Source: Brevibacterium sp. 239c
GTDB lineage: Bacteria > Actinomycetota > Actinomycetes > Actinomycetales > Brevibacteriaceae
Assembly: GCF_900169365.1 (NCBI RefSeq)
Contig: NZ_FXZH01000005.1
Span: 1 to 64,000 of the forward strand
DNA length: 64,000 nt
Direction of reading: 5' to 3'
The position numbers and the translations under genes were made by a program. This document shows positions 1 through 64,000 of the stretch, piece by piece. The notes under the pieces were generated by a model, which made no database searches, was not told where the DNA came from, and saw only the letters and a list, made by a program, of their open reading frames with translations. How positions within the stretch are numbered: the stretch's first letter is position 1; the number at the start of each line of letters is the position of its first letter.

Positions 1-333
1 CCGTGTCTCAGTCCCAGTGTGGCCGGTCGCCCTCTCAGGCCGGCTACCCGTCGTCGTCTTGGTGAGCCATTACCTCACCAACAAACTGATAGGCCGCGAG
101 CCCATCCCCAACCGAAAAAACTTTCCACAACCAAAGATGCCTTCGGTTGTCATATCCGGTATTAGACCCAGTTTCCCGGGCTTATCCCGAAGTCGGGGGC
201 AGGTTACTCACGTGTTACTCACCCGTTCGCCACTCATCCACCCAGAGCAAGCTGCGGGCTTCAGCGTTCGACTTGCATGTGTTAAGCACGCAGCCAGCGT
301 TCGTCCTGAGCCAGGATCAAACTCTCCATAAAA
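1..333 (-). rRNA. rrs: 16S ribosomal RNA, 5' end (partial)
   Basis: Read on the minus strand, this starts with the universal 16S 5' sequence (GGAGAGTTTGATCCTGGCTC) and continues through conserved blocks such as GTGGCGAACGGGTGAG and ACTGGGACTGAGACACGG, where the window cuts it. The mature 5' end is placed near 333 by analogy with other Gram-positive 16S genes and could be a few bases off. The gene is transcribed leftwards, in the same direction as tyrS and the arg operon. The variable-region sequence looks Brevibacterium-like from memory. The rest of the gene and any 23S/5S genes lie outside the window. Confidence 0.97.
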
Positions 334-410
334 AAATTATGTTACGAATGAATCCCAGCAAGACAGCCAACACTACGGTCACGGGGTGACCGCGGTCAGC
401 TTAAAAAAAT

Positions 411-472
411 CATGTTCACACACGCTGGCGTCACCACCCCGGCGAGGGGGCCGTGACTTGTGTGTGAACATG
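411..472 (-). other. rRNA leader processing stem (inverted repeat)
   Basis: A perfect 13-bp inverted repeat pairs 411-423 (CATGTTCACACAC) with 460-472 around a GC-rich centre. It lies about 80 bases before the 16S 5' end. Stems flanking 16S are the usual RNase III processing sites, and the matching 3' arm would be downstream of 16S, outside the window. A smaller hairpin (GGTCA-N5-TGACC, 377-391) lies between it and the gene. Confidence 0.6.
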
Positions 473-519
473 TGATTGTCTTACCAGAAAAATAATGTTT
501 CTGGCATCACTATCTGTTC

Positions 520-546
520 AAACAAATACGCTATTGGATTCTCAAA
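520..546 (-). promoter_or_regulatory. rrn leader antitermination-like element
   Basis: On the minus strand the sequence is TTTGAGAATCCAATAGCGTA followed by TTTGTTT. It closely resembles the conserved actinobacterial rRNA leader block of the type TTTGAGAACTCAATAGTGTG, which contains the boxA-like Nus-factor site. Its position, about 190 bases upstream of 16S, is as expected. A small hairpin (CCAGAAA / TTTCTGG, 484-504) follows it downstream. Confidence 0.6.
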
Positions 547-729
547 CCACACACACTCACCCGTCACCACACACCATCACAAAATGGCGGCGTACACCGG
601 GGGTGTCAGTTTCGATTGTTGTTGCCATCCGCAACCTGTCATGTACCGAACTCAAACTGTGTTTGTGCTGGTCATACCGGGTGAAAACTGTTCTCGAAGA
701 ACTCGTTTTCTGCGGGGCAACGAGATACA

Positions 730-759
730 ACTCTAGACCAGGCCAGCCGGTGCGTGCAA
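730..759 (-). promoter_or_regulatory. Possible rrn promoter
   Basis: On the minus strand a -35-like TTGCAC (754-759) and a -10-like TAGAGT (730-735) are 18 bases apart. They lie about 185 bases upstream of the leader element. This is the best sigma70-type pair I could find between the yccF-like gene and 16S. Additional rrn promoters may exist. No other gene is visible between 337 and 875, which I read as rRNA leader and promoter DNA. Confidence 0.3.
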
Positions 760-875
760 CTCGAAACCGGAAAACTCGACGTGACGCCCGTCACCAGGAC
801 AGTTGCGACAGCCTCGGGCCCCGGAATACCGGGGATCGAGGGCTGTGCGAGCCCCTCAAAACAGTGCGCGGACGG

Positions 876-1277
876 TCAGGCTCCGCGGTATCCGGGCATG
901 AGGGAGTTGCTGTCGACGATCTCCTTGCCCAGGGGCATGAGAGACACGGGGATGAGTTTGATGTTCGCCCATCCCAGCGGAATGCCGATGATCGAGACGA
1001 AGAGCGGGATCGAGGTCACCACGTGCCCGATGGCCAGCCAGATGCCGGCGACGATCACCCAGATGATGTTGCCCAGCGTCGTTGCGATACCTGCCGGCCT
1101 CGTTTCGATGACCTCACGGCCGAAGGGCCAGAGGGCATAGTTGCCGATCCGGAAGGAGGCGATTCCCCAGGGGATGGTGACGATGAGGATGCAGCAGATG
1201 ATACCGGCGAGGTAGTAGCCGAGTGCCAGCCACAGTCCGCTGAAGATGAACCAGATGATGTTGAGCAGCGTGCGCAT
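876..1277 (-). CDS. yccF: YccF-domain inner-membrane protein
   Basis: This 133-residue protein is almost entirely hydrophobic and has two similar halves. Each half contains a long membrane segment (about residues 4-37 and 69-100) followed by a short loop with an LWPFGREV or LMPLGKEI motif. That internal duplication and the IPWG/IPLG motifs are typical of YccF-domain proteins, whose molecular role is unknown to me beyond being a small membrane protein. AGGAGA stands two bases before the ATG. It lies between tyrS and the rRNA operon on the same strand. Confidence 0.85.
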   Translation of the reverse strand: MRTLLNIIWFIFSGLWLALGYYLAGIICCILIVTIPWGIASFRIGNYALWPFGREVIETRPAGIATTLGNIIWVIVAGIWLAIGHVVTSIPLFVSIIGIPLGWANIKLIPVSLMPLGKEIVDSNSLMPGYRGA

Positions 1278-1517
1278 GTTCTCCTCGTTTCGACGTAGTA
1301 CTGATATCAGTCTCGGTCACAACGCCGGTTGACGCCATGAGGCTGTCCAGATATCTCACGAATGACATCCCCCAGAGCTTCGAAGTCCCGAAGTCTCAAC
1401 CCGCCAGCCCGAGTACCGATACAAGTGAATGGCTTGTCATCGACGATCACAAGTCGTTCGCTTGTCCATTGCAGCTCGCCGTCGTCTCCGGTGCTTTCAC
1501 CGTGTCGATGGTGAATA

Positions 1518-1562
1518 CGACGACACCGTGCCCTCGAATCGATCAAGGACACGGTGTCGTCG
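1518..1562 (-). terminator. Hairpin downstream of tyrS
   Basis: A perfect 13-bp inverted repeat (CGACGACACCGTG at 1518-1530 and its complement at 1550-1562) with a 19-base loop begins 13 bases after the tyrS stop. There is no U-run after it on the minus strand, so it could be a weak intrinsic terminator or an RNA-processing stem. The rest of the 1278-1575 interval shows no convincing gene. Confidence 0.5.
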
Positions 1563-1575
1563 GCAATCATGGTGC

Positions 1576-2862
1576 TCAGCTGATGATGTCAACAGCCCCC
1601 AGGGTCTTCTTTCCCCGACGCAGGAGGATCACTCCTCCGCCTTCGGTGGGGAGCACCTCGGCGGGGGTCAGGGTCTGGTCGTCACCGGTGACCTTGACGT
1701 TGTTGACGTAGGCACCGCCGTCCTTGATGGCTCGACGTGCCTCGCCCTTGGACTTCACGATGCCGGCGGTCACGAACGCGTCGGCCACGGGTACACCCTC
1801 GGCCAACTGGGCCGAGCTGACATCGCCGCGAGGAAGTTCGGATGTCGCAGCCCCCAGGGTGGAGGCATCGAGACTGGCCAGCTCTCCCCCACCGAACAGG
1901 GCAGAAGCCGCAGCGATCGCCTGCTCGTATTTCTCCTTGCCGTGGACCAGAGTCGTCACATCCTCGGCCAGCACCTTTTGGGCCAGGCGAGTGTGTGGAG
2001 CCGCGGTGAACTCGGCCTCGATCTGCTCAATCTCCTCGAGCGAACGGAAGGAGAACACCTTGAGGTACTTCACGACATCGCGGTCATCGGCGTTGAGCCA
2101 GAACTGGCTGAACGCGTATGGGCTGGTCAGGCTCTCGTCCAACCACACGGTGCCGGACTCGGTCTTGCCGAACTTGGTGCCGTCGGCCTTGGTGATCAGC
2201 GGTGTGGCCAGGGCATGGACACTGTGCTGTTCGACGCGGCGGATGAGGTCGACACCCGAAGTCAGGTTGCCCCACTGGTCGGAACCACCGGTCTGCAGGG
2301 AGCAGCCGTAGCGGCGGTGGAGTTCGAGGTAGTCGTTGCCCTGCAGCACCTGGTACGAGAACTCCGTGAAGGAGATTCCTGCTTCGCTGTTGAGGCGAGC
2401 CGAGACCGATTCCTTGGCCAGCATTCGGTTCATCGGGAAGTGCTTGCCGATGTCGCGGAGAAAATCGATGGCCGACATCTCGGATGTCCACTCGTAGTTG
2501 TTGACGACCTGCGCGGCATTCGGACCGCTGAAGTCGAGGAACTTCTCGACCTGTGCCCGGATCTTTTCCAACCATTCCTCGACGACCTCGCGCGGGTTGA
2601 GCGTGCGCTCTCCCGACATACGGGGGTCACCGATGAGCCCGGTTGCTCCGCCGACGAGGGCCAGGGGGTTGTGTCCTGCCTTCTGCAGACGCGCGGCGGT
2701 GATGAGCTGGACCAGGTTGCCCATGTGCAGGCTGGGTGCGGTGGGATCGAAACCGACATAATAGGTCAGCGATTCCTCATTGAGAGCCTTCTGCAGGGCG
2801 GCTTCGTCGGTCGAAACCGAGACGAGGCCACGGGCCTTGAGTTCACTGAAGATGTCGGTCAC
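1576..2862 (-). CDS. tyrS: Tyrosyl-tRNA synthetase
   Basis: This class I aminoacyl-tRNA synthetase of 428 residues charges tRNA-Tyr in the cytoplasm. The HIGH-type motif is HMGN (residues 46-49, after YVGFDPTAPSL) and the KMSKS-type motif is KFGKT (230-234). The tyrosine/tRNA pocket signature GGSDQWGN is at about 192-199, and an S4 RNA-binding domain occupies the C-terminus. A longer frame runs upstream to 2985, but the GTG at 2862 is preferred: it is preceded by AAAGGA, and family homology begins there (TDIFSELKARGLV). It sits between the GIY-YIG gene and the yccF-like gene, in the usual Micrococcales position near rrn. Confidence 0.96.
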   Translation of the reverse strand: MTDIFSELKARGLVSVSTDEAALQKALNEESLTYYVGFDPTAPSLHMGNLVQLITAARLQKAGHNPLALVGGATGLIGDPRMSGERTLNPREVVEEWLEKIRAQVEKFLDFSGPNAAQVVNNYEWTSEMSAIDFLRDIGKHFPMNRMLAKESVSARLNSEAGISFTEFSYQVLQGNDYLELHRRYGCSLQTGGSDQWGNLTSGVDLIRRVEQHSVHALATPLITKADGTKFGKTESGTVWLDESLTSPYAFSQFWLNADDRDVVKYLKVFSFRSLEEIEQIEAEFTAAPHTRLAQKVLAEDVTTLVHGKEKYEQAIAAASALFGGGELASLDASTLGAATSELPRGDVSSAQLAEGVPVADAFVTAGIVKSKGEARRAIKDGGAYVNNVKVTGDDQTLTPAEVLPTEGGGVILLRRGKKTLGAVDIIS

Positions 2863-3051
2863 TATTGTCCTTTCGAGTCCGAGTAACCGTCTATGAGTAC
2901 GGTCATTCGAGAATGTGCACAGCCGATCGTTCGCCTGCTGTCTCAATTCTACTGGCAGGCACGAGCGTGCCGGAAACGGCCACACGCCCTGGGTACTCCG
3001 TCTTTGCCCAATACGCTTGCCCGGCGTCAGCCTTCCAGAATGCTGACAAAC

Positions 3052-3891
3052 TCAGTTCTTGTTGAAACCGAACTGTCGGGAGAGGAGCGCCGATTTGAAG
3101 TGTGATTCTGCCGCATTGATCTGATCTTCTGGAACCTCCGGGCCGAAAACTCGGAGCAGACTGAATTGAAAACTAGCAGAGGTGGCCATACCGACCTCGG
3201 AAAGTTCGCGAAGCGCTACATTCCCTCCGTGCCCAGATTTCCAATAACTGCGCCACCGACCAAGGATTCTCTCTCGGCCGTCTGCCTTGCCGACGTACTG
3301 ACGACCGGAGTTTCGATCAGTGATGAGGTAGATCCCCTGCACGGATTCCAAGGCAGTCCGCCAATCCCTGTATCTGGCATCTTCAATGACTAACCCCAAA
3401 GTCGAATAGTCGACGATCAAGTTGTCGAAGCCAGGAAACGCCTCACGTTGTGGATCCGCAATTTCAAGAACCTTGAAGGACTCGGCCAGTTGGCCTCGCT
3501 TCGCCCAGTTGACCGGGTCACGAGACCATTCAATCGTCAGCCTTCTCCGAAAGTTTTCAAGAGCGCGTGAGATGCGGAGGTCGAAGTACCGGCGTTGAGC
3601 GTCGCTCTCTTCCGGAAGCTCACCAAAGTTGTCGTGGGCAGTGAGGAATCGCGAGCGAAGTCCGCCTTCAGCTATGAAGCTCAGCCATAGGGCGGGTGGT
3701 TGAGATCCAATTTTGTTTCCGTGAGATTGCCGTCGGGTATAAGCCAGGATGCTGTCGTCCGTCAGGTCGGCTTCAGTTGCCAGTCCATCCGCATTGTAGG
3801 TGTGACGGATGACAAGAACGTCGCTCGGGCTGATCCCGGCCGCGGCGAACAAGTGTCCAAGTTTCAGTTCTCCAGATATTGAGCTTTCCAA
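3052..3891 (-). CDS. GIY-YIG nuclease-domain protein
   Basis: The protein has 279 residues. The C-terminal 95 residues show the GIY-YIG core: GIYLI (186-190), YVG (199-201), the arginine region RERILGRWRSYW, the catalytic-type Glu in AAESHFK (E262), and a terminal FGFNKN like the LN motif of the family. The first 180 residues are not recognised; they include an IRHTYN segment and a charged helical stretch. The start is a TTG with AAAGGA eight bases upstream, and no ATG or GTG is available earlier in the frame. The family cuts DNA, but the substrate is unknown here. It splits the otherwise contiguous arg operon - tyrS block, so it may be an acquired nuclease or defence gene. Confidence 0.8.
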   Translation of the reverse strand: MESSISGELKLGHLFAAAGISPSDVLVIRHTYNADGLATEADLTDDSILAYTRRQSHGNKIGSQPPALWLSFIAEGGLRSRFLTAHDNFGELPEESDAQRRYFDLRISRALENFRRRLTIEWSRDPVNWAKRGQLAESFKVLEIADPQREAFPGFDNLIVDYSTLGLVIEDARYRDWRTALESVQGIYLITDRNSGRQYVGKADGRERILGRWRSYWKSGHGGNVALRELSEVGMATSASFQFSLLRVFGPEVPEDQINAAESHFKSALLSRQFGFNKN

Positions 3892-3957
3892 AGACTCGAT
3901 CCTTTCACTTGGGCCTTGCTGACACGCGTTCAGCCATCCAGCGAACGATGATCGGTA

Positions 3958-5412
<1,455 letters not shown>

Positions 5413-5455
5413 TCACCGGTCTTTTCGTCATCGTTCGTTGTCATTGTCTCAGGCT

Positions 5456-5989
5456 TTATCCCTCGCCGAGGCCGCCAGCCGCGTATTCGAGGAACGTCTC
5501 CGCCAAGGCTTGTCCCCCGACTGTGGAGTCGGCAATGACGAGAACAGTGTCATCGCCGGCGATGGTGCCGAAGATCCCGGTCATCGAGGAGCGGTCGATG
5601 GCCGAAGCCAAGTACTGGGCGGCGCCGGGCGGTGTGCGCAGTACGACCATGTCCTTCTGTGCGGCCGCGGAGACGAGGAGTTCTTCGAGCAACCGGGGCA
5701 GCTTGGCATCGAGGCTGTCGCCGGTCGATTGCTGCAGGGACCGATCCCCACCCTCACCGGGGACGGCGTAGACGGATCCGGCGGTGGACCGGATCTTCAC
5801 GGCCCCCACCTCGGCGAGGTCGCGTGAGAGTGTCGCCTGGGTGACGGTGATGCCCATCGTTGCCAGGTTCTCGGCCAGGTCGATCTGGGAATGCACGGAC
5901 TTGCGGGTGATGAGATCGATGATCTTCTGCTGCCGCGCAGTCTTGGTCAGCGGTGCCGAGTTCGTCGGTGATGTGGGGTTCTCGCTCAT
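5456..5989 (-). CDS. argR: Arginine repressor ArgR
   Basis: This 177-residue regulator has an N-terminal winged-helix DNA-binding domain (RQQKIIDLI..., with the SQIDLAENL and [10 protein letters not shown] helices). Its C-terminal oligomerisation and arginine-binding domain includes [15 protein letters not shown]. The family represses arginine synthesis genes as a hexamer when arginine is bound. The gene starts inside the argF stop (ATGA overlap, 5986-5989), so it is translationally coupled. Its likely operator is in front of argC. Confidence 0.96.
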
Positions 5990-6909
5990 CGCTTCTCCAG
6001 CAGGAATGTCATGAGTGCCTTCTGTGCGTGGAGTCTGTTCTCGGCTTCATCGAAGACCACCGAGGCGGGACCGTCGATGACCTCGGCCGTGACCTCTTTG
6101 CCCCGGTAGGCGGGCAGGCAGTGGAGGAAGATCGGGTCGTTGCCGAGGTTCATGAGCTCTTGTGAGACTTGGTACTTCACGAAGGGTGAGGCTTCGTCAT
6201 CGCGCCCGGTCGAATCCTGGCCCATGGACACCCAGGTGTCGGTGACAAGGACATCGGCGCCCTGGGCGGCAGCCACGGGGTCGTCGGTGACCGTGACGGA
6301 TCCGCCGGTGGTCTGCGCGAGTTCGTTCGCCTCAGCGATGATCTCGGCGGCCGGTTGGTAGTCGGCGGGGGCGGCGATGCGCACGTGCATGCCGGCGTTG
6401 ACTCCGCCGAGGACGTAGGAGTTGGCCATGTTGTTGGCCCCATCGCCGTAGTAGGTCATGGTCTGACCGGCGACGTCGCCGCGGTGTTCGCGGATCGTGA
6501 GCAGGTCGGCCAGGATCTGGCAGGGATGGTAGTCATCGGACAGTGAGTTGATGACCGGGACGCTGGAGTTCTGTGCCATCTCTTCCAGGCCAGCTTGGGC
6601 GTAGGTGCGCCAGACGATCGCCGAGACCATGCGCGACATCACCTGGGCGGTGTCGGCGATGGATTCCTTGTGTCCCAGCTGCGCCTCGCCGGGGTTGATG
6701 ATGAGCGGCTGTCCGCCAAGCGCGGCGATTCCGGCGGCGAAGGACACCCGGGTCCTCGTTGAAGTTTTGTCGAAGATGACGGCTGCGGTCTGTGGTCCGG
6801 CCAACGGGGTGCGCGAGTACGGGGCGGCTTTGAGTTCGAGCGCGAGATCGAGGACTTGTGCTTGTTCGGCCGGGGTGAGGTCGGTGTCCTTGAGGAAATG
6901 CCGTGTCAT
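5986..6909 (-). CDS. argF: Ornithine carbamoyltransferase
   Basis: It makes citrulline from ornithine and carbamoyl phosphate. The 307-residue protein shows the carbamoyl-phosphate loop STRTRVSF, the catalytic HCLPAYRG motif, and an ornithine-side segment near [11 protein letters not shown] is preceded by AAAGGACACACC. It lies 93 bases after argD and overlaps argR by four bases. Confidence 0.97.
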
Positions 6910-7002
6910 GGTGTGTCCTTTGTCAGTCTGTGTGGGGCAAACGGGCGGTGAAGGTCGATAGCCCGGTCGCCGAGGTGGCCGCTGTGTGGGCGGCGAACGT
7001 GT

Positions 7003-8220
7003 TCAGCCGTGCAGCAGTCCGGGCAGGGCCTGAAGGAACGGTGCGAGATCGTCTTTCGTGATGATCAGCGGTGGTGCCAGGCGCAGGCGTCCGGGTGCGA
7101 CGGGGTTGATGATGAACCCGGCCTCAAGCGCGCGGGCGGCGATCGCCTTTTCATCGAGGCCCTCGGCCAATTCGAGGCCCAGTAGCAGTCCGGTGCCGGT
7201 GACCTTCTCGATTCCCTCGATGCCCAGCAGCTGTTCGCTCAGCCAGGCCCCAGTGTCGCGGGTGTGGGCGAGCAGGTTCTCGGTCTCGATGGTCTCGAGC
7301 ACGGCCAGTCCCGCCGCGCAGGCGATCGGGTTCCCGCCGAAGGTGGTCCCGTGCTGTCCGGCTTCAAGGAGTTTGGTGTTGGCATCGCCCACGGTGATGG
7401 TGGCCCCGATCGGCATGCCTCCGCCCAGCCCCTTCGCCGAGGTGATGATGTCGGGGAAGACGCCTTCGCCGATCTCCGGGTCCTGGTGGGCGAACCACGA
7501 ACCGGTCCGCGCCACACCGGACTGGACCTCGTCGAGAACGAGAAGGGCCCCGGCCTCGCGGGTGAGTTCACGGACCTTGGTGAGGTATCCGGCCGGGTGT
7601 TGCCGGACTCCGACCTCGCCCTGGATGGGTTCTATGAAGACGGCGGCAGTGGTGTCGTTGATGGCAGCGGCGAGCGCGTCGACGTCCCCGTAGGGAATAT
7701 GGACGACGCCGGGTACTCCGGGTGCGAAGGGCTCGCGGTAGGCGGCCTTGGCCGTCAGTGCGAGTGCGCCCATGGTCCGGCCGTGGAAGGCACCTTCGAT
7801 GGCGATGATGATCGGGCGTGATCCACCCCCAGCGCGGCGGGCCATCTTGAAGGCGGCCTCGTTGGCTTCAGCACCGGAGTTTGAGAAGAACACGGCCGAA
7901 CCGCTGGGCAGGTCGAGGACCTCGTGAAGTTTGGACGCGAGCGCGATCTGCGGTGGGGAGGTGAAGAAGTTCGAAATGTGGCCCAGGGTCGACGCCTGCT
8001 CAGTGATGGCCTTGACCCAGGCGGGGTGGCAGTGACCGAGTGCGTTGACGGCGATGCCGGCCAGCAGGTCGAGGTATTCCTTGCCCGAGGCGTCCCACGC
8101 GTGCACGCCCGCTCCGCGGACGAGGTCGAGCTGGGGTGAGCCGAAGACCGGTGAGAGGACGCGGGAGAAGTCGTCGCGCCAGGTCTGGGCCTGGTCTGTC
8201 ACAGTGTTTGTCTCATTCAT
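7003..8220 (-). CDS. argD: Acetylornithine aminotransferase
   Basis: This class III PLP-dependent aminotransferase of 405 residues transfers the amino group from glutamate to N-acetylglutamate semialdehyde. The PLP-lysine motif [12 protein letters not shown] and the upstream VLDEVQSG motif are clear. The frame is open to 8394, but the ATG at 8220 (MNETNTV) fits the family length. It makes an eight-base overlap with the end of argB, as expected for a coupled operon. Confidence 0.96.
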
Positions 8221-9214
8221 CGTTCGTCTCCTCCGTGCTTGTCTCGTGTCCCTCGCCCTTGTGTCCATCCCCCAGTGGTGCGGGTTCGACGACGGCGTCT
8301 TCGACCATGGTGCCGATGCCCTCGGAGGTAAAGACCTCGAGGAGGAGTGAGTGTGCCATCCGGCCGTCGATGATGTGGGCCTGTTGGACCCCATGCTCGA
8401 TGGCCTCGAGGGCCGCGGTCATCTTCGGGATCATTCCCGCGTCGAGGCTGGGCAGCAGTTCACGCAGCTTCTTCGGGCCGATGCGTGAGATCAGGCTCGA
8501 GGTATCGGGCCAGTTGGCGTAGAGGCCGGGCACATCGGTGAGCATGATCAGTTTGTCGGCCCTGAGTGCCTTCGCCACCGCCGAGGCGGCGAGATCGGCG
8601 TTGATGTTCAGGGGCTTGCCGGCCTCACCGTCGATCTCCGAGGCGATCGAGCAGATGACGGGCACCCGCCCGGCGTCGAGGAGCTCGGTGAGCACGGTGG
8701 TGTTGACCTCGGCGATCTCACCAACCCGACCGAGGTCGATGACCTCACCGTCCACCTCGGCGTGGGTCTTGTGCGCCAGCAGAAGGTCTGCGTCCTCACC
8801 GGAGAGCCCGATGGCGGCATTGCCGTTCTGGTTGATGCGGGAGACGATGTCGCGGTTGACCTGGCCGGAGAGGACCATGCGGATGACCTCGGCGGCTTCC
8901 TCACTCGTGACCCTCTGGCCGGCCTTAAACTCGCTTTCAATACCCAAGCGAGCCAGCATCTTCGTGATCTGGGGTCCGCCGCCGTGGACGACGACAGGTC
9001 GGATGCCCGCGAAGCGCAGGAACGCGATGTCATCGGCGAAGGACTGCTGGAGCTCCGGGGAGATCATCGCGTTGCCGCCGTACTTGATGACGATCGTGGC
9101 ACCGGCGAAGGTCTTGATCCACGGCAGCGCCTCGGTCAGGGCTTCGGCCTTGACCTGGGCGGCGGCAAGCCGGGCGGCCGTGGACTTCGTGGACATGTCG
9201 TGTGGGTTGCTCAT
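8213..9214 (-). CDS. argB: Acetylglutamate kinase
   Basis: It phosphorylates N-acetylglutamate, usually the arginine-inhibited control step. The 333-residue protein contains the amino-acid-kinase start motif KYGGNAM, the VVHGGGPQI loop and LTDVPGLY near the ATP site. The start at 9214 overlaps the argJ stop as ATGA; an alternative ATG at 9196 is possible. The C-terminal tail after about residue 300 is acidic and low in homology signals, so it is slightly longer than many relatives. Confidence 0.96.
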
Positions 9215-10389
9215 GTGGAGTAGGCGCTGTTCTCTTCGACGTAATCGTGGGTGAGGTCCGAGGTCCAGACCGTGGCGGTGTGATCTCCTGCGTGGAGGTC
9301 GATGACGACGTCGACGTTGCGGTCGAATGTGACCTTCTCCGGGTCCTCATAGGGACCAGAGGCCCGGCACACCTCGGTGCCGTTGATGATCACGTCGATG
9401 GCCGTGGGGTCGAAGCTCGCCGAGGTGGTACCCACCTGGGCGACGACGCGTCCCCAGTTCGGGTCCTGACCGAAGATCGCTGCCTTGAACAGGGCCGAAC
9501 GGGACACGGAGCGGGAGACCTCGACAGCCTCGGCCTCACTGGCCGCACCCTGAGTGGTGATCGCGATGTCGTGGTGAGCGCCTTCGGCATCGACGTGAAG
9601 TTGGTGCATGAGGTCGAGGCAGAGTTCGCGCAGTAAGGTGGTGAACTCGTCCACGTCGACGGCGGCATCGTGGGCGCCGGAGGACATGAGGATGACGGTG
9701 TCGTTCGTCGACATGCAGCCGTCGGTGTCGAGGCGGTCGAAGCTCTGACTTGTCGAGGCACGCAGAGCCTGGTCGAGCACGGTCTGGTCGAGACCAGCAT
9801 CTGTGGTGATGACGACGAGCATCGTGGCGAGTCCGGGTGCGAGCATGCCAGCACCCTTGGCCATCCCGCCGATCGTGAACCCGCTGGAACCGGTGCGGCT
9901 GGCGGTCTTCGCGACGGTGTCGGTGGTCATGATCGCCTCGGCAGCGGACTGTCCGGCTTCGACGCTGGTATAGGCCGCGGCGACGAGTGGGGCGAGGTTG
10001 TTCACGATCGAGTCGCGGAAGTCCTGTCCGCCGACACCGATGAGTCCGGTCGAGCAGACGAGCACGTCCTCTGCCTGGGTATCGATGCCGGCGTCGGTGA
10101 GGAGTCCGGCGGTGGTCTGCGCGGTCAGCGTGGTGGTCTCGTAGCCGAAGTCACCGGTGTAGCAGTTCGCTCCCCCGGAGTTGAGGACCACGGCGCGAGC
10201 TTGCCCGTTGGCCGAGGCTTTCTGCGACCACAGGACGGGGTTGGCTTTGCACCGGTTCGAGGTGTAGACGGCGGCGACGGCGGTGTCGGGTCCGTTGTTG
10301 ATGACCAGGGAGAGGTCTTTGGTGCCAGAGGGTTTGAGTCCTGCGGTGAGTCCGGCGGCGGTGAAGCCGAGTGGGGCGGTGACGCTCAT
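9211..10389 (-). CDS. argJ: Bifunctional ornithine acetyltransferase / N-acetylglutamate synthase
   Basis: ArgJ recycles the acetyl group between N-acetylornithine and glutamate. The 392-residue precursor has the self-cleavage motif [14 protein letters not shown], where the Thr after Ala becomes the N-terminal nucleophile of the beta chain. The start at 10389 ([13 protein letters not shown]) gives a normal ArgJ length and an ATGA overlap with argC. The longer open frame upstream is inside argC and is not used. Confidence 0.96.
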
Positions 10390-11495
10390 GGGGCGACTCC
10401 TTCGAGGGGAAGGGCGGTGGTCTCGTCGAGACCGAGGGCCAGGTGGATGGATTGGATGGCTTGTCCAGCCGTGCCGCGGACCAGGTTGTCCAGTGCCACG
10501 ACGACGAGGATTGTTGAGGCCCGTTCGTCGACGGTGAACTGGATCTGCGCAACGTTCGATCCGGTGGTGGCAGCGGTCTGTGGCCACTGGCCGTCGGGCA
10601 GGACTCGGACGAAGGGTTCGTCGGCATAAGCATCATCGAAAGTTTGGCGAATCTGCTCCACCCTTGCTTCCGCTGTGATCTCCTCGTGCTTTCCCTTCCA
10701 AATGCGATCCCCGAAGTCGGCCGTAATGGTCGCGAGAATCCCCCGGGCCATCGGCACGAGTGTCGGGGTGAAGGAGATGCGGGTGGGGCCGTCAGCGGCG
10801 TCGGCGCCGATGACGCCGTTGAGGTTCTGTTCGATCTCGGGCACGTGGCGGTGGGTGCCACCTGTGCCGTACGGCGACGCGTTGCCGAGGACTTCGGCGG
10901 CGGTGAGATGCGGTTTGAGTGCCTTGCCTGCACCGGAAACACCGTTGGCGAGGACTGCGTTGAGTCCGGCGGGAGCGGCAAGTCCCGCTTGGATGAGCGG
11001 TGCGAGTCCGAGGCTCACGGCGGTGACATTGCAGCCGGGCACGGCGATGCGATTCGTGGACTTCAGGGCCTCGCGCTGTTTGGTGCCGTCGGCGGTCAGC
11101 AGTTCGGGCAGACCGTAGGTCCAGGTGCCCTGGTGTTCCGAGCCGTAGAACTTCTCCCACGCGGATGCGCTGATGAGGCGATGGTCGGCGGCGAGATCGA
11201 CGATGAGGGTGTCGGGGCTCGTGGATTCGAGTTCGGAGGCGATCTGTCCGGACTGACCGTGCGGGAGCGCAAGGATGACGACATCGTGGCCGGCGAGCAC
11301 CTCGGCGGTGGACTCTTGGATCACAAGATCAGAGAATCGGGGAAGATGGGGTTGATGTCGGCCGAGCTTCTCACCCGCGGTGGAATGTCCGCACACCGTG
11401 GTGACGTTCAAGTGGGGGTGAGTGCTCAGCAGCCGGAGGACCTCTCCCCCGGCATATCCGGTAGCACCGGAGACGGCAACCGTAAGATCATTCAT
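10386..11495 (-). CDS. argC: N-acetyl-gamma-glutamyl-phosphate reductase
   Basis: This NADPH-dependent reductase of 369 residues is the first gene of the arg operon. The Rossmann start GATGYAGGEVLRLL and the active-site cysteine in PGCNVTAVSLGL (PGCYPT in many relatives) are present. Its ATG is only seven bases downstream of a TATAGT -10 element and has no ribosome-binding site, so the transcript is probably leaderless. It is followed by argJ, argB, argD, argF, argR and argH, with overlaps at most junctions. Confidence 0.96.
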   Translation of the reverse strand: MNDLTVAVSGATGYAGGEVLRLLSTHPHLNVTTVCGHSTAGEKLGRHQPHLPRFSDLVIQESTAEVLAGHDVVILALPHGQSGQIASELESTSPDTLIVDLAADHRLISASAWEKFYGSEHQGTWTYGLPELLTADGTKQREALKSTNRIAVPGCNVTAVSLGLAPLIQAGLAAPAGLNAVLANGVSGAGKALKPHLTAAEVLGNASPYGTGGTHRHVPEIEQNLNGVIGADAADGPTRISFTPTLVPMARGILATITADFGDRIWKGKHEEITAEARVEQIRQTFDDAYADEPFVRVLPDGQWPQTAATTGSNVAQIQFTVDERASTILVVVALDNLVRGTAGQAIQSIHLALGLDETTALPLEGVAP

Positions 11496-11530
11496 ATGTA
11501 TAACTATACCAGCACATTAAATTATATGCA
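11496..11530 (-). promoter_or_regulatory. argC promoter with candidate ARG boxes
   Basis: The short AT-rich gap between argC and the divergent oxidoreductase gene holds two imperfect dyads. One is GTATA-N2-TATAC immediately before the argC ATG, overlapping the -10 TATAGT. The second is GCATATAATTTAATGTGC. Size, AT-richness and about one-turn-plus spacing resemble paired ArgR operator half-sites. Repression here would also affect the start region of the divergent gene. The identification rests on pattern and on argR being in the operon. Confidence 0.5.
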
Positions 11531-11539
11531 GGAGGCGTG

Positions 11540-12514
11540 ATGACCCAGGCTATTCAGGCGATGCGAGCAGGTGGACCCGAGGTTCTCGAGTTCAATGAGG
11601 TCGATACCCCTCAGCCCGGTCCTGGTGAGGTTCTCGTCAACGTCGCGGCCGCGGGCGTGAACTTCATCGACACCTACCGCCGTTCGGGCACGTACCCGAT
11701 GAGCTACCCGCACATCGTCGGGTCTGAGGGCACCGGTCACATCGCCGAGGTGGGCGAAGGTGTCGAGAGCTTCTCCTCTGGCGATCGCGTCGCCTGGCAC
11801 GAGGGCCCGGGGTCGTACGCGACCCAGGTCGTCGTCAAGACCGATAACCTGCTGCGCGTGCCCGAGGGTGTGAGCACCGAAGTTGCCGCCGCAATGCCGC
11901 TGCAGGGCCTGACCGCTCAGTACCTGGCCACGAGCTCGCATGAGATCAAGCCCGGCCATACTGCGCTTGTCCATGCCGGTGCCGGCGGGGTCGGACTGCT
12001 GCTCACCCAGATCATCAAGCACCTGGGCGGCAACGTCATCTCGACCGTGAGCACCGAGGAGAAGGCTGAGCTGGCGCGCAAGGCCGGAGCCGATGAGGTG
12101 TTCCTCTACGGCGGGGGCGTCGACGTCACCGCGAAGGTCAGGGAACTCACCGACGGCGAAGGCGTCGAGGTCGCTTACGACGGAGTCGGCAAGACCACCT
12201 TCGATGCTTCGCTCGCTTCGCTGAAGCCACTCGGCTCGATGGTGCTCTTCGGTGGAGCCTCGGGTCAGGTGCCGCCGTTCGATATCCAGGGGCTCAACGC
12301 ATCGGGCGGAATCTTCCTGTCACGGCCGTCGCTGGCTTGGTTCGTGCGGTCGTCAGAGGAGCTGGCGAAGCGCTCATCCATGCTGTTTAACGGCATCGAG
12401 CACGGTTGGCTGAACTTCCGGGTGGGTGCGACGTTTGCGTTGGCGGAGGCTGCGGATGCCCATCGTGCGCTTGAGGGACGGGAGACGACCGGGAAGGTTG
12501 TGCTGACGGTGTAA
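11540..12514 (+). CDS. Zinc-independent NADPH:quinone oxidoreductase (MDR family)
   Basis: The protein has 324 residues. The N-terminal GroES-like domain begins GGPEVLEFNEVDTP, and the Rossmann NADPH site is HAGAGGVGLLLTQI, the quinone-oxidoreductase signature of QorA-type enzymes. No zinc-binding cysteine cluster is seen. ATG at 11540 is preceded by GGAGG at four bases; the GTG three bases earlier is too close to that site. It probably reduces quinones or enals with NADPH in the cytoplasm. It is divergent from argC and is the last core gene before the accessory island. Confidence 0.9.
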   Translation: MTQAIQAMRAGGPEVLEFNEVDTPQPGPGEVLVNVAAAGVNFIDTYRRSGTYPMSYPHIVGSEGTGHIAEVGEGVESFSSGDRVAWHEGPGSYATQVVVKTDNLLRVPEGVSTEVAAAMPLQGLTAQYLATSSHEIKPGHTALVHAGAGGVGLLLTQIIKHLGGNVISTVSTEEKAELARKAGADEVFLYGGGVDVTAKVRELTDGEGVEVAYDGVGKTTFDASLASLKPLGSMVLFGGASGQVPPFDIQGLNASGGIFLSRPSLAWFVRSSEELAKRSSMLFNGIEHGWLNFRVGATFALAEAADAHRALEGRETTGKVVLTV

Positions 12515-12752
12515 TCCTAACTGTTTAATTTGATCTGCCAGCAGTACCTAGATTTAACGTCCAAATCTGGGTTCAGCTTGAAACTTGCATCCGACTGGGA
12601 CAGCATCACAAGAATGTCAAACTCGCCCCGGGGTTCGATGCCGAAGCTGACGCAAAACTTGGTTTGACTGATACGAGTACTCGAGTGCAGATCTCTGGGT
12701 GGTTTCAAGATGTGGCCGGAAGGTTACGTGGGACAGATCTTAAGGAGCACTC
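12515..12752. other. Left edge of the accessory island, no recognised gene
   Basis: This stretch is visibly less GC-rich than the genes to its left. A 63-codon minus-strand frame (12517-12708) has no ribosome site and no recognised similarity. I read it as degraded DNA at the border of the acquired region. Confidence 0.4.
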
Positions 12753-13045
12753 ACAAGCAAGACCACCACCAAGAAGAAGTACACCCAGATGTTTAAGGAC
12801 GGACCCGTCAAGTTTTTTCTCACCGCTGATATGCCGATCACTCACGTCTCGTCGAGCGTTGGCGTGAAGGCGACGACTCTGGGCAACTGGTTCAAGAAGC
12901 ACCGCTAAGAGATCTCAGAGAGTTTCGACACCGGGCGGCAGGAGACCGTATCCGCCGCTGAGCATCAGAGGGTCGTGGCCGAGAACGCGAATTTGTGAAG
13001 CACGGATTCGAGTTTCTGGGAAAAGTCAATCTTCCCAGGAACTCG
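12753..13045 (+). pseudogene. IS3-family orfA transposase relic
   Basis: In frame from 12756 the DNA encodes SKTTTKKKYTQMFKDGPVKF, then a stretch with PITHVSSSVGVKATTLGNWF. This is the N-terminal helix-turn-helix of IS3 orfA proteins. An AAGGAG site at 12742-12747 precedes codon ACA (12753-12755), which stands exactly where an ATG should be. A TAA follows WFKKHR. The frame then resumes with EHQRVVAENANL, a stop, and a shifted frame reading EFLGK, matching the leucine-zipper end of orfA. No orfB is recognisable downstream. It is a dead remnant. Confidence 0.8.
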
Positions 13046-13392
13046 TCGTCTTGTTTGAGTTCGAAGTCGCCGCAATCGGGGTAACTCTGCCGGCGCGCCC
13101 TCACCTACCGGCCCCGTCGATACCCCTTGGCCTTGTCAGCACTGCTTCTCGCCTTTGCCCCAGGTACCCAGGGACTAGTTTCTCGATACAAATCTCGCTG
13201 GCCATTGACGCGATCAAGCAACCGGCACCAAAGACCAAAGTCGCGGCGTCACGCCGGTACTAGGGCGCGAACGTACGACGCTGCTCCTTGCTCTCTAAAA
13301 TGCTGAGCGTCCTTCCATCGGGTTACTACTCCCTCAGCACTTTGGGCGCGACCCGGAAATGACGAAACAATACAATTCGTTTGTCATCGCCA
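13046..13392. other. Gene-free stretch between IS3 relic and res
   Basis: No frame here has a ribosome site or recognisable motifs. It could hold the rest of the vanished IS3 element and the 3' untranslated region of the restriction operon. A possible weak stem (AATGCTGAGCG ... CTCAGCAC, about 13300-13341) lies between them. Confidence 0.35.
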
Positions 13393-16300
13393 CTATCCCG
13401 CGACTAGCTGCATCAACTCGGAGTAGTCGGTGACGACATCGTAGGTAACGTCCTGGCCGTTCTTCTTGTTCAGTGACGCGAAAAACTTACGGGCACACTC
13501 AATCTTGGCGTTTTCAACTCCCTTAAGCTGAAGCGTTGATAGCGAACCCTTCGTCTCGGCGACGAAATAGACGTGCCTGACACTGTTTTCGATGAAGGCG
13601 ATTGCCCAGTCGGGATTGTAGTCACCGACGGGTGTCGGAATGAAGAACCCGCGTGGCAATTTAGCATAAACCGCGACCTCCTTGCTGGCATCCAGCTCGG
13701 TGACGAACGATTGCTCGATCTTGGAATCGGTGACGACGTAGTCGTAGATGTGCTTCGAGAGCTTGTTGCCAGCGTGGGTGAGGTCTTGCTTTGTTTGGTT
13801 CTCCGTGAAGATGGCGGATTCGAATCGGTCGTCCAACGCGTCATAGGTCAGGTGCTCGACAATCACAGTCGCCTTCTGTTCATTGATCAACCGCGCAGCC
13901 TCCGTGATGAACTGTTCAGGATTGCGACGAAACTTCGCGAACGTACCTGGCTGCACCCCGTGTAAAATCACCGCGGCGGTGCGGCGGGTGAGTTTTGTCT
14001 TCTCCGCGATCTCGCCGAGAAGGTCATACTTCACCTGCGAGCCCACGCTGACCGATTCTGTATAAGTCTGAGTACTCGACACGTCAAAGCCGGAACCGCT
14101 GTTGAGCTCATCGGACTCCAGCTGATCGCGTTGTCGACCGGTCTGAACAACGTACTGCATCGAATCGACATGCAGGTGCGTGTCGAGATTCGCAATAGCC
14201 TTTCGGATCAGCTCATCGGAGTCGAACTCAACCTGGTAGACCGCCTTATGATTGATCTTTCCCCACAAGGCTTGAAACTCCTTCTTGGCAAAGTTTGCCG
14301 CGTTGAGCGGAATTTTCTTGGGCTTGCGGCCGTCCACGAGGTCTGGCACCTCGATATAGAGCGCGTCAACGAGAGGCCAAATGAAGTCGATCACCGGACG
14401 GAGTACTTCCGAAGTGGGACCTGTGAGCTCTCCGGATTCCCTCGCCAGTTTGTATGCGTCGGAAATCGTGTCATCGTCGTTGAGATAATCGTTGCGGATT
14501 AGGTACTTGTAGAGTGCCTGTGCGACGGCTTCTTCGACAACGGACTCGCCATCAGGAGTCCGGATCGTTTTGCCGGTGAAATACTTGATGCTCGCCTTCC
14601 GAGGACGCGCTGCAAGGGACTCGGAGATCTCCTTCTGCAGACCAGTTACGAACTCAGTGTAGGACTCATCAGTGACAACCGTCAGCTCATTGATGTCGTG
14701 CACGGTGATCTCGTTGTCCATTCGTTCACCTTGTTGATCAACCGCCAATCGCAGACCACGGCCGATCTCCTGACGGCGGGACACCATGTTGTCGCTCTTC
14801 TTGAGCATCCCCATCACGAATACGTTCGGGTTGTCCCATCCTTCGCGTAGTGCCGAGTGCGAAAAGATGAAGCGGACAGGCTCTGTAAACGACAGTAGAC
14901 GTTCCTTGTCCTTAAGTATCAGGTCGTACGCACTTGTGTCCGTGGACTGCCCCTTGTCTTCGCCTCGGCCCGAGACCTTGCCGTCAATCTGTTGCCTAGT
15001 TTTTTTGTCGATCGAGAAGTAACCCTCGTGCACCTGCCAAACCTCGTCGCGACGGAGGTATGCCTGGTACTTCTCGGTGGCTTCGTCGATAGCCAACTCG
15101 CCGAGCACATCTGCCCGAATCGCGACGTATTCTTCCTCGAAGACGCGAGCGTAGTCGCCTAGCGTGTCCTCGCGGTCGTAATCCCGGTATTTGCCGACCT
15201 CGTCGATGAAGAACAGGGACAGCGTCTTGATGCCCTGACTGAACAGCTCACGTTCCTTGTCCAGATGCGCGCGGATGACTTCTCGAATCTGGATACGACG
15301 CTTCGTGTCCTCAGTCACGTCGCGGTCAGCTAGTTGACCCGCAACGACAACATCGCCGTTGCTTAGCTCGATCACGTCGCGGTTGGCATCAACTTCGGTA
15401 AGGAAGAGTCCTTTGTAGGCCTCGATCCCGTTCGACACATCGTGCAGATTCACGCCGGCGTCGAGGCGTTTCACTTGCCGCTTGATTCCTGACTGAGTTT
15501 GTACCTCGATCTCAACCCGAGCGCGTGGCTTCGCTCCGTTGGCGATCTCGATGTAGTCCAAGTAGAGGTAGGCCGTCGTGCCGGCCAAACCCTTGACAGT
15601 AATTCCGCGCACAGCGATCTTCTTCACAAGCTTCTCGTTGTAGGCGTCCAGGGCATCGAGACGGTGCACCTTAGTGTGCTCGGCCTTGTGCGTCGCCGAG
15701 TAGCGGAGCATCATCAGCCCGTTGAACCGCGACAGAGCAGCAAGCGACTTGGGGGCACCTATCTTCTGCGGCTCGTCGATAATCACAACCGGACGATTAG
15801 CCGCGATCACGTCGATCGGCTTCCGCGACTGGAAATCGTCAAGAACGTCGTAGATACGCCGGTTGTCCTTGCCCGTTGCATTGAAGGCTTGGATGTTGAT
15901 GATCATCACCTGCACCCCAGCGTCGGAGCTGAACCGCTCCAGTTCATGTAACTGGGAGGAATTGTACACGAACGATCGCGGCTTGGTACCGTACTGCTGC
16001 TGGAAGTGCTCAGCGGTCACGTCGAACGTCTTCTTCACTCCCTCGCGAATCGCGACAGACGGCACGACGACAATGTACTTCGACCAGCCGTACCGCTTGT
16101 GCAGCTCCATGATCGTCTTGATGTAGACATAGGTCTTGCCTGTACCGGTCTCCATCTCGACATCGAGATTCGGTGCGCCCGGAGCCGCCTTGCTATCAAT
16201 CAACGCGGCCGAGAGAGGGAGATTGCGGGAACGCTGGATTCTCTGGACGTTCTCCAGGAGCTGCGGACCAACGAGAGCGATTTCGGCGTTCCGTAATCCC

Positions 16301-16470
16301 GAATCGGGGTTGTCGTTCGTCTCGAACAGCGCAGGCGTGACAGTGAGTCTTGCTTGACCCGGGTCAATCCGGTAGGAAACCCCATCTTGCTTAGGCTGTC
16401 CGTCGAAAACTACGACCACCGAGTCTACGGCGTCGGTCTGGTATTGCTGAACCTTAAACTGAAGTTTCAT
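13393..16470 (-). CDS. Type III-like restriction subunit (Res), helicase-nuclease
   Basis: This 1025-residue protein starts MKLQFKVQQYQTDAV like type III Res proteins. Superfamily 2 motor motifs are Walker A METGTGKT (106-113), Walker B DEPQ (232-235, the type III form of DEAD) and a motif VI-like stretch after HSALREGWDNPN. Near the C-terminus, NPDWAI followed by YFVAETKG fits a PD-(D/E)XK nuclease core. It would translocate or switch on DNA and cut when bound with Mod at unmethylated sites. The ATG at 16470 is chosen over the GTG just before it. It starts five bases after the mod stop and is the last gene of the operon. Confidence 0.9.
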   Translation of the reverse strand: MKLQFKVQQYQTDAVDSVVVVFDGQPKQDGVSYRIDPGQARLTVTPALFETNDNPDSGLRNAEIALVGPQLLENVQRIQRSRNLPLSAALIDSKAAPGAPNLDVEMETGTGKTYVYIKTIMELHKRYGWSKYIVVVPSVAIREGVKKTFDVTAEHFQQQYGTKPRSFVYNSSQLHELERFSSDAGVQVMIINIQAFNATGKDNRRIYDVLDDFQSRKPIDVIAANRPVVIIDEPQKIGAPKSLAALSRFNGLMMLRYSATHKAEHTKVHRLDALDAYNEKLVKKIAVRGITVKGLAGTTAYLYLDYIEIANGAKPRARVEIEVQTQSGIKRQVKRLDAGVNLHDVSNGIEAYKGLFLTEVDANRDVIELSNGDVVVAGQLADRDVTEDTKRRIQIREVIRAHLDKERELFSQGIKTLSLFFIDEVGKYRDYDREDTLGDYARVFEEEYVAIRADVLGELAIDEATEKYQAYLRRDEVWQVHEGYFSIDKKTRQQIDGKVSGRGEDKGQSTDTSAYDLILKDKERLLSFTEPVRFIFSHSALREGWDNPNVFVMGMLKKSDNMVSRRQEIGRGLRLAVDQQGERMDNEITVHDINELTVVTDESYTEFVTGLQKEISESLAARPRKASIKYFTGKTIRTPDGESVVEEAVAQALYKYLIRNDYLNDDDTISDAYKLARESGELTGPTSEVLRPVIDFIWPLVDALYIEVPDLVDGRKPKKIPLNAANFAKKEFQALWGKINHKAVYQVEFDSDELIRKAIANLDTHLHVDSMQYVVQTGRQRDQLESDELNSGSGFDVSSTQTYTESVSVGSQVKYDLLGEIAEKTKLTRRTAAVILHGVQPGTFAKFRRNPEQFITEAARLINEQKATVIVEHLTYDALDDRFESAIFTENQTKQDLTHAGNKLSKHIYDYVVTDSKIEQSFVTELDASKEVAVYAKLPRGFFIPTPVGDYNPDWAIAFIENSVRHVYFVAETKGSLSTLQLKGVENAKIECARKFFASLNKKNGQDVTYDVVTDYSELMQLVAG

Positions 16471-16475
16471 CACGG

Positions 16476-18359
16476 TCAGATCGCCTTCACGTCAGTGGAC
16501 GGCGAAATCTCGCGGAAGACCTGCTCCGCATTAATTCGTTCAGCATCCGAAGCGAATCCGGAGTCAAGGAACACCGCCCGAAGCGGCTCACGCTTCGCGA
16601 GCGCGCGCACCAACTCTGGGCTCACATCGTCATCAAAACACGCGACGAGTGCTTCGTCCTCGACCACGAAGACCTCATGCCCTTCGACCTTCTCAACTGA
16701 CACGAACATCGTCACCTCGAGCCCCCAGTCGAGGAGAATCTGGAAGAGCAGGTCTTCGCCGGTGCGATCGCTCTTAATGCTGTCTTCCAAAACCGACAAC
16801 GTCTCTTGATCTGTTCCATCGGGCGTGCGGAGAACGTCGAGCTTGTTGGTGGTGTCAACTCTCAGGCTCCGAAATCCTACGTCGATATGCTCGGCATCCA
16901 AGGTGGGATCGTCGACGATTTCCCTGCCAGCGCGACGAAGGCGCTCAACGGAGAAGTCCGCGAGTGTTGCAAACTGCTCTGATGCTGGGGCAACCGGTTC
17001 GTTCAATTGCACCAGGATGAAGCGACGGTTCCCTCCATCCTCGGCATTTTGTTGCATTACAGCGTCGCCGGTGGTGGCAGAGCCCGCAAAGAAGTCGAGA
17101 ACAATATCCTCGGACTCAACTGAGGTTGCCAACTGAAGCATGCGCCGCACGAGCCGAGTAGGTTTGGGGGTCGAAAAGACCAGATCCGAGGAGTCGGAGT
17201 GCATGCGGGCGATCAATTCTTTTTTTGCTTCTTGGTTGTGGCCGACCTCAGAGTACGGCCAGAAGGTCTCAGCCACGCGACCTTGCTTCACTTCTGACAG
17301 GAATCGCTTAATTGCCGGACGATTCGAGCCATTTTTCCCGAACCAGACACGTCCGTCGGCGACCATCTCCTCATATCGGTCCTTCGTATAGAGCCAGGCT
17401 CGACCGGGCGGAGGACTGAAACTATGCCCGGCGGGGGTAACTAGTTTATAGAACTGGCTCGCTGTTGCGTGGCCTGAGGCCGCAGTTGCATCGGTCGACT
17501 TCCAGCGGCCCCGAGGATCATTGTCCGGATTCTTATAGGCTTTGTCCTGCTCCTCCGTCCTCGGAAGCAAGTTCGAAGCCCAGTCGGCACCATTTCTTGC
17601 ATATACGTGAACATAATCATGCACCGATGCGAATTGGGTCGCACTATTCATAGGCGAATAGACTTTCTCCCAGATGACGGTGGCCAAGAAGTTCGAAGCC
17701 CCAAAGATTTCGTCAAGCATCTGCTTCAGAGCCGCCGATTCGTTGTCGTCAATCGAGACAAAAACTACACCGTCGTCCGTGAGAAGGTTGCGCGCGAGCT
17801 TCAAACGCGGGTACATCATGGTGAGCCAATCCGTGTGGAAGCGTCCGTTTGACTCAATGTTCGCCACCAACCTATTACCGAGTTCGTCCGTCTGACCAGA
17901 TGCTGCGAGATAGCTGTCGTTATCCTGCGCATAGTCATCCGGGTACACGAACCGGTCGCCACCCGTGTTGTACGGCGGATCGATGTAGATCAGCTTGATC
18001 TTGCCGAGATAGGACTCCTGGATTAGCTTCAGAGCGTCGAGGTTGTCACCCTCGATGAAGAGGTTCTTCGTCGTGTCAAAGTTGACCGAAGCTTCTCTCA
18101 CGGGACGGAGCGTCTTGGCGATGGGTGCGTTCGCAGCGAAGGCTGCGGCTCGCTTGCCTGGCCAGTCGAGCCGGTAACGCTCCTGCGGCCCTTCGACGAC
18201 GTGGTCTGAGAGTTCTTGCCGCAGGAGGTCGAAGTCGATGGCCATCTTGCTGTTACCGTCGTCGTCGATGCTCTCAGTAACGACGGTTGGAAACAGCTCG
18301 GCGAGCTTGTCAATATTGGCATCGGTCAAATCGGGCGACGTCATTCGGAGCTTGTTCAC
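16476..18359 (-). CDS. Type III-like adenine DNA methyltransferase (Mod)
   Basis: This 627-residue beta-class amino-methyltransferase has DPPY (127-130, in IYIDPPYNTGGD) before the AdoMet motif FAGSAT (424-429), the order found in type III Mod proteins. The stretch between them (about 230-400) would carry the target-recognition domain. The motif fits N6-adenine methylation; the target sequence cannot be read from the protein. The GTG start follows GAGGT and lies three bases after the DUF4391 stop. It forms one transcription unit with the helicase, DUF4391 and res genes. Confidence 0.92.
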   Translation of the reverse strand: MNKLRMTSPDLTDANIDKLAELFPTVVTESIDDDGNSKMAIDFDLLRQELSDHVVEGPQERYRLDWPGKRAAAFAANAPIAKTLRPVREASVNFDTTKNLFIEGDNLDALKLIQESYLGKIKLIYIDPPYNTGGDRFVYPDDYAQDNDSYLAASGQTDELGNRLVANIESNGRFHTDWLTMMYPRLKLARNLLTDDGVVFVSIDDNESAALKQMLDEIFGASNFLATVIWEKVYSPMNSATQFASVHDYVHVYARNGADWASNLLPRTEEQDKAYKNPDNDPRGRWKSTDATAASGHATASQFYKLVTPAGHSFSPPPGRAWLYTKDRYEEMVADGRVWFGKNGSNRPAIKRFLSEVKQGRVAETFWPYSEVGHNQEAKKELIARMHSDSSDLVFSTPKPTRLVRRMLQLATSVESEDIVLDFFAGSATTGDAVMQQNAEDGGNRRFILVQLNEPVAPASEQFATLADFSVERLRRAGREIVDDPTLDAEHIDVGFRSLRVDTTNKLDVLRTPDGTDQETLSVLEDSIKSDRTGEDLLFQILLDWGLEVTMFVSVEKVEGHEVFVVEDEALVACFDDDVSPELVRALAKREPLRAVFLDSGFASDAERINAEQVFREISPSTDVKAI

Positions 18360-18362
18360 GGA

Positions 18363-19028
18363 TTACCTCTGCTGTTTCAGTTGTGTTTGCTTCGTCTTGA
18401 GTATTCGGCGCAGATCAATCTTGCGATTGAGCTGTGGCTCGGTGCGGAGTCTCCGTTCCAGAACGGCGATCTCACGCTCGAGCATTCGCACGGCGCTCAG
18501 TCTGTCGGCTACCTCCGACATCTCCTCGTCGGGCCGCAACGTCACTGGGATCAGTGGCTCCAAGAGTGCCCCGTAGAGGGCAGGTAGCGAGACGGCTACT
18601 GGGAGTGGGTGCCGCTCTGCACCTGCGGCTTGCCAGCCGGTTGTGTAGTAGGAGCTGAGCTTCGGAGTCCCTGCCCCGAGCCGCTTGTGTGCCGCGACCA
18701 ACCGCACCTGTGGCTCAGCATCGAGTGTGCGTGCGATCTCGAAGATGATCGGGTACTGGATAGCCTTGTCGATCGCAGTCAACACTAGGTCCGAAAGATC
18801 GTCCTTCTTGACGTCGAGCCGGAAGACCTGCACCTCGGGAACAGCGTCATTTCCGGACAGGTTGATGGTGGATTCCGCGAGCTTGTACGCCCACGTGATT
18901 CGCTGCACATCTGAGACGAAACGGTCGCGCACGGCCTTACTCACATTGGCTTTCTCGTAGAATTTCTCTTTGGGGACGCGTCGTTCGAACTTGGCCGCGA
19001 CAGGCCATTTGTATAGAAGGTCGGCCAT
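18363..19028 (-). CDS. DUF4391-domain protein of the restriction operon
   Basis: This 221-residue protein starts MADLLYKWPVAAKFERRVPK, typical of DUF4391 proteins as I remember them. The last 55 residues (from about EEMSEVADRL) are highly charged and helical and look like a coiled coil, suggesting it bridges partners. No catalytic motif is seen. The ATG at 19028 is preferred to an in-frame start at 19067 because homology begins there and it lies just after the helicase stop. The family tends to occur between a helicase gene and a type III-like mod gene, as here. Its biochemical role is unknown to me. Confidence 0.75.
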   Translation of the reverse strand: MADLLYKWPVAAKFERRVPKEKFYEKANVSKAVRDRFVSDVQRITWAYKLAESTINLSGNDAVPEVQVFRLDVKKDDLSDLVLTAIDKAIQYPIIFEIARTLDAEPQVRLVAAHKRLGAGTPKLSSYYTTGWQAAGAERHPLPVAVSLPALYGALLEPLIPVTLRPDEEMSEVADRLSAVRMLEREIAVLERRLRTEPQLNRKIDLRRILKTKQTQLKQQR

Positions 19029-19035
19029 ACGTTGC

Positions 19036-22000
19036 TCACTCAACCTGATTCGAATCGACGATCGCAATGAACGCTGTCAGCTCGAAGTTGTCCAGGCCAG
19101 CGATGGTCCGGGTGAGCGCGGTGGTACGCCCACCGGTGAAAAGGCTGTCGATGTCGCGCTCTTCTGCAACATTGATAATTGAATGGATCGCGTCGGTTAG
19201 AAGCTCCGAGTACGTATCCATCCTCGCGCCTTCAGCCGTGGCGGAGTTGAAGGTCCTCACGACCGCCGGCACGGGTTCCTCACGCGGCCGGCACCCGGCG
19301 CGCAGCAGGTCGAGGAGATGCTTGGCCTCGGTGTGGTCTGCGACCACCTCGCCCTGATCATCGAGATAGACGAGGTAGTGCGGATGGAGGCGGTTACCGC
19401 GGTTCATCTGCTCGTCGGCGTTGACGTTGCGGAGGGCGAAGATCGCCCCGGGCACGAGTCCCGTGTCCGGGTCCGCGGGGATAACGCCGTGTAGCCCCTT
19501 GGGCACGGCCGCGAGGTCACCATATTCCTTGATGTAGCCGAGGAGGTCCATCCGGAAATCATTGAGTCCGAGGTCGGTGATAGAGACACCGGTACGGACA
19601 TCTTCCAGCTCGATGACTTCATCTTGTAGTTTACGGAGCTGTTCCTTACGGAAGGCGGCGTCGGAGTCTTCAAGTGTGAGAACGTTGTCATCGGCCGTCC
19701 CGGCGAGGTCGGCAATTACCATCCTGGACTCAACACGCACTTTGAGGTTGATGTACTCATCCAACGAAATGTCGGGCCAGAAGTTGACGAGTTGGATGCA
19801 ACTGTTCTGGGAGCCGATCCTGTCAATACGCCCGAACCGCTGGATGATCCGTACAGGGTTCCAGTGGATATCGTAATTGATCACGTAGTCGCAGTCCTGC
19901 AAGTTCTGGCCTTCACTGATGACGTCAGTCCCTATCAGAACGTCCAGTTCCTGGGCCTCATTCGGCATCGTCAGGTGACGCTGCTTCGACTGTGGCGAGA
20001 ACAACGCCATGACCTGCTGGAAGTCGTAGCCGGTGCCAAGTGTGGTCTTCGCGCCGTGGCTGCCGCCCGTGATGACAGCTGCTTCCAATCCCGCTAGAGA
20101 GAGGCTTGAAGCGAGTTCACGGTAGAGGTAGTTGGCGGTATCTGCGAAAGCAGAGAACACCAACACCTTGCGGTTTCCAGGATTGATCGGATGCTGCGCT
20201 TTGTGCTGGATCAACTCTTTGAGCTTGCGGAGCTTCAGGTCGTGTTCGGGCGTAATCTTGTGCATTTCATCGAGAAGTGCCCGCAGCGTCTCACGGTCGC
20301 TCCACAGGTCCCGCTGCCATGACTCGATGTCAAGGTCGTGGAGGTCGATCTTGATCTTCTCGCCGACTGCGATCGCTTCGATGTTCGCGTCGTCCTCTTC
20401 GTCAATATCGAAGTCGAGCCCGGCGAGGTCCGGCGCGATGTCTGCCAAGAATCCGGTGTGGCTGCTAATACGGCCAAGGGAGTGGGCCACGGATTCTTCA
20501 ATCTTCGTCAGCGTCAGCCGAAAAGCCTCGACCGAACTTTCCAGCCGTTTGAGAAGGTTCACAGTCATAAGCTTCTTCAGCCCTTGCTCACGACCAGCCT
20601 GTCCCAAGTTGGCGCGGGCGGTGCCGACAGTGACGTTGTACCGCTCTTCGTACTTTGCACGTCGGCTCGCGAACACATACTCCAGCGGTGCATATACCGC
20701 GAGAGTGAGGGATTGGAGCCGCTCAAAGATGTCGTTGAAGCTGGGTGCTTTCGGGAGGTCGGTGAGTGACTGGTGGATCGACAGTGGATCGAGCCGCTCC
20801 GGGAACGCTCCGATCTCGGTCGTGTCATAGAACGCCTGTATGTGCTTACGGGATCGTGCGATGGTGACCGAGTCCAACAGCTCGAAGAAATCGAAGTCGA
20901 GCATCTGTAGGATGCGATCGGTTGTGCGCTGCGCCGAGTCGAGTTTGGACCACTCGTTAAACACCCGTTGAGCATCGGAGAAAACCTTCTCAACCGTCGT
21001 GGAGAGGTTCAGGTGCTGTGCGAGGTTTTCCGACTCGCCCTCGTACGCGAGCTGGAGTTGGTTCTTCAAATCGTTGAAGCGGTTGTTCACCGGGGTAGCC
21101 GAGAGCATCAATACCTTCGTGTTAACGCCCTCGCGGATGACTTGCCGCATCAGCCGCTGGTAGCGCGATTCTTTCTCCTGCGCATAGTCGGCGTTACGGA
21201 AATTGTGGGACTCATCAATCACAACGAGGTCGTAATTGCCCCAGTTGATTCGATCCAGGCGCAATCCAAGGGATTCGCCTTTAGTTCGGGACAAATCCGT
21301 GTGGGCAAGGACGTCGTAGCTGAACCGATCTGCGGCGAAGATGTTTGTCGTGAGATTGGCGTTGTAGTTCGTCCAGTTCTCGGCGAGCTTTTTCGGGCAC
21401 AGTACGAGCACGGACTTATTGCGCAGTTCGTAGTATTTGATCACAGCCAAGGCCGTGAATGTCTTACCGAGGCCGACTGAGTCGGCAAGGATGCAACCGT
21501 TGTAGGTCTCCAGCTTGTTGATGATCCCGGTCGCAGCGTCGTGCTGGAAGTTGTACAGGCTCTGCCACACTTTGGTGTCTTGGTATCCAGTGCGGTCGTT
21601 CGGCAGCACGTCCTCGCTAATATCGTCGAGGAACTCTGAGAACAGATTATAAAGTATAAGGAAGTAGATACGAGCGGGTGGGTTCTCCGCGTACACGCTG
21701 GATATGTGATCATGGACGCTCTGAGTGACATCCTCGAGTTGTGCAGAGTTCGCCCAAATCTGGTCGAAAAGTTGCATGTACTGGGCCGTCATGGGCGCAT
21801 CGTCCACTCGGTGCACTATGTTCGAGACCGCGTTTCCACGCTCATAACCGAGGTCGGCTGTAGTAAACCCCTGTAGTGGCAAGTACGCTACCCTGTCATC
21901 AACTACGGCGAACTGCTGCATCGGACTACCGGTCGCATTCGACCGGAATGTGACCTTGCCACGCACCCACTCCGCACACTCACGTGCTATCGCGCCTTGG

Positions 22001-22308
22001 GTCAACTTGTTTCGCAATCGGATCTCAAACTCCGACCCCGCTAGAGTCGACTCCGCACCCCAGTACGGTATGAAGAACTCGCGACGCTCCTTTCGGAGCT
22101 TGTCCGTCGCCTTCTCAGTCATGAACGATGGTGAAGTGAAAATGAACTCGAGTTCAGAGACCTGCCCCAGCTCTTTCCGCAGCGCCTCGAACGCGAAGAT
22201 CGAAAATGTCGAGGCGGCGATACGTACCTTTGAGCCAGTTGTGATCTCCGCTTTGAGATCATCACCGAGGAGGTCGGTGACGTTGTTGATGATCCGCAAG
22301 CTAGTCAC
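19036..22308 (-). CDS. PLD-like / SNF2-type helicase of the restriction operon
   Basis: This large 1090-residue ATPase has an N-terminal part (about 20-160) resembling a phospholipase-D-like domain (GSKVRIAASTFSIFAFEAL). The expected HKD signature is degenerate: around 130-150 it reads QQFAVVDDRVAYLPLQGFTT, without the histidine. The SF2 motor follows: Walker A DSVGLGKT (276-283), DESH (365-368), SATPVNNRFNDL, and a C-terminal helicase half with GTDVISEGQNLQ and QRFGRIDRIGS. A GTG start overlaps the HTH gene stop (GTGA). It probably acts on DNA with the Mod/Res pair encoded downstream. Confidence 0.88.
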   Translation of the reverse strand: MTSLRIINNVTDLLGDDLKAEITTGSKVRIAASTFSIFAFEALRKELGQVSELEFIFTSPSFMTEKATDKLRKERREFFIPYWGAESTLAGSEFEIRLRNKLTQGAIARECAEWVRGKVTFRSNATGSPMQQFAVVDDRVAYLPLQGFTTADLGYERGNAVSNIVHRVDDAPMTAQYMQLFDQIWANSAQLEDVTQSVHDHISSVYAENPPARIYFLILYNLFSEFLDDISEDVLPNDRTGYQDTKVWQSLYNFQHDAATGIINKLETYNGCILADSVGLGKTFTALAVIKYYELRNKSVLVLCPKKLAENWTNYNANLTTNIFAADRFSYDVLAHTDLSRTKGESLGLRLDRINWGNYDLVVIDESHNFRNADYAQEKESRYQRLMRQVIREGVNTKVLMLSATPVNNRFNDLKNQLQLAYEGESENLAQHLNLSTTVEKVFSDAQRVFNEWSKLDSAQRTTDRILQMLDFDFFELLDSVTIARSRKHIQAFYDTTEIGAFPERLDPLSIHQSLTDLPKAPSFNDIFERLQSLTLAVYAPLEYVFASRRAKYEERYNVTVGTARANLGQAGREQGLKKLMTVNLLKRLESSVEAFRLTLTKIEESVAHSLGRISSHTGFLADIAPDLAGLDFDIDEEDDANIEAIAVGEKIKIDLHDLDIESWQRDLWSDRETLRALLDEMHKITPEHDLKLRKLKELIQHKAQHPINPGNRKVLVFSAFADTANYLYRELASSLSLAGLEAAVITGGSHGAKTTLGTGYDFQQVMALFSPQSKQRHLTMPNEAQELDVLIGTDVISEGQNLQDCDYVINYDIHWNPVRIIQRFGRIDRIGSQNSCIQLVNFWPDISLDEYINLKVRVESRMVIADLAGTADDNVLTLEDSDAAFRKEQLRKLQDEVIELEDVRTGVSITDLGLNDFRMDLLGYIKEYGDLAAVPKGLHGVIPADPDTGLVPGAIFALRNVNADEQMNRGNRLHPHYLVYLDDQGEVVADHTEAKHLLDLLRAGCRPREEPVPAVVRTFNSATAEGARMDTYSELLTDAIHSIINVAEERDIDSLFTGGRTTALTRTIAGLDNFELTAFIAIVDSNQVE

Positions 22309-22520
22309 TCACTTTCTTCGTCGTCCCCGCTCTGAGTCACAACTGCCTCGCTACGGGAATAGCCTTCGATCTCGCTGGGCTGGAACATCCACACTCTGCC
22401 CATCTTATGAGTTGGCATAAATCTGTGAGCGACCCTGATGCCACAAGACTCTCTGGCAATGCCGGGACCAGCATCGATGTCGTCAGCATACAACCGGGAC
22501 GCGGACACAGGACACCCCAC
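22305..22520 (-). CDS. Small excisionase/MerR-type HTH protein, first gene of the operon
   Basis: The frame encodes up to 71 residues. The segment IARESCGIRV...HKMGRVWMFQPSEIEGYSRS matches the winged-helix pattern of excisionase-type DNA-binding domains (helix, a lysine-glycine-arginine turn, then an aromatic followed by SEIE). The start is uncertain: GTG at 22520 directly follows a TGA, and a second GTG at 22508 is possible. No strong ribosome site is seen. It overlaps the helicase start by four bases, so it could serve as an autogenous controller (C-protein-like) of the restriction operon. Low-complexity acidic residues end the protein. Confidence 0.6.
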   Translation of the reverse strand: MGCPVSASRLYADDIDAGPGIARESCGIRVAHRFMPTHKMGRVWMFQPSEIEGYSRSEAVVTQSGDDEESE

Positions 22521-23164
22521 TCAATCGTCGTCACTTTTTAATCCAACTACTAACGATGTTACCGCCCTGAGCGCTGCTTTTACCGGGATCGATCGGGTGT
22601 GGCTTGTCGAAGTCGGTCGGGGCCGGTGAATTTTCAGTGAGAAAGTGTCATTTCCCGGCCACGCTCTACCATTTAGCCATCGCCTTCGTTCGGCACCACT
22701 CCCACCGCAGTATTGCGAGCGATCGCCCCGGGATCACGTTCAACGACGTCATCATATCTGCTTACGTCACAGATTTCGAAGAGGACGCGGTGCAGCTAGG
22801 GAAGCGGCAGCTTTCGACCTTGAGAAGGGATACCTCGACGAGGATTCCGGAGTCGCACGTCGCCCGCCAGGTGACACAAGCCTCCCCGAGCCCCGGGGCT
22901 AAGGACAAACATTGCTTTAATTGCCAACATTGTCTGCCCGCCTCTCCCGGGGCGTGCCGAGAAGTGAGCATTGGCCTCACGAACTTCATGGCTTTTGTTG
23001 GTACCTCGGGGCCAACGGGGAATGTCCAAACTGCACTAACGTTGTGTCTCCAAAATGGATAGTGGTTCGGTGGGCATCCTTGAGGCAAGGTGCATCGTTC
23101 TTCAGCTTAGGTAGTCACCGACGAGCAGGGCGAAGGTGGAAGTGCTGCTTAAGTCGTAGATTTC
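22521..23164. other. Degraded DNA upstream of the restriction operon
   Basis: This stretch should contain the promoter of the leftward restriction operon, but no convincing -35/-10 pair stands out. A plus-strand frame at 22604-23062 (152 codons) has no ribosome site, no recognised family and unusual composition, so I do not call it a gene. It may be the debris of a further insertion. Confidence 0.35.
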
Positions 23165-24000
23165 CGCCCCCTGCGAGGCGCAAAGGGCCCAGGTGCTGCC
23201 GATGGTTGCAGAAGGGCCGGCCAATGAACATTTCTCACCCACACTGTAGGAGTGACACCGGTGACGGTGCTTTCCTACCAGGCCCAGTTCGCCCAGCCGA
23301 ACCTCGCAAAGCTGGGAGCGGTCAGATTGGCCCGGACCCAACACCTTCAATTTCGCAATCGAAAATCAATGAAATCGTGGGGGACACGGAATTCGACGCA
23401 CGATGGGCACACGCACTGGTTGGCGCGGATGAGAACCGGCCGGTCCGGGGTATAGTCGGCACAGGTGCAACGTATCCGAGCCGCACGCGGCCTGACGGCC
23501 GCATTTGGCGTGACGTTCAAACTATCCAACAACCCGCAGCTCGCGGAAAACTAAACGACGCAGTCGGCCTCTGCCTGGACTTGCCAGAGCAAGCGACCGG
23601 GCTCCGTGACGATGAGAAGTCCTCAATCTAGACTCTGGATCCGGACCCAGTCATCGTTGCCTTTAACTATGGACTCCTGGCAACGATTACTCGCTACTAA
23701 AACACCGCGGCGAGGCTGTCCGCAGCCTTGGACGTGGCGACGATAAGGCTGAACGGCTCGTGTCTGTCCAAGCGCCACCACAGAAATTTCCTCAAATACG
23801 TGAACATGATCGGAGCTGAGGTCCCGTCCGGGCTGGAGGTGCGCCTGCACCAAAACAATTGCGCCACGCAACACGCCGCCGTCAAAACGTGATAGGCGAA
23901 GCATCTGAGGTTCCATTTGTATTTCACCCCGACGTCGTCGTCCTGGATGAAATCGGCCGAACGCTGGTCTCACGTGCTGCCGGACAAACTGCTAACTTAT
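23165..24000 (+). pseudogene. IS630-family transposase relic
   Basis: Successive segments in changing frames line up with one IS630 transposase. They are RAQVLPMVAEGPANEHFS (from about 23180), VGVTPVTVLSYQAQFAQPNL (about 23248), HTHWLARM (about 23408), VQRIRAARGLTAAFGVTFKLS, and GLCLDLPEQ...DDEKS around 23570-23625. Then come AALDVATIRLNG, HHRNFLKYVNMIGAEVP, and finally RFHLYFTPTSSSWMKSAERW near 23910-23965. At least four frameshifts and several stops break it. The conserved DDE tail survives as a degenerate NQNNCAT-like motif and SAERW. No terminal repeats were identified. It is clearly an old, dead element. Confidence 0.8.
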
Positions 24001-25315
24001 AGACCGTTCTCGCATTTCAGCAAGTTGTGATGGGTTGGCCCCCTGCAAGAGAAATTCATTGTGGGGTATGGACGGCAAACTCGTAGTACATAAACTCCTG
24101 CACGTACTTCAACACTTGCGGATCCCCATTTCTCTATAATGGTTCGAGTACGCTGATATTCACATTTCCGGAATCCACATTCAGAGTACAAGTGAATCGT
24201 ACATGACGCCAATTTTTCCGGCTCTTCATAAATAGGGCGGTGCTCAAGAGCTGAGGCAACCTCGAACGATAACGGGACCCTGGGTGCAATGATGTAGGTG
24301 TTCAAGACTCCATCACGATCCAAGGTCCCTGATGCACAACTTTATCCCGCACTGCCTCGACACCGCACCCCGCCTGGATGAGCTCGGGCTCACCGCGATC
24401 GCCCAACACCACACAGGTAGGCACTTGACCGCGTTGTGCTTGATCACCGACGGCAACGTCGATTGTCTCGAATGCCAGCAGCCAGCTCGAGTCCGATCCA
24501 CACGGATCCGCCGGCTCGCCCATCCCCCGATCGGGCTTACAGCCGTGACCCTGGCCATCCGCATCCGCACGCACGCGTGCCCCAGCTGCGACCGGCGGTG
24601 GTCGCAATCACCGTCGAAAGCGTGTGTGGGCCGCTCGAAGCTTTCTCGGCGCGCACGTCTTTGAGCTTTGAAATCCGTCGTGATCGACAAGATGAGCATC
24701 CACGCCATCGCGAGGAACCTTGCAACGTCGTGGAACACAGTCTGCTCGGCAGTGCTTGATTTCGGCCGGACGTTGCTGCTTGCCGCTGCGACCAGGCTTG
24801 ATGGGGTCACCACGATCGGCGTCGATGAACATTGCTGGTTCCATCGCGGTCTCGACCGGTGGGTCACCGTCATCGTCGACCTCACCAACAGGCCAGCACG
24901 GTTGATCGGCATCGTTCCCGGCCGTTCGGCCGACGTGTTCTATGATTGGCTCAACAATCAGCCCGATGATTTCCGGACCGAAATCGCCCACGTCGCTATG
25001 GATGCCTTCACCGGGTACAAGAAAGCCGCGACCGAACTAGTCCCGGACGCGGTCACGGTCATGGTTCCGTTCCATGTTGTTGCTCTCGTTGGAACGAAGC
25101 TCGATGAGACAAGGAGATGCCTCCAGACCGAGCTCCATGGTCGTCGGGGCCAGTCTGGTGATGACTTGTACGGGATTCGGAAAACGATCCGTACCCGAGT
25201 TGGGCTGCTATCTGAGAAGCAGAAACACCGACTCGACTCTTCGTCGCCGATAATCATGCTGCGTTGGTGGCGTGTTGGCAGTTCTACCAAGACACGATCA
25301 AGGCCTACGCGGCCG

Positions 25316-25383
25316 TGTATAGAAGGGCCTTCCGGTAGCGGACGTGGAACGAAATGGTAGCAGGAGCGCGGGGATCCGGTAGC
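25316..25383. repeat. IS21 left end with three GGTAGC boxes at 22-bp spacing
   Basis: GGTAGC occurs at 25334, 25356 and 25378, exactly 22 bp apart. The mirror-image boxes (GCTACC) at the right end are at 27914, 27892 and 27870, again exactly 22 bp apart. Such multiple terminal sites spaced by about two helical turns are expected IstA-binding repeats of IS21 elements. Confidence 0.85.
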
Positions 25384-25416
25384 AGCACTCTGGCGCCCCG
25401 CGCTCCCAGTCTACGA

Positions 25417-26187
25417 TCACGCCGGACTATCGGCTTCGGGTTGTTGTCGAGTTGTCTTGCGCATGTTCGGGCCATCGAGTTGGACGATCTCGCTGACAGA
25501 TACCAGTCGGCTGAGGATCGACTCGGCGATGACGGCGTCGTGGAGTGATTTGTACCAGTCTTCCGGGTCGAACTGGGACGTGACGATCGTGGCTCCGCGG
25601 CCTTCTCTGCTCGCAAGGATGTTGAGGATCTTGGCGGTCGTGTCCATCGTGATCGGAGTGGTGAGGAAGTCGTCGAGGACGAGGACATCGCAGTGACGCA
25701 GCCTGTCGAGGAACTTCAATCCTCCGGGGTCAGACGGCTGGTAGACCGCCAACCGATTCCCCAGATCGTCCAGCCGCCAGTACGCGACGGTGTAGTCCTT
25801 TCGGCAGGCAGCGTTGACCAGGGCCTGGGCCAGATAGGACTTGCCGACGCTGGTTTTGCCGAGGATGATCACGTTCGTCGCATTGTCGATCCAGGCACAT
25901 GAAGCGAGCCGATCGACGACGTCGCGAGTCAGCGTCCGATCAGGCAGGTAGCGGACGTCTTCGACACAGGCTGCGGGGTTCGGTGTGTGAGAGGCCTTGA
26001 GGAGTTTGTGGACGCGGCGTTCTGCCCGGGCGGCAAGCTCGATGTCGAGAGCATGGTGGATTTTGGCAGAGAACGTCCAGTCGTCGTAGGCGGAATCGTT
26101 GGCGATATCGATCACGGCCTGCCCGAACGCGGTCATCCGCAACTGGGTGAAAGTCGCCATGTCATCAGTGGTCAGGTGATCGGTCAT
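25417..26187 (-). CDS. istB: IstB-like transposition helper ATPase
   Basis: This 256-residue AAA+ ATPase assists the IstA transposase by forming target complexes on DNA. Walker A is GKTSVGKS (in VIILGKTSVGKSYLAQAL) and Walker B is DVLVLDDF. An STSQFDPEDW-like sensor region (VTSQFDPEDWYKSL) and LVSVSEIVQLDG follow, as in other IstB proteins. The frame looks intact and starts inside the istA stop (ATGA, 26184-26187). With istA broken it may be unused or act in trans. Confidence 0.93.
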   Translation of the reverse strand: MTDHLTTDDMATFTQLRMTAFGQAVIDIANDSAYDDWTFSAKIHHALDIELAARAERRVHKLLKASHTPNPAACVEDVRYLPDRTLTRDVVDRLASCAWIDNATNVIILGKTSVGKSYLAQALVNAACRKDYTVAYWRLDDLGNRLAVYQPSDPGGLKFLDRLRHCDVLVLDDFLTTPITMDTTAKILNILASREGRGATIVTSQFDPEDWYKSLHDAVIAESILSRLVSVSEIVQLDGPNMRKTTRQQPEADSPA

Positions 26188-27806
26188 TGGTCGGATCCTT
26201 TCTCATCGTTCGTTAGCGCCGTGAGGCGGAATTGATCAACACCAGTCAGGTGAGCCCGGCTGGTATCCCTGGACACAGCCGCGGCTGGGGCCGGTGATGG
26301 TGGCGGTGTGACTGCAGGTCGTTGCTTGGCTTGGGCGCGAATAGCAGTCAGCTGGTGCTTGACCGCGGTGTAGCTGATCGGCCGGTGCTCATCGGCACAC
26401 AGTGTTTGGCAGGCTTGCTCCAGCAGGGGCCGGTTATCGCCCTTGCCCAGAGACAGGATGTTCATGCAGGCTCTGAATCCTTGGGCTTCGATCTTCTTGG
26501 TATCCAGCAGCCGGGTGAGCGCTTCAACCGTGTTCGGCCCTGCTTTCGCGGCTTGGCGGAGGAAGTAGCCGCGAGTCCACAGCCCAGTGGTTTGGCCTTG
26601 AGAGGCTGGCGCATGATCGGCATCGGTGACATATGAATGCTTCTTCCTACCCACTCGGTGGCTAGCGACGATGTCGCCACCGGCGAGGACGTCGAGCCTG
26701 GTGCCAACGATGCGCACATCCACGGTGGTCCCGACGAAGGTGGCGGGCACCGAGTACTTGATGGTCTCGATCTGGATATGCCAGTCCCGGGAGACCTTCG
26801 CCTTCTTCCAGCTCACGTCCTGCCAGGGCTGGTCGGGCAGGCTGATGAGGTCACCAGCTTCATCGTCGGAAAACCAGTCACGCCGGGACCTGGATTGGCT
26901 GCGGAAGGGAGTGCGATCGTTGATCCACTCCACCCGGCTGGCGACTGCGTCGTTGAGGTCATCGATATCAGCAAAGAGCTGGTCGGCGAGGTAGTGGATG
27001 ACCCAGTTCGTGACGATCTTGACGCCGGATTCGACGTTCGCTTTCTCTTTCGGCTTATAGGCACGGGTCGGAACGGCTGCCGTGTTGTAGTGCTCGAGGA
27101 ACCCGGCATACGAGGCGTTGACGTCGCGGGTCTTGTCATACTTGCTGATCTGATTCGACGCTGTTGAGGCGTTGTCGGGGATGATGACCTGAGCCACGCC
27201 GCCGAAGTATTCGAAGGCACGCCTGTGAGCATCGCACCAGGCAGAGAGTTTCTCATCCAGGCACCCGTAGGCAAAGATCATTCCCGAATACGGCAGTGTG
27301 GCGACGAAGATCGAAACCTTCGTGAGCGCGCGGGTGATCGGGTCGGTGATCCACATCGGGGTGCCGGCCCAATCGACTTGCATCGTGTGACCCGGGGTGT
27401 GCGTGATCGGGCTGGTGAGGTCGTGGGTGCGGACGTGTTCGGCGATGATCTGGCAGAACCGTTCATACCTGTAGTGCCGCGTCGACGGAGTGGGTGCCGG
27501 AGTGTTGAGGTAGCGGGCTCACAACACTTTCAACGGTGGCTTCTTTCGTCCGATCCGGGCGGTGATGACGGCATCGACATCGATCGGGACGAAGTCGCCA
27601 TCGACGCTTTTGCGGCCGTCGGTGAAGAACCGGTCGAGGTCGGCGACGGTGAGGGCATCGACTTGGTCCGTTGTCGTCAGCGACTGGTCCTTGACGACGG
27701 TGCGGGCCTTCGCGATCGCGCGGTGAGAACAGCTAGCCATCGCTTCGATCTGTCGGTAGGAGTAACCCTGAACGATCAGGGAGAGAATGTGCCGGTAGTC
27801 GGCCAT
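26184..27806 (-). pseudogene. istA: IstA transposase with an internal stop codon
   Basis: The frame starts MADYRHILSLIVQGYSYRQI (ATG 27806, AAAGGA upstream), the helix-turn-helix end of IS21 transposases. It runs 95 codons to an in-frame TGA at 27519-27521 in the sequence PPLKVL*ARYLNTPAPTP, where relatives would have a sense codon such as tryptophan. The same frame then continues to 26184 with the DDE catalytic domain: MQVDWAGT, VIIPDNAST and KEKANVESG. A shortened protein from the ATG at 27383 would lack the DNA-binding domain. Confidence 0.92.
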
Positions 27807-27869
27807 GAGCAGGATTCCTTTCACTGATCACGACTTCGCTGTCGTGGGTGAAAGCAATCTTGCCCTACC

Positions 27870-27937
27870 GCTACCGGGTACTTACATAGCTGCTACCACT
27901 TCGTTACACAGGTGCTACCGAAAGGCACTTCCGTACA
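27870..27937. repeat. IS21 right end with three GCTACC boxes
   Basis: This is the complementary end of the IS21 element, with GCTACC at 27870, 27892 and 27914. The terminal 24 bases pair with 25316-25339. An internal AACGAA-like match next to the middle box is also shared with the left end (ACGAAATGG versus the complement of CCACTTCGT). Confidence 0.85.
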
Positions 27938-28241
27938 GGCCGCCCCGAAGAAAGGCAAAACGATCATGGCCGGGCTCATCGACAAGCTGGCCGACACGAT
28001 CCCGGACGAGTTGAAGGGGTTGCGGAGTCTACGAACGACGTTTCAAAGCCGTCGTAGCGATATTCTGGCGTATTTCGATCACCCGGGAACGTCGAACGGG
28101 CCCACGGAAGCGATCAACGGCAGGCTGGAGCATCTGCGGGGTATCGCGCTGGGATTCCGTAACCGGGGCAACTATCTTATCCGGTCACTCCTCCATGCCG
28201 GAGGAATGGGCAGGCTCCTACAGCCCTATTTATGAAGAGCC

Positions 28242-28606
28242 ATTTTTCCATCCCACACAATCACAAAACCCTGGTGCCATGTTGTCAAAACAAAGTGCCG
28301 AACAAATAAAACGTTCCACTGACTTTGAGGATTAAAAATTGGCGTGTGGCATCACTTCTAAGTAGCTACCACCGGATTTCCTTCACCTACTTTCCGGCGC
28401 GAAGTTGGGTTGCTATGAGTACCCGCTTCTTATTCACCGAGGGAAACAATTCGAACGGGGAGCCAAAGGCCTCGACCCAGCCAAAAGGCCACCCTGGGCT
28501 GCCCACACAATAGAGGATGAGCACGATACGCCTGTGCCCATGGACGGCATATCGTTGAGGTAAACCTAGTTCTCGGTGGGTATCACGTCACCTTAGCAGA
28601 GAAAAT
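28242..28606. other. Gene-free DNA right of the ISL3 element
   Basis: After the right copy of the ATTTTTCC target repeat the sequence is AT-rich and has no frame with recognisable similarity. Joining it to the left flank (24001-24219) across the excised element did not give a convincing gene on either strand when read by eye. Confidence 0.35.
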
Positions 28607-29557
28607 TCACCTGAGAGAAACTGCCGATGTATTTACCTTGGCTCGAATGTCGTTCCGGGCCAAATAATTAGCGAGCGTTTTATCTCCTTCCGGGTCAAAG
28701 GCAGGGCCAATTCGAACTCCGCTAATCGGCGGTGCACCAACTTGCAGTTCTCGAGGGTGCTCGGAATCGAATAAAATCCGATCGTCGATCGACGACTTCG
28801 CGGAATTCACGATATCTACATACCTAACGAGTCCGTATCTACTTTCTCGATACTTGATTGCGTCCAGATCGTTGGTTACTGCTATCAGCCGAAATTCACG
28901 TTCCCCGCTAAATCCTTCCCGTTTGATCCTATGTATTAGGTCGTCGGCTGATGCGAGCAAGTTCATTCGCTGATCGAATAGATACTCGTGATGGTCGTCA
29001 GCACTTCCTGCGGATTTAGCTCGTACCTCGTCCTCTTCATACTTGGCCGCCGTGCGCGGTATCCAAGAACTAAGCTCTCCGAGGATGTCGTCTTCTGTGT
29101 AAAGGACTCGGTTCCAGGGCTTAACTTTCCAAAAATTGAAAAAGTCACTTCTGGGCCCAGGGTGGGCCCTATTGACCCGAATGCACCATTTGAAGTAAGT
29201 ATTGATGCTTAGGGAATACCCTCTTCCTCCGTTTGCGTAGCGATCCCACTGTCCTGCGTCGTCCGCAAGCTCAGAGGCGCAAGTGACGAATACGTCACGG
29301 CGTTCGCCGTCATCTCGAGCCGCCTCGAGTTCGCTCGCAAGATCAGCATAGCCTTGTCGGCGGACTAGTTCGGGAAGGATCGTCCAGCCGTAAATTAGTT
29401 CGTCGCGATCGTTTAGCCCGGAAGCTTCAGTTGCCCGAAAACTGCGACTCTCGGCGATACCCATTAACCCGCTCGGCTGTGTGTAATGAAAGACGTGGCG
29501 CGGTACTTCTGGTTCGGACAATTCTGTTCCAATCGCTAGGTCGATAGACCTGATCAT
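28607..29557 (-). CDS. DUF2971-domain protein
   Basis: The protein has 316 residues. The N-terminal half has the family pattern HVFHYTQPSGLMGIAESRSF, LNDRDELIYGW and a C-ASELADDAGQWDRYANGGRGY segment, then FWKVKPWNRVLY. These match DUF2971 proteins, whose function is not established; the pattern around HYTQ, N-D and the QWDRYA block hints at an enzyme fold. No membrane segment is present. Base composition is more AT-rich than in the core genes. The ATG has no clear ribosome site, and a TTGACA lies about 35 bases upstream. It is the last gene of the accessory island. Confidence 0.75.
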   Translation of the reverse strand: MIRSIDLAIGTELSEPEVPRHVFHYTQPSGLMGIAESRSFRATEASGLNDRDELIYGWTILPELVRRQGYADLASELEAARDDGERRDVFVTCASELADDAGQWDRYANGGRGYSLSINTYFKWCIRVNRAHPGPRSDFFNFWKVKPWNRVLYTEDDILGELSSWIPRTAAKYEEDEVRAKSAGSADDHHEYLFDQRMNLLASADDLIHRIKREGFSGEREFRLIAVTNDLDAIKYRESRYGLVRYVDIVNSAKSSIDDRILFDSEHPRELQVGAPPISGVRIGPAFDPEGDKTLANYLARNDIRAKVNTSAVSLR

Positions 29558-30183
29558 AACCGTGTCGGCATGCCGTTAGCGCGTCGGGATGTCAATAGGA
29601 CGCAACGTAGCTGTGTAAGCCTAGCGCGCCGATTGCGTACCCTCGTATAGTCGAAGATGGCATCTCGTATCGAGTCCAGTCTGGCTGAGGACCACCCACA
29701 GATCATAAGCACAATCGAACGAGACTCCTCCGTGCGGCAAAGAGGCTGGGCGATTTCAGGATCCCTCACGAAGGTAGTCAGCTGAACGCACACCCCCTAT
29801 CAGGTCGGGGCCCAACCCACTTTCGAGGCTCAAGCCACCTCCCGGACGAAGGAAGGCTCCTGTGCTCTTAGCGGGAATCACCACTGATCTTCTTTGCCGC
29901 AGGGCACTACTGTCATTGGTACAGGCGAATCGGCACCGCAGAGAGGCGTGCCGAGGTACGAGTACTGATCTCCCCTCGAGAATTCGCGCTCCAAGTTCCC
30001 AAACCCGAGCGAAAGGGTGTGCTGGTGAACGTGCTTCACGGATTGAGGTTCACCAACACTTCGATGACTTAACGACTCCAGCGGTCCCTAAGCCACCTGG
30101 GACTCTCACCAGCTATTTGCAGGCGAACAACGAATTCACACGAGCGAGAAATCGTCGCATCCGCAGAAGCGGCGAATTGCCAC
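29558..30183. other. Right edge of the accessory island, no supported gene
   Basis: A 79-codon minus frame (29554-29793) abuts the DUF2971 start but has no ribosome site or recognisable similarity. Several plus-strand frames also lack support. The stretch probably contains the DUF2971 promoter and the border with the galactonate operon. Confidence 0.35.
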
Positions 30184-31488
30184 TCATTCCTCCACCCGCT
30201 CAACCTTCCCAACGAGGAACACGTACGACAGCACACCCACGATGGTGATCGCAGCCATGTAGACAAACGCTGGGGCGAAGTCGATGTCGGTGACGAGGAA
30301 GCCGATGACGATCGGAGTGGCGATCGAGGAGAGGTTGCCGATGAAGTTGAACATGCCTCCGGTCAGACCGAGCAGCCGCTCCGGCGCCAATGCGGACACC
30401 AGCGACCAGGTGATCGAGGCGAAGCCGTTGCCGAAGAATGCGATCGACATGAACACGATCACCAACGCAGTCGAATCCGTATAGTTCGCGCCGAGCATGA
30501 ACACCGTCAAAGCCAGGCCTATGATGATCGGCAGCTTGCGGGCAGTGCCGAGTGTCAGTCCCTTCTTGACCATGAGGTCAGAGACCCACCCGGAAAGCAG
30601 TACCCCGACCAGGGCGGCGATGAACGGAAGTGACGCCATGAAGCCCGACTCGATGTAATCCATCCCGCGGTAATCAACGAGGTAGGTGGGGAACCAGGTG
30701 AGGAAGAACCACAGGGTCGACGTCAGACAGAACTGGCCGAGGTAGATGCCCCACAGCTTCCGTCTAGAGAGCACCACCTTCACGTCGGACCACTTGAGCT
30801 TCGGCTTGGTCTCCTTCGTCGCACCGGATTCGACGTCGACCAGTCCCCCACCGGAGGCGATGAGGTCGACCTCAGCCTGGTTGACTCCCGACTTGTCACG
30901 CGGCTCGCGATAGACGAACCACCAGATCGAAGCCCAGATGACGCCGACGACACCAGTGAGGATGAACACCCAGTGCCAGGTGAGCACTGTCTGCAGCCAG
31001 GACAGCACAGGGGTGAGCAGAGCCAGGCCAATGAACTGCCCCGAGGTGTAGAAGGCGATGACTCGACCGCGCTCACGCTCCGGGAACCACGCTGTGGCCA
31101 CCTTGTTGTTGATCGGGTATGCCGGAGCTTCGAACCCGCCGACCAAGAGCCGGAGGATGATAAGAGCGACGAACCCGCCAGACATACCCATGAACAGCGT
31201 GGCCAGGGACCACAGCACGAGGCAGGAGGCATAGAGCACCCGCGGCCTCACCCGGTCCACGAGCCACCCGCCCGGCAACTGCATCGCGGCGTAAGTCCAC
31301 CCGAATGCCGAGAGCAGAAGTCCCTGCTGGCCCGTGGTGAGATCGAACTCCTGGGAAAGCGCCGGCATCGCAATGGACAGGTTAGCCCGGTCCATGTAGT
31401 TGATGACGACGGTGATGAAGAGCAGGAGTGCGATGATGTAGCGCATCCGTGTCGGCCGCGTGGCCGTGTGCTCAGCGATTTTCGTCAT
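30184..31488 (-). CDS. MFS transporter, anion:cation symporter type (second copy)
   Basis: This 434-residue, 12-segment permease resembles hexuronate/galactonate carriers. The N-terminus TRMRYIIALLLFITVVINYMDRANLSIAMP and the R-G-R loop (FPERERGRVIAFY) are typical of the anion:cation symporter group. It overlaps the preceding MFS gene by four bases (31485-31488) and is the last gene of the galactonate operon. The substrate is probably a sugar acid, inferred from context. Confidence 0.88.
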   Translation of the reverse strand: MTKIAEHTATRPTRMRYIIALLLFITVVINYMDRANLSIAMPALSQEFDLTTGQQGLLLSAFGWTYAAMQLPGGWLVDRVRPRVLYASCLVLWSLATLFMGMSGGFVALIILRLLVGGFEAPAYPINNKVATAWFPERERGRVIAFYTSGQFIGLALLTPVLSWLQTVLTWHWVFILTGVVGVIWASIWWFVYREPRDKSGVNQAEVDLIASGGGLVDVESGATKETKPKLKWSDVKVVLSRRKLWGIYLGQFCLTSTLWFFLTWFPTYLVDYRGMDYIESGFMASLPFIAALVGVLLSGWVSDLMVKKGLTLGTARKLPIIIGLALTVFMLGANYTDSTALVIVFMSIAFFGNGFASITWSLVSALAPERLLGLTGGMFNFIGNLSSIATPIVIGFLVTDIDFAPAFVYMAAITIVGVLSYVFLVGKVERVEE

Positions 31489-32819
31489 GAGCTGGTGTCT
31501 CCGATCTCTGAGGCAGTGCCGGCAACCCGAATCGGGGCACGCAGCAGGAGCAGATAAGCGATCCCCGCGATCACCGCAACAACGGCGCCGAGGACGAATG
31601 GAATGAGGTAGGACCCCGTTGTCGTCACCAACACCCCGGTGAGCCAGGGCGAGAGCGAGCCGGCGAAGTAGCCGCCGAAGTTCTGGATGGACCCCAGCGA
31701 TGCGACACGACTTCCGGTCACGACATCAGCGGGAATCGACCAGCCCACGGCGCTCAGTGCACCGCAGAAGAACAGAGCCAGGCTCATCGCCGCCAGTTGC
31801 AAAGCGAAGTGGCCGGTGGTGACTCCGACGAGAATCGAACAGACGGCGAGCGCCCCGCCGTAGACTGCAGCAATCCGCCGCTTGCAGGCAAGAGGCGCCA
31901 GATGAGACCGCATCCTCGAGTACTTCGTAGTGAACCATCCGCCGAGGATTCCGCCGATGCCGCCGACAGCGAAGGGAATTGCCGTGTACCAACCCAATGC
32001 TTCATCAGCGACAGAATAGATGTCATTGAGCATCAGTGGGAGGAAAGTCACGAAGATGTTGAGGGTCCACACCACAGCGACGAATCCCAGCACCATCGCC
32101 CAGGTCTGTGGCTTGGTGAAGAGACGCAGCCAAGGGATGTGGCCTGTCGGAGCGTTGTTGTCTTCCTCTCTCGCCCGGATGTGTTCGAGTTCAGCCGCTG
32201 AGACCCTGCGGTCGTGTTCCGGGGACCGATAGAAGACCCAGAAGCCGATGGCCACGATGATTCCGAGCACACCGAGGATGACGAACATGGCACGCCACCC
32301 GAACCCGAGGATAAGGAAGGTGAGGATCGGTGGCGCCACCGCCGGGCCCCATTTGCTTCCCGAGTCGTAGACTCCGACTGCCGCTCCACGTTCCCTTGGC
32401 GGGAACCATTCGGAGACGATCTTCGCCGAGGTAGGTGAGACCGGTGCTTCGAAGATGCCGAGCAGGACGCGCGAGATCATGAAGTGCCACATGTGGTGGC
32501 CAAATGCCATGAGCGAGGTCGCCAGCGACCAGAAGCCCAGTGCAATGACGTAGACCGGCTTTGCACCAAGGCGGTCGGTCAGCCATCCGCCGGGCAGCTG
32601 GAAGAACGCATACGTCAGGGAAAACGCCGTACCCAGCAAGCCGATGTCGGCAGCGGTCAGCCCCAGTTCGTCGATCATATGCGGGGCGGCGATGGACAGG
32701 GACGATCGGTCCATGTAGTTGATCATCATGGCTGCCAGCAGCCAGCCGAGAATCCACCATCGGGCTCGCCCCGGCGAGGCAACACGACGTTGCTTTGTCA
32801 CTGCAGTCTGTGAGTTCAT
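31485..32819 (-). CDS. MFS transporter, anion:cation symporter type (first copy)
   Basis: This 444-residue, 12-segment permease has the family N-terminus WWILGWLLAAMMINYMDRSS and the loop WFPPRERGAAVGVYDSG. It is a relative, but not a close copy, of the next gene. AGAAGGA lies in front of the ATG, and the gene follows dgoD by 36 bases. It is expected to import D-galactonate or a similar sugar acid with protons. Confidence 0.88.
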   Translation of the reverse strand: MNSQTAVTKQRRVASPGRARWWILGWLLAAMMINYMDRSSLSIAAPHMIDELGLTAADIGLLGTAFSLTYAFFQLPGGWLTDRLGAKPVYVIALGFWSLATSLMAFGHHMWHFMISRVLLGIFEAPVSPTSAKIVSEWFPPRERGAAVGVYDSGSKWGPAVAPPILTFLILGFGWRAMFVILGVLGIIVAIGFWVFYRSPEHDRRVSAAELEHIRAREEDNNAPTGHIPWLRLFTKPQTWAMVLGFVAVVWTLNIFVTFLPLMLNDIYSVADEALGWYTAIPFAVGGIGGILGGWFTTKYSRMRSHLAPLACKRRIAAVYGGALAVCSILVGVTTGHFALQLAAMSLALFFCGALSAVGWSIPADVVTGSRVASLGSIQNFGGYFAGSLSPWLTGVLVTTTGSYLIPFVLGAVVAVIAGIAYLLLLRAPIRVAGTASEIGDTSS

Positions 32820-32855
32820 CCTTGAACGTCCTTCTCTCTTACCGAATCCGCCTGC

Positions 32856-34004
32856 TCACCATTCAGCGAAGGAACCGTCGGTGTGACGCCAGATGGGGTT
32901 GCGCCACCGGTGTCCTTCAGCTGCACGTTCGATGACGTACTCCTCATTGACCTCAATGCCCAGCCCGGGCCCGGAAGGGATGTCGATCATGCCGTCGTCG
33001 TAGTTGAACACCGTGGGGTCGGTGACGTAGTCGAGCAGGTCGTTGCTCGTGTTGTAGTGGATGCCCAGGCTCTGTTCCTGGATGAACGCGTTGTAGCTGC
33101 CAGCATCGACCTGCAGGCAGGAGGCGAGCGCGATCGGCCCCAGAGGGCAGTGCAGCGCGAGCGCGACATCGTAGGCTTCGGCCATCATCGCGATCTTCCG
33201 AGTCTCGGTGATGCCGCCCGCGTGTGAGACATCGGGCTGGATGATGTCGACGGCACCGGAGGCGATCACCTCGCGGAAGTCCCAGCGGGAGAACAGTCGC
33301 TCCCCCAGAGCAATCGGCGTCGGCGTATTGGCCATGACGTCACGCAACGAGCAGAAGTGTTCGGAGAGCACCGGTTCTTCGATGAAGAGGAGTCGATAGG
33401 GTTCGAGTTCCTTGATGAGAACCTTGGCCATCGGCTTGTGCACGCGACCATGGAAGTCGATGCCGATGCCGAAATCGTCGCCGGTGGCTTCCCGTACAGC
33501 CTGCACGTTTTCGATGACGTGATCGACCTTGGTGTAGGAGTCGATGAACTGCAGCTCCTCTGTCGCGTTCATCTTCACGGCGGTGAAGCCGCGGTTCTTC
33601 GTCTCCAGTGCCGCTGCCGCGGTGTCACCGGGCCTGTCGCCTCCGATCCACGAGTAGGTGCGGATCCGATCTCGGACCTTCCCGCCGAGCAGCTGGTGCA
33701 CTGGCTGGCCGAGCGCCTTGCCCTTGATGTCCCACAGTGCCTGATCGATGCCTGAGATCGCACTCATGAGGATCGGCCCACCGCGATAGAAGCCACCGCG
33801 GTACATGATCGTCCACAGGTCCTCGATATTCGCGGGGTCCTTGCCGATGAGCAGATCGGAGAGTTCATCGACCGCTGCGGCAACCGTGGCGGCCTTGCCT
33901 TCGATGATCGGCTCGCCCCAGCCGACGATCCCTTCATCCGTCTCGATCTTGAGGAACAGCCACCTCGGCGGCACGATGTACGTCGTCATCGACGTGATCT
34001 TCAT
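32856..34004 (-). CDS. dgoD: D-galactonate dehydratase
   Basis: This enolase-superfamily enzyme of 382 residues converts D-galactonate to 2-keto-3-deoxy-galactonate. It follows the E. coli DgoD pattern from [15 protein letters not shown] onwards. The magnesium ligands are visible in GIDFHG, FIEEPVL and LGERLF, and the catalytic histidines in DFHGR and DVSHAGG. The ATG at 34004 has AAAGG upstream; an earlier start in the frame is not needed. It is 35 bases after dgoA. Confidence 0.95.
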
Positions 34005-34039
34005 TGGTCTGGCCTTTCGTCTGGTGTATGTCGTTGGGT

Positions 34040-34654
34040 TCAGTGGGCCTGGGCCCACGCCGAGGCGATGGCCTGTGCCCGGTTATGTACGTCTTCGGGA
34101 CGGTCGCCTCGGCGATAGAGGGAGGAACCGAGACCCAGGCCGGCAGCACCGGCGTTGCGCCATTCGGCGGCGTTGACGGCTCCCACTCCCCCGACGGGAA
34201 AGAGTTCGGTGCCGGCAGGAAGAACCTCGTTCCACGCCTTCATCCCGCTGATCCCGACCGCCGAGGATGGGAAGAGTTTGACCTTGGTGGCGCCTGCCTT
34301 GATGGCAGCGAACGCCTCGGTCGGGGTCGCGGCTCCCGGGTACGGGGTGAGCCCCATCCCGAGCGCGGTCTTGATGACGTCGGTATCGGTGTCGGGTGCG
34401 ACGATGATGCGAGCACCGGCCTGCTCACACTCGCGAACCTGATCGGCAGTGAGCACCGTGCCCGCTCCGATCTCCAACGCGTCGCCGAACCTCTCGACTA
34501 ACGCGGCGATCGAAGCCAAAGGGTCCGGTGAGTTGAGCGGAACTTCGATGGCGGAGAACCCGGCGGCGACGATGCCCTCGGCGAGGTCGAGAACCTCGTC
34601 AGAGCGAACCCCGCGGAGGATGGCGATGAGGCCGGTGGGAACGGTGTCAGTCAT
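34040..34654 (-). CDS. dgoA: 2-dehydro-3-deoxy-6-phosphogalactonate aldolase
   Basis: This class I aldolase of 204 residues splits KDPGal into pyruvate and glyceraldehyde 3-phosphate. The Schiff-base lysine is in [10 protein letters not shown], the catalytic-type Glu in AIEVPLNSP, and GAGTVLT is the third family motif. The ATG at 34654 overlaps the dgoK stop by eight bases. The longer upstream frame is within dgoK and is rejected. Confidence 0.94.
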
Positions 34655-35627
34655 TGGTGTTCTCCTTGGTCGGCACGACGCCGGATCGTTCGGCGATGCG
34701 GAAGAGTCCAGTGGCAGCGGCGCGCGGATCCGCTTCTGTCGTCTGTCGCCCGTGTTGGTGGAGGGCGTGTGAGTATCGCATCGTGAGGTCCGCGGTTCCG
34801 CAGACGATGAAGGGGGTGGCAGAGTCGGCTGTTGTCGTGAGTTGGGCGGCCACCTCGGCGCCGATAAGCATTCCCGAGAGGTAGTCGTTGATTTCCTCGG
34901 CGTGTAGTCGTCCGTCGAGGGCCCAGGTGCGTGCGGAGAAGATCGAGGAGGTGAGCGCGGCGGGATCGTCAGCCCCGACACTCAGTCCCCAGTCGAAGGC
35001 GTCGGGGTGGAAGTCATCGGTGGGTTCGGCCAGACGGCTGAGAATCGACGAGGTGCTCAGCAGACCGAACATCTCTCCGCTCATCGAGGTGGAGAAGTCA
35101 GTCACGCGGTGGCCCTGGCACTTGACCCATTTGGTGTGCGTTCCGGGAAGGATCACCGTGGTCGCATCGGCCTGTTCTGCATCGAGCAGACCGAGCAGTT
35201 GGGTCTCCTCTCCACGGATGACATCGGGGGCAGTCGTCTCGGTCGATGTCTTCTGCAGCCCGGGGACGATGTGGAGTTCGCCTATGGACAGTTCGACCGA
35301 CGTCAGATGCCTACCCAGGGCAGAAAGTTCGGTGGGCAGGTCGAGGTATCCAGCCTCGGCGACTCCCTGGGTCGAACCGATCATTCCGCAGGCGAGGAGA
35401 GGGAGGTGGCCGTGATCTCTGAGCCAGTCACCGATGGCGGCGTGAGCGAGCCGGGAAAAGTCGCCTTTGAGGTCGCCGGTGTCCGGACCGACGGCCATGA
35501 TTCCGTCTGATCCGTTGCGTTCAGCGAGCACGCCTCCGTCGTTGCCGATGAGGAAGGCTCGCAGTGAGCTCGTTCCCCAATCGAGGCCGATCATCTGCGG
35601 GGCCTCGGGTGGTGCCAGTTTTGCCAT
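34647..35627 (-). CDS. dgoK: 2-dehydro-3-deoxygalactonokinase
   Basis: This 326-residue kinase phosphorylates KDGal at the expense of ATP. The N-terminal MIGLDWGTSSLRAFLI, GCGMIGS-like ACGMIGSTQG and PGTHTKWV motifs are those of DgoK. The start is uncertain: ATG 35627 (MAKLAPPEAPQ) or the ATG at 35594 (MIGLDWG); neither has a strong ribosome site. It is the first gene of the operon dgoK-dgoA-dgoD-MFS-MFS. Confidence 0.9.
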   Translation of the reverse strand: MAKLAPPEAPQMIGLDWGTSSLRAFLIGNDGGVLAERNGSDGIMAVGPDTGDLKGDFSRLAHAAIGDWLRDHGHLPLLACGMIGSTQGVAEAGYLDLPTELSALGRHLTSVELSIGELHIVPGLQKTSTETTAPDVIRGEETQLLGLLDAEQADATTVILPGTHTKWVKCQGHRVTDFSTSMSGEMFGLLSTSSILSRLAEPTDDFHPDAFDWGLSVGADDPAALTSSIFSARTWALDGRLHAEEINDYLSGMLIGAEVAAQLTTTADSATPFIVCGTADLTMRYSHALHQHGRQTTEADPRAAATGLFRIAERSGVVPTKENTND

Positions 35628-35669
35628 AAGAGCCACTATGGGCAGGCGTTCCACCATGCGCCACCAGTG

Positions 35670-35684
35670 TCCCTATATGTGGGA
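35670..35684. promoter_or_regulatory. Candidate IclR operator between dgoK and iclR
   Basis: TCCC-TATATGT-GGGA is a short dyad in the 76-base gap between the divergent dgoK and iclR genes. IclR proteins bind such palindromes and usually regulate both the operon and themselves. On the minus strand it overlaps the -10-like CATATAGG of dgoK. Confidence 0.4.
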
Positions 35685-35703
35685 TAGGTGACATACTGGG
35701 GCA

Positions 35704-36480
35704 ATGAACGAAGATTCTGGAATCGTTGTCAGCGATGCGATTCCCCAGGGCACTCAGACATTGGCCAGAGGGTTGCAGATCGTCAGCGCCGTCGCCCACG
35801 GGTCCACCACGTTGAAGTCCGTCGTCGACACCACTGGAATCGGTCGATCAAGTGCGCACAGGATGATCCAGCTGCTGGTGCACATGGGTTATCTGCGGCA
35901 CGGTTCACCGGGAGAGTTTCGTCTGGGCCCCACTCTCATCGAGTTCGGCTTCACCGCGCTCAACCAGGATCCATTGCCGGTCGTCGCCAGGGAGAGCCTC
36001 GAGGCTCTCGCGGCCCGGACACAGGACACGATTCATCTCTCCGTCGAGGATGGTGAGTCGGTGCTCTATCTCCATAAGATTCCGGGGACGCGCGGTGCTG
36101 AGATGCGATCTCGCATAGGCCACCGCATGCCAATGACTCGCACCGGTGTGGGGAAGGCGCTGCTGCTCGGCCAGGAGGACCGGTGGGAACGGATGTTCAC
36201 AGCCGAGAATCCGGGGACAGACGCCTCGGCGGTGGAGGCGTTCGTCAATCGAATGCACGGGTATACCCACGACGGTGCCTCACTCGACCTCGAGGAGAAC
36301 GAACCTGGGATCCGGTGTGTGGCCGCGCCCATCCGGGATGGCAGCGGAAGCATTGTTGCAGGAGTCTCGCTGTCGGCCACTCGTCCCTACATGCCGAAGG
36401 AACGGATGCAGGCACTGGTGCCGGTGATGAAGGCAGCAGCGCGGGAGATTTCTGTGAAGCTGGGGTACCGGCAGGGGTAG
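35704..36480 (+). CDS. IclR-family regulator of the galactonate operon
   Basis: This 258-residue protein has an N-terminal winged helix (LARGLQIVSAVAHGSTTLKSV, SSAHRMIQLLVHMGYLRH) and a C-terminal effector domain with GVGKALL and CVAAPIRDGSGSIVAGVSLS, all IclR hallmarks. It is divergent from dgoK, with a 76-base shared promoter region. It probably senses galactonate or a KDGal intermediate and represses the operon. In E. coli this role is played by a GntR protein, so the family is different here. Confidence 0.92.
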   Translation: MNEDSGIVVSDAIPQGTQTLARGLQIVSAVAHGSTTLKSVVDTTGIGRSSAHRMIQLLVHMGYLRHGSPGEFRLGPTLIEFGFTALNQDPLPVVARESLEALAARTQDTIHLSVEDGESVLYLHKIPGTRGAEMRSRIGHRMPMTRTGVGKALLLGQEDRWERMFTAENPGTDASAVEAFVNRMHGYTHDGASLDLEENEPGIRCVAAPIRDGSGSIVAGVSLSATRPYMPKERMQALVPVMKAAAREISVKLGYRQG

Positions 36481-36491
36481 GACTTCGGGTC

Positions 36492-36535
36492 TCCTCCAGG
36501 TATGTTCCTGCGTTCGCAGGAACATACCTGGAGGA
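36492..36535. repeat. Near-perfect 44-bp palindrome
   Basis: Two 21-base arms (36492-36512 and 36515-36535) are perfect complements around a two-base TT centre. The motif begins TCCTCCAGGTATGTTCC. It starts 12 bases after the iclR stop and ends before the convergent GmrSD-like gene. It could be a bidirectional terminator without a U-tract or a dispersed REP-like palindrome. Confidence 0.85.
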
Positions 36536-36619
36536 TCTCACGCAACTCGAGAGCTCCCGCAACTATTAGGGGAAAGCCCACTCGGTAAGCAGCTGCGAGA
36601 TTGGAGGGGTCATGGCCCC

Positions 36620-38719
36620 TCAGTCAGTGGCGGCATTTTGAAACTCCGCACGAACGTCTCTCAATCGACGACCGTCATTGACGGCCCAGAAATACCAGCC
36701 GTTCGTGGCTTTCTGACGCAGTGCATAACCAGCGGCAGACGGACTGTAGTACTTTTTCCCATCGAATTCGATGGCACCATCCGCCGTCACCTTCGCCTTG
36801 GAGCTTGTGAAGTCACGGTGTGTTGCCGAGAGTTCATCACCACCAGCCAGCAGCCCGGCCTCGATCAGATGTTTGAGCTCCACCCAGTCTCCCGCCTTCG
36901 TCTGCGGATCGATTACTCGCCCCTCGTGGCCTTCCGGCACTGGCCACACCTTGAGCAGCTCATCGATCAACTCAGCGGTTCTCTGATCGATCAGCTTTTC
37001 GTCCCATTCAAGGTTTTCAGTCATGCCTACGACCCGGCCCGTCAGCGTGATCGTATTATGCTGCAGGAGTGCGGCACGCTTCGAACGCCAAGGACCGTTC
37101 GAAATCTTGGAATTCAATGAATTGGTCAACAGTGTTAAGTTCCCCAATCGATGAACGCGCTCCTGACGCTCCTCCTCTGCTTCCAGGGTGCTTGCCGGCC
37201 AGGTGTCCTTCCAAGCACGCGGAAGAATATGCTCGATCGGATAGTTATTGCGCTCAATCTGCGGCTGGCCCGTTTCGGCACGGTATCGGTCTTCGATAGC
37301 TTCAAGAAACATGCGCAGGCGTCCGCGGGGAAAGCGCCTATACGCTGATTCGATGGTCAGCGAATTGCGGACCTCTTCATCTCCTGGCCAGTAGGCCGTG
37401 GTTACGTTGAGCCGTGACAAATATCCAATGACGCGATCAGCTAAGTCTTCGGCGTCCGCTTCAGCGTTTGCGGCTATCACATCAGCGACGATGCGGCCTA
37501 GATTACTGCCTGACAGACGAAGAAGCTGCCTGCGGTAGATCCAGCTCTCGGCCGCTCTGATGATTCGGTCGATGTCATGTTGCGACACATTGCGTCCGGG
37601 CGCATACAACCAGATCACAAGTGGCTTGAGAACTTCAATGCCGCTGGCCGCCATTCGATAGAAGGCCATTTGAGGCGAGTTGAGGCTACCGCCGGGTCGG
37701 GCTGACGATTCTGAGAGTTCTTGATATTGAGCAGCCTGAACTTGCAGTTCCGGCAGAATGTCGCTCATCTGTCGCCTCGAATCATGTTCGATCCATGATT
37801 TGAATCGCGAGAAGGTAGCTTGCGGGCTGATTTCTTCACCAGTGATGGCGACTAGCCACTGGTTGAAGAACAGGGAACTGCGACTGACGAAATTGCGACC
37901 GACGCTGACCTCTTTCATCCAGAACTTTGACTCGAATGGCCACTCTTCGCGATATGCGCGATCAGTGTCCGCGCCCTCAAGCTCCAGGCGTTGGAACACG
38001 AAATTTCGAATCAAGTCGGCAGCCGTCAGCGGAGTTCCACGCGCATTCAGGGTCTCGAAGATCTCCTGAGAGTTCTCTGCAGCATCCAGTTCGATCGAAA
38101 CGAATTGCAACCCATCTAAGAGAACATTCGTCAGTTCTTCCGCCTTATCTGCGAAGTCCGGAGATTCCGGAGAGCCGAGCCACTGTTCCATCACTGCTGA
38201 GAAATAGCGGTGAGCAGCGACTATCTGCGAGTCTCGCTGCCTGAGCTGGTCGTAGTTGACGGGCGGCTCGGCGAGCATCACTTCGGTGAACGCCGCGCCG
38301 TCCCGATTCAGGTGCCGTAGTTTGAGGCGGCTTTCGCCATCATCGACGTATTTCTCTGAGTTGTGTGTCAGATCATCCAGCTGGCTCGCCAGTTTCACAT
38401 AATCTGCTTCTTCCAGAAGGGCACACGCTGCGTCAGCGACAATCTGCAGAGTAGTCAGTCTCTGTTGGCCATCGATGACGTTCCAGGCGATCAGTCGTCT
38501 ACTCTGTACTTCCTGCGCCTGGAGCACGACAGCGCCGAAGAAGTGAGTTGCTTCGCGGTACGGCTCCGCAATCCGCAGCTCAGCAACACGCCGGATATCA
38601 CTCCACAGCGGATCCCACTGTTCAGCTTCTTTCCACACGTAGGGACGCTGAAATAGGGGAATGACGAAATGTTGAGGCAGGTTGAACAACTGCATCGGTG
38701 TTCGTTTGAAGGTCTCCAT
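36620..38719 (-). CDS. GmrSD-like type IV restriction protein (DUF262-DUF1524) with C-terminal RAMA domain
   Basis: The protein has 699 residues. The N-terminal DUF262 part shows IPLFQRPYVW (20-29) and the nucleotide-binding-type VIDGQQRLTTLQ (81-92). The DUF1524 part has the HNH-type core YPIEHILPRAW (493-503) and HRLGNLTLL...NSKISNGPW (523-544). These two domains are fused in GmrSD-type enzymes that cut modified phage DNA. A final 80 residues (about 612-690, LIEAGLLAGGDEL, DGAIEFDGKKYYSPSAAGYA, NGWYFW) resemble a RAMA domain, found with DNA-modification enzymes. The ATG at 38719 is chosen because homology starts there. It stands alone. Confidence 0.88.
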   Translation of the reverse strand: METFKRTPMQLFNLPQHFVIPLFQRPYVWKEAEQWDPLWSDIRRVAELRIAEPYREATHFFGAVVLQAQEVQSRRLIAWNVIDGQQRLTTLQIVADAACALLEEADYVKLASQLDDLTHNSEKYVDDGESRLKLRHLNRDGAAFTEVMLAEPPVNYDQLRQRDSQIVAAHRYFSAVMEQWLGSPESPDFADKAEELTNVLLDGLQFVSIELDAAENSQEIFETLNARGTPLTAADLIRNFVFQRLELEGADTDRAYREEWPFESKFWMKEVSVGRNFVSRSSLFFNQWLVAITGEEISPQATFSRFKSWIEHDSRRQMSDILPELQVQAAQYQELSESSARPGGSLNSPQMAFYRMAASGIEVLKPLVIWLYAPGRNVSQHDIDRIIRAAESWIYRRQLLRLSGSNLGRIVADVIAANAEADAEDLADRVIGYLSRLNVTTAYWPGDEEVRNSLTIESAYRRFPRGRLRMFLEAIEDRYRAETGQPQIERNNYPIEHILPRAWKDTWPASTLEAEEERQERVHRLGNLTLLTNSLNSKISNGPWRSKRAALLQHNTITLTGRVVGMTENLEWDEKLIDQRTAELIDELLKVWPVPEGHEGRVIDPQTKAGDWVELKHLIEAGLLAGGDELSATHRDFTSSKAKVTADGAIEFDGKKYYSPSAAGYALRQKATNGWYFWAVNDGRRLRDVRAEFQNAATD

Positions 38720-38922
38720 CTTGCCCAAGATACCGTAATGTACGGTCCGAGATTCTCCGGGGTCTGAGCATTTTCCGTGTTTTTGCTTAGTAATCCGCGT
38801 CTGCGTCCTACAAAGCATTTGACCTGCACAAATCTCTAACAGTTCGGCTAGCCTGAGTGGGTATTGAACAAGCTCAGCGAAGAGCACTCCGCTCATACGC
38901 GAAACCCCTGAGGAGACCGCCA

Positions 38923-40428
38923 ATGACGCTCGGATCCACCGGCCAGATCGCTGCCCCCACCCGGAGCACCGGATCGGGTCCCTACCCCAGACTCATCCTC
39001 CGCGATGCCATGATCGTCGACGGAACCGGTGCTGCCCCATACGGGCCAGCGGACATCCTGATCGAAGACGACAGGATCACCGGAATCTGGGAACCGAACG
39101 GTGCGAGCAGCCTCACCGAACGTCCCTCGGCCGACGGCGCCGAAGTCATGGACCTCAACGGCTCCTACGTCTTGCCGGGACTTATCGACTCCCATGCCCA
39201 CATCGGCAAACCCGAGCAGGCCCCGAACGCCGACTATGTCTATAAACTCTGGCTCGGCCACGGCGTGACCACCGTCCGCGAACTCGGCGCGTTCAATGGC
39301 CTCGACTGGACCGTTTCCGAGGCCCGACGAGCCGAAGCCAACGAAATCGCGGCCCCGCGACTGCACATCTATCCCGCACTGCGTGCCGGAACCCTCGATG
39401 GGCCTACCCCAGTCACGGCTGACGAGGCAACCGCGTGGGTCAATGAGGTCGCCGACCGGGGAGCGAGCGGAGTGAAGTTCTTCGGCACCTCCCCCACTGT
39501 GTTCGGTGCCGCTGTCGAGGCAGCACAAGCACGTGGTCTGCGGACCGCCTGCCACCACGACCAGCGCCGAGCCGCGCAGGTCAACGCCCTCACCTCGGCG
39601 AGGTGGGGACTGGACAGCATCGAACACTGGTACGGCATCCCCGAGGCTATGTTCCGCGACCGCACCCTCCAGCACGTGCCCACCGACTACAACCACAACA
39701 GCGAACCCCAGCGCTTCAGCCAAGGCGCCCACCTGTGGTTGCAGACCGCCGAGCGCGGCACCAGCGCCTGGCAGGAGACACTCGAGGAGCTCCTCGAACT
39801 CGGAACCGCATTGAGCCCGACGTTCAACATCTACATCGGGTCCCGCGACGCCGCCCGAGTGCGCACCTCCGAATGGCACTCTGACTTCACCTCCCCCACT
39901 CTGTGGGAGTTCTTCGAGCCCTCGGCCGACAAACACGGCTCCTACATGGGCGACTGGACAAGCGAGGACGAGATCGCCTGGCGCCACGCCTACGTCAAAT
40001 GGATGTCCTTCGTCAATGACTACAAGAACCTTGGCGGCTTAGTCACGGCCGGGTCGGACTCCGGATTCATCTACAAGGTCTTCGGATTCGGCCTCATCGA
40101 AGAACTTGAACTCCTCCTCGAAGCGGGGTTCCACCCCCTCGAAGTCGTCCGCGCCGCCACGCTGAGCAGCGCCGCGCTTCTCGGCATCGCCGACGAGCTC
40201 GGCTCCGTCGAACCCGGCAAGATCGCCGACCTGCTCATCGTCAAGGACAACCCCCTGAGCAACTTCAAGGTCCTCTACGGCCACGGTCACCTCCGCGCCG
40301 AAGAATCCGGCATCAACCGCGTCGGCGGAGTCGACTTCACTCTGCGCTCCGGCATCGTCTACGACGCCCGGGAACTCCGCGAGGACGTGAAGTCAATGGT
40401 CGCCCAGGAGAGAGCGGAGCAGCACTGA
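38923..40428 (+). CDS. Amidohydrolase family protein (imidazolonepropionase-like)
   Basis: The protein has 501 residues. The metal site is complete: GLIDSHAHI near the N-terminus, GVKFFG (the possible bridging lysine), TACHHD, IEHWYG and TAGSDSGF. The C-terminus closes the composite beta-domain (GKIADLLIVKDNP). Such enzymes hydrolyse cyclic amides or peptidic substrates such as acyl-aminoacyl compounds. The ATG at 38923 follows AGGAGA at six bases. It converges on the peptidase and oligopeptide-transport operon, suggesting a role in processing an imported peptide or amide. Confidence 0.9.
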   Translation: MTLGSTGQIAAPTRSTGSGPYPRLILRDAMIVDGTGAAPYGPADILIEDDRITGIWEPNGASSLTERPSADGAEVMDLNGSYVLPGLIDSHAHIGKPEQAPNADYVYKLWLGHGVTTVRELGAFNGLDWTVSEARRAEANEIAAPRLHIYPALRAGTLDGPTPVTADEATAWVNEVADRGASGVKFFGTSPTVFGAAVEAAQARGLRTACHHDQRRAAQVNALTSARWGLDSIEHWYGIPEAMFRDRTLQHVPTDYNHNSEPQRFSQGAHLWLQTAERGTSAWQETLEELLELGTALSPTFNIYIGSRDAARVRTSEWHSDFTSPTLWEFFEPSADKHGSYMGDWTSEDEIAWRHAYVKWMSFVNDYKNLGGLVTAGSDSGFIYKVFGFGLIEELELLLEAGFHPLEVVRAATLSSAALLGIADELGSVEPGKIADLLIVKDNPLSNFKVLYGHGHLRAEESGINRVGGVDFTLRSGIVYDARELREDVKSMVAQERAEQH

Positions 40429-40439
40429 GTGACATAGCT

Positions 40440-40473
40440 CGACTCCGGTCGGACTGAGATCCGACCGGAGTCG
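40440..40473. terminator. Bidirectional hairpin between convergent genes
   Basis: Fourteen perfectly paired bases (40440-40453, CGACTCCGGTCGGA, with 40460-40473) enclose a six-base loop. It lies 11 bases after the amidohydrolase stop and 21 before the DUF885 stop, between two converging genes. There are no strong U-runs on either side. Confidence 0.7.
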
Positions 40474-40494
40474 ACGTTGTCAGAAACGAAGTCC

Positions 40495-42222
40495 TCAGTG
40501 GCCAGCGGCCGCCTGAGTCTGCCGATCTGCAGCAACCGTGCGGATGTGTCCGCGCACGTGCGCCTGAAGCACGCTGAGCGGTACGCTGCCCATCCCGAGC
40601 ACCGTGTCGTGGAAGTCCCTGATCGAGAAGCCCTCACCCAGCGTCTCCTCGGCCTCCTGCCGCAGCTGCTGAATCGTCAGCTGCCCGAGGTAGTAGGCAG
40701 TGGCCTGCCCTGGCCAGGAGATGTAGCGATCGATCTCCGTGACGATCTCGTGTTCGGCGATCGCCGTATTGTCCCGCAGGAAGTCCTGCGCCTGCTCCCG
40801 ACTCCACCCCAGCGCATGCATGCCCGGATCGACGACGAGGCGCACGGCCCGCCACATCTGGAACGAGAGCATACCCATGCGTTCGAACGGCGTCTCGTAC
40901 ATCCCCATCTCATCGCCGAGGCGTTCGGTGTAGAGGCCCCAGCCCTCGCCGAAGGCCGAGATGTAGCGCCGCCGGAAGTCGGCGAGCTCGAGTTCTTCGG
41001 CCAGCGAGATCTGGAACGAATGTCCGGGCGCAGATTCGTGCAGGGTCAGTGCCGGCAGCGAATACAGCGGCCGCGCCGGCAAATTGTACGTGTTGAGCAG
41101 GTACCGGTCGGGAGCACCCCGGCCGAACGTGTCGAACTTCGCGATCTCCGCCGGTGTCTCCATGATCGCGAAGCGCTGCTGCGGCAGACGCCCGAAGTAC
41201 TGATGGACCACCCGGTCGAAGGCCTTGCACGTGTACGCGGCTTCGGACAGCAGTTGACGAGGAGTCGTCGCATAGAACTGCGGACTCGTGCGCATGAACT
41301 CGAACAGACCCGGCAGGTCGTCGGGATAGCCGAGCTCGACGGCGATGTCCTCCATCTCCTCCCGGATCTTCCTCACTTCGACCTGCCCGAGGTCGAAGAT
41401 CTGCTGCGGGCTGAGGTCCGTCGTCGAATACTCCCGGATCTGGGACCGGTAGAACTCGATGCCGCCCGGCTGGTCGACCGCGGCGATCGATTCGGGCAGA
41501 TTCGGCAGATACTCCGTTGTCAGGAAGTCAAGAAGTTTCCGGTAAGCGGGCACGACCTCAGCCGAGAGCACCTGCGCGGCCGCCTCGTGGAGTTCGGTTC
41601 GAACCTGGTCGGGCACGACCGCCGGGATTCGACGGAATGGTCCGAAGAACGACAGCTCGGTGACGTCCTCGGCCTCGGCGACGACCCGCACCGGTTCCTC
41701 TCGTCCGCTCATGCACACTCGGGCGGGCCCAAAGCCTCGAGCCACCCCGGCCCTCATGTTCTCGATCTGCTGATCGAAGAACCGTGGAATGTCGCCGAGC
41801 AAGCTGATGTATGCCCGAGCCGAACCAACGTCTTCGAGCACAAGACGGTAGGCGTCGAAGGCGAGCGTGCGCCAGAAGGCGGAATCCGCCGTGGCAGGTC
41901 TCTCCCACATCCGGTATCTCTGCGCCTCGACCAAGGTGACCAACTGCTGGCGGTAGACCTCGAAGTCGATAGTCTCCTCCACAGTGAGAGCTTCGGTACT
42001 GACCGACTCGAGTTTGCCGAGCGTGTCCTCCCACATCTGCTGCCGACGCAGTTGCGCGGCCTCACTGACATCCGGCAGGAAGTCGACGACGGAGGCCTTC
42101 TGAGACAGTGATCCGAATTCGGCCTCTCTCCACGTCCACTCCGCGTTGATGATGTCGGCGAGCTTCCTGCCTTCGGCTGAAGCCCTTGCATGTGAGCTGC
42201 CTCGATGATTGCTCTCGGGCAC
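40495..42222 (-). CDS. DUF885 metallopeptidase-like protein
   Basis: This 575-residue protein is typical of the DUF885 family, with the zinc-type motif HESAPGH (395-401) in LTLHESAPGHSFQISLAEE, a downstream EGWGLYTERLGDEMG motif, and a PGQATAYYLG block. DUF885 proteins are thought to be metallo-carboxypeptidase/peptidase-like, but activities are poorly known. No secretion signal is visible. The GTG start has AGGAGA upstream. It follows the S10 peptidase gene by 73 bases, and the pair probably degrades peptides imported by the ABC system. Confidence 0.88.
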   Translation of the reverse strand: MPESNHRGSSHARASAEGRKLADIINAEWTWREAEFGSLSQKASVVDFLPDVSEAAQLRRQQMWEDTLGKLESVSTEALTVEETIDFEVYRQQLVTLVEAQRYRMWERPATADSAFWRTLAFDAYRLVLEDVGSARAYISLLGDIPRFFDQQIENMRAGVARGFGPARVCMSGREEPVRVVAEAEDVTELSFFGPFRRIPAVVPDQVRTELHEAAAQVLSAEVVPAYRKLLDFLTTEYLPNLPESIAAVDQPGGIEFYRSQIREYSTTDLSPQQIFDLGQVEVRKIREEMEDIAVELGYPDDLPGLFEFMRTSPQFYATTPRQLLSEAAYTCKAFDRVVHQYFGRLPQQRFAIMETPAEIAKFDTFGRGAPDRYLLNTYNLPARPLYSLPALTLHESAPGHSFQISLAEELELADFRRRYISAFGEGWGLYTERLGDEMGMYETPFERMGMLSFQMWRAVRLVVDPGMHALGWSREQAQDFLRDNTAIAEHEIVTEIDRYISWPGQATAYYLGQLTIQQLRQEAEETLGEGFSIRDFHDTVLGMGSVPLSVLQAHVRGHIRTVAADRQTQAAAGH

Positions 42223-42295
42223 GTCGATTCTCCTGTTCTCGATGATGATCGTCTTGCTGCGTTGCCGACTGGCTCAGTGCGCGTGAGTGTCCGGC

Positions 42296-43819
42296 TCAGA
42301 TGGGTTGGTTCGACTCAGGCTTGGCTCCGTCTCCGATCGACCAAGCGACGAAGTCTGCGATATCGCGCAGCTGCTCGACTCTGACCTGCTGGTCGACATA
42401 CATCATGTGGCCGGCTGGATAATAGCGACGAACGATCTGGTCATGGGACTCATCAGCAATGCGCAGGTGTGCAAGCACGTGCTCCGAGGCGGCGAACGGC
42501 GTCGCTGAGTCGTGATAACCGAACGCCACGTAGACCTTGAGATGCGGATTCATGCGCATCGCGAAAGCGAGATCTTCGGCAGTGTTGACAGTGGAGTTCT
42601 CGAACTCCTTGTACGACCATGGATGGACTCTGGATGTCAGCACCTCGTAGGTGAGGTCCGATTCGTATCCGAGTTCGGCACGCAGCAGATGATTGATTCC
42701 CACGGTGTAGGGATACTGGATCGCCGGATACGAAGGGTCGTCGCCAAGCACTTCGGAAGCGACCTTCCCCGGATGCGCGGTGAAACGGGAATCCAAGCGA
42801 CCGATGCGCAGTCGCTGATCGCGGAGCAGTTCTGTGAAGAAGGTGAACTCGTCGATGCGAAGGTCGGCCAACCGGACGAACTTCTCATCGATCCCAATGA
42901 GCTCGGCCAGCTTCGCAGCTATCCGGGAGTGCTCGGCGGCCTCGAGTCGGTGTCCGCGCGCAAGCGCTCGGCTGAAGTCCCCATGGGCAAAATCCGTCGC
43001 CTCTGCGACGACATCTTCGAGCTCGCGCCCCGGATGTTTGCCGTGATAGTGCGCGATGGCCGCAAACGTCGGCAGGTAGTGGATGTAGGGAGCTTCATTG
43101 CCTTCCGCGAAATCGATCGTGGCGAAATCGAGGACGGCCGAGATGAGGAGGATGCCGTTGAAGGCGATCCCGTGGCGTTTGGCCAGGTGTCCGGCCAGGG
43201 CCGCTGCACGGGTGGTTCCGTAGGACTCCCCGGCGAGGAACTTCGGTGAGATCCACCGATTGTTCCGTGTCAGCCACAGCCGGATCGCCTCGCCGACGAC
43301 GTCGCGATCCCCAGTGAACCCGTGGAAGTCCTCCGGCTTCTCCCCCTCAGCGGTGCGGGAGTATCCCGTGGTCACCGGGTCGATGAAGACCAGATCGGCG
43401 TGAGCCAGAGTGGTCTCGAGATTGTCGACGAGACCGTAGGGCGGCGGGGTGCGATCATTGACGTCGTTGGCCACCACCCTCCGTGGACCGAAGAGACCGA
43501 TGTGCATCCAGGCCGATGACGATCCCGGGCCTCCGTTGAAGACGAAGACGACAGGACGCTGAGCATCCTGACCGTCGTCGGTGCCCTCGGCAATGGCGGT
43601 GTAGGAGGTGAGGAAGATCTGTGCCTTGGGCTTGAGACCCGCGAACACGCCTTCCTCGACGATTTCGGAGCCGATGACCATCCGGCCCGCCTGGGCCCGA
43701 TACCGGAGCAGACCGGCGGGCAGCTGAAGTTCATGGACAGTGGTGACGAAGTCATCGACCGGGTGCGGTGGGTCCGCCGGCTGATTCGTGGCCTGTGACT
43801 GAGTCTGTGTATCAGGCAT
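42296..43819 (-). CDS. S10 family serine carboxypeptidase-like protein
   Basis: This 507-residue protein has the S10 oxyanion motif NGGPGSSSAW (95-104), the nucleophile motif GESYG (197-201) and the C-terminal histidine in YYPAGHMMYVD. The central Asp lies in the KVYVAFGYHDSATP segment. There is no signal peptide, so it should act in the cytoplasm. It is in the same direction as the oligopeptide ABC genes, 87 bases after oppF, and just before the DUF885 gene. Confidence 0.88.
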   Translation of the reverse strand: MPDTQTQSQATNQPADPPHPVDDFVTTVHELQLPAGLLRYRAQAGRMVIGSEIVEEGVFAGLKPKAQIFLTSYTAIAEGTDDGQDAQRPVVFVFNGGPGSSSAWMHIGLFGPRRVVANDVNDRTPPPYGLVDNLETTLAHADLVFIDPVTTGYSRTAEGEKPEDFHGFTGDRDVVGEAIRLWLTRNNRWISPKFLAGESYGTTRAAALAGHLAKRHGIAFNGILLISAVLDFATIDFAEGNEAPYIHYLPTFAAIAHYHGKHPGRELEDVVAEATDFAHGDFSRALARGHRLEAAEHSRIAAKLAELIGIDEKFVRLADLRIDEFTFFTELLRDQRLRIGRLDSRFTAHPGKVASEVLGDDPSYPAIQYPYTVGINHLLRAELGYESDLTYEVLTSRVHPWSYKEFENSTVNTAEDLAFAMRMNPHLKVYVAFGYHDSATPFAASEHVLAHLRIADESHDQIVRRYYPAGHMMYVDQQVRVEQLRDIADFVAWSIGDGAKPESNQPI

Positions 43820-43906
43820 GATGGGGTTGAGGTCCTTCCCTGTGTGTGGAGATGGTGGAGATTCGGTGGTCGGTGACGATGCTGAGCGCCGAGGTGGTTG
43901 TGTCGG

Positions 43907-44722
43907 TCAGGTACGCCGACCCGCGTCCCAGCGGGGATCAATGCTCGGGACCGCGGAGAGCAGGGCCTTCGTGTATTCGTGCTGCGGGTCATCGAAGATC
44001 TCGTCGCGCGGGCCTTGCTCGACGATCCTGCCTTTCTGCATCACGGCAACCTTGTGGGCGATCTGTCGCACGACCGCCAGATCGTGGGCGATGAAGATGT
44101 AGGAGATATCGCGTTCGCGCTGCAGGTCGACCAACAGCTCGAGCACCTGTGCCTGAACCGACACGTCGAGAGCGGAGACCGCCTCATCGCAGATGACGAG
44201 CTTCGGTTCGACGATGAGGGCGCGAGCGATGCCGATGCGCTGGGCCTGCCCTCCGGAGAACTGGCGCGGATAGCGAGTGGAGTGGTCGGGGTTGAGTCCG
44301 ACTCGTTCCATCGCCGCCTTGACCATGTTCCGGTAGCCGCCCGTGGCCGTCCGCTTCTGATAGCGAAGTGGTGCCGACACCACCTCTTCGACGGTGTGAC
44401 GAGGGTTGAGTGAGGAGTAAGGGTCTTGGAATACCACCTGAACCCCGCTGCGAAAGTCCCGCAAGGATGCACCGGAGCGCTGGGTGATCTCCTCACCTTG
44501 GAACTCCACCGACCCGGACGTGGGATCGATGAGGCGTGCGATCATCCGCGCCGTGGTCGACTTTCCCGAACCGGACTCTCCGACGATGCCTAGTGTCTGC
44601 CGCCGGTGGACGTCGAAGGAGACTCCTTCGACCGCAGTGAATGTCTCTCTGCGGCCGGTGCGGAACTCCTTGCTCAGATCATTGGCTGCCAGCAGCGGCG
44701 TGGCGATGTCGCTCATGCTCAT
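43907..44722 (-). CDS. oppF: Oligopeptide/dipeptide ABC transporter ATPase (second)
   Basis: This 271-residue ATPase has Walker [10 protein letters not shown], the signature [11 protein letters not shown], Walker [12 protein letters not shown] and the C-terminal oligopeptide-ABC tail [16 protein letters not shown]. It overlaps the first ATPase gene by four bases (44719-44722). Together the two ATPases power peptide import. Confidence 0.95.
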
Positions 44723-45567
44723 TTGCCCCCTTTCGTGAGAATGGGCTCGGGAAGATCGACGACGTCGTCGAGGCGCGGTGTCGCTGCGAGCAGCGCTTTG
44801 GTGTAGTCGTTGTCCGGGTTCGAGAAGATCTGCTCCGCAGTGCCCTGTTCGACGGTCCGGCCGAACCGCATCACCGTCACATGGTCGGAGATCTGGCTGA
44901 CGACGGCCAGATCGTGGGTGATGAACAGCATCGCCGCCTGCGTCATCTCCTGCACGTCGGCGAGCAAGTCGAGGATCTGGGCTTGAACGGTGACGTCGAG
45001 GGCCGTGGTCGGTTCATCGGCGATGATGAGGTCGGGTTCGCACACGAGGGCCATCGCGATCATCACTCTTTGACGCATACCCCCGGAGAACTGATGGGGG
45101 TAGTGTCCGACGCGGCCGGCGGCGTCGGGGATGCGCACTCGATCCATCGCCTCGGCGGCCTTCCTCATCGCCGCTGCCTTCGTACCTCCCTTATGAGCAC
45201 GGTAGGCCTCGGCGATCTGGAAACCGACCGTGTAGTAGGGGTTGAGCGAGGACAGAGGATCCTGAAAGATCATCGCAATCTGGTCGCCGCGGGTCCGCCG
45301 CATCGAGGCATCGGACCGGTGGAGCAGTTCATCGCCGTGAAATCGCACTGATCCTGTTGTCGTCGCCTCCTTCGGCAGCAGACCCATGATCGCCAGTGAG
45401 GTCATCGACTTGCCCGACCCTGATTCGCCGACCAGTCCCATCGTCTGGCCTCTTGCGATGTCAAACGAGCTTCCGTCGACGACGACGCCGAGCGGAAATT
45501 CGATGCGAAGATCCCGCACGGACAGGACCGGAGCATCACCTGCAGCTCTTGACGGGTGTGCGCTCAT
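44719..45567 (-). CDS. oppD: Oligopeptide/dipeptide ABC transporter ATPase (first)
   Basis: This 282-residue ATPase has Walker [10 protein letters not shown] (the final residue is Met in place of Thr/Ser), the signature [11 protein letters not shown], Walker [13 protein letters not shown] and the C-terminal [11 protein letters not shown]. The start at 45567 ([11 protein letters not shown]) overlaps the permease stop as ATGA. The long frame extending to 46035 lies in the permease gene and is not used. Confidence 0.94.
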
Positions 45568-46559
45568 GAGGTGCTCACTCTCACTCGGGGGTCGAGCACC
45601 CGGTAGAGCAGGTCGACCACAATGTTGGCGATGATCACGGCGAAGGCTGCCACGAGCGTGACTCCCATGATCACGGGCTGGTCGTTGACGGCGATCGCGT
45701 CGTAGGCGTATCGGCCGACGCCGTTGAGTCCGAAGACCGTCTCTGTGATAAGGGCTCCGCCCAGCAGTGTGGCGAAGTCGACGCCCAGGAGTGTGACGAT
45801 CGGGGTCAGTGACGGACGCAGTCCGTGCCGGATGAGGACGGCGCTGCGTCCCAGGCCTTTGGCACGGGCTGTGCGCATGAAGTTCTCTCCCATGGTGTCG
45901 ATGACATTGGTCCGGGTCAGCCGCGCATACATCGATGCGTACATGAGGGCAAGCACCATCCACGGCATGAGGTAGGCCTGGAACCACTGCACTGGGCTGT
46001 CTGTGAACGGGACCACCGTCGGAAACGGCAACCATTGGAGCTGCACGACGAGGAGGTATTGCAGGACTAAGGCCACGAAGTAGTTCGGCAGGGAGATCCC
46101 GGCCAGGGCGAACATCATCGCTCCCTTATCCCACCAGGTGCCTTCCTTCACGGCGCTGATCACGCCTGCAGCCACGCCGGAGAGCAGCCACAGGACCGCG
46201 GCACCGACTGCGATGGTCACCGAGACGGGCAGACGATCGACGATCCCCTGCAGGACATCCTGGTTGGTCTGGAACGAGTACCCGATGCACGGGGCGTTGC
46301 AGTGGACCACCGAGGCACCCGAACCGTAGTCGCGGCCGACGAAGATCGCGGCGAGGAACGTGAAGAACTGAGTGAAGAACGGTTCGTTGAGTCCCAGCTG
46401 GTCCCGGATCGCCTCGATCCTCTCCGGGGTGCAGGTCTGGCCGCAGATGCTGGCGGCCGGATCCGGTGAGAGTTGGAAGAAGATGACGAAGGTGAAGAAC
46501 ACGACGAGCAGCATGATGATCAGTGCCACGAACAGTCGTTTGACGAGATAGATGGCCAT
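45564..46559 (-). CDS. oppB: Oligopeptide/dipeptide ABC permease, OppB/DppB type
   Basis: This 331-residue membrane protein starts [19 protein letters not shown] and has the ABC permease EAA loop ([26 protein letters not shown]). Periplasmic-side residues around 45-110 are longer than average and contain three cysteines (CGQTC, CNAPC). It overlaps the OppC gene by one base (TGATG). Confidence 0.93.
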
Positions 46560-47503
46560 CAGAGTCCTCCCGCCCAGATCTTCTGGAGGTTGTCACCGAG
46601 CACGGTGAACGACAGCACAGTGAGGAACAGGAACATACCCGGTATGGCGAAGAACATCGGATCGCTGGAGTACCAGGTCACCGCCGAGGCGATCATCTGC
46701 CCCCACGAGGGATCGGGTGGAGTGATGCCCACTCCGAGGAACGACAGCCCGGCCTCAGTGGCGATGAACGTCGGCACCGCCAGCGTGGCCATGACGACGA
46801 TCGTTCCCGAAAGGTTGGGAAGCACTTCCCGGAATACCAGCGGAACCCAGCCGGCACCCGATGTCCGAGCCGCCTCGACGAATTCACGATTCTTCAGTGA
46901 CAGAGTCTGGCCGCGGATCACGCGGGCCGTGGCCGGCCAGGAGAAGAGGCTGAGCACGAGGACGAGGAGCAGAGGACGGTTCCCCTGCGGCAGGGCCGAG
47001 AGGATCGCGATCATGAAGATCAGTGCCGGGAACGCCATGAGAAAGTCCATCACCCGGGAGATCACGGCATCGACGAACCCTCCGAGGAAACCGGCGATCA
47101 CGCCCATAACCACGCCGATGACCATGGTGATCGCGGTTGCGCCGATGCCGATGAGCATCGAGACACGCGCGCCGTAGGCGATCCGAGCGAAGATGTCACG
47201 GCCGTTCTGGGGTTCGACTCCCATCCAATGCTCGGCACTGATGCCACCGAACGCGCCGTGCGGCAACCCACCCAGCGCCGGGTCCACGGCTCCTTCGTCG
47301 AATTCGTAGGGGCTGTAGCCGGAGAGCTGAGTAATGAGCGGAGCGAAGATCGCGAGGAGGACGATGAAGACGAGGAACCCGGTGGACAGAATCACTGTCG
47401 GTTTGCGCAGGATCCTCTTCAAGGTTCCCGGCCCGGGGGAAAAATCCTCCCCCGGGCCGGGCCGACCGAATTCCTCGACCTGATTCGAAAGCGAAGCAGT
47501 CAC
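46559..47503 (-). CDS. oppC: Oligopeptide/dipeptide ABC permease, OppC/DppC type
   Basis: This 314-residue permease has about six membrane segments and the EAA loop FVEAARTSGAGWVPLVFREVLPNL. The GTG start at 47503 is preferred over an upstream frame because GGAAGGA precedes it and homology begins there. It lies seven bases after the binding-protein stop. Confidence 0.93.
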   Translation of the reverse strand: MTASLSNQVEEFGRPGPGEDFSPGPGTLKRILRKPTVILSTGFLVFIVLLAIFAPLITQLSGYSPYEFDEGAVDPALGGLPHGAFGGISAEHWMGVEPQNGRDIFARIAYGARVSMLIGIGATAITMVIGVVMGVIAGFLGGFVDAVISRVMDFLMAFPALIFMIAILSALPQGNRPLLLVLVLSLFSWPATARVIRGQTLSLKNREFVEAARTSGAGWVPLVFREVLPNLSGTIVVMATLAVPTFIATEAGLSFLGVGITPPDPSWGQMIASAVTWYSSDPMFFAIPGMFLFLTVLSFTVLGDNLQKIWAGGL

Positions 47504-47510
47504 GAGTGAA

Positions 47511-49256
47511 CTATCCTTCCGGCTTGAGTAGCCCCAGCTGCGAGTAGTCGATGTATCCGGTCTTGGACGGATTGGCGAACGCTCCGCCGACGTTCGAGCC
47601 AACGAGCTGCAGAGGGCGCGGGCGGACCAGAGGCACGACGGGAGCGAGCTCGAGGACCTGTTCGTTGATCTCGGCATAGGCCGCTGTCTTGTCGTCGAGA
47701 TCGGGCATGACTGCCGCCTCGGCGAGGGCCTTGTTCAGTTTCGGATCATCGATCTGGGACTGATTGAGGTTGCCGGTCTTCGTGATTCGCTCACCGTCGA
47801 ACAGGGGTCCCAACAGCGGTTCGCCGGAGAACCAGCCATTGGAGCACCAGCCGGTGATCGCAAGCTCGTTCTGCTGGCTCGGTGTGGCCAGGACCTCGTA
47901 GAACTTCGCCTGGTCGATGACGTTGAGTTTGACCTCGATGCCGACCTTCTTCAGTGACTGCTGCACCGCCTCGGCCTGCGCCTGCCACATCGGCAGCGCA
48001 CGTACGTCCATGGTCAGTTTGAGGTTCTCCGCGCCTGCTTCTTTGAGCATGGCCTTGGCCTTCTCAGGATCGCCCGTGTTTCCCTCAGTGGCGTAGGGAT
48101 CGGTGTCGTCGTACTGCGGAACGCTGGGAAGCAGCTGGTTCGGTGCGACATCGGCCAGCTGTGGGCCGCCGCTGGCGTTGACCACGCTCGACTTGTCCAC
48201 AGCCCAGTTGATGGCTTGTCGGACCTTCTTATCTCCCAATGGCTCCTTGGCGTTGTTCATGACCATGAAGTAATTGCAGGAGGGCATGCTCTGCACTGTG
48301 CGCTCAGAGAGCTTGGGATCCTGGGTGATCTTCGCGAGGTTGGCCGCGACCACCGGGTTGGTCGACGCCGAGACCGCGTTGGCATCGTCGCCCTGGCCGG
48401 AGATCATCCGCTGATCGATCGTGTTCTGATCGAGGCTGACTGTGAACTTGTAGCCGTCTGGATAGGCTGGGCGAATGTCGTCGGTCTCGGCATCCCAGTT
48501 CTCGTTGCGGACCAACGTCAGCGACTCGCCGCGCTTGTACTCGTCGACTTTGTACGGGCCCGACGAGATCGGATCCTTCTGGATCTGGTCGACCTTGGTC
48601 ACCTTGTCCTTCGGGAACGGGGCTCCCGGTGCAGTGGCAACGACATTCGGGAAGTCGGCCATCGGCTTATTCGTCTCGATCGTGATCGTCCGATCATCAA
48701 CGACCTTGATCGAGTCGAGGCCTTCAGGGTCCTCGAAGACACCCTCGTAGTCCTTGGCACCCTTGACGTAGTTCTGCAGATAGTCGAGGCCGATGGCAAG
48801 CGATGGGTCGAAGGCATGTTCGAAACCGAACTTCACGTCTTCCGCCGTGATCGGCGATCCGTCTTCGAACGTGATTCCTTCTTTGAGTTTGAAGGTCCAC
48901 TCGGTGGCGTCTTCGTTTGAGGTACCCGTATCTTCGGCCAGATCGCCGACGAGTTCGAGTTCTCCGGACTCTCGGTCGTATTTGTATTGCGTGAGGTTGC
49001 GGTAGAGGAGGTTGTAGAGGTTGAGGACGTTGCCGTCGCTGCCCATAGCAGGATCCAGATGAGAGAAATCGACTCCACCCAACACTTCGACGACGCCGCC
49101 CTTCTGCGGATCACCGGTGTACGAGGCAAAGCCCGTCTTATCGTCGACGACCGATTGAGCGTCCCCGCCCTTGCTCGAACTCCCATTTCCACAGGAGCTC
49201 ACAAGCATCGTGGCGGCAGCGGCGATCGCAACCATCGACATAGCTCGCTTGTTCAT
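47511..49256 (-). CDS. Peptide ABC transporter substrate-binding lipoprotein
   Basis: This 581-residue family 5 solute-binding protein has a signal peptide ending in the lipobox LVSSCGN (Cys at about residue 22), so it is anchored outside the membrane. Motifs such as PAMGSDGNVLNLYNLLYRNL and KVRQAINWAVDKSS are typical of peptide-binding proteins. AAGGAG stands in front of the ATG. It is the first gene of the operon SBP-oppC-oppB-oppD-oppF-S10-DUF885. The ligand is unknown, though peptidases downstream suggest peptides. Confidence 0.95.
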   Translation of the reverse strand: MNKRAMSMVAIAAAATMLVSSCGNGSSSKGGDAQSVVDDKTGFASYTGDPQKGGVVEVLGGVDFSHLDPAMGSDGNVLNLYNLLYRNLTQYKYDRESGELELVGDLAEDTGTSNEDATEWTFKLKEGITFEDGSPITAEDVKFGFEHAFDPSLAIGLDYLQNYVKGAKDYEGVFEDPEGLDSIKVVDDRTITIETNKPMADFPNVVATAPGAPFPKDKVTKVDQIQKDPISSGPYKVDEYKRGESLTLVRNENWDAETDDIRPAYPDGYKFTVSLDQNTIDQRMISGQGDDANAVSASTNPVVAANLAKITQDPKLSERTVQSMPSCNYFMVMNNAKEPLGDKKVRQAINWAVDKSSVVNASGGPQLADVAPNQLLPSVPQYDDTDPYATEGNTGDPEKAKAMLKEAGAENLKLTMDVRALPMWQAQAEAVQQSLKKVGIEVKLNVIDQAKFYEVLATPSQQNELAITGWCSNGWFSGEPLLGPLFDGERITKTGNLNQSQIDDPKLNKALAEAAVMPDLDDKTAAYAEINEQVLELAPVVPLVRPRPLQLVGSNVGGAFANPSKTGYIDYSQLGLLKPEG

Positions 49257-49447
49257 GAAAAGTCTCCTTCGACTGTTCCGTCATGATGCGTGGTTCAGAG
49301 TCCGCGAGTGACCGCACCCCAACTCCTGCAGTGTCTGTTGCAACCTCCGCTTCCATCATTACCGCTGTTATCAGCGATAAGATTGGAATTTCAGACGCCC
49401 CAACCGCGAAGAAGTGACCTCAACCACATCTCGTATACAATCAGATC

Positions 49448-49461
49448 GCAACGTTCATTGC
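49448..49461. promoter_or_regulatory. Candidate operator GCAA-N6-TTGC
   Basis: A short dyad lies 15 bases before the rpiR start, in the divergent gap with the peptide-transport operon. TTGCAA-type half-sites also occur nearby (around 49330 and 49460). It could be the RpiR binding site that controls both directions. Confidence 0.35.
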
Positions 49462-49476
49462 AATAGGAGATTCATA

Positions 49477-50325
49477 GTGGGAATCATTGCGACATGGCTG
49501 GAGCACCTCATGTCTCAGCGCAAACTGTCCCCGGGGACAACGACAGTACTCAAGGCGATTGCCGACGATCCCGAAAGAGCTTCGTACTGCAGTGCTGCAG
49601 CACTCGCCGAGGCGGCTGGGGTCAATGTCGCCACTGTTGTCCGAGCTGCGCAGGCCATCGATTTCACCGGTTGGTCGGAGTTGTCGACAGAGATTCGGAA
49701 TCGATTTCTCTCGTCATTGGATGCCGACAAACATTTTGTTCGCAACACGACCATCGGCACGGGTCAGGCTGTGAAGTCGATTCGTAAAGATCTCGAGCTC
49801 CTCGGTCTTCTTTCAGAGTCACTCTCTGATGCATCGATCACAACAATTGCCGAAATGATCACCTCGTCGCGATCGACCAAGGTACTTGCCACTGGCGCAT
49901 ACGTGGCCCCGGGCGCAGTTTTGGCTCACAATGCTCAGGGCCTGGGTTATAACGTGTCACTCAGTGATGGTTCGACAACAAGCATGATCAACGACGTTCG
50001 CTTACTGCAGCCGGGCGACTGCCTGCTGACCTTTTCCATCTGGAAAACCAGTTCAAGCATCGTTCCACTGTGTGAACTCGCCAAAGAACGGGGTGTGCGG
50101 TTGATTGTCATTGCCGACCAACATTCGCAACTGGCCGAACTCGCCGATCAGCTCGTCCTTGTACCGTCCGAAGGCGTCGGCCCGATGGCCTCAGTGACCT
50201 GCGCGGTCAGTGTCGCCCAGAGCATCGTGGGTGCGATTGCGAACGTCGACACACAGCATTCTGCCGCGATGCTCGAGGAACTGCAGACCATGTGGTCGCG
50301 CACCCAAGCGGTGATCAGTGACTGA
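49477..50325 (+). CDS. MurR/RpiR-family regulator
   Basis: This 282-residue protein has an N-terminal helix-turn-helix (LAEAAGVNVATVVRAAQAIDF) and a SIS domain (STKVLATGAYVAPGAVLAHNA), the RpiR architecture that senses phosphosugars or related ligands. The GTG at 49477 is preceded by AGGAGA at six bases; the earlier in-frame ATG lacks such a site. It is divergent from the peptide-transport operon and probably regulates it. An RpiR regulator is unusual for a peptide transporter and raises the possibility of an amino-sugar or glycopeptide ligand. Confidence 0.88.
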   Translation: MGIIATWLEHLMSQRKLSPGTTTVLKAIADDPERASYCSAAALAEAAGVNVATVVRAAQAIDFTGWSELSTEIRNRFLSSLDADKHFVRNTTIGTGQAVKSIRKDLELLGLLSESLSDASITTIAEMITSSRSTKVLATGAYVAPGAVLAHNAQGLGYNVSLSDGSTTSMINDVRLLQPGDCLLTFSIWKTSSSIVPLCELAKERGVRLIVIADQHSQLAELADQLVLVPSEGVGPMASVTCAVSVAQSIVGAIANVDTQHSAAMLEELQTMWSRTQAVISD

Positions 50326-50600
50326 TTTTGCCGACGTACAACCCGCACATATGGCGCCAGGCTTTACCTGGCCGTCTCTCGACCGAGAATAGGCTCAAGT
50401 TTCCAACGTCATTCATGGACATCGACACGTGAGGCCGGAAATCAAGGCCACGGCCGAAGACGCGATTGTCGAGGTCTGCTTGAGAAGGGAGAGTGGGTAG
50501 CGGGAGGCTGCCAACGCAGCCATTCCGACCTCATCATATTCAGCTTGGCATTGCCTCGTCATATGCAAAGTCAATCGGGATTCGGAGGTCGCTCCCCCAG

Positions 50601-51503
50601 TTACACATTGAGGAACTCGCGCATCGCCGGCAGCTCGCGGCGTGACTGCGAGAGCCCCATGCGGTGAGCTGCGGCGAGACGCGAGAGATCCCGGGTGCCG
50701 TTGTCGACCGGCATACGCTCCGGTGCAAAGACGTGGGCCTTCCCCTCGGCTTCGAGAGCGAAGATGCGGTCACGCGTTTCGTTGTAGCGCTTCCACCGAG
50801 TCAGCAGCGCCTCGCCCACCGCCGGATACCGACGAAAGATGCTTCGGTAGATGGCGGGAAAACGCTGCGGCACCTTCCGGTATGAGCGCTCCTGTGTGAG
50901 GACGATGACGAACTTCTCGAAACCTTCGCGCTGGGCCTGGCTCAAGGCGATTCCGCCATCTTCGCCCATCGCGCCGTCGACGAAGACGTGTCCGTCCAAG
51001 TGGACCGGAGGCATGAGACCCGGCATCGTCGAGGAGGCACGGACGCGAACCATGAGATCTTCGATGTGCGGTGTGTCCCTCCGCGACCACACGACATCCT
51101 CACCTGTCACTGCGTCAAACGCGACGATTCGCATGTCGGCAGAACTCGACTGGAAAGACGCCCAATCAAAGGGCAGGGCCTCTTCGGGACCGCCGGCCTT
51201 CTGGTAGATGTACTCCGCGTTGAACATGCCCTGCCCGCGGGCAAAGTAACGCAGACCGCCGAATTGCTCATCTGCAGCAAAGTCGACAAATGATCTGCGC
51301 GCCCGACGTGCGTCACCGGACAGATAGTTCACCGCATTCGACGCTCCGGCGCTGATCCCTGCCACCCAGTCGAAGTCCAGACCGGCGCCCAGCAACGTGA
51401 CGACCATCCCGCTTGTCAGGGACGCTCGCATACCGCCGCCTTCGAAGATAAGTGCGGTGTCGCTGATGCGCGCCGTTCCTGTCGTGTGGTCTGTGTCCGT
51501 CAT
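50601..51503 (-). CDS. Patatin-like phospholipase
   Basis: This 300-residue alpha/beta hydrolase has the oxyanion motif GGGMR, the catalytic serine in GISAGAS and the catalytic Asp in DGAMGEDGG. Patatin-like enzymes hydrolyse acyl chains from lipids. The ATG at 51503 follows AGGA; two earlier in-frame ATGs are possible. No signal peptide is seen. It lies between the regulator and the ABC1 kinase gene. The 275-base stretch on its 3' side (50326-50600) shows no gene. Confidence 0.9.
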   Translation of the reverse strand: MTDTDHTTGTARISDTALIFEGGGMRASLTSGMVVTLLGAGLDFDWVAGISAGASNAVNYLSGDARRARRSFVDFAADEQFGGLRYFARGQGMFNAEYIYQKAGGPEEALPFDWASFQSSSADMRIVAFDAVTGEDVVWSRRDTPHIEDLMVRVRASSTMPGLMPPVHLDGHVFVDGAMGEDGGIALSQAQREGFEKFVIVLTQERSYRKVPQRFPAIYRSIFRRYPAVGEALLTRWKRYNETRDRIFALEAEGKAHVFAPERMPVDNGTRDLSRLAAAHRMGLSQSRRELPAMREFLNV

Positions 51504-51601
51504 GTCGATCATCCTAGCGAGTGCCATTCTGCTTGCAGTGCACCGCCGTCACTCCGCGACTATGGGAACAAACCCGCCACACGGTGTCAGGCCGCCTTGG
51601 A

Positions 51602-53617
51602 TTACCCCAGCCCTTCCCACACCATCCGCTGTCGCAGCGCCGGTGCCAGCACCATAGCCGCTATGACGCTGCCAACCAGCAGCACCCAGGCCCCGAAGTA
51701 CGTGAACAACTTGAGCTCGGGCGCCAGCGGCGGACCGAAGTCGGCCGCCATGAGAATGACTCCGCCGAGGATCAACGCCGTGGACACAATCACTTGGATG
51801 AACTGTTCAACCGTGGACTTGAGCAGACCTTTGATCATCGAAATGTTCAGCCCGCTCGTACCGACGTCGAGGGTACCGTCCTGCAGGTGGCCGGCGATGC
51901 GTGAGAGCTGCCCGGGCAGCTCTGCGATCTGCGGACCTACGGCGGCCGCGTAGAGTGCCGTCTCCTGCAGATCGACTCCCAGCCCTCCGACCTCACGCAG
52001 AAGGCTGCGTCCGTTCTGCGTCACGAGAGTGAGCAAGTTGAGCTCGGGGTTGAGCTTCGTGATCGACCCCTCGAGCGTGCTGATCGCACGGAAAGCAGTG
52101 GCGACTGATGCGGGCATGGGGAAACCGAAGTCGACGACGAAGTCGATGAGCTCCCCGAACAGGGCCGCCGAGGTCGAGCCCGGCAGGCCGTCACCGTATT
52201 TGAGGAGGATCTGACCGATCTCGCGCTGAAGCTCACGAAGGTTGACGTCACTCGGTGTTCCGAGGAGATCAAGGATCGCGGCCGTAGCCGCTTGCGAGTT
52301 CTGCGAGTCGAAGGCCATGAGCAGCAGGGCGATCGCACGACGGTCACGTTTGTCGATGCGTCCTACGGCCCCGAAGTCGACGAGTCCGGCTCTCCCTGCG
52401 GGTGAGATGACGATGTTGCCCGGGTGCAGGTCGGCGTGGAAGATGCCCTTGCCCAGCACCTGCCGGACGACCATGAGGAAGAGGTCCTGGGCGATCTCGT
52501 TTCTGGCCAGCTCGGAAAGGTTCTCGACGACCTCGGTGGCGTGCGAGAGCGGAACACCCTCGATGAGGTCCATGACGATGACGTACTCACCGGAGTACTC
52601 CTTGTACACCCGTGGGATGCGCACCATGGAGTCCGTCCCCGAGGTGGATCGGCCTGTCTCGTCGGCTGTGCGCAGCGCTTCGATATGGGACAACTCCCCG
52701 CGGTAGTCGAGTTCTCCCTGCAGGGAATCGACGAAGCTGCGGGCCAGCTTTCCGATACCCACCCTGCTCGCCCAGTCGGTGGAGCGTTCGAGGCGATCGG
52801 CAAGGGTGAGGACGATATCGCAGTCGGCTCTGACCTGTTTGCGGATCTTCGGCCTCTGTACCTTCACGGCGACGACACGACCGTCCCAGGTGACGGCTCG
52901 GTGGACCTGCGCGACCGAAGCGGCAGCGAAGGGGACCTCGTCGAACTCTGCGAACACCTCGGCGACGGGCCTGCCCCATTGGGCTTCGAGCTGGCCCTTG
53001 ACCTCACTGAACGGCACCGGCGGCACACCGGCCTGCAAGGTTGAGAACTCCTCGACGAATTCGTGCGGGATCATGTCACCACGGGTGGCGATGAACTGGC
53101 CGAGCTTGATGAAGGTGACGCCAGCAGCGGCGAGCGCGTCACGCGTGGTCGACGCGACCTCACGCAGGGACACTCGCAAGGTCGGTATCCGGGGCTTGAG
53201 GTAGCGGGAGAGCCCGAACTGGATGAGGATCTTCTGGATCTGGGCCAGGCGATTGAGCCTGCGATACCAGGTGGGGATCTTCGGCGCCGACCGCAGCAGC
53301 GAGGTCAGCGATCCTGTCGGGAGGACCAGTTCGATGGCCAGGAGCACGAACATCTGGATGACGATGAACCAAGCGAACAGCAGGAGGAAGACCATGATGG
53401 CCGGGAAGCTCATGTCGAGGGTCGGATATTGCCCGTCCTCGGCGATGCCCAGAAGACGATACGCCTGGAGGGTGATCGGCCAGATCGAGAGCCCCATGGC
53501 GAGGGAAACGATGGTGTTGCGAGCTGCACCCGTGCCGGTGAACATCATTCGCCGGACGAGGAAGCCGACGATAAGTGCGCTGAGGACGCCCAGCCCGATG
53601 GAATAGAGGATCGTCAC
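51602..53617 (-). CDS. ABC1/UbiB-like protein kinase, membrane anchored
   Basis: This 671-residue protein has about three N-terminal membrane segments (within 1-110), then the ABC1 kinase-like domain: KLGQFIATRGD near 160-170, VKVQRP, HADLHPGN and LVDFGAVGR. Two more membrane segments end the protein. UbiB-like proteins support isoprenoid-quinone metabolism or membrane lipid homeostasis; in a menaquinone-using actinobacterium the exact role is open. The GTG start follows AAGGG. Confidence 0.9.
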   Translation of the reverse strand: MTILYSIGLGVLSALIVGFLVRRMMFTGTGAARNTIVSLAMGLSIWPITLQAYRLLGIAEDGQYPTLDMSFPAIMVFLLLFAWFIVIQMFVLLAIELVLPTGSLTSLLRSAPKIPTWYRRLNRLAQIQKILIQFGLSRYLKPRIPTLRVSLREVASTTRDALAAAGVTFIKLGQFIATRGDMIPHEFVEEFSTLQAGVPPVPFSEVKGQLEAQWGRPVAEVFAEFDEVPFAAASVAQVHRAVTWDGRVVAVKVQRPKIRKQVRADCDIVLTLADRLERSTDWASRVGIGKLARSFVDSLQGELDYRGELSHIEALRTADETGRSTSGTDSMVRIPRVYKEYSGEYVIVMDLIEGVPLSHATEVVENLSELARNEIAQDLFLMVVRQVLGKGIFHADLHPGNIVISPAGRAGLVDFGAVGRIDKRDRRAIALLLMAFDSQNSQAATAAILDLLGTPSDVNLRELQREIGQILLKYGDGLPGSTSAALFGELIDFVVDFGFPMPASVATAFRAISTLEGSITKLNPELNLLTLVTQNGRSLLREVGGLGVDLQETALYAAAVGPQIAELPGQLSRIAGHLQDGTLDVGTSGLNISMIKGLLKSTVEQFIQVIVSTALILGGVILMAADFGPPLAPELKLFTYFGAWVLLVGSVIAAMVLAPALRQRMVWEGLG

Positions 53618-53743
53618 CCGTCAAGCCCTTCTGTCGTTCGATCAGATACGCAGAGCGGCGCTGGTGTGCGCCGTGTCCAGCCTAATTGATCTGGGCTGTG
53701 GTGAGGCTGAGTACCTCGAAGACGAATGCGGATTTGGTCTGCG

Positions 53744-53771
53744 TGGACAGCATCTGCTGTGAACCTATAAC
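53744..53771 (+). promoter_or_regulatory. Promoter of mcrB, apparently leaderless
   Basis: A -35-like TGGACA (53744-53749) and a -10 TATAAC (53766-53771) are separated by 16 bases. The -10 lies eight bases upstream of the mcrB ATG, which has no ribosome-binding site. The transcript would therefore start at or next to the ATG. Confidence 0.55.
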
Positions 53772-53779
53772 ATCCGCCT

Positions 53780-56011
53780 ATGGCATCTGATCAGGAATCT
53801 CTTTCCAATATCGCGGCTTCTCGCCCTGACGACGAAATGGCAATGGCTTCAGAGGCCGCCGAGGTTATCTCGCATCTCCTCGGAGACCGACGCTCTACGC
53901 TTGATCCCTCAATCGAGATTTGGACATCCGAAGCGGCAGAGAATCTGCGGGCACGAATCGAAGATGACCCGATCTTCGGCGGTTCGATGGGGCAATGGAA
54001 CAAGCTCGATATCCAACTCACAGACGCCCCGCGAGAAGTAGTTCTCCTTGCAGCAGAACTCGTATTTCTCCGAGAAATTCCCATCTTGGAGGCCCGACCG
54101 GAAACACGGAAGTCCCATGTTGAAATGGTGCTCTCCCACCTCGATGAAGAACATCCATTTCCTCCCAACCTTTTGCAGTCCTTCGACCGTCCTTCCGGCA
54201 CCGCTGGCTTCCGGGCGGGCCGGGGTTACAACGGAAATATGTGGCTGCACCTAATCTGGGCGTCGACGTTCGTCCGTTACTGGAATTCGCTGGAAGACGA
54301 CGCGCAGAATCAAGCGCGCCAAGATCCCTGGGCGCTCCAGCGCGTCATGTTGGAGTGTGGCGACGACCAAGCAGATATTCGCAACGCATTTCAGTTCCTG
54401 TTCCGGCCTGACGTCTTTGAACCGATTGCGTCCACTGCGACGAAGATTCGGGTACGCGATGGTTTAGCTGAATGGATCGGTATGCCGGCAGGAAACGATC
54501 CGGCCTCCGTCGATCGAGACTTGTTGACAGCACGGGGTGCCCTGACTGCCGAGTTCGACGGCGAGTTCGGCTTTTGGTACGACGGTGTCCAGGAACTCTG
54601 GGATGACTCAGTCAACGACACAGAATCCGATGAGACTTCCGATCCCGACGAAGACACCCCAAGGTCCCGCCATTATTGGCTCTTCTCCCCTGGCAGCCAA
54701 GCTTCCGAATGGGATGCTTTCTCTTCCGAAGGCATCATGGCCCTTGGCTGGGATATCGGCGATCTGGCGCAGTTCCCAGACCGCGCTTCCATTCGAAAAG
54801 CTCTCGACATCCATGGAACAGGTGCGTCGATGACAAATGACGTCTTAGCTCTATGGCAATTTCAGAACGAAATCGAAATCGGCGACGTTATTTACGCCAA
54901 AAAGGGCCGGAAACAATTTGTCGGACGAGGTGAGGTCACCTCAGTCGCTAAATTTGAGCCAGATCGCGCTGATTACCGTCACGTCCGCACGGTAGCTTGG
55001 ACTCATAAGGGCGAGTGGGAGAACCCAGAGAACGGGCCGCTGAAGACGCTCACTGATATCACTCAACTGTCAGGCTATGTTGAGGAACTCGAAGATTTGT
55101 TCGGCGAAGACAGCGAACCCAGACTAATACCATCAAGAGGAGATCTCCCGACATATAGTCGCGATGATTTCCTTGAAGAAGTGTTCGTCTCAGATGATGA
55201 TTACGATCGACTTGCATCTCTCCTCAAGCGCAAGAAGAACATAATTCTGTCCGGCCCTCCCGGGGTTGGAAAGACCTTTGCAGCGAAACGACTCGCCTAC
55301 TCGATCATGGGCTTCAAGGACACGGCCAGAACCCAAATGGTCCAGTTCCATCAGAGCTATTCCTACGAAGACTTCATGATGGGATACAGGCCGAACGAAG
55401 AGGGCGGGTTCCGTTTGGAGAAGGGGCCGTTCTACCGTTTCTGCGAAGAGGCGCGGGCCGACGATTCCAAAAGGCCATACTTCTTCATCATCGATGAGAT
55501 CAATCGCGGCAACATCTCGAAGATTTTCGGCGAGTTGCTCATGCTCATCGAAGCTGACAAGAGGGGCCAAGAGCTCAGACTGCTCTACAAAGACGAACTG
55601 TTCTCCATACCAGCTAACCTCCACATCATCGGCATGATGAACACCGCTGATAGGAGTATTGCCGTTCTCGACTACGCATTGCGGCGACGGTTCGGTTTCT
55701 TCTCCATGCATCCGGCGTTTGACACTGCAGGTTTCGCACAGTGGCAGGCTGAGGTTGATGACTCTAAATTCGATGTCCTGGTCGATGTCGTAGCTCGGCT
55801 CAACAAAGACATCGCCAACGATCTTGCCCTCGGTCAGGGTTTTGCAATCGGGCACAGCTACTTGACCCGCCCGGCCAGCGGCAACCACGACGAGTCGTGG
55901 ATGCGTTCGATCATCGACGACGAGCTCATTCCACTACTCAACGAATATTGGTTCGACGAGCCCGAAAAGGTTGAGAATTGGACTAAGAACCTGAGGGCAG
56001 TCCTCGGATGA
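53780..56011 (+). CDS. mcrB: McrB-like type IV restriction motor with EVE-type domain
   Basis: The protein has 743 residues. Residues 1-290 are not recognised. An EVE/PUA-like segment covers about 298-410 (HYWLFSPGSQASEW, IMALGWDIGDLAQF, IEIGDVIYAKKG, GRGEVTSVA) and probably reads modified bases. The AAA+ motor shows Walker A GPPGVGKT (492-499), Walker B FFIIDEINRG (568-577) and MNTADRS (620-626), the hallmark of McrB GTPases. It overlaps mcrC by four bases. McrBC cuts DNA containing modified cytosine in classical cases; the modification recognised here is unknown. It is a single defence locus in an otherwise metabolic region. Confidence 0.93.
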   Translation: MASDQESLSNIAASRPDDEMAMASEAAEVISHLLGDRRSTLDPSIEIWTSEAAENLRARIEDDPIFGGSMGQWNKLDIQLTDAPREVVLLAAELVFLREIPILEARPETRKSHVEMVLSHLDEEHPFPPNLLQSFDRPSGTAGFRAGRGYNGNMWLHLIWASTFVRYWNSLEDDAQNQARQDPWALQRVMLECGDDQADIRNAFQFLFRPDVFEPIASTATKIRVRDGLAEWIGMPAGNDPASVDRDLLTARGALTAEFDGEFGFWYDGVQELWDDSVNDTESDETSDPDEDTPRSRHYWLFSPGSQASEWDAFSSEGIMALGWDIGDLAQFPDRASIRKALDIHGTGASMTNDVLALWQFQNEIEIGDVIYAKKGRKQFVGRGEVTSVAKFEPDRADYRHVRTVAWTHKGEWENPENGPLKTLTDITQLSGYVEELEDLFGEDSEPRLIPSRGDLPTYSRDDFLEEVFVSDDDYDRLASLLKRKKNIILSGPPGVGKTFAAKRLAYSIMGFKDTARTQMVQFHQSYSYEDFMMGYRPNEEGGFRLEKGPFYRFCEEARADDSKRPYFFIIDEINRGNISKIFGELLMLIEADKRGQELRLLYKDELFSIPANLHIIGMMNTADRSIAVLDYALRRRFGFFSMHPAFDTAGFAQWQAEVDDSKFDVLVDVVARLNKDIANDLALGQGFAIGHSYLTRPASGNHDESWMRSIIDDELIPLLNEYWFDEPEKVENWTKNLRAVLG

Positions 56012-57087
56012 CTGCAGCCACGATCCGAATTCGAAATGTGTACGTAATGATGGCGTATGCGTTCCGGTCACTTCAGAGTCGTGACAGTATCTCGGTGAAG
56101 AGCGAAGCGTTCAACCATCTCCACGATCTCCTGGCAGAGCTGTTGTACCGCGGGTTGAGTTCCCAGATCAAGCGTGGACTGCACAGTGACTATCTACCGA
56201 GAGTCGATACCCTCGCAACGGTTCGCGGACGGATAGATGTCTCTCAGACCGCCAGCACTCGGTCAATGTTGCGTGGTCGGCTGGTCTGCCAATTCGACGA
56301 GTACCTCCCCGACACTCCTCACAATCGTGTCCTCAAATCGGTCGTCGTCTTGCTCATTCGGCGAGGAGAGGTGGCAGCCCTCCGTCGGAAGGCTCTCAAG
56401 AACCTTTTGCCCCACCTTGAGTCGGTAAGAGAAATCAAAGCGTCAACAATTCGTTGGGGCGATCTGAGTATTCACCGCGCCAACGCAAACTACCGGATGT
56501 TGCTCGGCATCTGTGAACTCATTGTCAAAGGACTTCTCCCGACGCAGGAATCCGGTAGTTCAAAATTGAGGTCCTGGATGACCGACGAAGCGATGAACAG
56601 GCTCTACGAAAGATTCATCCTTCAGTACTTCAAAATCCACCATCCGGAACTATCCCCTCATGCTCGCCAGATCCCCTGGGCGCTTAACAGCCTCGAATCC
56701 GATGGAGCAGGCCAGTTGCCCATCATGCAGACTGACATCACGCTGAACAATGGTCACGCAGAGCTCATCATCGATGCGAAATATTACGGTCGGTCGCTCC
56801 AGTCTGGTCGAGGAGACAAGCAGACCGTCCATTCGCACAATCTCTACCAGATTGCCACGTACACATGGAACGCGGACGTGCATCGCGACGGTTCGGTGAG
56901 CGGCGTGCTCTTGTATGCCCGGACTATCCACGAAGAACAGCCCGATGTCGATGTCGTTATCCAGGGCAATCGCATCGGCGTCCAAACCCTCGATCTCAAC
57001 CTCCCGTGGGAGGCTCTACGCTCCAGACTGGAGGGTCTGCTCGGTTGGCTGGAGCCACGACAAGTACACGTCGAGTTTCTTGTCTGA
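56008..57087 (+). CDS. mcrC: McrC-like nuclease partner
   Basis: This 359-residue partner of McrB starts in the mcrB stop (ATGA). The nuclease core is D243 in MQTDITL and D256-A-K258 in LIIDAKYYG, a PD-(D/E)XK site. The N-terminal part (RIRNVYVMMAYAF) matches McrC proteins of the shorter type. The McrB ring would drive McrC-mediated cleavage. Confidence 0.92.
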   Translation: MTAATIRIRNVYVMMAYAFRSLQSRDSISVKSEAFNHLHDLLAELLYRGLSSQIKRGLHSDYLPRVDTLATVRGRIDVSQTASTRSMLRGRLVCQFDEYLPDTPHNRVLKSVVVLLIRRGEVAALRRKALKNLLPHLESVREIKASTIRWGDLSIHRANANYRMLLGICELIVKGLLPTQESGSSKLRSWMTDEAMNRLYERFILQYFKIHHPELSPHARQIPWALNSLESDGAGQLPIMQTDITLNNGHAELIIDAKYYGRSLQSGRGDKQTVHSHNLYQIATYTWNADVHRDGSVSGVLLYARTIHEEQPDVDVVIQGNRIGVQTLDLNLPWEALRSRLEGLLGWLEPRQVHVEFLV

Positions 57088-57245
57088 ACCCGAATGGCGT
57101 GACACGCACAGCTCTCGGCGCTCAATCATGGTCGCCAATCGAACTGCGTGTGATTCGAAAGCGGCGGGTCAGCCTCAGTACGTCAGAACAGCTCGCAGGA
57201 TAGACTTCGAGTCATAACGTACCCGTGAATGCAGAGGAGGTCATG

Positions 57246-57371
57246 ATGACCCAAACCGATAGTGACAAAGTGACCTCACTCCCAGACCTCATCTCAATGG
57301 ACTACGCGGAAGAAGCTATTGACTTCGAACAGGTCAGGCTGAATTTCCAGGTACGCAGCATCCAGTTCTAA
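57246..57371 (+). CDS. Small ORF of 41 codons with strong ribosome site
   Basis: GAGGAGG (57234-57240) is five bases before the ATG at 57246 (a second ATG at 57243 is possible). The frame encodes MTQTDSDKVTSLPDLISMDY followed by 21 residues ending in FQVRSIQF and TAA. The peptide is acidic in the middle (AEEAIDFEQ) and hydrophobic/aromatic at the end, with no cysteine and no membrane segment. A -10-like CATAACGT lies upstream. It sits alone between mcrC and the convergent dctP. It could be a leader-type peptide of an unknown modified peptide or a small regulatory protein; I recognise no family. The remaining 57088-57233 shows nothing else. Confidence 0.5.
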   Translation: MTQTDSDKVTSLPDLISMDYAEEAIDFEQVRLNFQVRSIQF

Positions 57372-57383
57372 GCTCTCCCACAC

Positions 57384-58664
57384 TCACTCCGGCCGGTGCT
57401 CGGCCATGGCCTTCTCGAAGAGCTGCGTACCGAGCTCGTCGTAGTTCGCATCCTCCGGGTACCACTGATCGAGATCAGCGAAGTCGCCCTTGTCGGCATA
57501 ACCGAGCTCGGTGACGCTCTTCTGCCAGTCGGCCCCCGCGGTCTTCAACGTCGACGGCGCGTCGGGAACGCCGGATTTCTTCGCCGTCTTATCAGACAGC
57601 GTCTTGGCGTACCTCGCCATCTGCTTCTGCACGTCATCATCAAAGGGCTCAACCGATCCGTCGTTGGCCTTCGCCTGCTCGACCGCCTGTGCCTTTGCAG
57701 CGATGACGACTTCCATCATCGTGCTAAACGTCGTCGACATCGAGTCGAAGACGATCTGCTGGTAGGCCACCGGCAGCTCCGAATACTTCTTCCCGGCCGT
57801 GATGGCACCGGCGGAACGCGCAATTCCCGCGTCGGAGGCGACTCCGATATTCGGGGCGACCTCGAACGTACCGGCCTCGACGTTCGGTGCGAGCTGGCCG
57901 AGGTCGCAGTCCACGGTCCCGCGCTGCAGTGCCTCATATGTCTCGGGGAAGGACAGTGAGACCGGAGTCGCGCCCAGGTCGGTGACCTGTTTGCCGGCGG
58001 CGGCCGAACCAACGCGCAGCTGCTTGCCCTTCCAGTCATCGAGGGAGGTCACTGGTTTCGAGCACATCGTCGAGTATCCGCCGGCGGCGAGCATCGGGAT
58101 GAGGGGAACGAGGTTCTTGTCCTCGAACTCGGCAAGCACCTCGGGCGTCTCCCACGCCGCCTGGACACCGGCGGCATTCGCGGCCAGATCACTGGCCACC
58201 GGGGAGGACGGCAGAGTCGACATGGCGGTGCCGAGCGCGTCGAAGGCAGGGTATTCGGCCGGGGTGTAAGACGGCAGCGTGAACGCAAGATCAACTCGCC
58301 CGTCGGCCAATGCGTCATCGACGTCGGCGTAGCTGGCGATCGCCTGACCCCAGACGATGTCAACGGTGATCTTCCCGCCCGAGCGTTCTTCGATCATCTT
58401 CTTCACATCGAGCCCGTTCGGCGCGAGGATCGACTTCTCCGACATCGCCGAAGGCTGGAACTTCAAAGTCACCGGATCGAGATCGGCCAAAGCCTCATCG
58501 ATCTCATCCTGCGATGCGTCGTAGGCGAAGCCCTCCCCTGCGGAGGCATCCGAGTCTGAATCGCTCCCGCCGACAGATCCGGCGCATCCGGCCAAGAGCG
58601 CCAGCGACGCGACCGTCGCGATGGCGGTGAGAGGGCGGACTGCCGCCGACCGAATGCGATTCAT
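57384..58664 (-). CDS. dctP: TRAP transporter DctP-type substrate-binding lipoprotein
   Basis: This 426-residue protein has a signal peptide and lipobox LLAGCAG (Cys near 28), so it is membrane-anchored. The DctP pattern is clear: LIPMLAAGGYSTMCSKPV, LDDWKGKQLRVGS, ATPVSLSFPETYEALQRGTVD. It captures an organic or amino-acid anion and delivers it to DctQM. AAAGGGG precedes the ATG. It follows dctM by about 140 bases in the same direction. Confidence 0.93.
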   Translation of the reverse strand: MNRIRSAAVRPLTAIATVASLALLAGCAGSVGGSDSDSDASAGEGFAYDASQDEIDEALADLDPVTLKFQPSAMSEKSILAPNGLDVKKMIEERSGGKITVDIVWGQAIASYADVDDALADGRVDLAFTLPSYTPAEYPAFDALGTAMSTLPSSPVASDLAANAAGVQAAWETPEVLAEFEDKNLVPLIPMLAAGGYSTMCSKPVTSLDDWKGKQLRVGSAAAGKQVTDLGATPVSLSFPETYEALQRGTVDCDLGQLAPNVEAGTFEVAPNIGVASDAGIARSAGAITAGKKYSELPVAYQQIVFDSMSTTFSTMMEVVIAAKAQAVEQAKANDGSVEPFDDDVQKQMARYAKTLSDKTAKKSGVPDAPSTLKTAGADWQKSVTELGYADKGDFADLDQWYPEDANYDELGTQLFEKAMAEHRPE

Positions 58665-58803
58665 GGGACCCCTTTGAACAATGACTGAGAGTTTCCTTAG
58701 ATCATAGATCTGAATGAGTCCACCCTGTTATGACTCCCCTCACACCGCCCGAAATCCCCGCAAGGGCGTGTGCGACGGAACGGCAGGGCCACCTCGGCGA
58801 GAG

Positions 58804-60378
58804 TCAGCTGCTGGCCATGCCACCGCTGGTGCGCTCGATGAGATCAGGAAGCCATTCGGTCATGCCTGGTACGGCGACCAGGAGGACGAGGAAGATCACG
58901 GCGACGGGGAGGAACCACAGCAGGGAGATGAAGATGTCGCGCAGCGTGATGGTGTGCCCGAGGTTGACGGCCTTGTCCTTGACGATGCTGTGGATGATGT
59001 AGGGAATGATGCCGACCGGCGGGGTGACCATGCCGAACTCGCCGAGCAGGACAACGAATACACCGAACCAGAGTGGGCTGACCCCCATCGTCTCCAGCGT
59101 CGGCAGCAGGATCGGAATGGTCAGCAGCATCATGGACATGGTGTCGAAGAACATGCCCATGATGATGTAGAGGACGATGAGCACGAGCAGGAACCCCACC
59201 CGCGAGAGGCCGAGATCGGTGATGAAGCCGGTGAGGATGGGGGCCAGCCCCGTGATCGCGAGCAGGCTGGTGAGCATCGTCGCGCCGATCATAATGAAGA
59301 AGATCGCCGAGGTGGCCGACACCGTGGCCATGGCCGAGTCCGCGATCTTTCGCCAGGGATGGTCGCCCCGTTTCTCCCACAGGCACAGCAACACCGAGCA
59401 CAGGGCAGCAGCGGCTCCGGCCTCGGTGGGGGTGAAGATGCCAGAGAACATGCCGCCGAAGAGGACGACGAGGATGACGGCGAAACCCCAGACCCCGCCG
59501 AGAGAGGTCAGCCGCTGGCGCCAGGTCGGTGTCGTGCGATCGTCGGTGTCGACTCCGCGGCCGACGAGTCTCGGCGCGATGACTCCGATGGCGAAGATGA
59601 AGGCGGCGAAGCAGACGGCGAGCAGGATGCCGGGCAGGGCACCGGCCATGAGGGCAGGTCCCACGGGCACGGAGGCGATGCCGGCGTAGATGACCATGAG
59701 GATCGAGGGCGGGATGAGGTTGCCGGTCATGCCGGCGACCATGATGGTCCCGACGGCCATGCGTTTGTCGTAGCCGGCCTTGAGCATCTCGGGAATGCCG
59801 GCACGTCCCAGGGCGTAGGTCATGCCGATGGTCGAGCCGGTGACTGCGGACAGTCCGGCGCCGGCGAAGGTCGTGCCGATGCCGATTCCGCCGGGCAGCC
59901 AGGAGAACCAGTTGTCGGCGACCCGGTAGACCTTGCCGGAGAGACCGGATTGAGTGAGGAGCATGCCCATGAATATGAACATCGGCAGCACGCTCAGCGT
60001 CCAGTCCGAGACGGCGCTGAATGGTGCCGTCGAGAGGATATTCATAGTCGCGGGGATGCCACTGACTGCGTAGACGCCGACGATGGAGGGCACGGACAAG
60101 GCGATGGCGACGGGGACTGAGAGGAACAACAGAACGAGCATCATCGCGATGCACCAGGCGCCGCCGATGGCTGCCGTTGGGCTGGTGAAGAGGCCGATCA
60201 GGCAGACGGCGACGAGTCCGAACCCGATGGTCAGCGCGAGTACGCCGGGGCGTTCGCGGCGGGAGCCTGATGGGAAGAGTGCGGTGGCTGGTTTCTGGGT
60301 CGTCATGCCGATGACATTCGCGGTGCTCGCGTCCTCTGGCAGCAGGGGTGCACCGGTGAAGTCGGTGTTCGCGTTCAC
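58804..60378 (-). CDS. dctM: TRAP transporter large permease DctM
   Basis: This 524-residue protein has about 12-13 hydrophobic segments and the DctM motifs FIFMGMLLTQSGL, GAGLSAVTGSTIGMTYALG, IPPSILMVIYA and VGIIPYI. The GTG start at 60378 overlaps the dctQ stop (GTGA). It imports the substrate captured by DctP using the sodium gradient. The frame extending to 60840 overlaps dctQ and is rejected. Confidence 0.94.
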   Translation of the reverse strand: MNANTDFTGAPLLPEDASTANVIGMTTQKPATALFPSGSRRERPGVLALTIGFGLVAVCLIGLFTSPTAAIGGAWCIAMMLVLLFLSVPVAIALSVPSIVGVYAVSGIPATMNILSTAPFSAVSDWTLSVLPMFIFMGMLLTQSGLSGKVYRVADNWFSWLPGGIGIGTTFAGAGLSAVTGSTIGMTYALGRAGIPEMLKAGYDKRMAVGTIMVAGMTGNLIPPSILMVIYAGIASVPVGPALMAGALPGILLAVCFAAFIFAIGVIAPRLVGRGVDTDDRTTPTWRQRLTSLGGVWGFAVILVVLFGGMFSGIFTPTEAGAAAALCSVLLCLWEKRGDHPWRKIADSAMATVSATSAIFFIMIGATMLTSLLAITGLAPILTGFITDLGLSRVGFLLVLIVLYIIMGMFFDTMSMMLLTIPILLPTLETMGVSPLWFGVFVVLLGEFGMVTPPVGIIPYIIHSIVKDKAVNLGHTITLRDIFISLLWFLPVAVIFLVLLVAVPGMTEWLPDLIERTSGGMASS

Positions 60379-60869
60379 TGCTGCTCCCCTGCTTCGGTGC
60401 GGCGACGGAGGATGGCGACGGCATCGAGGATGTAAAGCACAGCGAGGAGGACGAACACGACCGGCACGAGGTAGTACACGGGCCAGGTGATGACGGCGGA
60501 GACATCGGCGGTCGATCCGATAGCCGTGTTTTCCAGTGCCTGGCTCAGCCCGAACCAGGCGAAAGCGATCGACACGAGTGCGCCGAGGAGGCATGCGAAG
60601 ACCGTAAATACCGCAGCGGTGGCGGGTTTTGCCCGCTCGATGGCCATGGTCACGGTGATGTGTTCCTTCTGCAGCTGGGCGGCGGGGATGCCGAGGAGCG
60701 CGACGATGGGCAGGTACCAGTATTCGACGATCTCGTTGGTGCCGTAGATCGGGGCGTCGAAGAGGGAACGCGTGAGCGCGTGGGTGACGATGTGGAGCAT
60801 CATCACGATGATCGCCGCGGCCGTGGTGACCGTCAGCCACCTATCGAGGACTTTGGTGAACGTACTCAT
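60375..60869 (-). CDS. dctQ: TRAP transporter small permease DctQ
   Basis: This 164-residue protein has four membrane helices and the DctQ pattern NEIVEYWYLPIVALLGIPAAQLQKEHITVTM. The ATG overlaps the LysR stop (TGATG), so it is translated with the regulator. It completes the TRAP system LysR-DctQ-DctM-DctP. Confidence 0.92.
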   Translation of the reverse strand: MSTFTKVLDRWLTVTTAAAIIVMMLHIVTHALTRSLFDAPIYGTNEIVEYWYLPIVALLGIPAAQLQKEHITVTMAIERAKPATAAVFTVFACLLGALVSIAFAWFGLSQALENTAIGSTADVSAVITWPVYYLVPVVFVLLAVLYILDAVAILRRRTEAGEQQ

Positions 60870-61906
60870 CAGGAGTCACTGTAGCCGTCGGTCGAGGTGC
60901 TGGTGGCGCCTGCACCGTTCGCGACTTCCATTGTTTCCACACCGGTTGCGGCGCCTGCCCCACTGCCGGTCACGTCGGCAGCTCGCAATGCATCGATCAG
61001 GTCGACAACCTCGGAGGCGTCCGCCAGCCCGTCGGGGATCATCGCGGTGACACGACGGGCGCCCGCCTCTTGAAGGGCGATGGGGTCGATGCCCGGGATT
61101 TTGGAGTAGCGGCGGGCGCTGCGAGGCAGCAGTGCGACACCGAGTCCATTGGAGACGAGTGATTGGATGGCTCCGGGGTTATCGGTGATGTGCCGGGTAC
61201 GGGGCTCGAATCCGGCGGTGCGGCAGAGGCGTTCGGCAGTGGACCGGCAGCGCACGCATCCCATGATCCACGGCAGCTCGGCAACATCGTTGAGATGTTG
61301 GATCTGCCCGGCACGGTTCCAGCGTTCGGGCACGAGCAGGTCGAGGTGGTCGGCACCGAGGTCGACGGTCATGTGTCCCGCGAACTCGGGCGGGGCTTCG
61401 TCCTCGTGATGGAAGAGGAAGGCGATGTCGATAGCGCCGTCGTCGAGCAGGCTCAGCGCCTCGGGCGGTTCGGCCTCGGAGACCTCGTACGAATGGTGAA
61501 GCGGCGAGTCGGTATTTGTGCCCGCGTTTGCCTCGAGCCGACCGAGTGCTGCGGCCAGTGGGCCGATGACGAAGCTGGGGAATCCAGCGAGCCGGACATT
61601 GCGTCCGCCGAGGCCGAAGGCTTTCGCGAGGTCGCTGCGCAGTCCCTTCACCGAAGCGGCCACTTCGTTCGCGCGGATACGCGCGAGTTGGCCGGCGGTG
61701 GTCAGTCGGATGCCGCGTGGAGTGCGGTCGAAGAGGGTGACACCGAGGTCCTTTTCCAGGGCGTTCATGTGTTGTGACAGTGCTGGTTGGGACCAGCCGA
61801 GTTCACGGGCAGCGGCACCGATGCTGCCGGATTCGGCGATGGCGCCGAAGATCAGGAGGCGTTTGGGCTCGCCGAGGTCGAGAGCCTGCTCGAAGACCGT
61901 AGCCAT
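60869..61906 (-). CDS. LysR-family regulator
   Basis: This 345-residue protein has an N-terminal winged helix (LLIFGAIAESGSIGAAARELGWSQPALSQHMNALE, split over 18-50) and an effector-binding domain. A Ser/Gly/Thr/Ala-rich tail (about 315-345) is unusual. It is divergent from the racemase and coupled to dctQ, so it probably controls both the TRAP system and the racemase. Confidence 0.92.
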   Translation of the reverse strand: MATVFEQALDLGEPKRLLIFGAIAESGSIGAAARELGWSQPALSQHMNALEKDLGVTLFDRTPRGIRLTTAGQLARIRANEVAASVKGLRSDLAKAFGLGGRNVRLAGFPSFVIGPLAAALGRLEANAGTNTDSPLHHSYEVSEAEPPEALSLLDDGAIDIAFLFHHEDEAPPEFAGHMTVDLGADHLDLLVPERWNRAGQIQHLNDVAELPWIMGCVRCRSTAERLCRTAGFEPRTRHITDNPGAIQSLVSNGLGVALLPRSARRYSKIPGIDPIALQEAGARRVTAMIPDGLADASEVVDLIDALRAADVTGSGAGAATGVETMEVANGAGATSTSTDGYSDS

Positions 61907-61920
61907 AAGTCCAGCTTATG
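61904..61920. promoter_or_regulatory. LysR-type operator CATAAG-N5-CTTATG
   Basis: A perfect 6-base dyad with a 5-base centre overlaps the LysR start codon and lies upstream of the racemase. It contains the T-N11-A pattern expected of LysR binding sites. Its position suits autorepression and activation of the divergent gene. Confidence 0.6.
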
Positions 61921-62016
61921 TCAGAGCAGAGCGATCTGGGTCTACCGGAGGCGGATGATGCGCACCACACTGGAAGTAGTCGCGTTGAAGTCATTGCCAA
62001 GTTGAGGAGTTGGAGT

Positions 62017-62730
62017 ATGCGCAGGATCGGTCTGCTGGGTGGAATGAGCTGGCATTCGAGCATCGAGTACTACACGAAGATCAATGATGCAGTGGCCAAG
62101 CAGCTCGGTGGTCACCATTCCGCGCAGATCCTGCTCGACTCGTGCGACTTCGCCGATATCCGGGAGCTGCAGGAGGCCAACGACTGGGCGGGCAATGATG
62201 CGTCGCTCGTCTCGACGGCACAGCGTTTGGTCGATGGCGGTGCCGAGGCTGTCGCGATTGCCACGAACCTCATGCACAAGTGCGCCCCGTCAATCGAGGC
62301 GCAGGTCGATGCCCCTCTCATTCACATGGTCGATTCGATTGCGAAGTTGGCGAAGCGCCAGGGGTATTCGACGCTGGCGGTTCTCGGCACCCGATGGACG
62401 ATGCTCGAAGACTTCTATACCGGCCGGCTCGAAGCACAGGGCATCAAGACTCTGGTACCGGATGAGGCAACGTGCCTCGAGGTCGATCAGATCATCTGGG
62501 ATGAACTCACCCAAGGGAAGTTCACCGATGCCTCCCGAGCCCGCTACGTCGAAATCATGAACGACCTCAAGGCTCGTGGCGCTGACGCTGTGGCCCTGTC
62601 GTGCACGGAGATCGGCCTGCTAGTCCCACCGGAGACCGCTCCCCTACCGGCCCTCGACTCGGTCGATGCTCATGTTGCCGCAATCGTCGAGTGGATAATG
62701 GCGGACGAGCCTGTAACCATTCGGCATTGA
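62017..62730 (+). CDS. Aspartate/glutamate racemase family protein
   Basis: This 237-residue cofactor-independent racemase has MRRIGLLGGMSW at the N-terminus. The first catalytic motif is IATNLMHK (Thr-Asn) and the second is ALSCTEIGLL, in which the cysteine stands where Asp/Glu racemases carry it. The Thr/Cys pair resembles the broad-specificity YgeA-type enzymes. The ATG at 62017 is preceded by GAGGAG. The TRAP transporter across the divergent promoter probably supplies its amino-acid substrate. Confidence 0.93.
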   Translation: MRRIGLLGGMSWHSSIEYYTKINDAVAKQLGGHHSAQILLDSCDFADIRELQEANDWAGNDASLVSTAQRLVDGGAEAVAIATNLMHKCAPSIEAQVDAPLIHMVDSIAKLAKRQGYSTLAVLGTRWTMLEDFYTGRLEAQGIKTLVPDEATCLEVDQIIWDELTQGKFTDASRARYVEIMNDLKARGADAVALSCTEIGLLVPPETAPLPALDSVDAHVAAIVEWIMADEPVTIRH

Positions 62731-62835
62731 ACATCGGAGACTGCGACGATCGGAACGGTGATCGCCACGAGCCAAAACGCATCCGGTCAAGAACGGTGCG
62801 CCTTCAAATGGAGTCGAATCAGGACTGATTCCTAT

Positions 62836-63432
62836 TTATGCCTCAATCTGTGACACATCAGATACAAACTCATAGTCCCATTCATAGCCTTCATCATCAC
62901 AAATATCCAGAAGTTCGTTTCCAAAATCAGCAACTTCCTGATATCGCCCATCAGTGCCTTGACCTAGAGTGATGTCCAGTTTGAGCCCTGCGACCTCATA
63001 ATTGAGATTTGCGATCTGCTGATAGCCATCCCACACCGGTAAGGATTCGGGCTATGCCATATCTGCAAATTCGTCGCCCGTCTCCAGCAAATCGTCAACA
63101 TACCCCTGTTGGTCTACTGCGCCCCGAGCAGCCACGACGGACGTCCAAGCCAAAGAATCGGGCTCTTCCCAGATGAGGGTGTAGGTCGGCCGGGCGCGTC
63201 GGTCCGCAGACAGACGTCGAGGTCTCCCGACGACGGAGGTTCCTACGCCATCCATCCGAAAGACCTCGACGTGTCCGACGCTACCCCGCCGGCCGGCTTC
63301 GGCCGCCCTGACCTGACCGCCTTCGCGTCTTATCCCAACCGACTCTGATCGGGTCTGCTGATCCTCTCGACGAGAACGCAGCAACATCACAGCCACCCAA
63401 CCCCGACCGTTCGGGAAGCCGGGACACGTCAC
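62836..63432 (-). pseudogene. Possible broken hypothetical gene with in-frame TAG
   Basis: Two minus-strand pieces in the same frame are separated only by a TAG at about 63052-63054: upstream ...YTLIWEEPDSLAW...DEFADMA, then PESLPVWDGYQQIANLNYEV to the end at 62836. The second piece (acidic, 66 residues) has no ribosome site before its GTG, so a single gene interrupted by a stop is more likely than two. No family is recognised. The start of the upstream piece is unclear, and its first 70 codons look non-coding. Confidence 0.45.
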
Positions 63433-63554
63433 ATGGCCTGTGCTGCGGGCGTGTCGAGTTGGTCGTCCAGGGGCGACGCAGGAGTGTCGACGCGACGTGC
63501 TGAGAGGTGGTTCCAGTCGAGCACTAGCACACCGGCTACAGGCATGGCGATGGG

Positions 63555-64000
63555 TCAGGAACGGCGTCGCTCCCTACGCAGGAGGGAGCGCAGAGTCTCG
63601 GCGTTCGCGTAGCCGACCCGTAGCGCGATCTCGGCGGAGGTGAGGTCCGTGGTTGCTGAGAGGTGCCGAGCTCGTTCGATGCGAAGCCGTTGGACGAAGC
63701 CGAGCGGAGTGAGGTTGAGCGCCGCACGGACTCGTCGTTCGAGGGTGCGCCGGCTGGTGCCGAGCGACTGCGCGACGAAGGCGACGTTGAACGGTTCGTC
63801 CAGTCGGGCGCGCACGAAGCGTTCGAACTCGACGACGATCGGGTCCTCGTGCCGGAGATGTTCGTAGGCGACGAAGGCCGCCTGCGACGGGCGCTCGTCG
63901 ATGATGAGGAGCTTGGCGACGTGTTGGGCCAGGTCGGGGCTGATCGATCGCACGAGTGAGAGCGCGAGGTCGATGTGGGCGAACGCGGCGCCGGCGGTGA
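63555..64000 (-). CDS. AraC-family transcriptional regulator, GlxA-like (C-terminal part)
   Basis: The frame runs off the right edge. Visible are the end of the sensor domain (AAFAHIDLALSLVRSISPDL) and two AraC helix-turn-helix motifs: FNVAFVAQSLGTSRRTLERRV, and SAEIALRVGYANAETLRSLLRRE with an unusual AETLRSL in place of the common STF type. This ending is typical of GATase1-like (GlxA) regulators. The target genes are not in view. The 63433-63554 gap shows nothing. Confidence 0.88.
   Translation of the reverse strand, partial: TAGAAFAHIDLALSLVRSISPDLAQHVAKLLIIDERPSQAAFVAYEHLRHEDPIVVEFERFVRARLDEPFNVAFVAQSLGTSRRTLERRVRAALNLTPLGFVQRLRIERARHLSATTDLTSAEIALRVGYANAETLRSLLRRERRRS

What the first reader, a model, noticed from the sequence alone, without database searches (positions are those of the whole stretch)
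13393..22520. Five-gene coupled helicase + DUF4391 + type III-like Mod/Res operon as a possible extended restriction or defence system
Seen: HTH, PLD-like/SNF2 helicase, DUF4391, Mod and Res genes run in one direction with overlaps or gaps of a few bases. Known: classical type III systems need only Mod and Res. I recall helicase-DUF4391-Mod-Res clusters in genome annotation but no characterised name. Inference: the extra helicase and bridging protein broaden the activity, for example by sensing phage DNA or replication forks. A dedicated HTH may delay expression until Mod has protected the chromosome.
Basis: partly seen in the sequence, partly recalled or inferred. Interest (0 to 1): 0.72.

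Follow-up and report, generated by a model that had tools for sequence, protein, structure and literature searches.

The report
Type III restriction with helicase partners
A DNA-cutting bacterial immune system of a textbook type is found here, and in many other bacteria, firmly tied to two extra genes, a DNA motor and a small partner protein, whose job has not been worked out.

Summary
The gene run is real: SNF2-type helicase (HEL), DUF4391, type III Mod and type III Res, one direction, gaps of a few bases. It is far more than a local coincidence. In the 80 closest named DUF4391 loci, HEL lies upstream in 79 and Mod downstream in 79 (each exception is a contig end); order is HEL-DUF4391-Mod-Res in 73 of 73 loci where all four are visible. 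The cassette occurs in Actinomycetota, Pseudomonadota, Bacillota and further phyla, partly on plasmids. About half of the sampled genomes with a type III Res also carry DUF4391 (14 of 26 and 12 of 23 in two phyla), so this looks like a major subtype of type III restriction-modification; I found no published account of it. HEL and DUF4391 co-diverge tightly (r 0.86), the Mod recognition domain is swapped freely, and the PLD fold of HEL has lost its HKD residues in every copy aligned. I read HEL-DUF4391 as an ATP-driven accessory module of a type III enzyme whose only recognisable nuclease is Res. The HTH gene is decayed in this window and was not found in 32 of 72 evaluable loci. Function is untested.

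The parts
22305..22520 (-). Decayed excisionase-type HTH ORF (start more likely GTG 22508); overlaps the HEL start by 4 bases
   Evidence: Translation; 38 bits to the HTH family HMM; 19 bits to the MAD1 model, cut-off 80; no Pfam hit
19036..22308 (-). HEL: SNF2-type ATPase with an N-terminal PLD-like domain that has lost HKD; 1,090 aa
   Evidence: ATPase motifs kept in 82 of 82 and HKD lost in 82 of 82; dN/dS 0.06-0.08 against two congeners
18363..19028 (-). DUF4391 protein, 221 aa from ATG 19028: alpha/beta domain plus coiled-coil hairpin (predicted)
   Evidence: PF14335 162.9 bits, cut-off 29.9; model with mean pLDDT 91
16476..18359 (-). Mod: type III adenine methyltransferase with a variable central recognition domain (about residues 221-420)
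   Evidence: 725 bits to MTase_III; DPPY kept in 79 of 79; EcoP15I Mod match 1.8e-51
13393..16473 (-). Res: type III helicase-nuclease (start may be ATG 16470)
   Evidence: 1051 bits to REase_III; Walker A, DEPQ, PD and ExK positions kept in 72 of 72; EcoP15I Res match 1.5e-62

Best explanation
This is an accessory-carrying type III restriction-modification system. Shown by sequence: Mod and Res keep their catalytic motifs; HEL keeps the motifs of an SNF2 ATPase and has a dead PLD fold; HEL and DUF4391 form a co-diverging pair that is almost always beside Mod-Res, whereas Mod-Res also occurs without them. Inferred: HEL and DUF4391 form a complex, with DUF4391 as a coiled-coil adaptor, which engages the Mod-Res complex on DNA. 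The SNF2 motor would move along double-stranded DNA, strip bound proteins and drive or hold the Mod-Res complex, which in classical enzymes slides passively, so that Res cuts unmodified invader DNA even where sites are sparse, badly oriented or covered by protein. Mod sets the specificity and marks self DNA; HEL, DUF4391 and Res stay constant while the Mod recognition domain is swapped.
For: HEL upstream in 79 and Mod downstream in 79 of 80 loci, exceptions being contig ends; order kept in 73 of 73. Wider sample: HEL within 1.5 kb in 51 of 57 loci, the other six at contig ends. HEL motifs kept in 82 of 82 and HKD lost in 82 of 82, and no HKD in 14 further distant HELs, so Res is the only recognisable nuclease. 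Distance correlations over 57 loci: HEL-DUF4391 0.86, Res-Mod core 0.72, HEL-Res 0.56, HEL-Mod recognition domain 0.16. Five E. coli copies: HEL 99.3-100%, Res 99.6-99.9%, DUF4391 91.7-100% identical, Mod recognition block only 40-50% identical. Classical type III enzymes slide by diffusion after a short ATP-driven step (PMC11142916, abstract).
Against: No assay, no structure of a complex. Mod-Res persists where HEL is lost (G436, G1103) and exists without HEL-DUF4391 (for example L248), so HEL is not indispensable to it. One locus, L161, has DUF4391 without Mod or Res in 9.6 kb downstream, and L046 has no Res within 10 kb. HEL-Mod correlation is weak (0.32), so a fixed HEL-Mod interface is not supported. 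The HEL model was poor (pLDDT 57), so no structural test of the motor was possible.
Confidence: 0.55

Rival explanations
1. Checkpoint: HEL-DUF4391 is a sensor that gates Res. Res is released only when missing methylation coincides with an abnormal DNA state (stalled fork, free end, damage), which would protect the host, above all after a swap of the Mod recognition domain.
For: Recognition domains are swapped in nearly identical E. coli cassettes while HEL, DUF4391 and Res stay constant. Hachiman shows that a helicase can restrain a small partner until it meets damage (PMC12278908, start of the abstract in the listing).
Against: Type III systems without HEL-DUF4391 exist, and G436 and G1103 keep open Mod and Res after loss of HEL, so a gate is not always needed. 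No sensing domain was identified.
Confidence: 0.2
2. Modification helper: HEL-DUF4391 clears chromosomal proteins so that Mod can methylate all host sites; restriction itself does not need it.
For: HEL-DUF4391 was not seen without Mod where flanks were long enough, apart from the DUF4391 of L161. L046 and the G402 cassette keep HEL, DUF4391 and Mod without a Res nearby.
Against: HEL diverges more in step with Res (0.56) than with the Mod core (0.33). Many type III systems manage without it.
Confidence: 0.12
3. Separate defence module: HEL-DUF4391 is a defence pair of its own that uses Mod only as a self mark, and Res is an optional second effector.
For: HEL-DUF4391 and Mod-Res exchange partners at times: of 1,596 locus pairs, 29 have HEL above 78% with Res below 58% identity, and 39 have HEL below 68% with Res above 75%.
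Against: No recognisable nuclease in HEL and no nuclease triad kept across DUF4391. Res follows in 74 of 80 loci, five of the six exceptions being contig ends.
Confidence: 0.1
4. Chance neighbours in a defence island with no working link.
For: The window also carries GmrSD-RAMA and McrBC genes.
Against: Fixed order across phyla.
Confidence: 0.03

Closest known systems
Classical type III restriction-modification (EcoP15I)
   Same: Mod and Res match EcoP15I subunits at 1.8e-51 and 1.5e-62 and keep the catalytic motifs.
   Different: Two more genes, HEL and DUF4391, precede Mod in a fixed order. Only Mod and Res make up the EcoP15I complex (Mod2Res1; PMC4490356, start of the abstract in the listing).
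PADLOC family C3a139 'HKD+Snf2'
   Same: HEL and two distant relatives score 387-405 bits.
   Different: It is a family model only; the name appears in no paper of the library, and the HKD of its name is absent here.
DISARM (DrmD SNF2 helicase)
   Same: An SNF2 helicase beside a methyltransferase; HEL scores 158 bits to NCBIfam DrmD.
   Different: Far below the cut-off of 610; the methyltransferase and nuclease are type III.
Hachiman (HamAB)
   Same: A helicase paired with a small protein of formerly unknown function (PMC12278908, listing).
   Different: DUF4391 hits no PADLOC family, and no nuclease triad is kept across the family.
MADS (MAD1 regulator)
   Same: The intact HTH of related cassettes belongs to the same small excisionase-type family: 71-83 bits against the MAD1 model.
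   Different: Only one of four intact relatives tested passes the cut-off of 80; the window copy scores 19 bits; the other genes are type III.

Membership tests
Type III restriction-modification | Mod: adenine methyltransferase with DPPY and motif I, related to type III Mod | tested here: met
   MTase_III 725 bits; DPPY in 79 of 79, first G of motif I region (G426) in 79 of 79; EcoP15I Mod 1.8e-51
Type III restriction-modification | Res: SF2 ATPase plus PD-(D/E)xK endonuclease | tested here: met
   REase_III 1051 bits; RE_endonuc 7.6e-33; motifs in 72 of 72
Type III restriction-modification | Cleavage needs two inverted unmodified sites; only one strand methylated; Mod2Res1 complex | not testable with these tools
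   Needs biochemistry and methylation data
DISARM | SNF2 helicase of the DrmD equivalog family | tested here: not met
   158 bits and 94 bits against cut-offs of 610 and 950
Phospholipase D-like anti-phage helicase (NF042964) | Score over the family cut-off | tested here: not met
   122 bits against 1100
HKD (PLD-type) nuclease | HxK(x4)D catalytic motif | tested here: not met
   Q in place of H in 82 of 82 and F, L or V in place of K; no HKD in 14 more distant HELs
MADS | MAD1 HTH over the cut-off | tested here: not met
   19.4 bits against 80 for the window's HTH
DUF4391 (PF14335) | Score over the gathering cut-off | tested here: met
   162.9 bits against 29.9
Hachiman-like helicase-nuclease pair | Small partner is a nuclease | tested here: inconclusive
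   No PADLOC or PDB sequence match, no Foldseek match at 0.001, no triad kept across the family; a divergent nuclease is not excluded

The most novel reading that the evidence does not exclude
About half of type III restriction systems are really four-protein machines in which an SNF2 motor and DUF4391 act as a DNA-state checkpoint: Res cuts only when missing methylation coincides with an abnormal DNA state, and this is what lets such systems swap Mod recognition domains without self-destruction.
Probability: 0.2. Interest if true: 0.82.

Novelty: new variant of a known kind. Interest (0 to 1): 0.6.

Why it matters
Type III enzymes are studied as two-protein machines. If about half of type III loci carry an SNF2 motor and a partner protein in fixed order, the textbook model describes only part of the class. 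It would bear on how type III enzymes cope with few, misoriented or protein-covered sites, and on how bacteria survive a change of methylation specificity. E. coli cassettes that are nearly identical except for the Mod recognition domain make this directly testable.

Tried and rejected
DUF4391 as a known fold: the AlphaFold2 model is good (mean pLDDT 91), but Foldseek gave no PDB match at E 0.001 or better (best 0.03, COP9 signalosome chain), and the VIA-align rows cover mainly the coiled-coil hairpin (residues 163-221). I leave the alpha/beta domain unassigned; its order of helices and strands recalls a roadblock-type pattern from memory only.

HEL structure: mean pLDDT 57, pTM 0.41; not used for a fold search.

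DUF4391 as nuclease: D87, E97 and K115 looked like an active site in close relatives; D87 and E97 are not kept at 75% in 65 more distant sequences, K115 is in 50 of 65. Dropped as a lead, not excluded.

PLD domain as nuclease: rejected.

HTH as cassette-wide regulator: rejected as a general rule (found in 40 of 72 evaluable loci). For seven loci without it I picked one ORF upstream of HEL each; none had a Pfam hit at 0.01, and they need not be real genes.

Phage cargo: two 13-kb unverified 'Bacteriophage sp.' scaffolds carry a whole cassette. The cassette fills most of each, so I do not take them as proof of phage carriage.

Literature: DUF4391 gave one paper and C3a139 none. Searches for SNF2 or HKD helicases with type III systems and for DMS_other listed no paper whose text that I saw describes this cassette; I opened ten papers, mostly by passages. 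The library holds only open-licence PMC papers, so this is not proof of absence.

Full report
What is there. The window lies in a 4.38-Mb genome of 68 contigs. The genus is most likely Brevibacterium: a genome of the same genus, G332, carries an HTH sequence identical to that of Brevibacterium senegalense L031. HEL has SNF2 and Helicase_C domains and scores 387 bits against PADLOC C3a139 'HKD+Snf2'; DUF4391 scores 163 bits; Mod and Res score 725 and 1051 bits against PADLOC type III models. Mod and Res match solved EcoP15I subunits.

Is it more than a neighbourhood? A profile of seven DUF4391 proteins found 303 confirmed stretches in the collection of 84,980 species genomes, of which the tool keeps the best 80. 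In these 80, HEL lies upstream in 79, the exception having 2 bases of upstream DNA; Mod lies downstream within 4.5 kb in 79, the exception having 51 bases of downstream DNA; Res follows in 74. Of the six without Res, five have 2.1 kb or less of downstream DNA; one (L046) has 10 kb and no Res. Where all four are visible the order is the same in 73 of 73. These are the closest relatives, so I sampled more widely. PF14335 occurs in 7 of 296 genomes of the window's phylum, 23 of 398 of the phylum of an alphaproteobacterial MAG and 23 of 249 of the phylum of a Clostridiaceae MAG. Among 57 loci (a few re-find earlier loci, and some broken genes appear as two pieces), HEL is within 1.5 kb in 51, the other six being at contig ends; Mod is within 1.5 kb in 47. 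Of the remaining ten, three are at contig ends; six (five genes) have Mod further down; one, L161, has neither Mod nor Res in 9.6 kb.

How common among type III systems? In the Pseudomonadota draw, 37 of 249 genomes matched RE_endonuc; I set aside 11 weak matches (E worse than 1e-6) and kept 26. DUF4391 was found in 14 of these 26 genomes; in 11 of the 14 it lies on the same contig within about 8 kb of Res, in three on another contig. In the window's phylum, 23 of 396 genomes, its own included, had a Res at 1e-30 or better; 12 of the 23 have DUF4391, in one of them (G402) at another place than that Res.

Asymmetry. Mod-Res occurs without HEL-DUF4391 (for example L248, with a closely related Res). 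G1103 keeps open Mod and Res beside a remnant in which about 57 residues of HEL abut the end of DUF4391; G436 keeps DUF4391, Mod and Res but not HEL. HEL-DUF4391 without Mod was not seen where the flanks were long enough; the DUF4391 of L161 sits at a contig end, so its HEL cannot be judged. G402 has HEL-DUF4391-Mod with no Res in the 19 kb fetched, and a Res elsewhere. So HEL-DUF4391 looks dependent on the type III core rather than the reverse.

Anatomy. HEL motifs I, II and III are unchanged in 82 of 82 sequences, and motif VI apart from one I/V position; Res Walker A, DEPQ, SATH and the P, D, E and K of the nuclease are unchanged in 72 of 72, Mod DPPY in 79 of 79. The HKD motif of HEL is lost: Q for H in 82 of 82 and F, L or V for K, and no HKD in 14 more HELs from more distant cassettes. 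Res is therefore the only recognisable nuclease. DUF4391 is predicted as an alpha/beta domain with a C-terminal coiled-coil hairpin. Over 152 sequences K20 never changes, E65 is kept in 147, and an ExQxN motif in the hairpin in most (146, 145 and 135 for its three residues); D87 and E97, invariant in close relatives, are not kept.

Evolution. Over 57 non-redundant loci (of 65 with all four genes), identity-distance correlations are HEL-DUF4391 0.86, Res-Mod core 0.72, HEL-Res 0.56, HEL-Mod core 0.33 and HEL-Mod recognition domain 0.16. Two modules, each coupled inside, exchange partners at times (29 and 39 discordant pairs of 1,596). HEL is under strong purifying selection (dN/dS 0.06 and 0.08 against two congeners; DUF4391 0.18 against one). 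Within the genus 3 of 57 genomes, its own included, have HEL. In E. coli 10 of 5,426 genomes carry the cassette, 10 of 11 places on plasmids. In five E. coli copies HEL (99.3-100%), DUF4391 (91.7-100%) and Res (99.6-99.9%) are nearly constant, while the variable Mod block is 40-50% identical between flanks of 90-98%. HEL and DUF4391 thus need not read the target sequence; Mod does. Twelve of the 73 four-gene loci carry two Mod genes. Extra genes may be inserted: a Schlafen/AlbA_2 protein (four of four such ORFs tested), DUF2130, AAA_13.

The HTH. Intact relatives are excisionase-type HTH_17 proteins close to the MAD1 model. They lie upstream of HEL in 40 of 72 evaluable loci. The window's copy is open but decayed, and none was detected in the congener locus L096. 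A Citrobacter plasmid has a WYL gene in this place; four E. coli plasmid copies have a truncated one. Regulation is labile and not part of the core.

A parallel. Three of six DUF4391-free actinobacterial type III loci that I fetched have a DrmD-class SNF2 gene upstream of Mod (581-703 bits to a PADLOC DrmD model). Coupling of an SNF2 motor to type III Mod-Res may have arisen more than once.

Mechanism and limits. Classical type III enzymes use a short ATP-driven step and then slide by diffusion (PMC11142916, abstract). I think HEL-DUF4391 adds an active double-strand motor that clears the way for the complex or drives it. The checkpoint reading is the main rival. Neither is shown; what is shown is linkage, kept and lost motifs, co-divergence and swapping of the recognition domain.

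Known or new? PADLOC lists the helicase as a family, and annotation names DUF4391, Mod and Res. In the searches made I saw no paper that describes or tests the cassette. Passages that I read in PMC12839542, PMC10853773, PMC12458937, PMC8565338 and PMC12707154 concern other systems or classical type III enzymes. PMC7365801 (text read except its last part) and PMC5644110 (passages) report an active type III Mod (AGCAGY) in propionibacteria; I could not tell whether that locus has HEL-DUF4391.

Noticed in passing
window 36620-38923 (-) and 53780-57087 (+): A GmrSD restriction protein with a RAMA domain, and an AAA_5 gene followed by a McrBC-component gene (McrBC-like pair): further restriction genes in the same window.
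   Followed up: partly
window 25417-27383 (-): IstB-like and Mu-transposase-like genes of an IS21-type element upstream of the cassette; argC, argJ and an aminotransferase gene on its other side.
   Followed up: no
L135 7032-10079, L136 7146-10043, L137 9062-11965: DrmD-class SNF2 helicase genes upstream of type III Mod in loci without DUF4391 (581-703 bits): a possible second helicase-coupled type III arrangement.
   Followed up: partly
L254-L257 and L005 (E. coli): Nearly identical cassettes whose Mod recognition blocks are only 40-50% identical: specificity swapping in place.
   Followed up: yes
PMC7784981 (passage): DUF4391 is listed among domains tied to Actinomyces strains nonpermissive for the epibiont TM7x (counts 1/10, 3/3, 1/10; column heads not seen). 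Possibly only kinship.
   Followed up: no
NCBIfam NF047737 (MAD1) on L002, L004, L077, L097: The MAD1 model scores 71-83 bits (cut-off 80) on HTH genes of type III cassettes; one of four intact ones passes, so such cassettes may be partly annotated as MADS.
   Followed up: partly
L259, L260 (MT836075.1, MT836122.1): Two unverified 'Bacteriophage sp.' scaffolds of 13 kb consist mostly of a HEL-DUF4391-Mod-Res cassette; they may be bacterial contigs.
   Followed up: partly
L241 (G1103), L130 and L262 (G436): Natural losses of HEL, or of most of HEL and half of DUF4391, beside open Mod and Res: ready comparisons for an experiment.
   Followed up: partly

Follow-up and report, generated by a model that had tools for sequence, protein, structure and literature searches.

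Does a GmrSD-type restriction nuclease that ends in a RAMA domain use this domain to read a DNA modification, or simply to hold on to DNA? The question is raised by a gene in the window, by which we mean the whole 64,000-nucleotide stretch of Brevibacterium sp. 239c DNA that was analysed (contig NZ_FXZH01000005.1, positions 1 to 64,000). The role of RAMA domains, mark reader or DNA holder, is debated, and results for the eukaryotic protein MPND conflict. A GmrSD-RAMA protein offers a handy test case, as the enzyme is compact, the RAMA domain comes last and is probably tethered, and the relatives are tail-less or differently tailed.

The open reading frame at 36620-38719 on the minus strand runs without a stop for 699 aa from an ATG at 38719, and its start, METFKRTP, is common to the window protein and its relatives in the alignment. 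A previous sequence-only reading had described DUF262 and DUF1524 halves followed by about 80 residues resembling RAMA. Pfam searches bore out both halves on one chain (PF03235, 123.5 bits for a cut-off of 33.2; PF07510, 95.6 bits for a cut-off of 23), and the RAMA search suggested for residues 600-699 was positive (PF18755, 63.2 bits versus a curated cut-off of 35.2), with a domain of about 88 residues that agrees with the proposed size. The features of the gene and its protein are as follows:

36620..38719, minus strand: gene whose 699-aa product is a GmrSD-type nuclease on a single chain, with RAMA at the C-terminus (conserved start, full-length relatives)
37994..38692, minus strand: GmrSD_N (DUF262, ParB-like NTPase), residues 10-242 (Pfam E 1.5e-35)
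38639..38659, minus strand: P21-L-F-Q-R-P-Y27 patch, with F23 at the phosphorothioate-sensing position of DndI Y25 and SspE Y30 (alignment to DndI 9jfl)
38459..38473, minus strand: DGQQR NTP-hydrolysis motif, residues 83-87 (unchanged across 27 relatives)
36962..37390, minus strand: GmrSD_C (DUF1524, HNH nuclease), residues 444-586 (Pfam E 3e-27)
37112..37234, minus strand: HNH catalytic set E496-H497, N527 and N536 (relatives and DndI alignment)
36902..36943, minus strand: linker, residues 593-606 (model confidence below 50 at residues 604-611)
36638..36901, minus strand: RAMA domain, residues 607-694 (Pfam E 2.4e-17; fold of the CcrM and MPND RAMA domains)
36686..36703, minus strand: NGWYFW, residues 673-678, in which N673 and W675 pair with CcrM N330 and W332 (alignment)

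The RAMA-type tail is genuine. When a profile of 14 tails was compared with the PDB, CcrM was retrieved with an E-value of 8e-7 and MPND weakly (E 0.09), and the C-terminal part of the NCBIfam CcrM model aligned to residues 605-686 of the window protein (E 2.6e-6). The structural model of the tail (pLDDT 84) matched CcrM (6pbd, E 2e-5) and MPND (7ydw and 7ydt) with a Foldseek probability of 1.00; TM-scores to CcrM and MPND were 0.68-0.74 by query length, and all other matches were far lower. The Pfam, profile and fold tests thus rule out a chance or compositional artefact. PADLOC models for Orf5, HEC-06 and Type IV restriction also matched the window protein, all of them across the GmrSD body. 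The gene holds the sole copies of RAMA and GmrSD_N in the host genome, as no second instance of either domain was found there.

As for the body, the nearest solved relative is DndI (PDB 9jfl), by profile (E 2e-50) as well as by fold. The full-length model (pLDDT 88) matched DndI best (E 8e-17), then SspE (1e-12) and BrxU (2e-6), with CcrM and MPND recovered separately for the tail. DndI and SspE, the closest solved structures to the body, have no RAMA tail. Residues D83 to R87, E496, H497, N527 and N536 were invariant in 27 sequences. The function of the DGQQR motif is known from DndI and SspE (PMC11662687, PMC13251355), and N536 pairs in the alignment to 9jfl with DndI N541; substitution of that residue greatly reduced nuclease activity and abolished defence (PMC11662687). 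The GmrSD-family Type IV enzymes (E. coli CT596 GmrSD, Eco94GmrSD and BrxU) likewise carry DUF262 and DUF1524 on one chain, and have the DGQQR and EH..N..N motifs and the helical linker between the halves in common with the window protein. BrxU, for which a structure has been solved, lacks a RAMA tail, and although its fold was recovered, its sequence similarity to the window protein is weak (E 0.002). TM-scores of the full model to BrxU were also low (0.29-0.38), so the arrangement of the domains may differ. Domain content and homology to enzymes of known activity support an NTP-gated HNH nuclease. By analogy with DndI, SspE and BrxU, the DUF262 part would bind and hydrolyse NTP through DGQQR, and the resulting movement would gate the DUF1524 HNH nickase or nuclease.

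Given this kinship, the enzyme might act as DndI and SspE do, sensing a mark on host DNA that prevents or licenses cleavage, so that unmarked phage DNA is cut. The standing of DndI as the nearest solved relative and the DGQQR and HNH residues that it has in common with the window protein speak for this reading. However, Y25 of DndI is the phosphorothioate sensor (PMC11662687), and F23 replaces this tyrosine in all members of the window protein's own actinobacterial clade. Moreover, the host genome gave no match to DndC in a search that did give matches in other genomes, and neither the window gene nor its four closest relatives have a modification gene beside them. We therefore regard DndI/SspE-like action as improbable, and a role as a Dnd partner enzyme is unlikely given the lack of DndC and the presence of F23. 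The split between F and Y at this position was rejected as a marker of RAMA, since F occurs in the RAMA-less L022 and L023, and Y in L025/L026, which carry RAMA. As there is no neighbouring modification gene, no DndC and no sensing tyrosine, Type IV logic is favoured over Dnd/Ssp logic.

In the tail alignment (102 residues, with position 1 at residue 598), the invariant or nearly invariant positions G30, L33, S64, N76, G77 and W78 correspond to CcrM G287, L290, H317, N330, G331 and W332. Position S/T62 pairs with CcrM S315, and R93 probably corresponds to CcrM R350, judging by pattern and not by a printed alignment. In CcrM, S315, H317, N330, W332 and R350 have structural or phosphate-contact roles, and changes that remove them severely impair the enzyme (PMC6787082). 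Thus, the tail resembles the C-terminal RAMA-type domain of CcrM in fold and in DNA-phosphate positions, although the carrier of the latter is a methyltransferase and not a nuclease. The full-length model has one longer gap in confidence, at residues 604-611, and since this gap lies right ahead of RAMA, the domain is probably tethered.

These data would fit a restriction nuclease that depends on NTP and uses RAMA as a tethered DNA-binding arm, most likely operating by Type IV logic, a reading that we favour with about an even chance of being right. By analogy with CcrM, RAMA on its flexible linker would grip the phosphate backbone next to the cleavage site; it would raise affinity and help to set which DNA is engaged, and the main chemical discrimination would probably remain in the DUF262/HNH body.

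The live alternative, which is the view of the sequence-only reading and which we rank behind the DNA-binding arm, is that the tail truly recognises a modified base and thereby determines which DNA is attacked; 6mA in a particular sequence context or a hypermodified phage base would be examples. RAMA is present in many restriction-type proteins and has been proposed as a 6mA reader (PMC11037411; PMC12839542). The RAMA-type domain of CcrM, however, contacts only the backbone, binding DNA phosphates non-specifically, and with hemimethylated DNA no structural difference was seen (PMC6787082). For MPND, an earlier pull-down had suggested otherwise, but DNA binding was unchanged by 6mA in a structural study (PMC9963953). 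In the solved RAMA structures, those of CcrM and MPND, the contacts are with the DNA backbone. In the GmrSD tails, the alignment shows no extra invariant pocket beyond the CcrM-like structural and phosphate-contact positions. In addition, the host genome contains three above-cut-off matches to N6/N4 methyltransferases, one weak N6_Mtase match and two C5 methyltransferases; since the host would make such marks itself, a reader with broad specificity for methylated bases would turn the enzyme against its own host. Overall, we consider a base-reading tail possible but tentative, and the narrower claim that the tail reads one specific modification and so constitutes a built-in, swappable specificity module appears doubtful.

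For pairs of relatives, dN/dS was similar in tail and body: 0.07 and 0.06 for L003/L006, where synonymous sites were not saturated, 0.08 and 0.06 for L008/L009, and 0.18 and 0.14 for L019/L020. Purifying selection thus holds the tail about as strictly as the nuclease body, which rules out a decaying tail, and because the two ratios are equal, the tail is needed. A passive or regulatory appendage, acting as a dimer contact or in autoinhibition and having no DNA-binding role, would agree with the tethered domain in the AlphaFold model; nevertheless, the strong purifying selection and the retention of the CcrM phosphate-contact positions make it very improbable. Between Actinomycetota genera, on the other hand, the tail outpaces the body in divergence (window protein versus L017: 43% identity in the tail and 59% in the body, pN 0.376 and 0.277), a point in favour of a reader.

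The search for the architecture covered 60 genomes from the family, 57 of them in the genus. Within the genus, five of the 57 genomes, including that of the window, have a homologue with at least 73% identity, and a sixth has one with 39%; all of them are tailed. Full-length relatives show 73-76% identity in the genus, and 57, 57, 54, 55 and 35% among 396 Actinomycetota genomes. In this latter sample, at least nine of the 21 above-cut-off RAMA matches sit in GmrSD proteins, namely those of the window's genome, G327, G347, G397, G277, G247, G136, G212 and G082, with GmrSD_C followed by RAMA in G082. GmrSD proteins on alphaproteobacterial plasmids also have a RAMA-like tail, with a weak DUF4357 match and the NGW..W motif kept. 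A one-off fusion is ruled out by the full-length relatives in the genus and in other Actinomycetota and by the RAMA-like tails on plasmids. Carriage of the gene by phages was unsupported, as 50,697 phage records gave only weak matches that lacked RAMA.

A tree of GmrSD bodies requires at least three changes of RAMA gain or loss, as expected for an exchangeable module. L025/L026, in which RAMA is followed by DUF4268, form a distant clade adjoining the RAMA-less L029; within the clade of the window protein, RAMA is followed in L017, L019 and L020 by an MGMT-like DNA_binding_1 domain, which the window lineage lacks. Altogether, RAMA, DUF4357, DUF4268, MGMT-like and DUF5655 domains are swapped at the C-terminus of GmrSD proteins. 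Such interchange supports the reader, but repeated exchange fits an affinity role as well as a specificity role. Should the choice of substrate lie with the tail, one would expect a family of interchangeable readers of modified phage DNA, in which the RAMA, RAMA plus MGMT-like and RAMA plus DUF4268 tails would form a natural reader series for different phage DNA chemistries.

In the literature searched, we found no paper that names or assays GmrSD-RAMA or any of these GmrSD tails. The 2016 BioEssays paper that founded RAMA may already list DUF262-DUF1524-RAMA. Extra C-terminal domains on GmrSD proteins are known, as are fusions of RAMA to other types of nuclease. GmrSD proteins with C-terminal DUF4357, DUF4268 or DNA_binding_1 are on record (Machnicka 2015, PMC4619093), and those with extra C-terminal domains including DUF4357 were mentioned again later (PMC8565348). 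The 2015 proteins have the same layout, and relatives of the window protein likewise have DUF4268 or DNA_binding_1, placed after RAMA; the name RAMA, a separate Pfam model, is however absent from that paper. The DUF4357 model overlaps the RAMA stretch, below cut-off in the window protein (E 0.008) and more clearly in L010, L017, L018 and L019. Because the two models share one stretch, the GmrSD-DUF4357 architecture of 2015 overlaps GmrSD-RAMA. In RAMA-Mrr-NTPase and GIY-YIG-RAMA fusions (PMC11037411), RAMA is also combined with a nuclease, but the nuclease folds differ. Among other RAMA proteins, a 276-aa protein of L057 (1147-1974) has RAMA and DUF4357 in tandem, which suggests that both Pfam models cover a single superfamily, and in L052 (82-1794) RAMA comes last in a 2191-aa open frame that also contains an MTES_1575 nuclease domain and DUF3320.

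The genomic setting of RAMA-GmrSD genes is that of a mobile defence gene. The window gene looks acquired, its GC content being 55.2% between flanks of 62.0 and 63.1%, and it is flanked by genes for an IclR-type regulator and an amidohydrolase. Here and in the closest relatives, the neighbouring genes have metabolic or regulatory functions. Within the genus, it is found as a single gene in three or more chromosomal contexts with no neighbouring methyltransferase in common: the homologues of L003 and L033 sit at the opposite end of the same sugar-acid operon, and those of L034 and L035 at other locations. We picture a restriction nuclease of the GmrSD/DndI/SspE superfamily that was acquired horizontally and works without a partner. 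Because no partner methyltransferase lies beside the gene, Type IV logic is most likely, by which the enzyme would attack DNA bearing a phage-type modification that the host lacks.

Other RAMA-GmrSD genes have different neighbours. In a distant relative, L041 (2731-10442), the GmrSD-RAMA frame begins about 35 bp past hsdM, in the same direction as the Type I genes hsdR, hsdS and hsdM. It looks like a further member of their operon, and a connection with adenine methylation is conceivable. CBASS, Shedu and hsdR genes lie next to the gene in L042 and an Eco57I-type methylase gene in L037, and a RAMA-GmrSD fragment in L004 lies beside an IS3-like transposase and near a Type I methylase, both judged by eye.

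The window itself holds three restriction modules within 44 kb, as GmrSD-RAMA is accompanied by a Type III system and by an McrB and McrC pair (53780-57087). The Type III restriction-modification operon (res, mod; 13396-22308) also encodes a DUF4391 protein and an SNF2-type helicase and may be a four-gene extended Type III system; the helicase resembles DISARM DrmD, PLD-helicase and DpdE, with scores far below their NCBIfam cut-offs. An IS21-type transposase pair (istA/istB, 25417-27383) lies between this operon and metabolic genes. Between the IclR gene and GmrSD-RAMA, two 21-base arms flanking TT form a perfect palindrome (36492-36535), present once in the genome, which is perhaps a two-way terminator, although it lacks a T run. 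In L003, an Mrr-type nuclease gene adjoins the IclR gene at the position that GmrSD-RAMA occupies in the window, so that the two ends of the sugar-acid operon bear different putative restriction nucleases (Mrr-type and GmrSD-RAMA, 1490-2809 and 7881-10112), which suggests that the operon ends are an insertion hotspot for restriction genes. Finally, in one 917-aa frame of L003 (10178-12928) a ResIII/DEAD helicase is fused to sigma-70 regions 1.2, 2 and 4, an unusual combination whose start is similar in L033.
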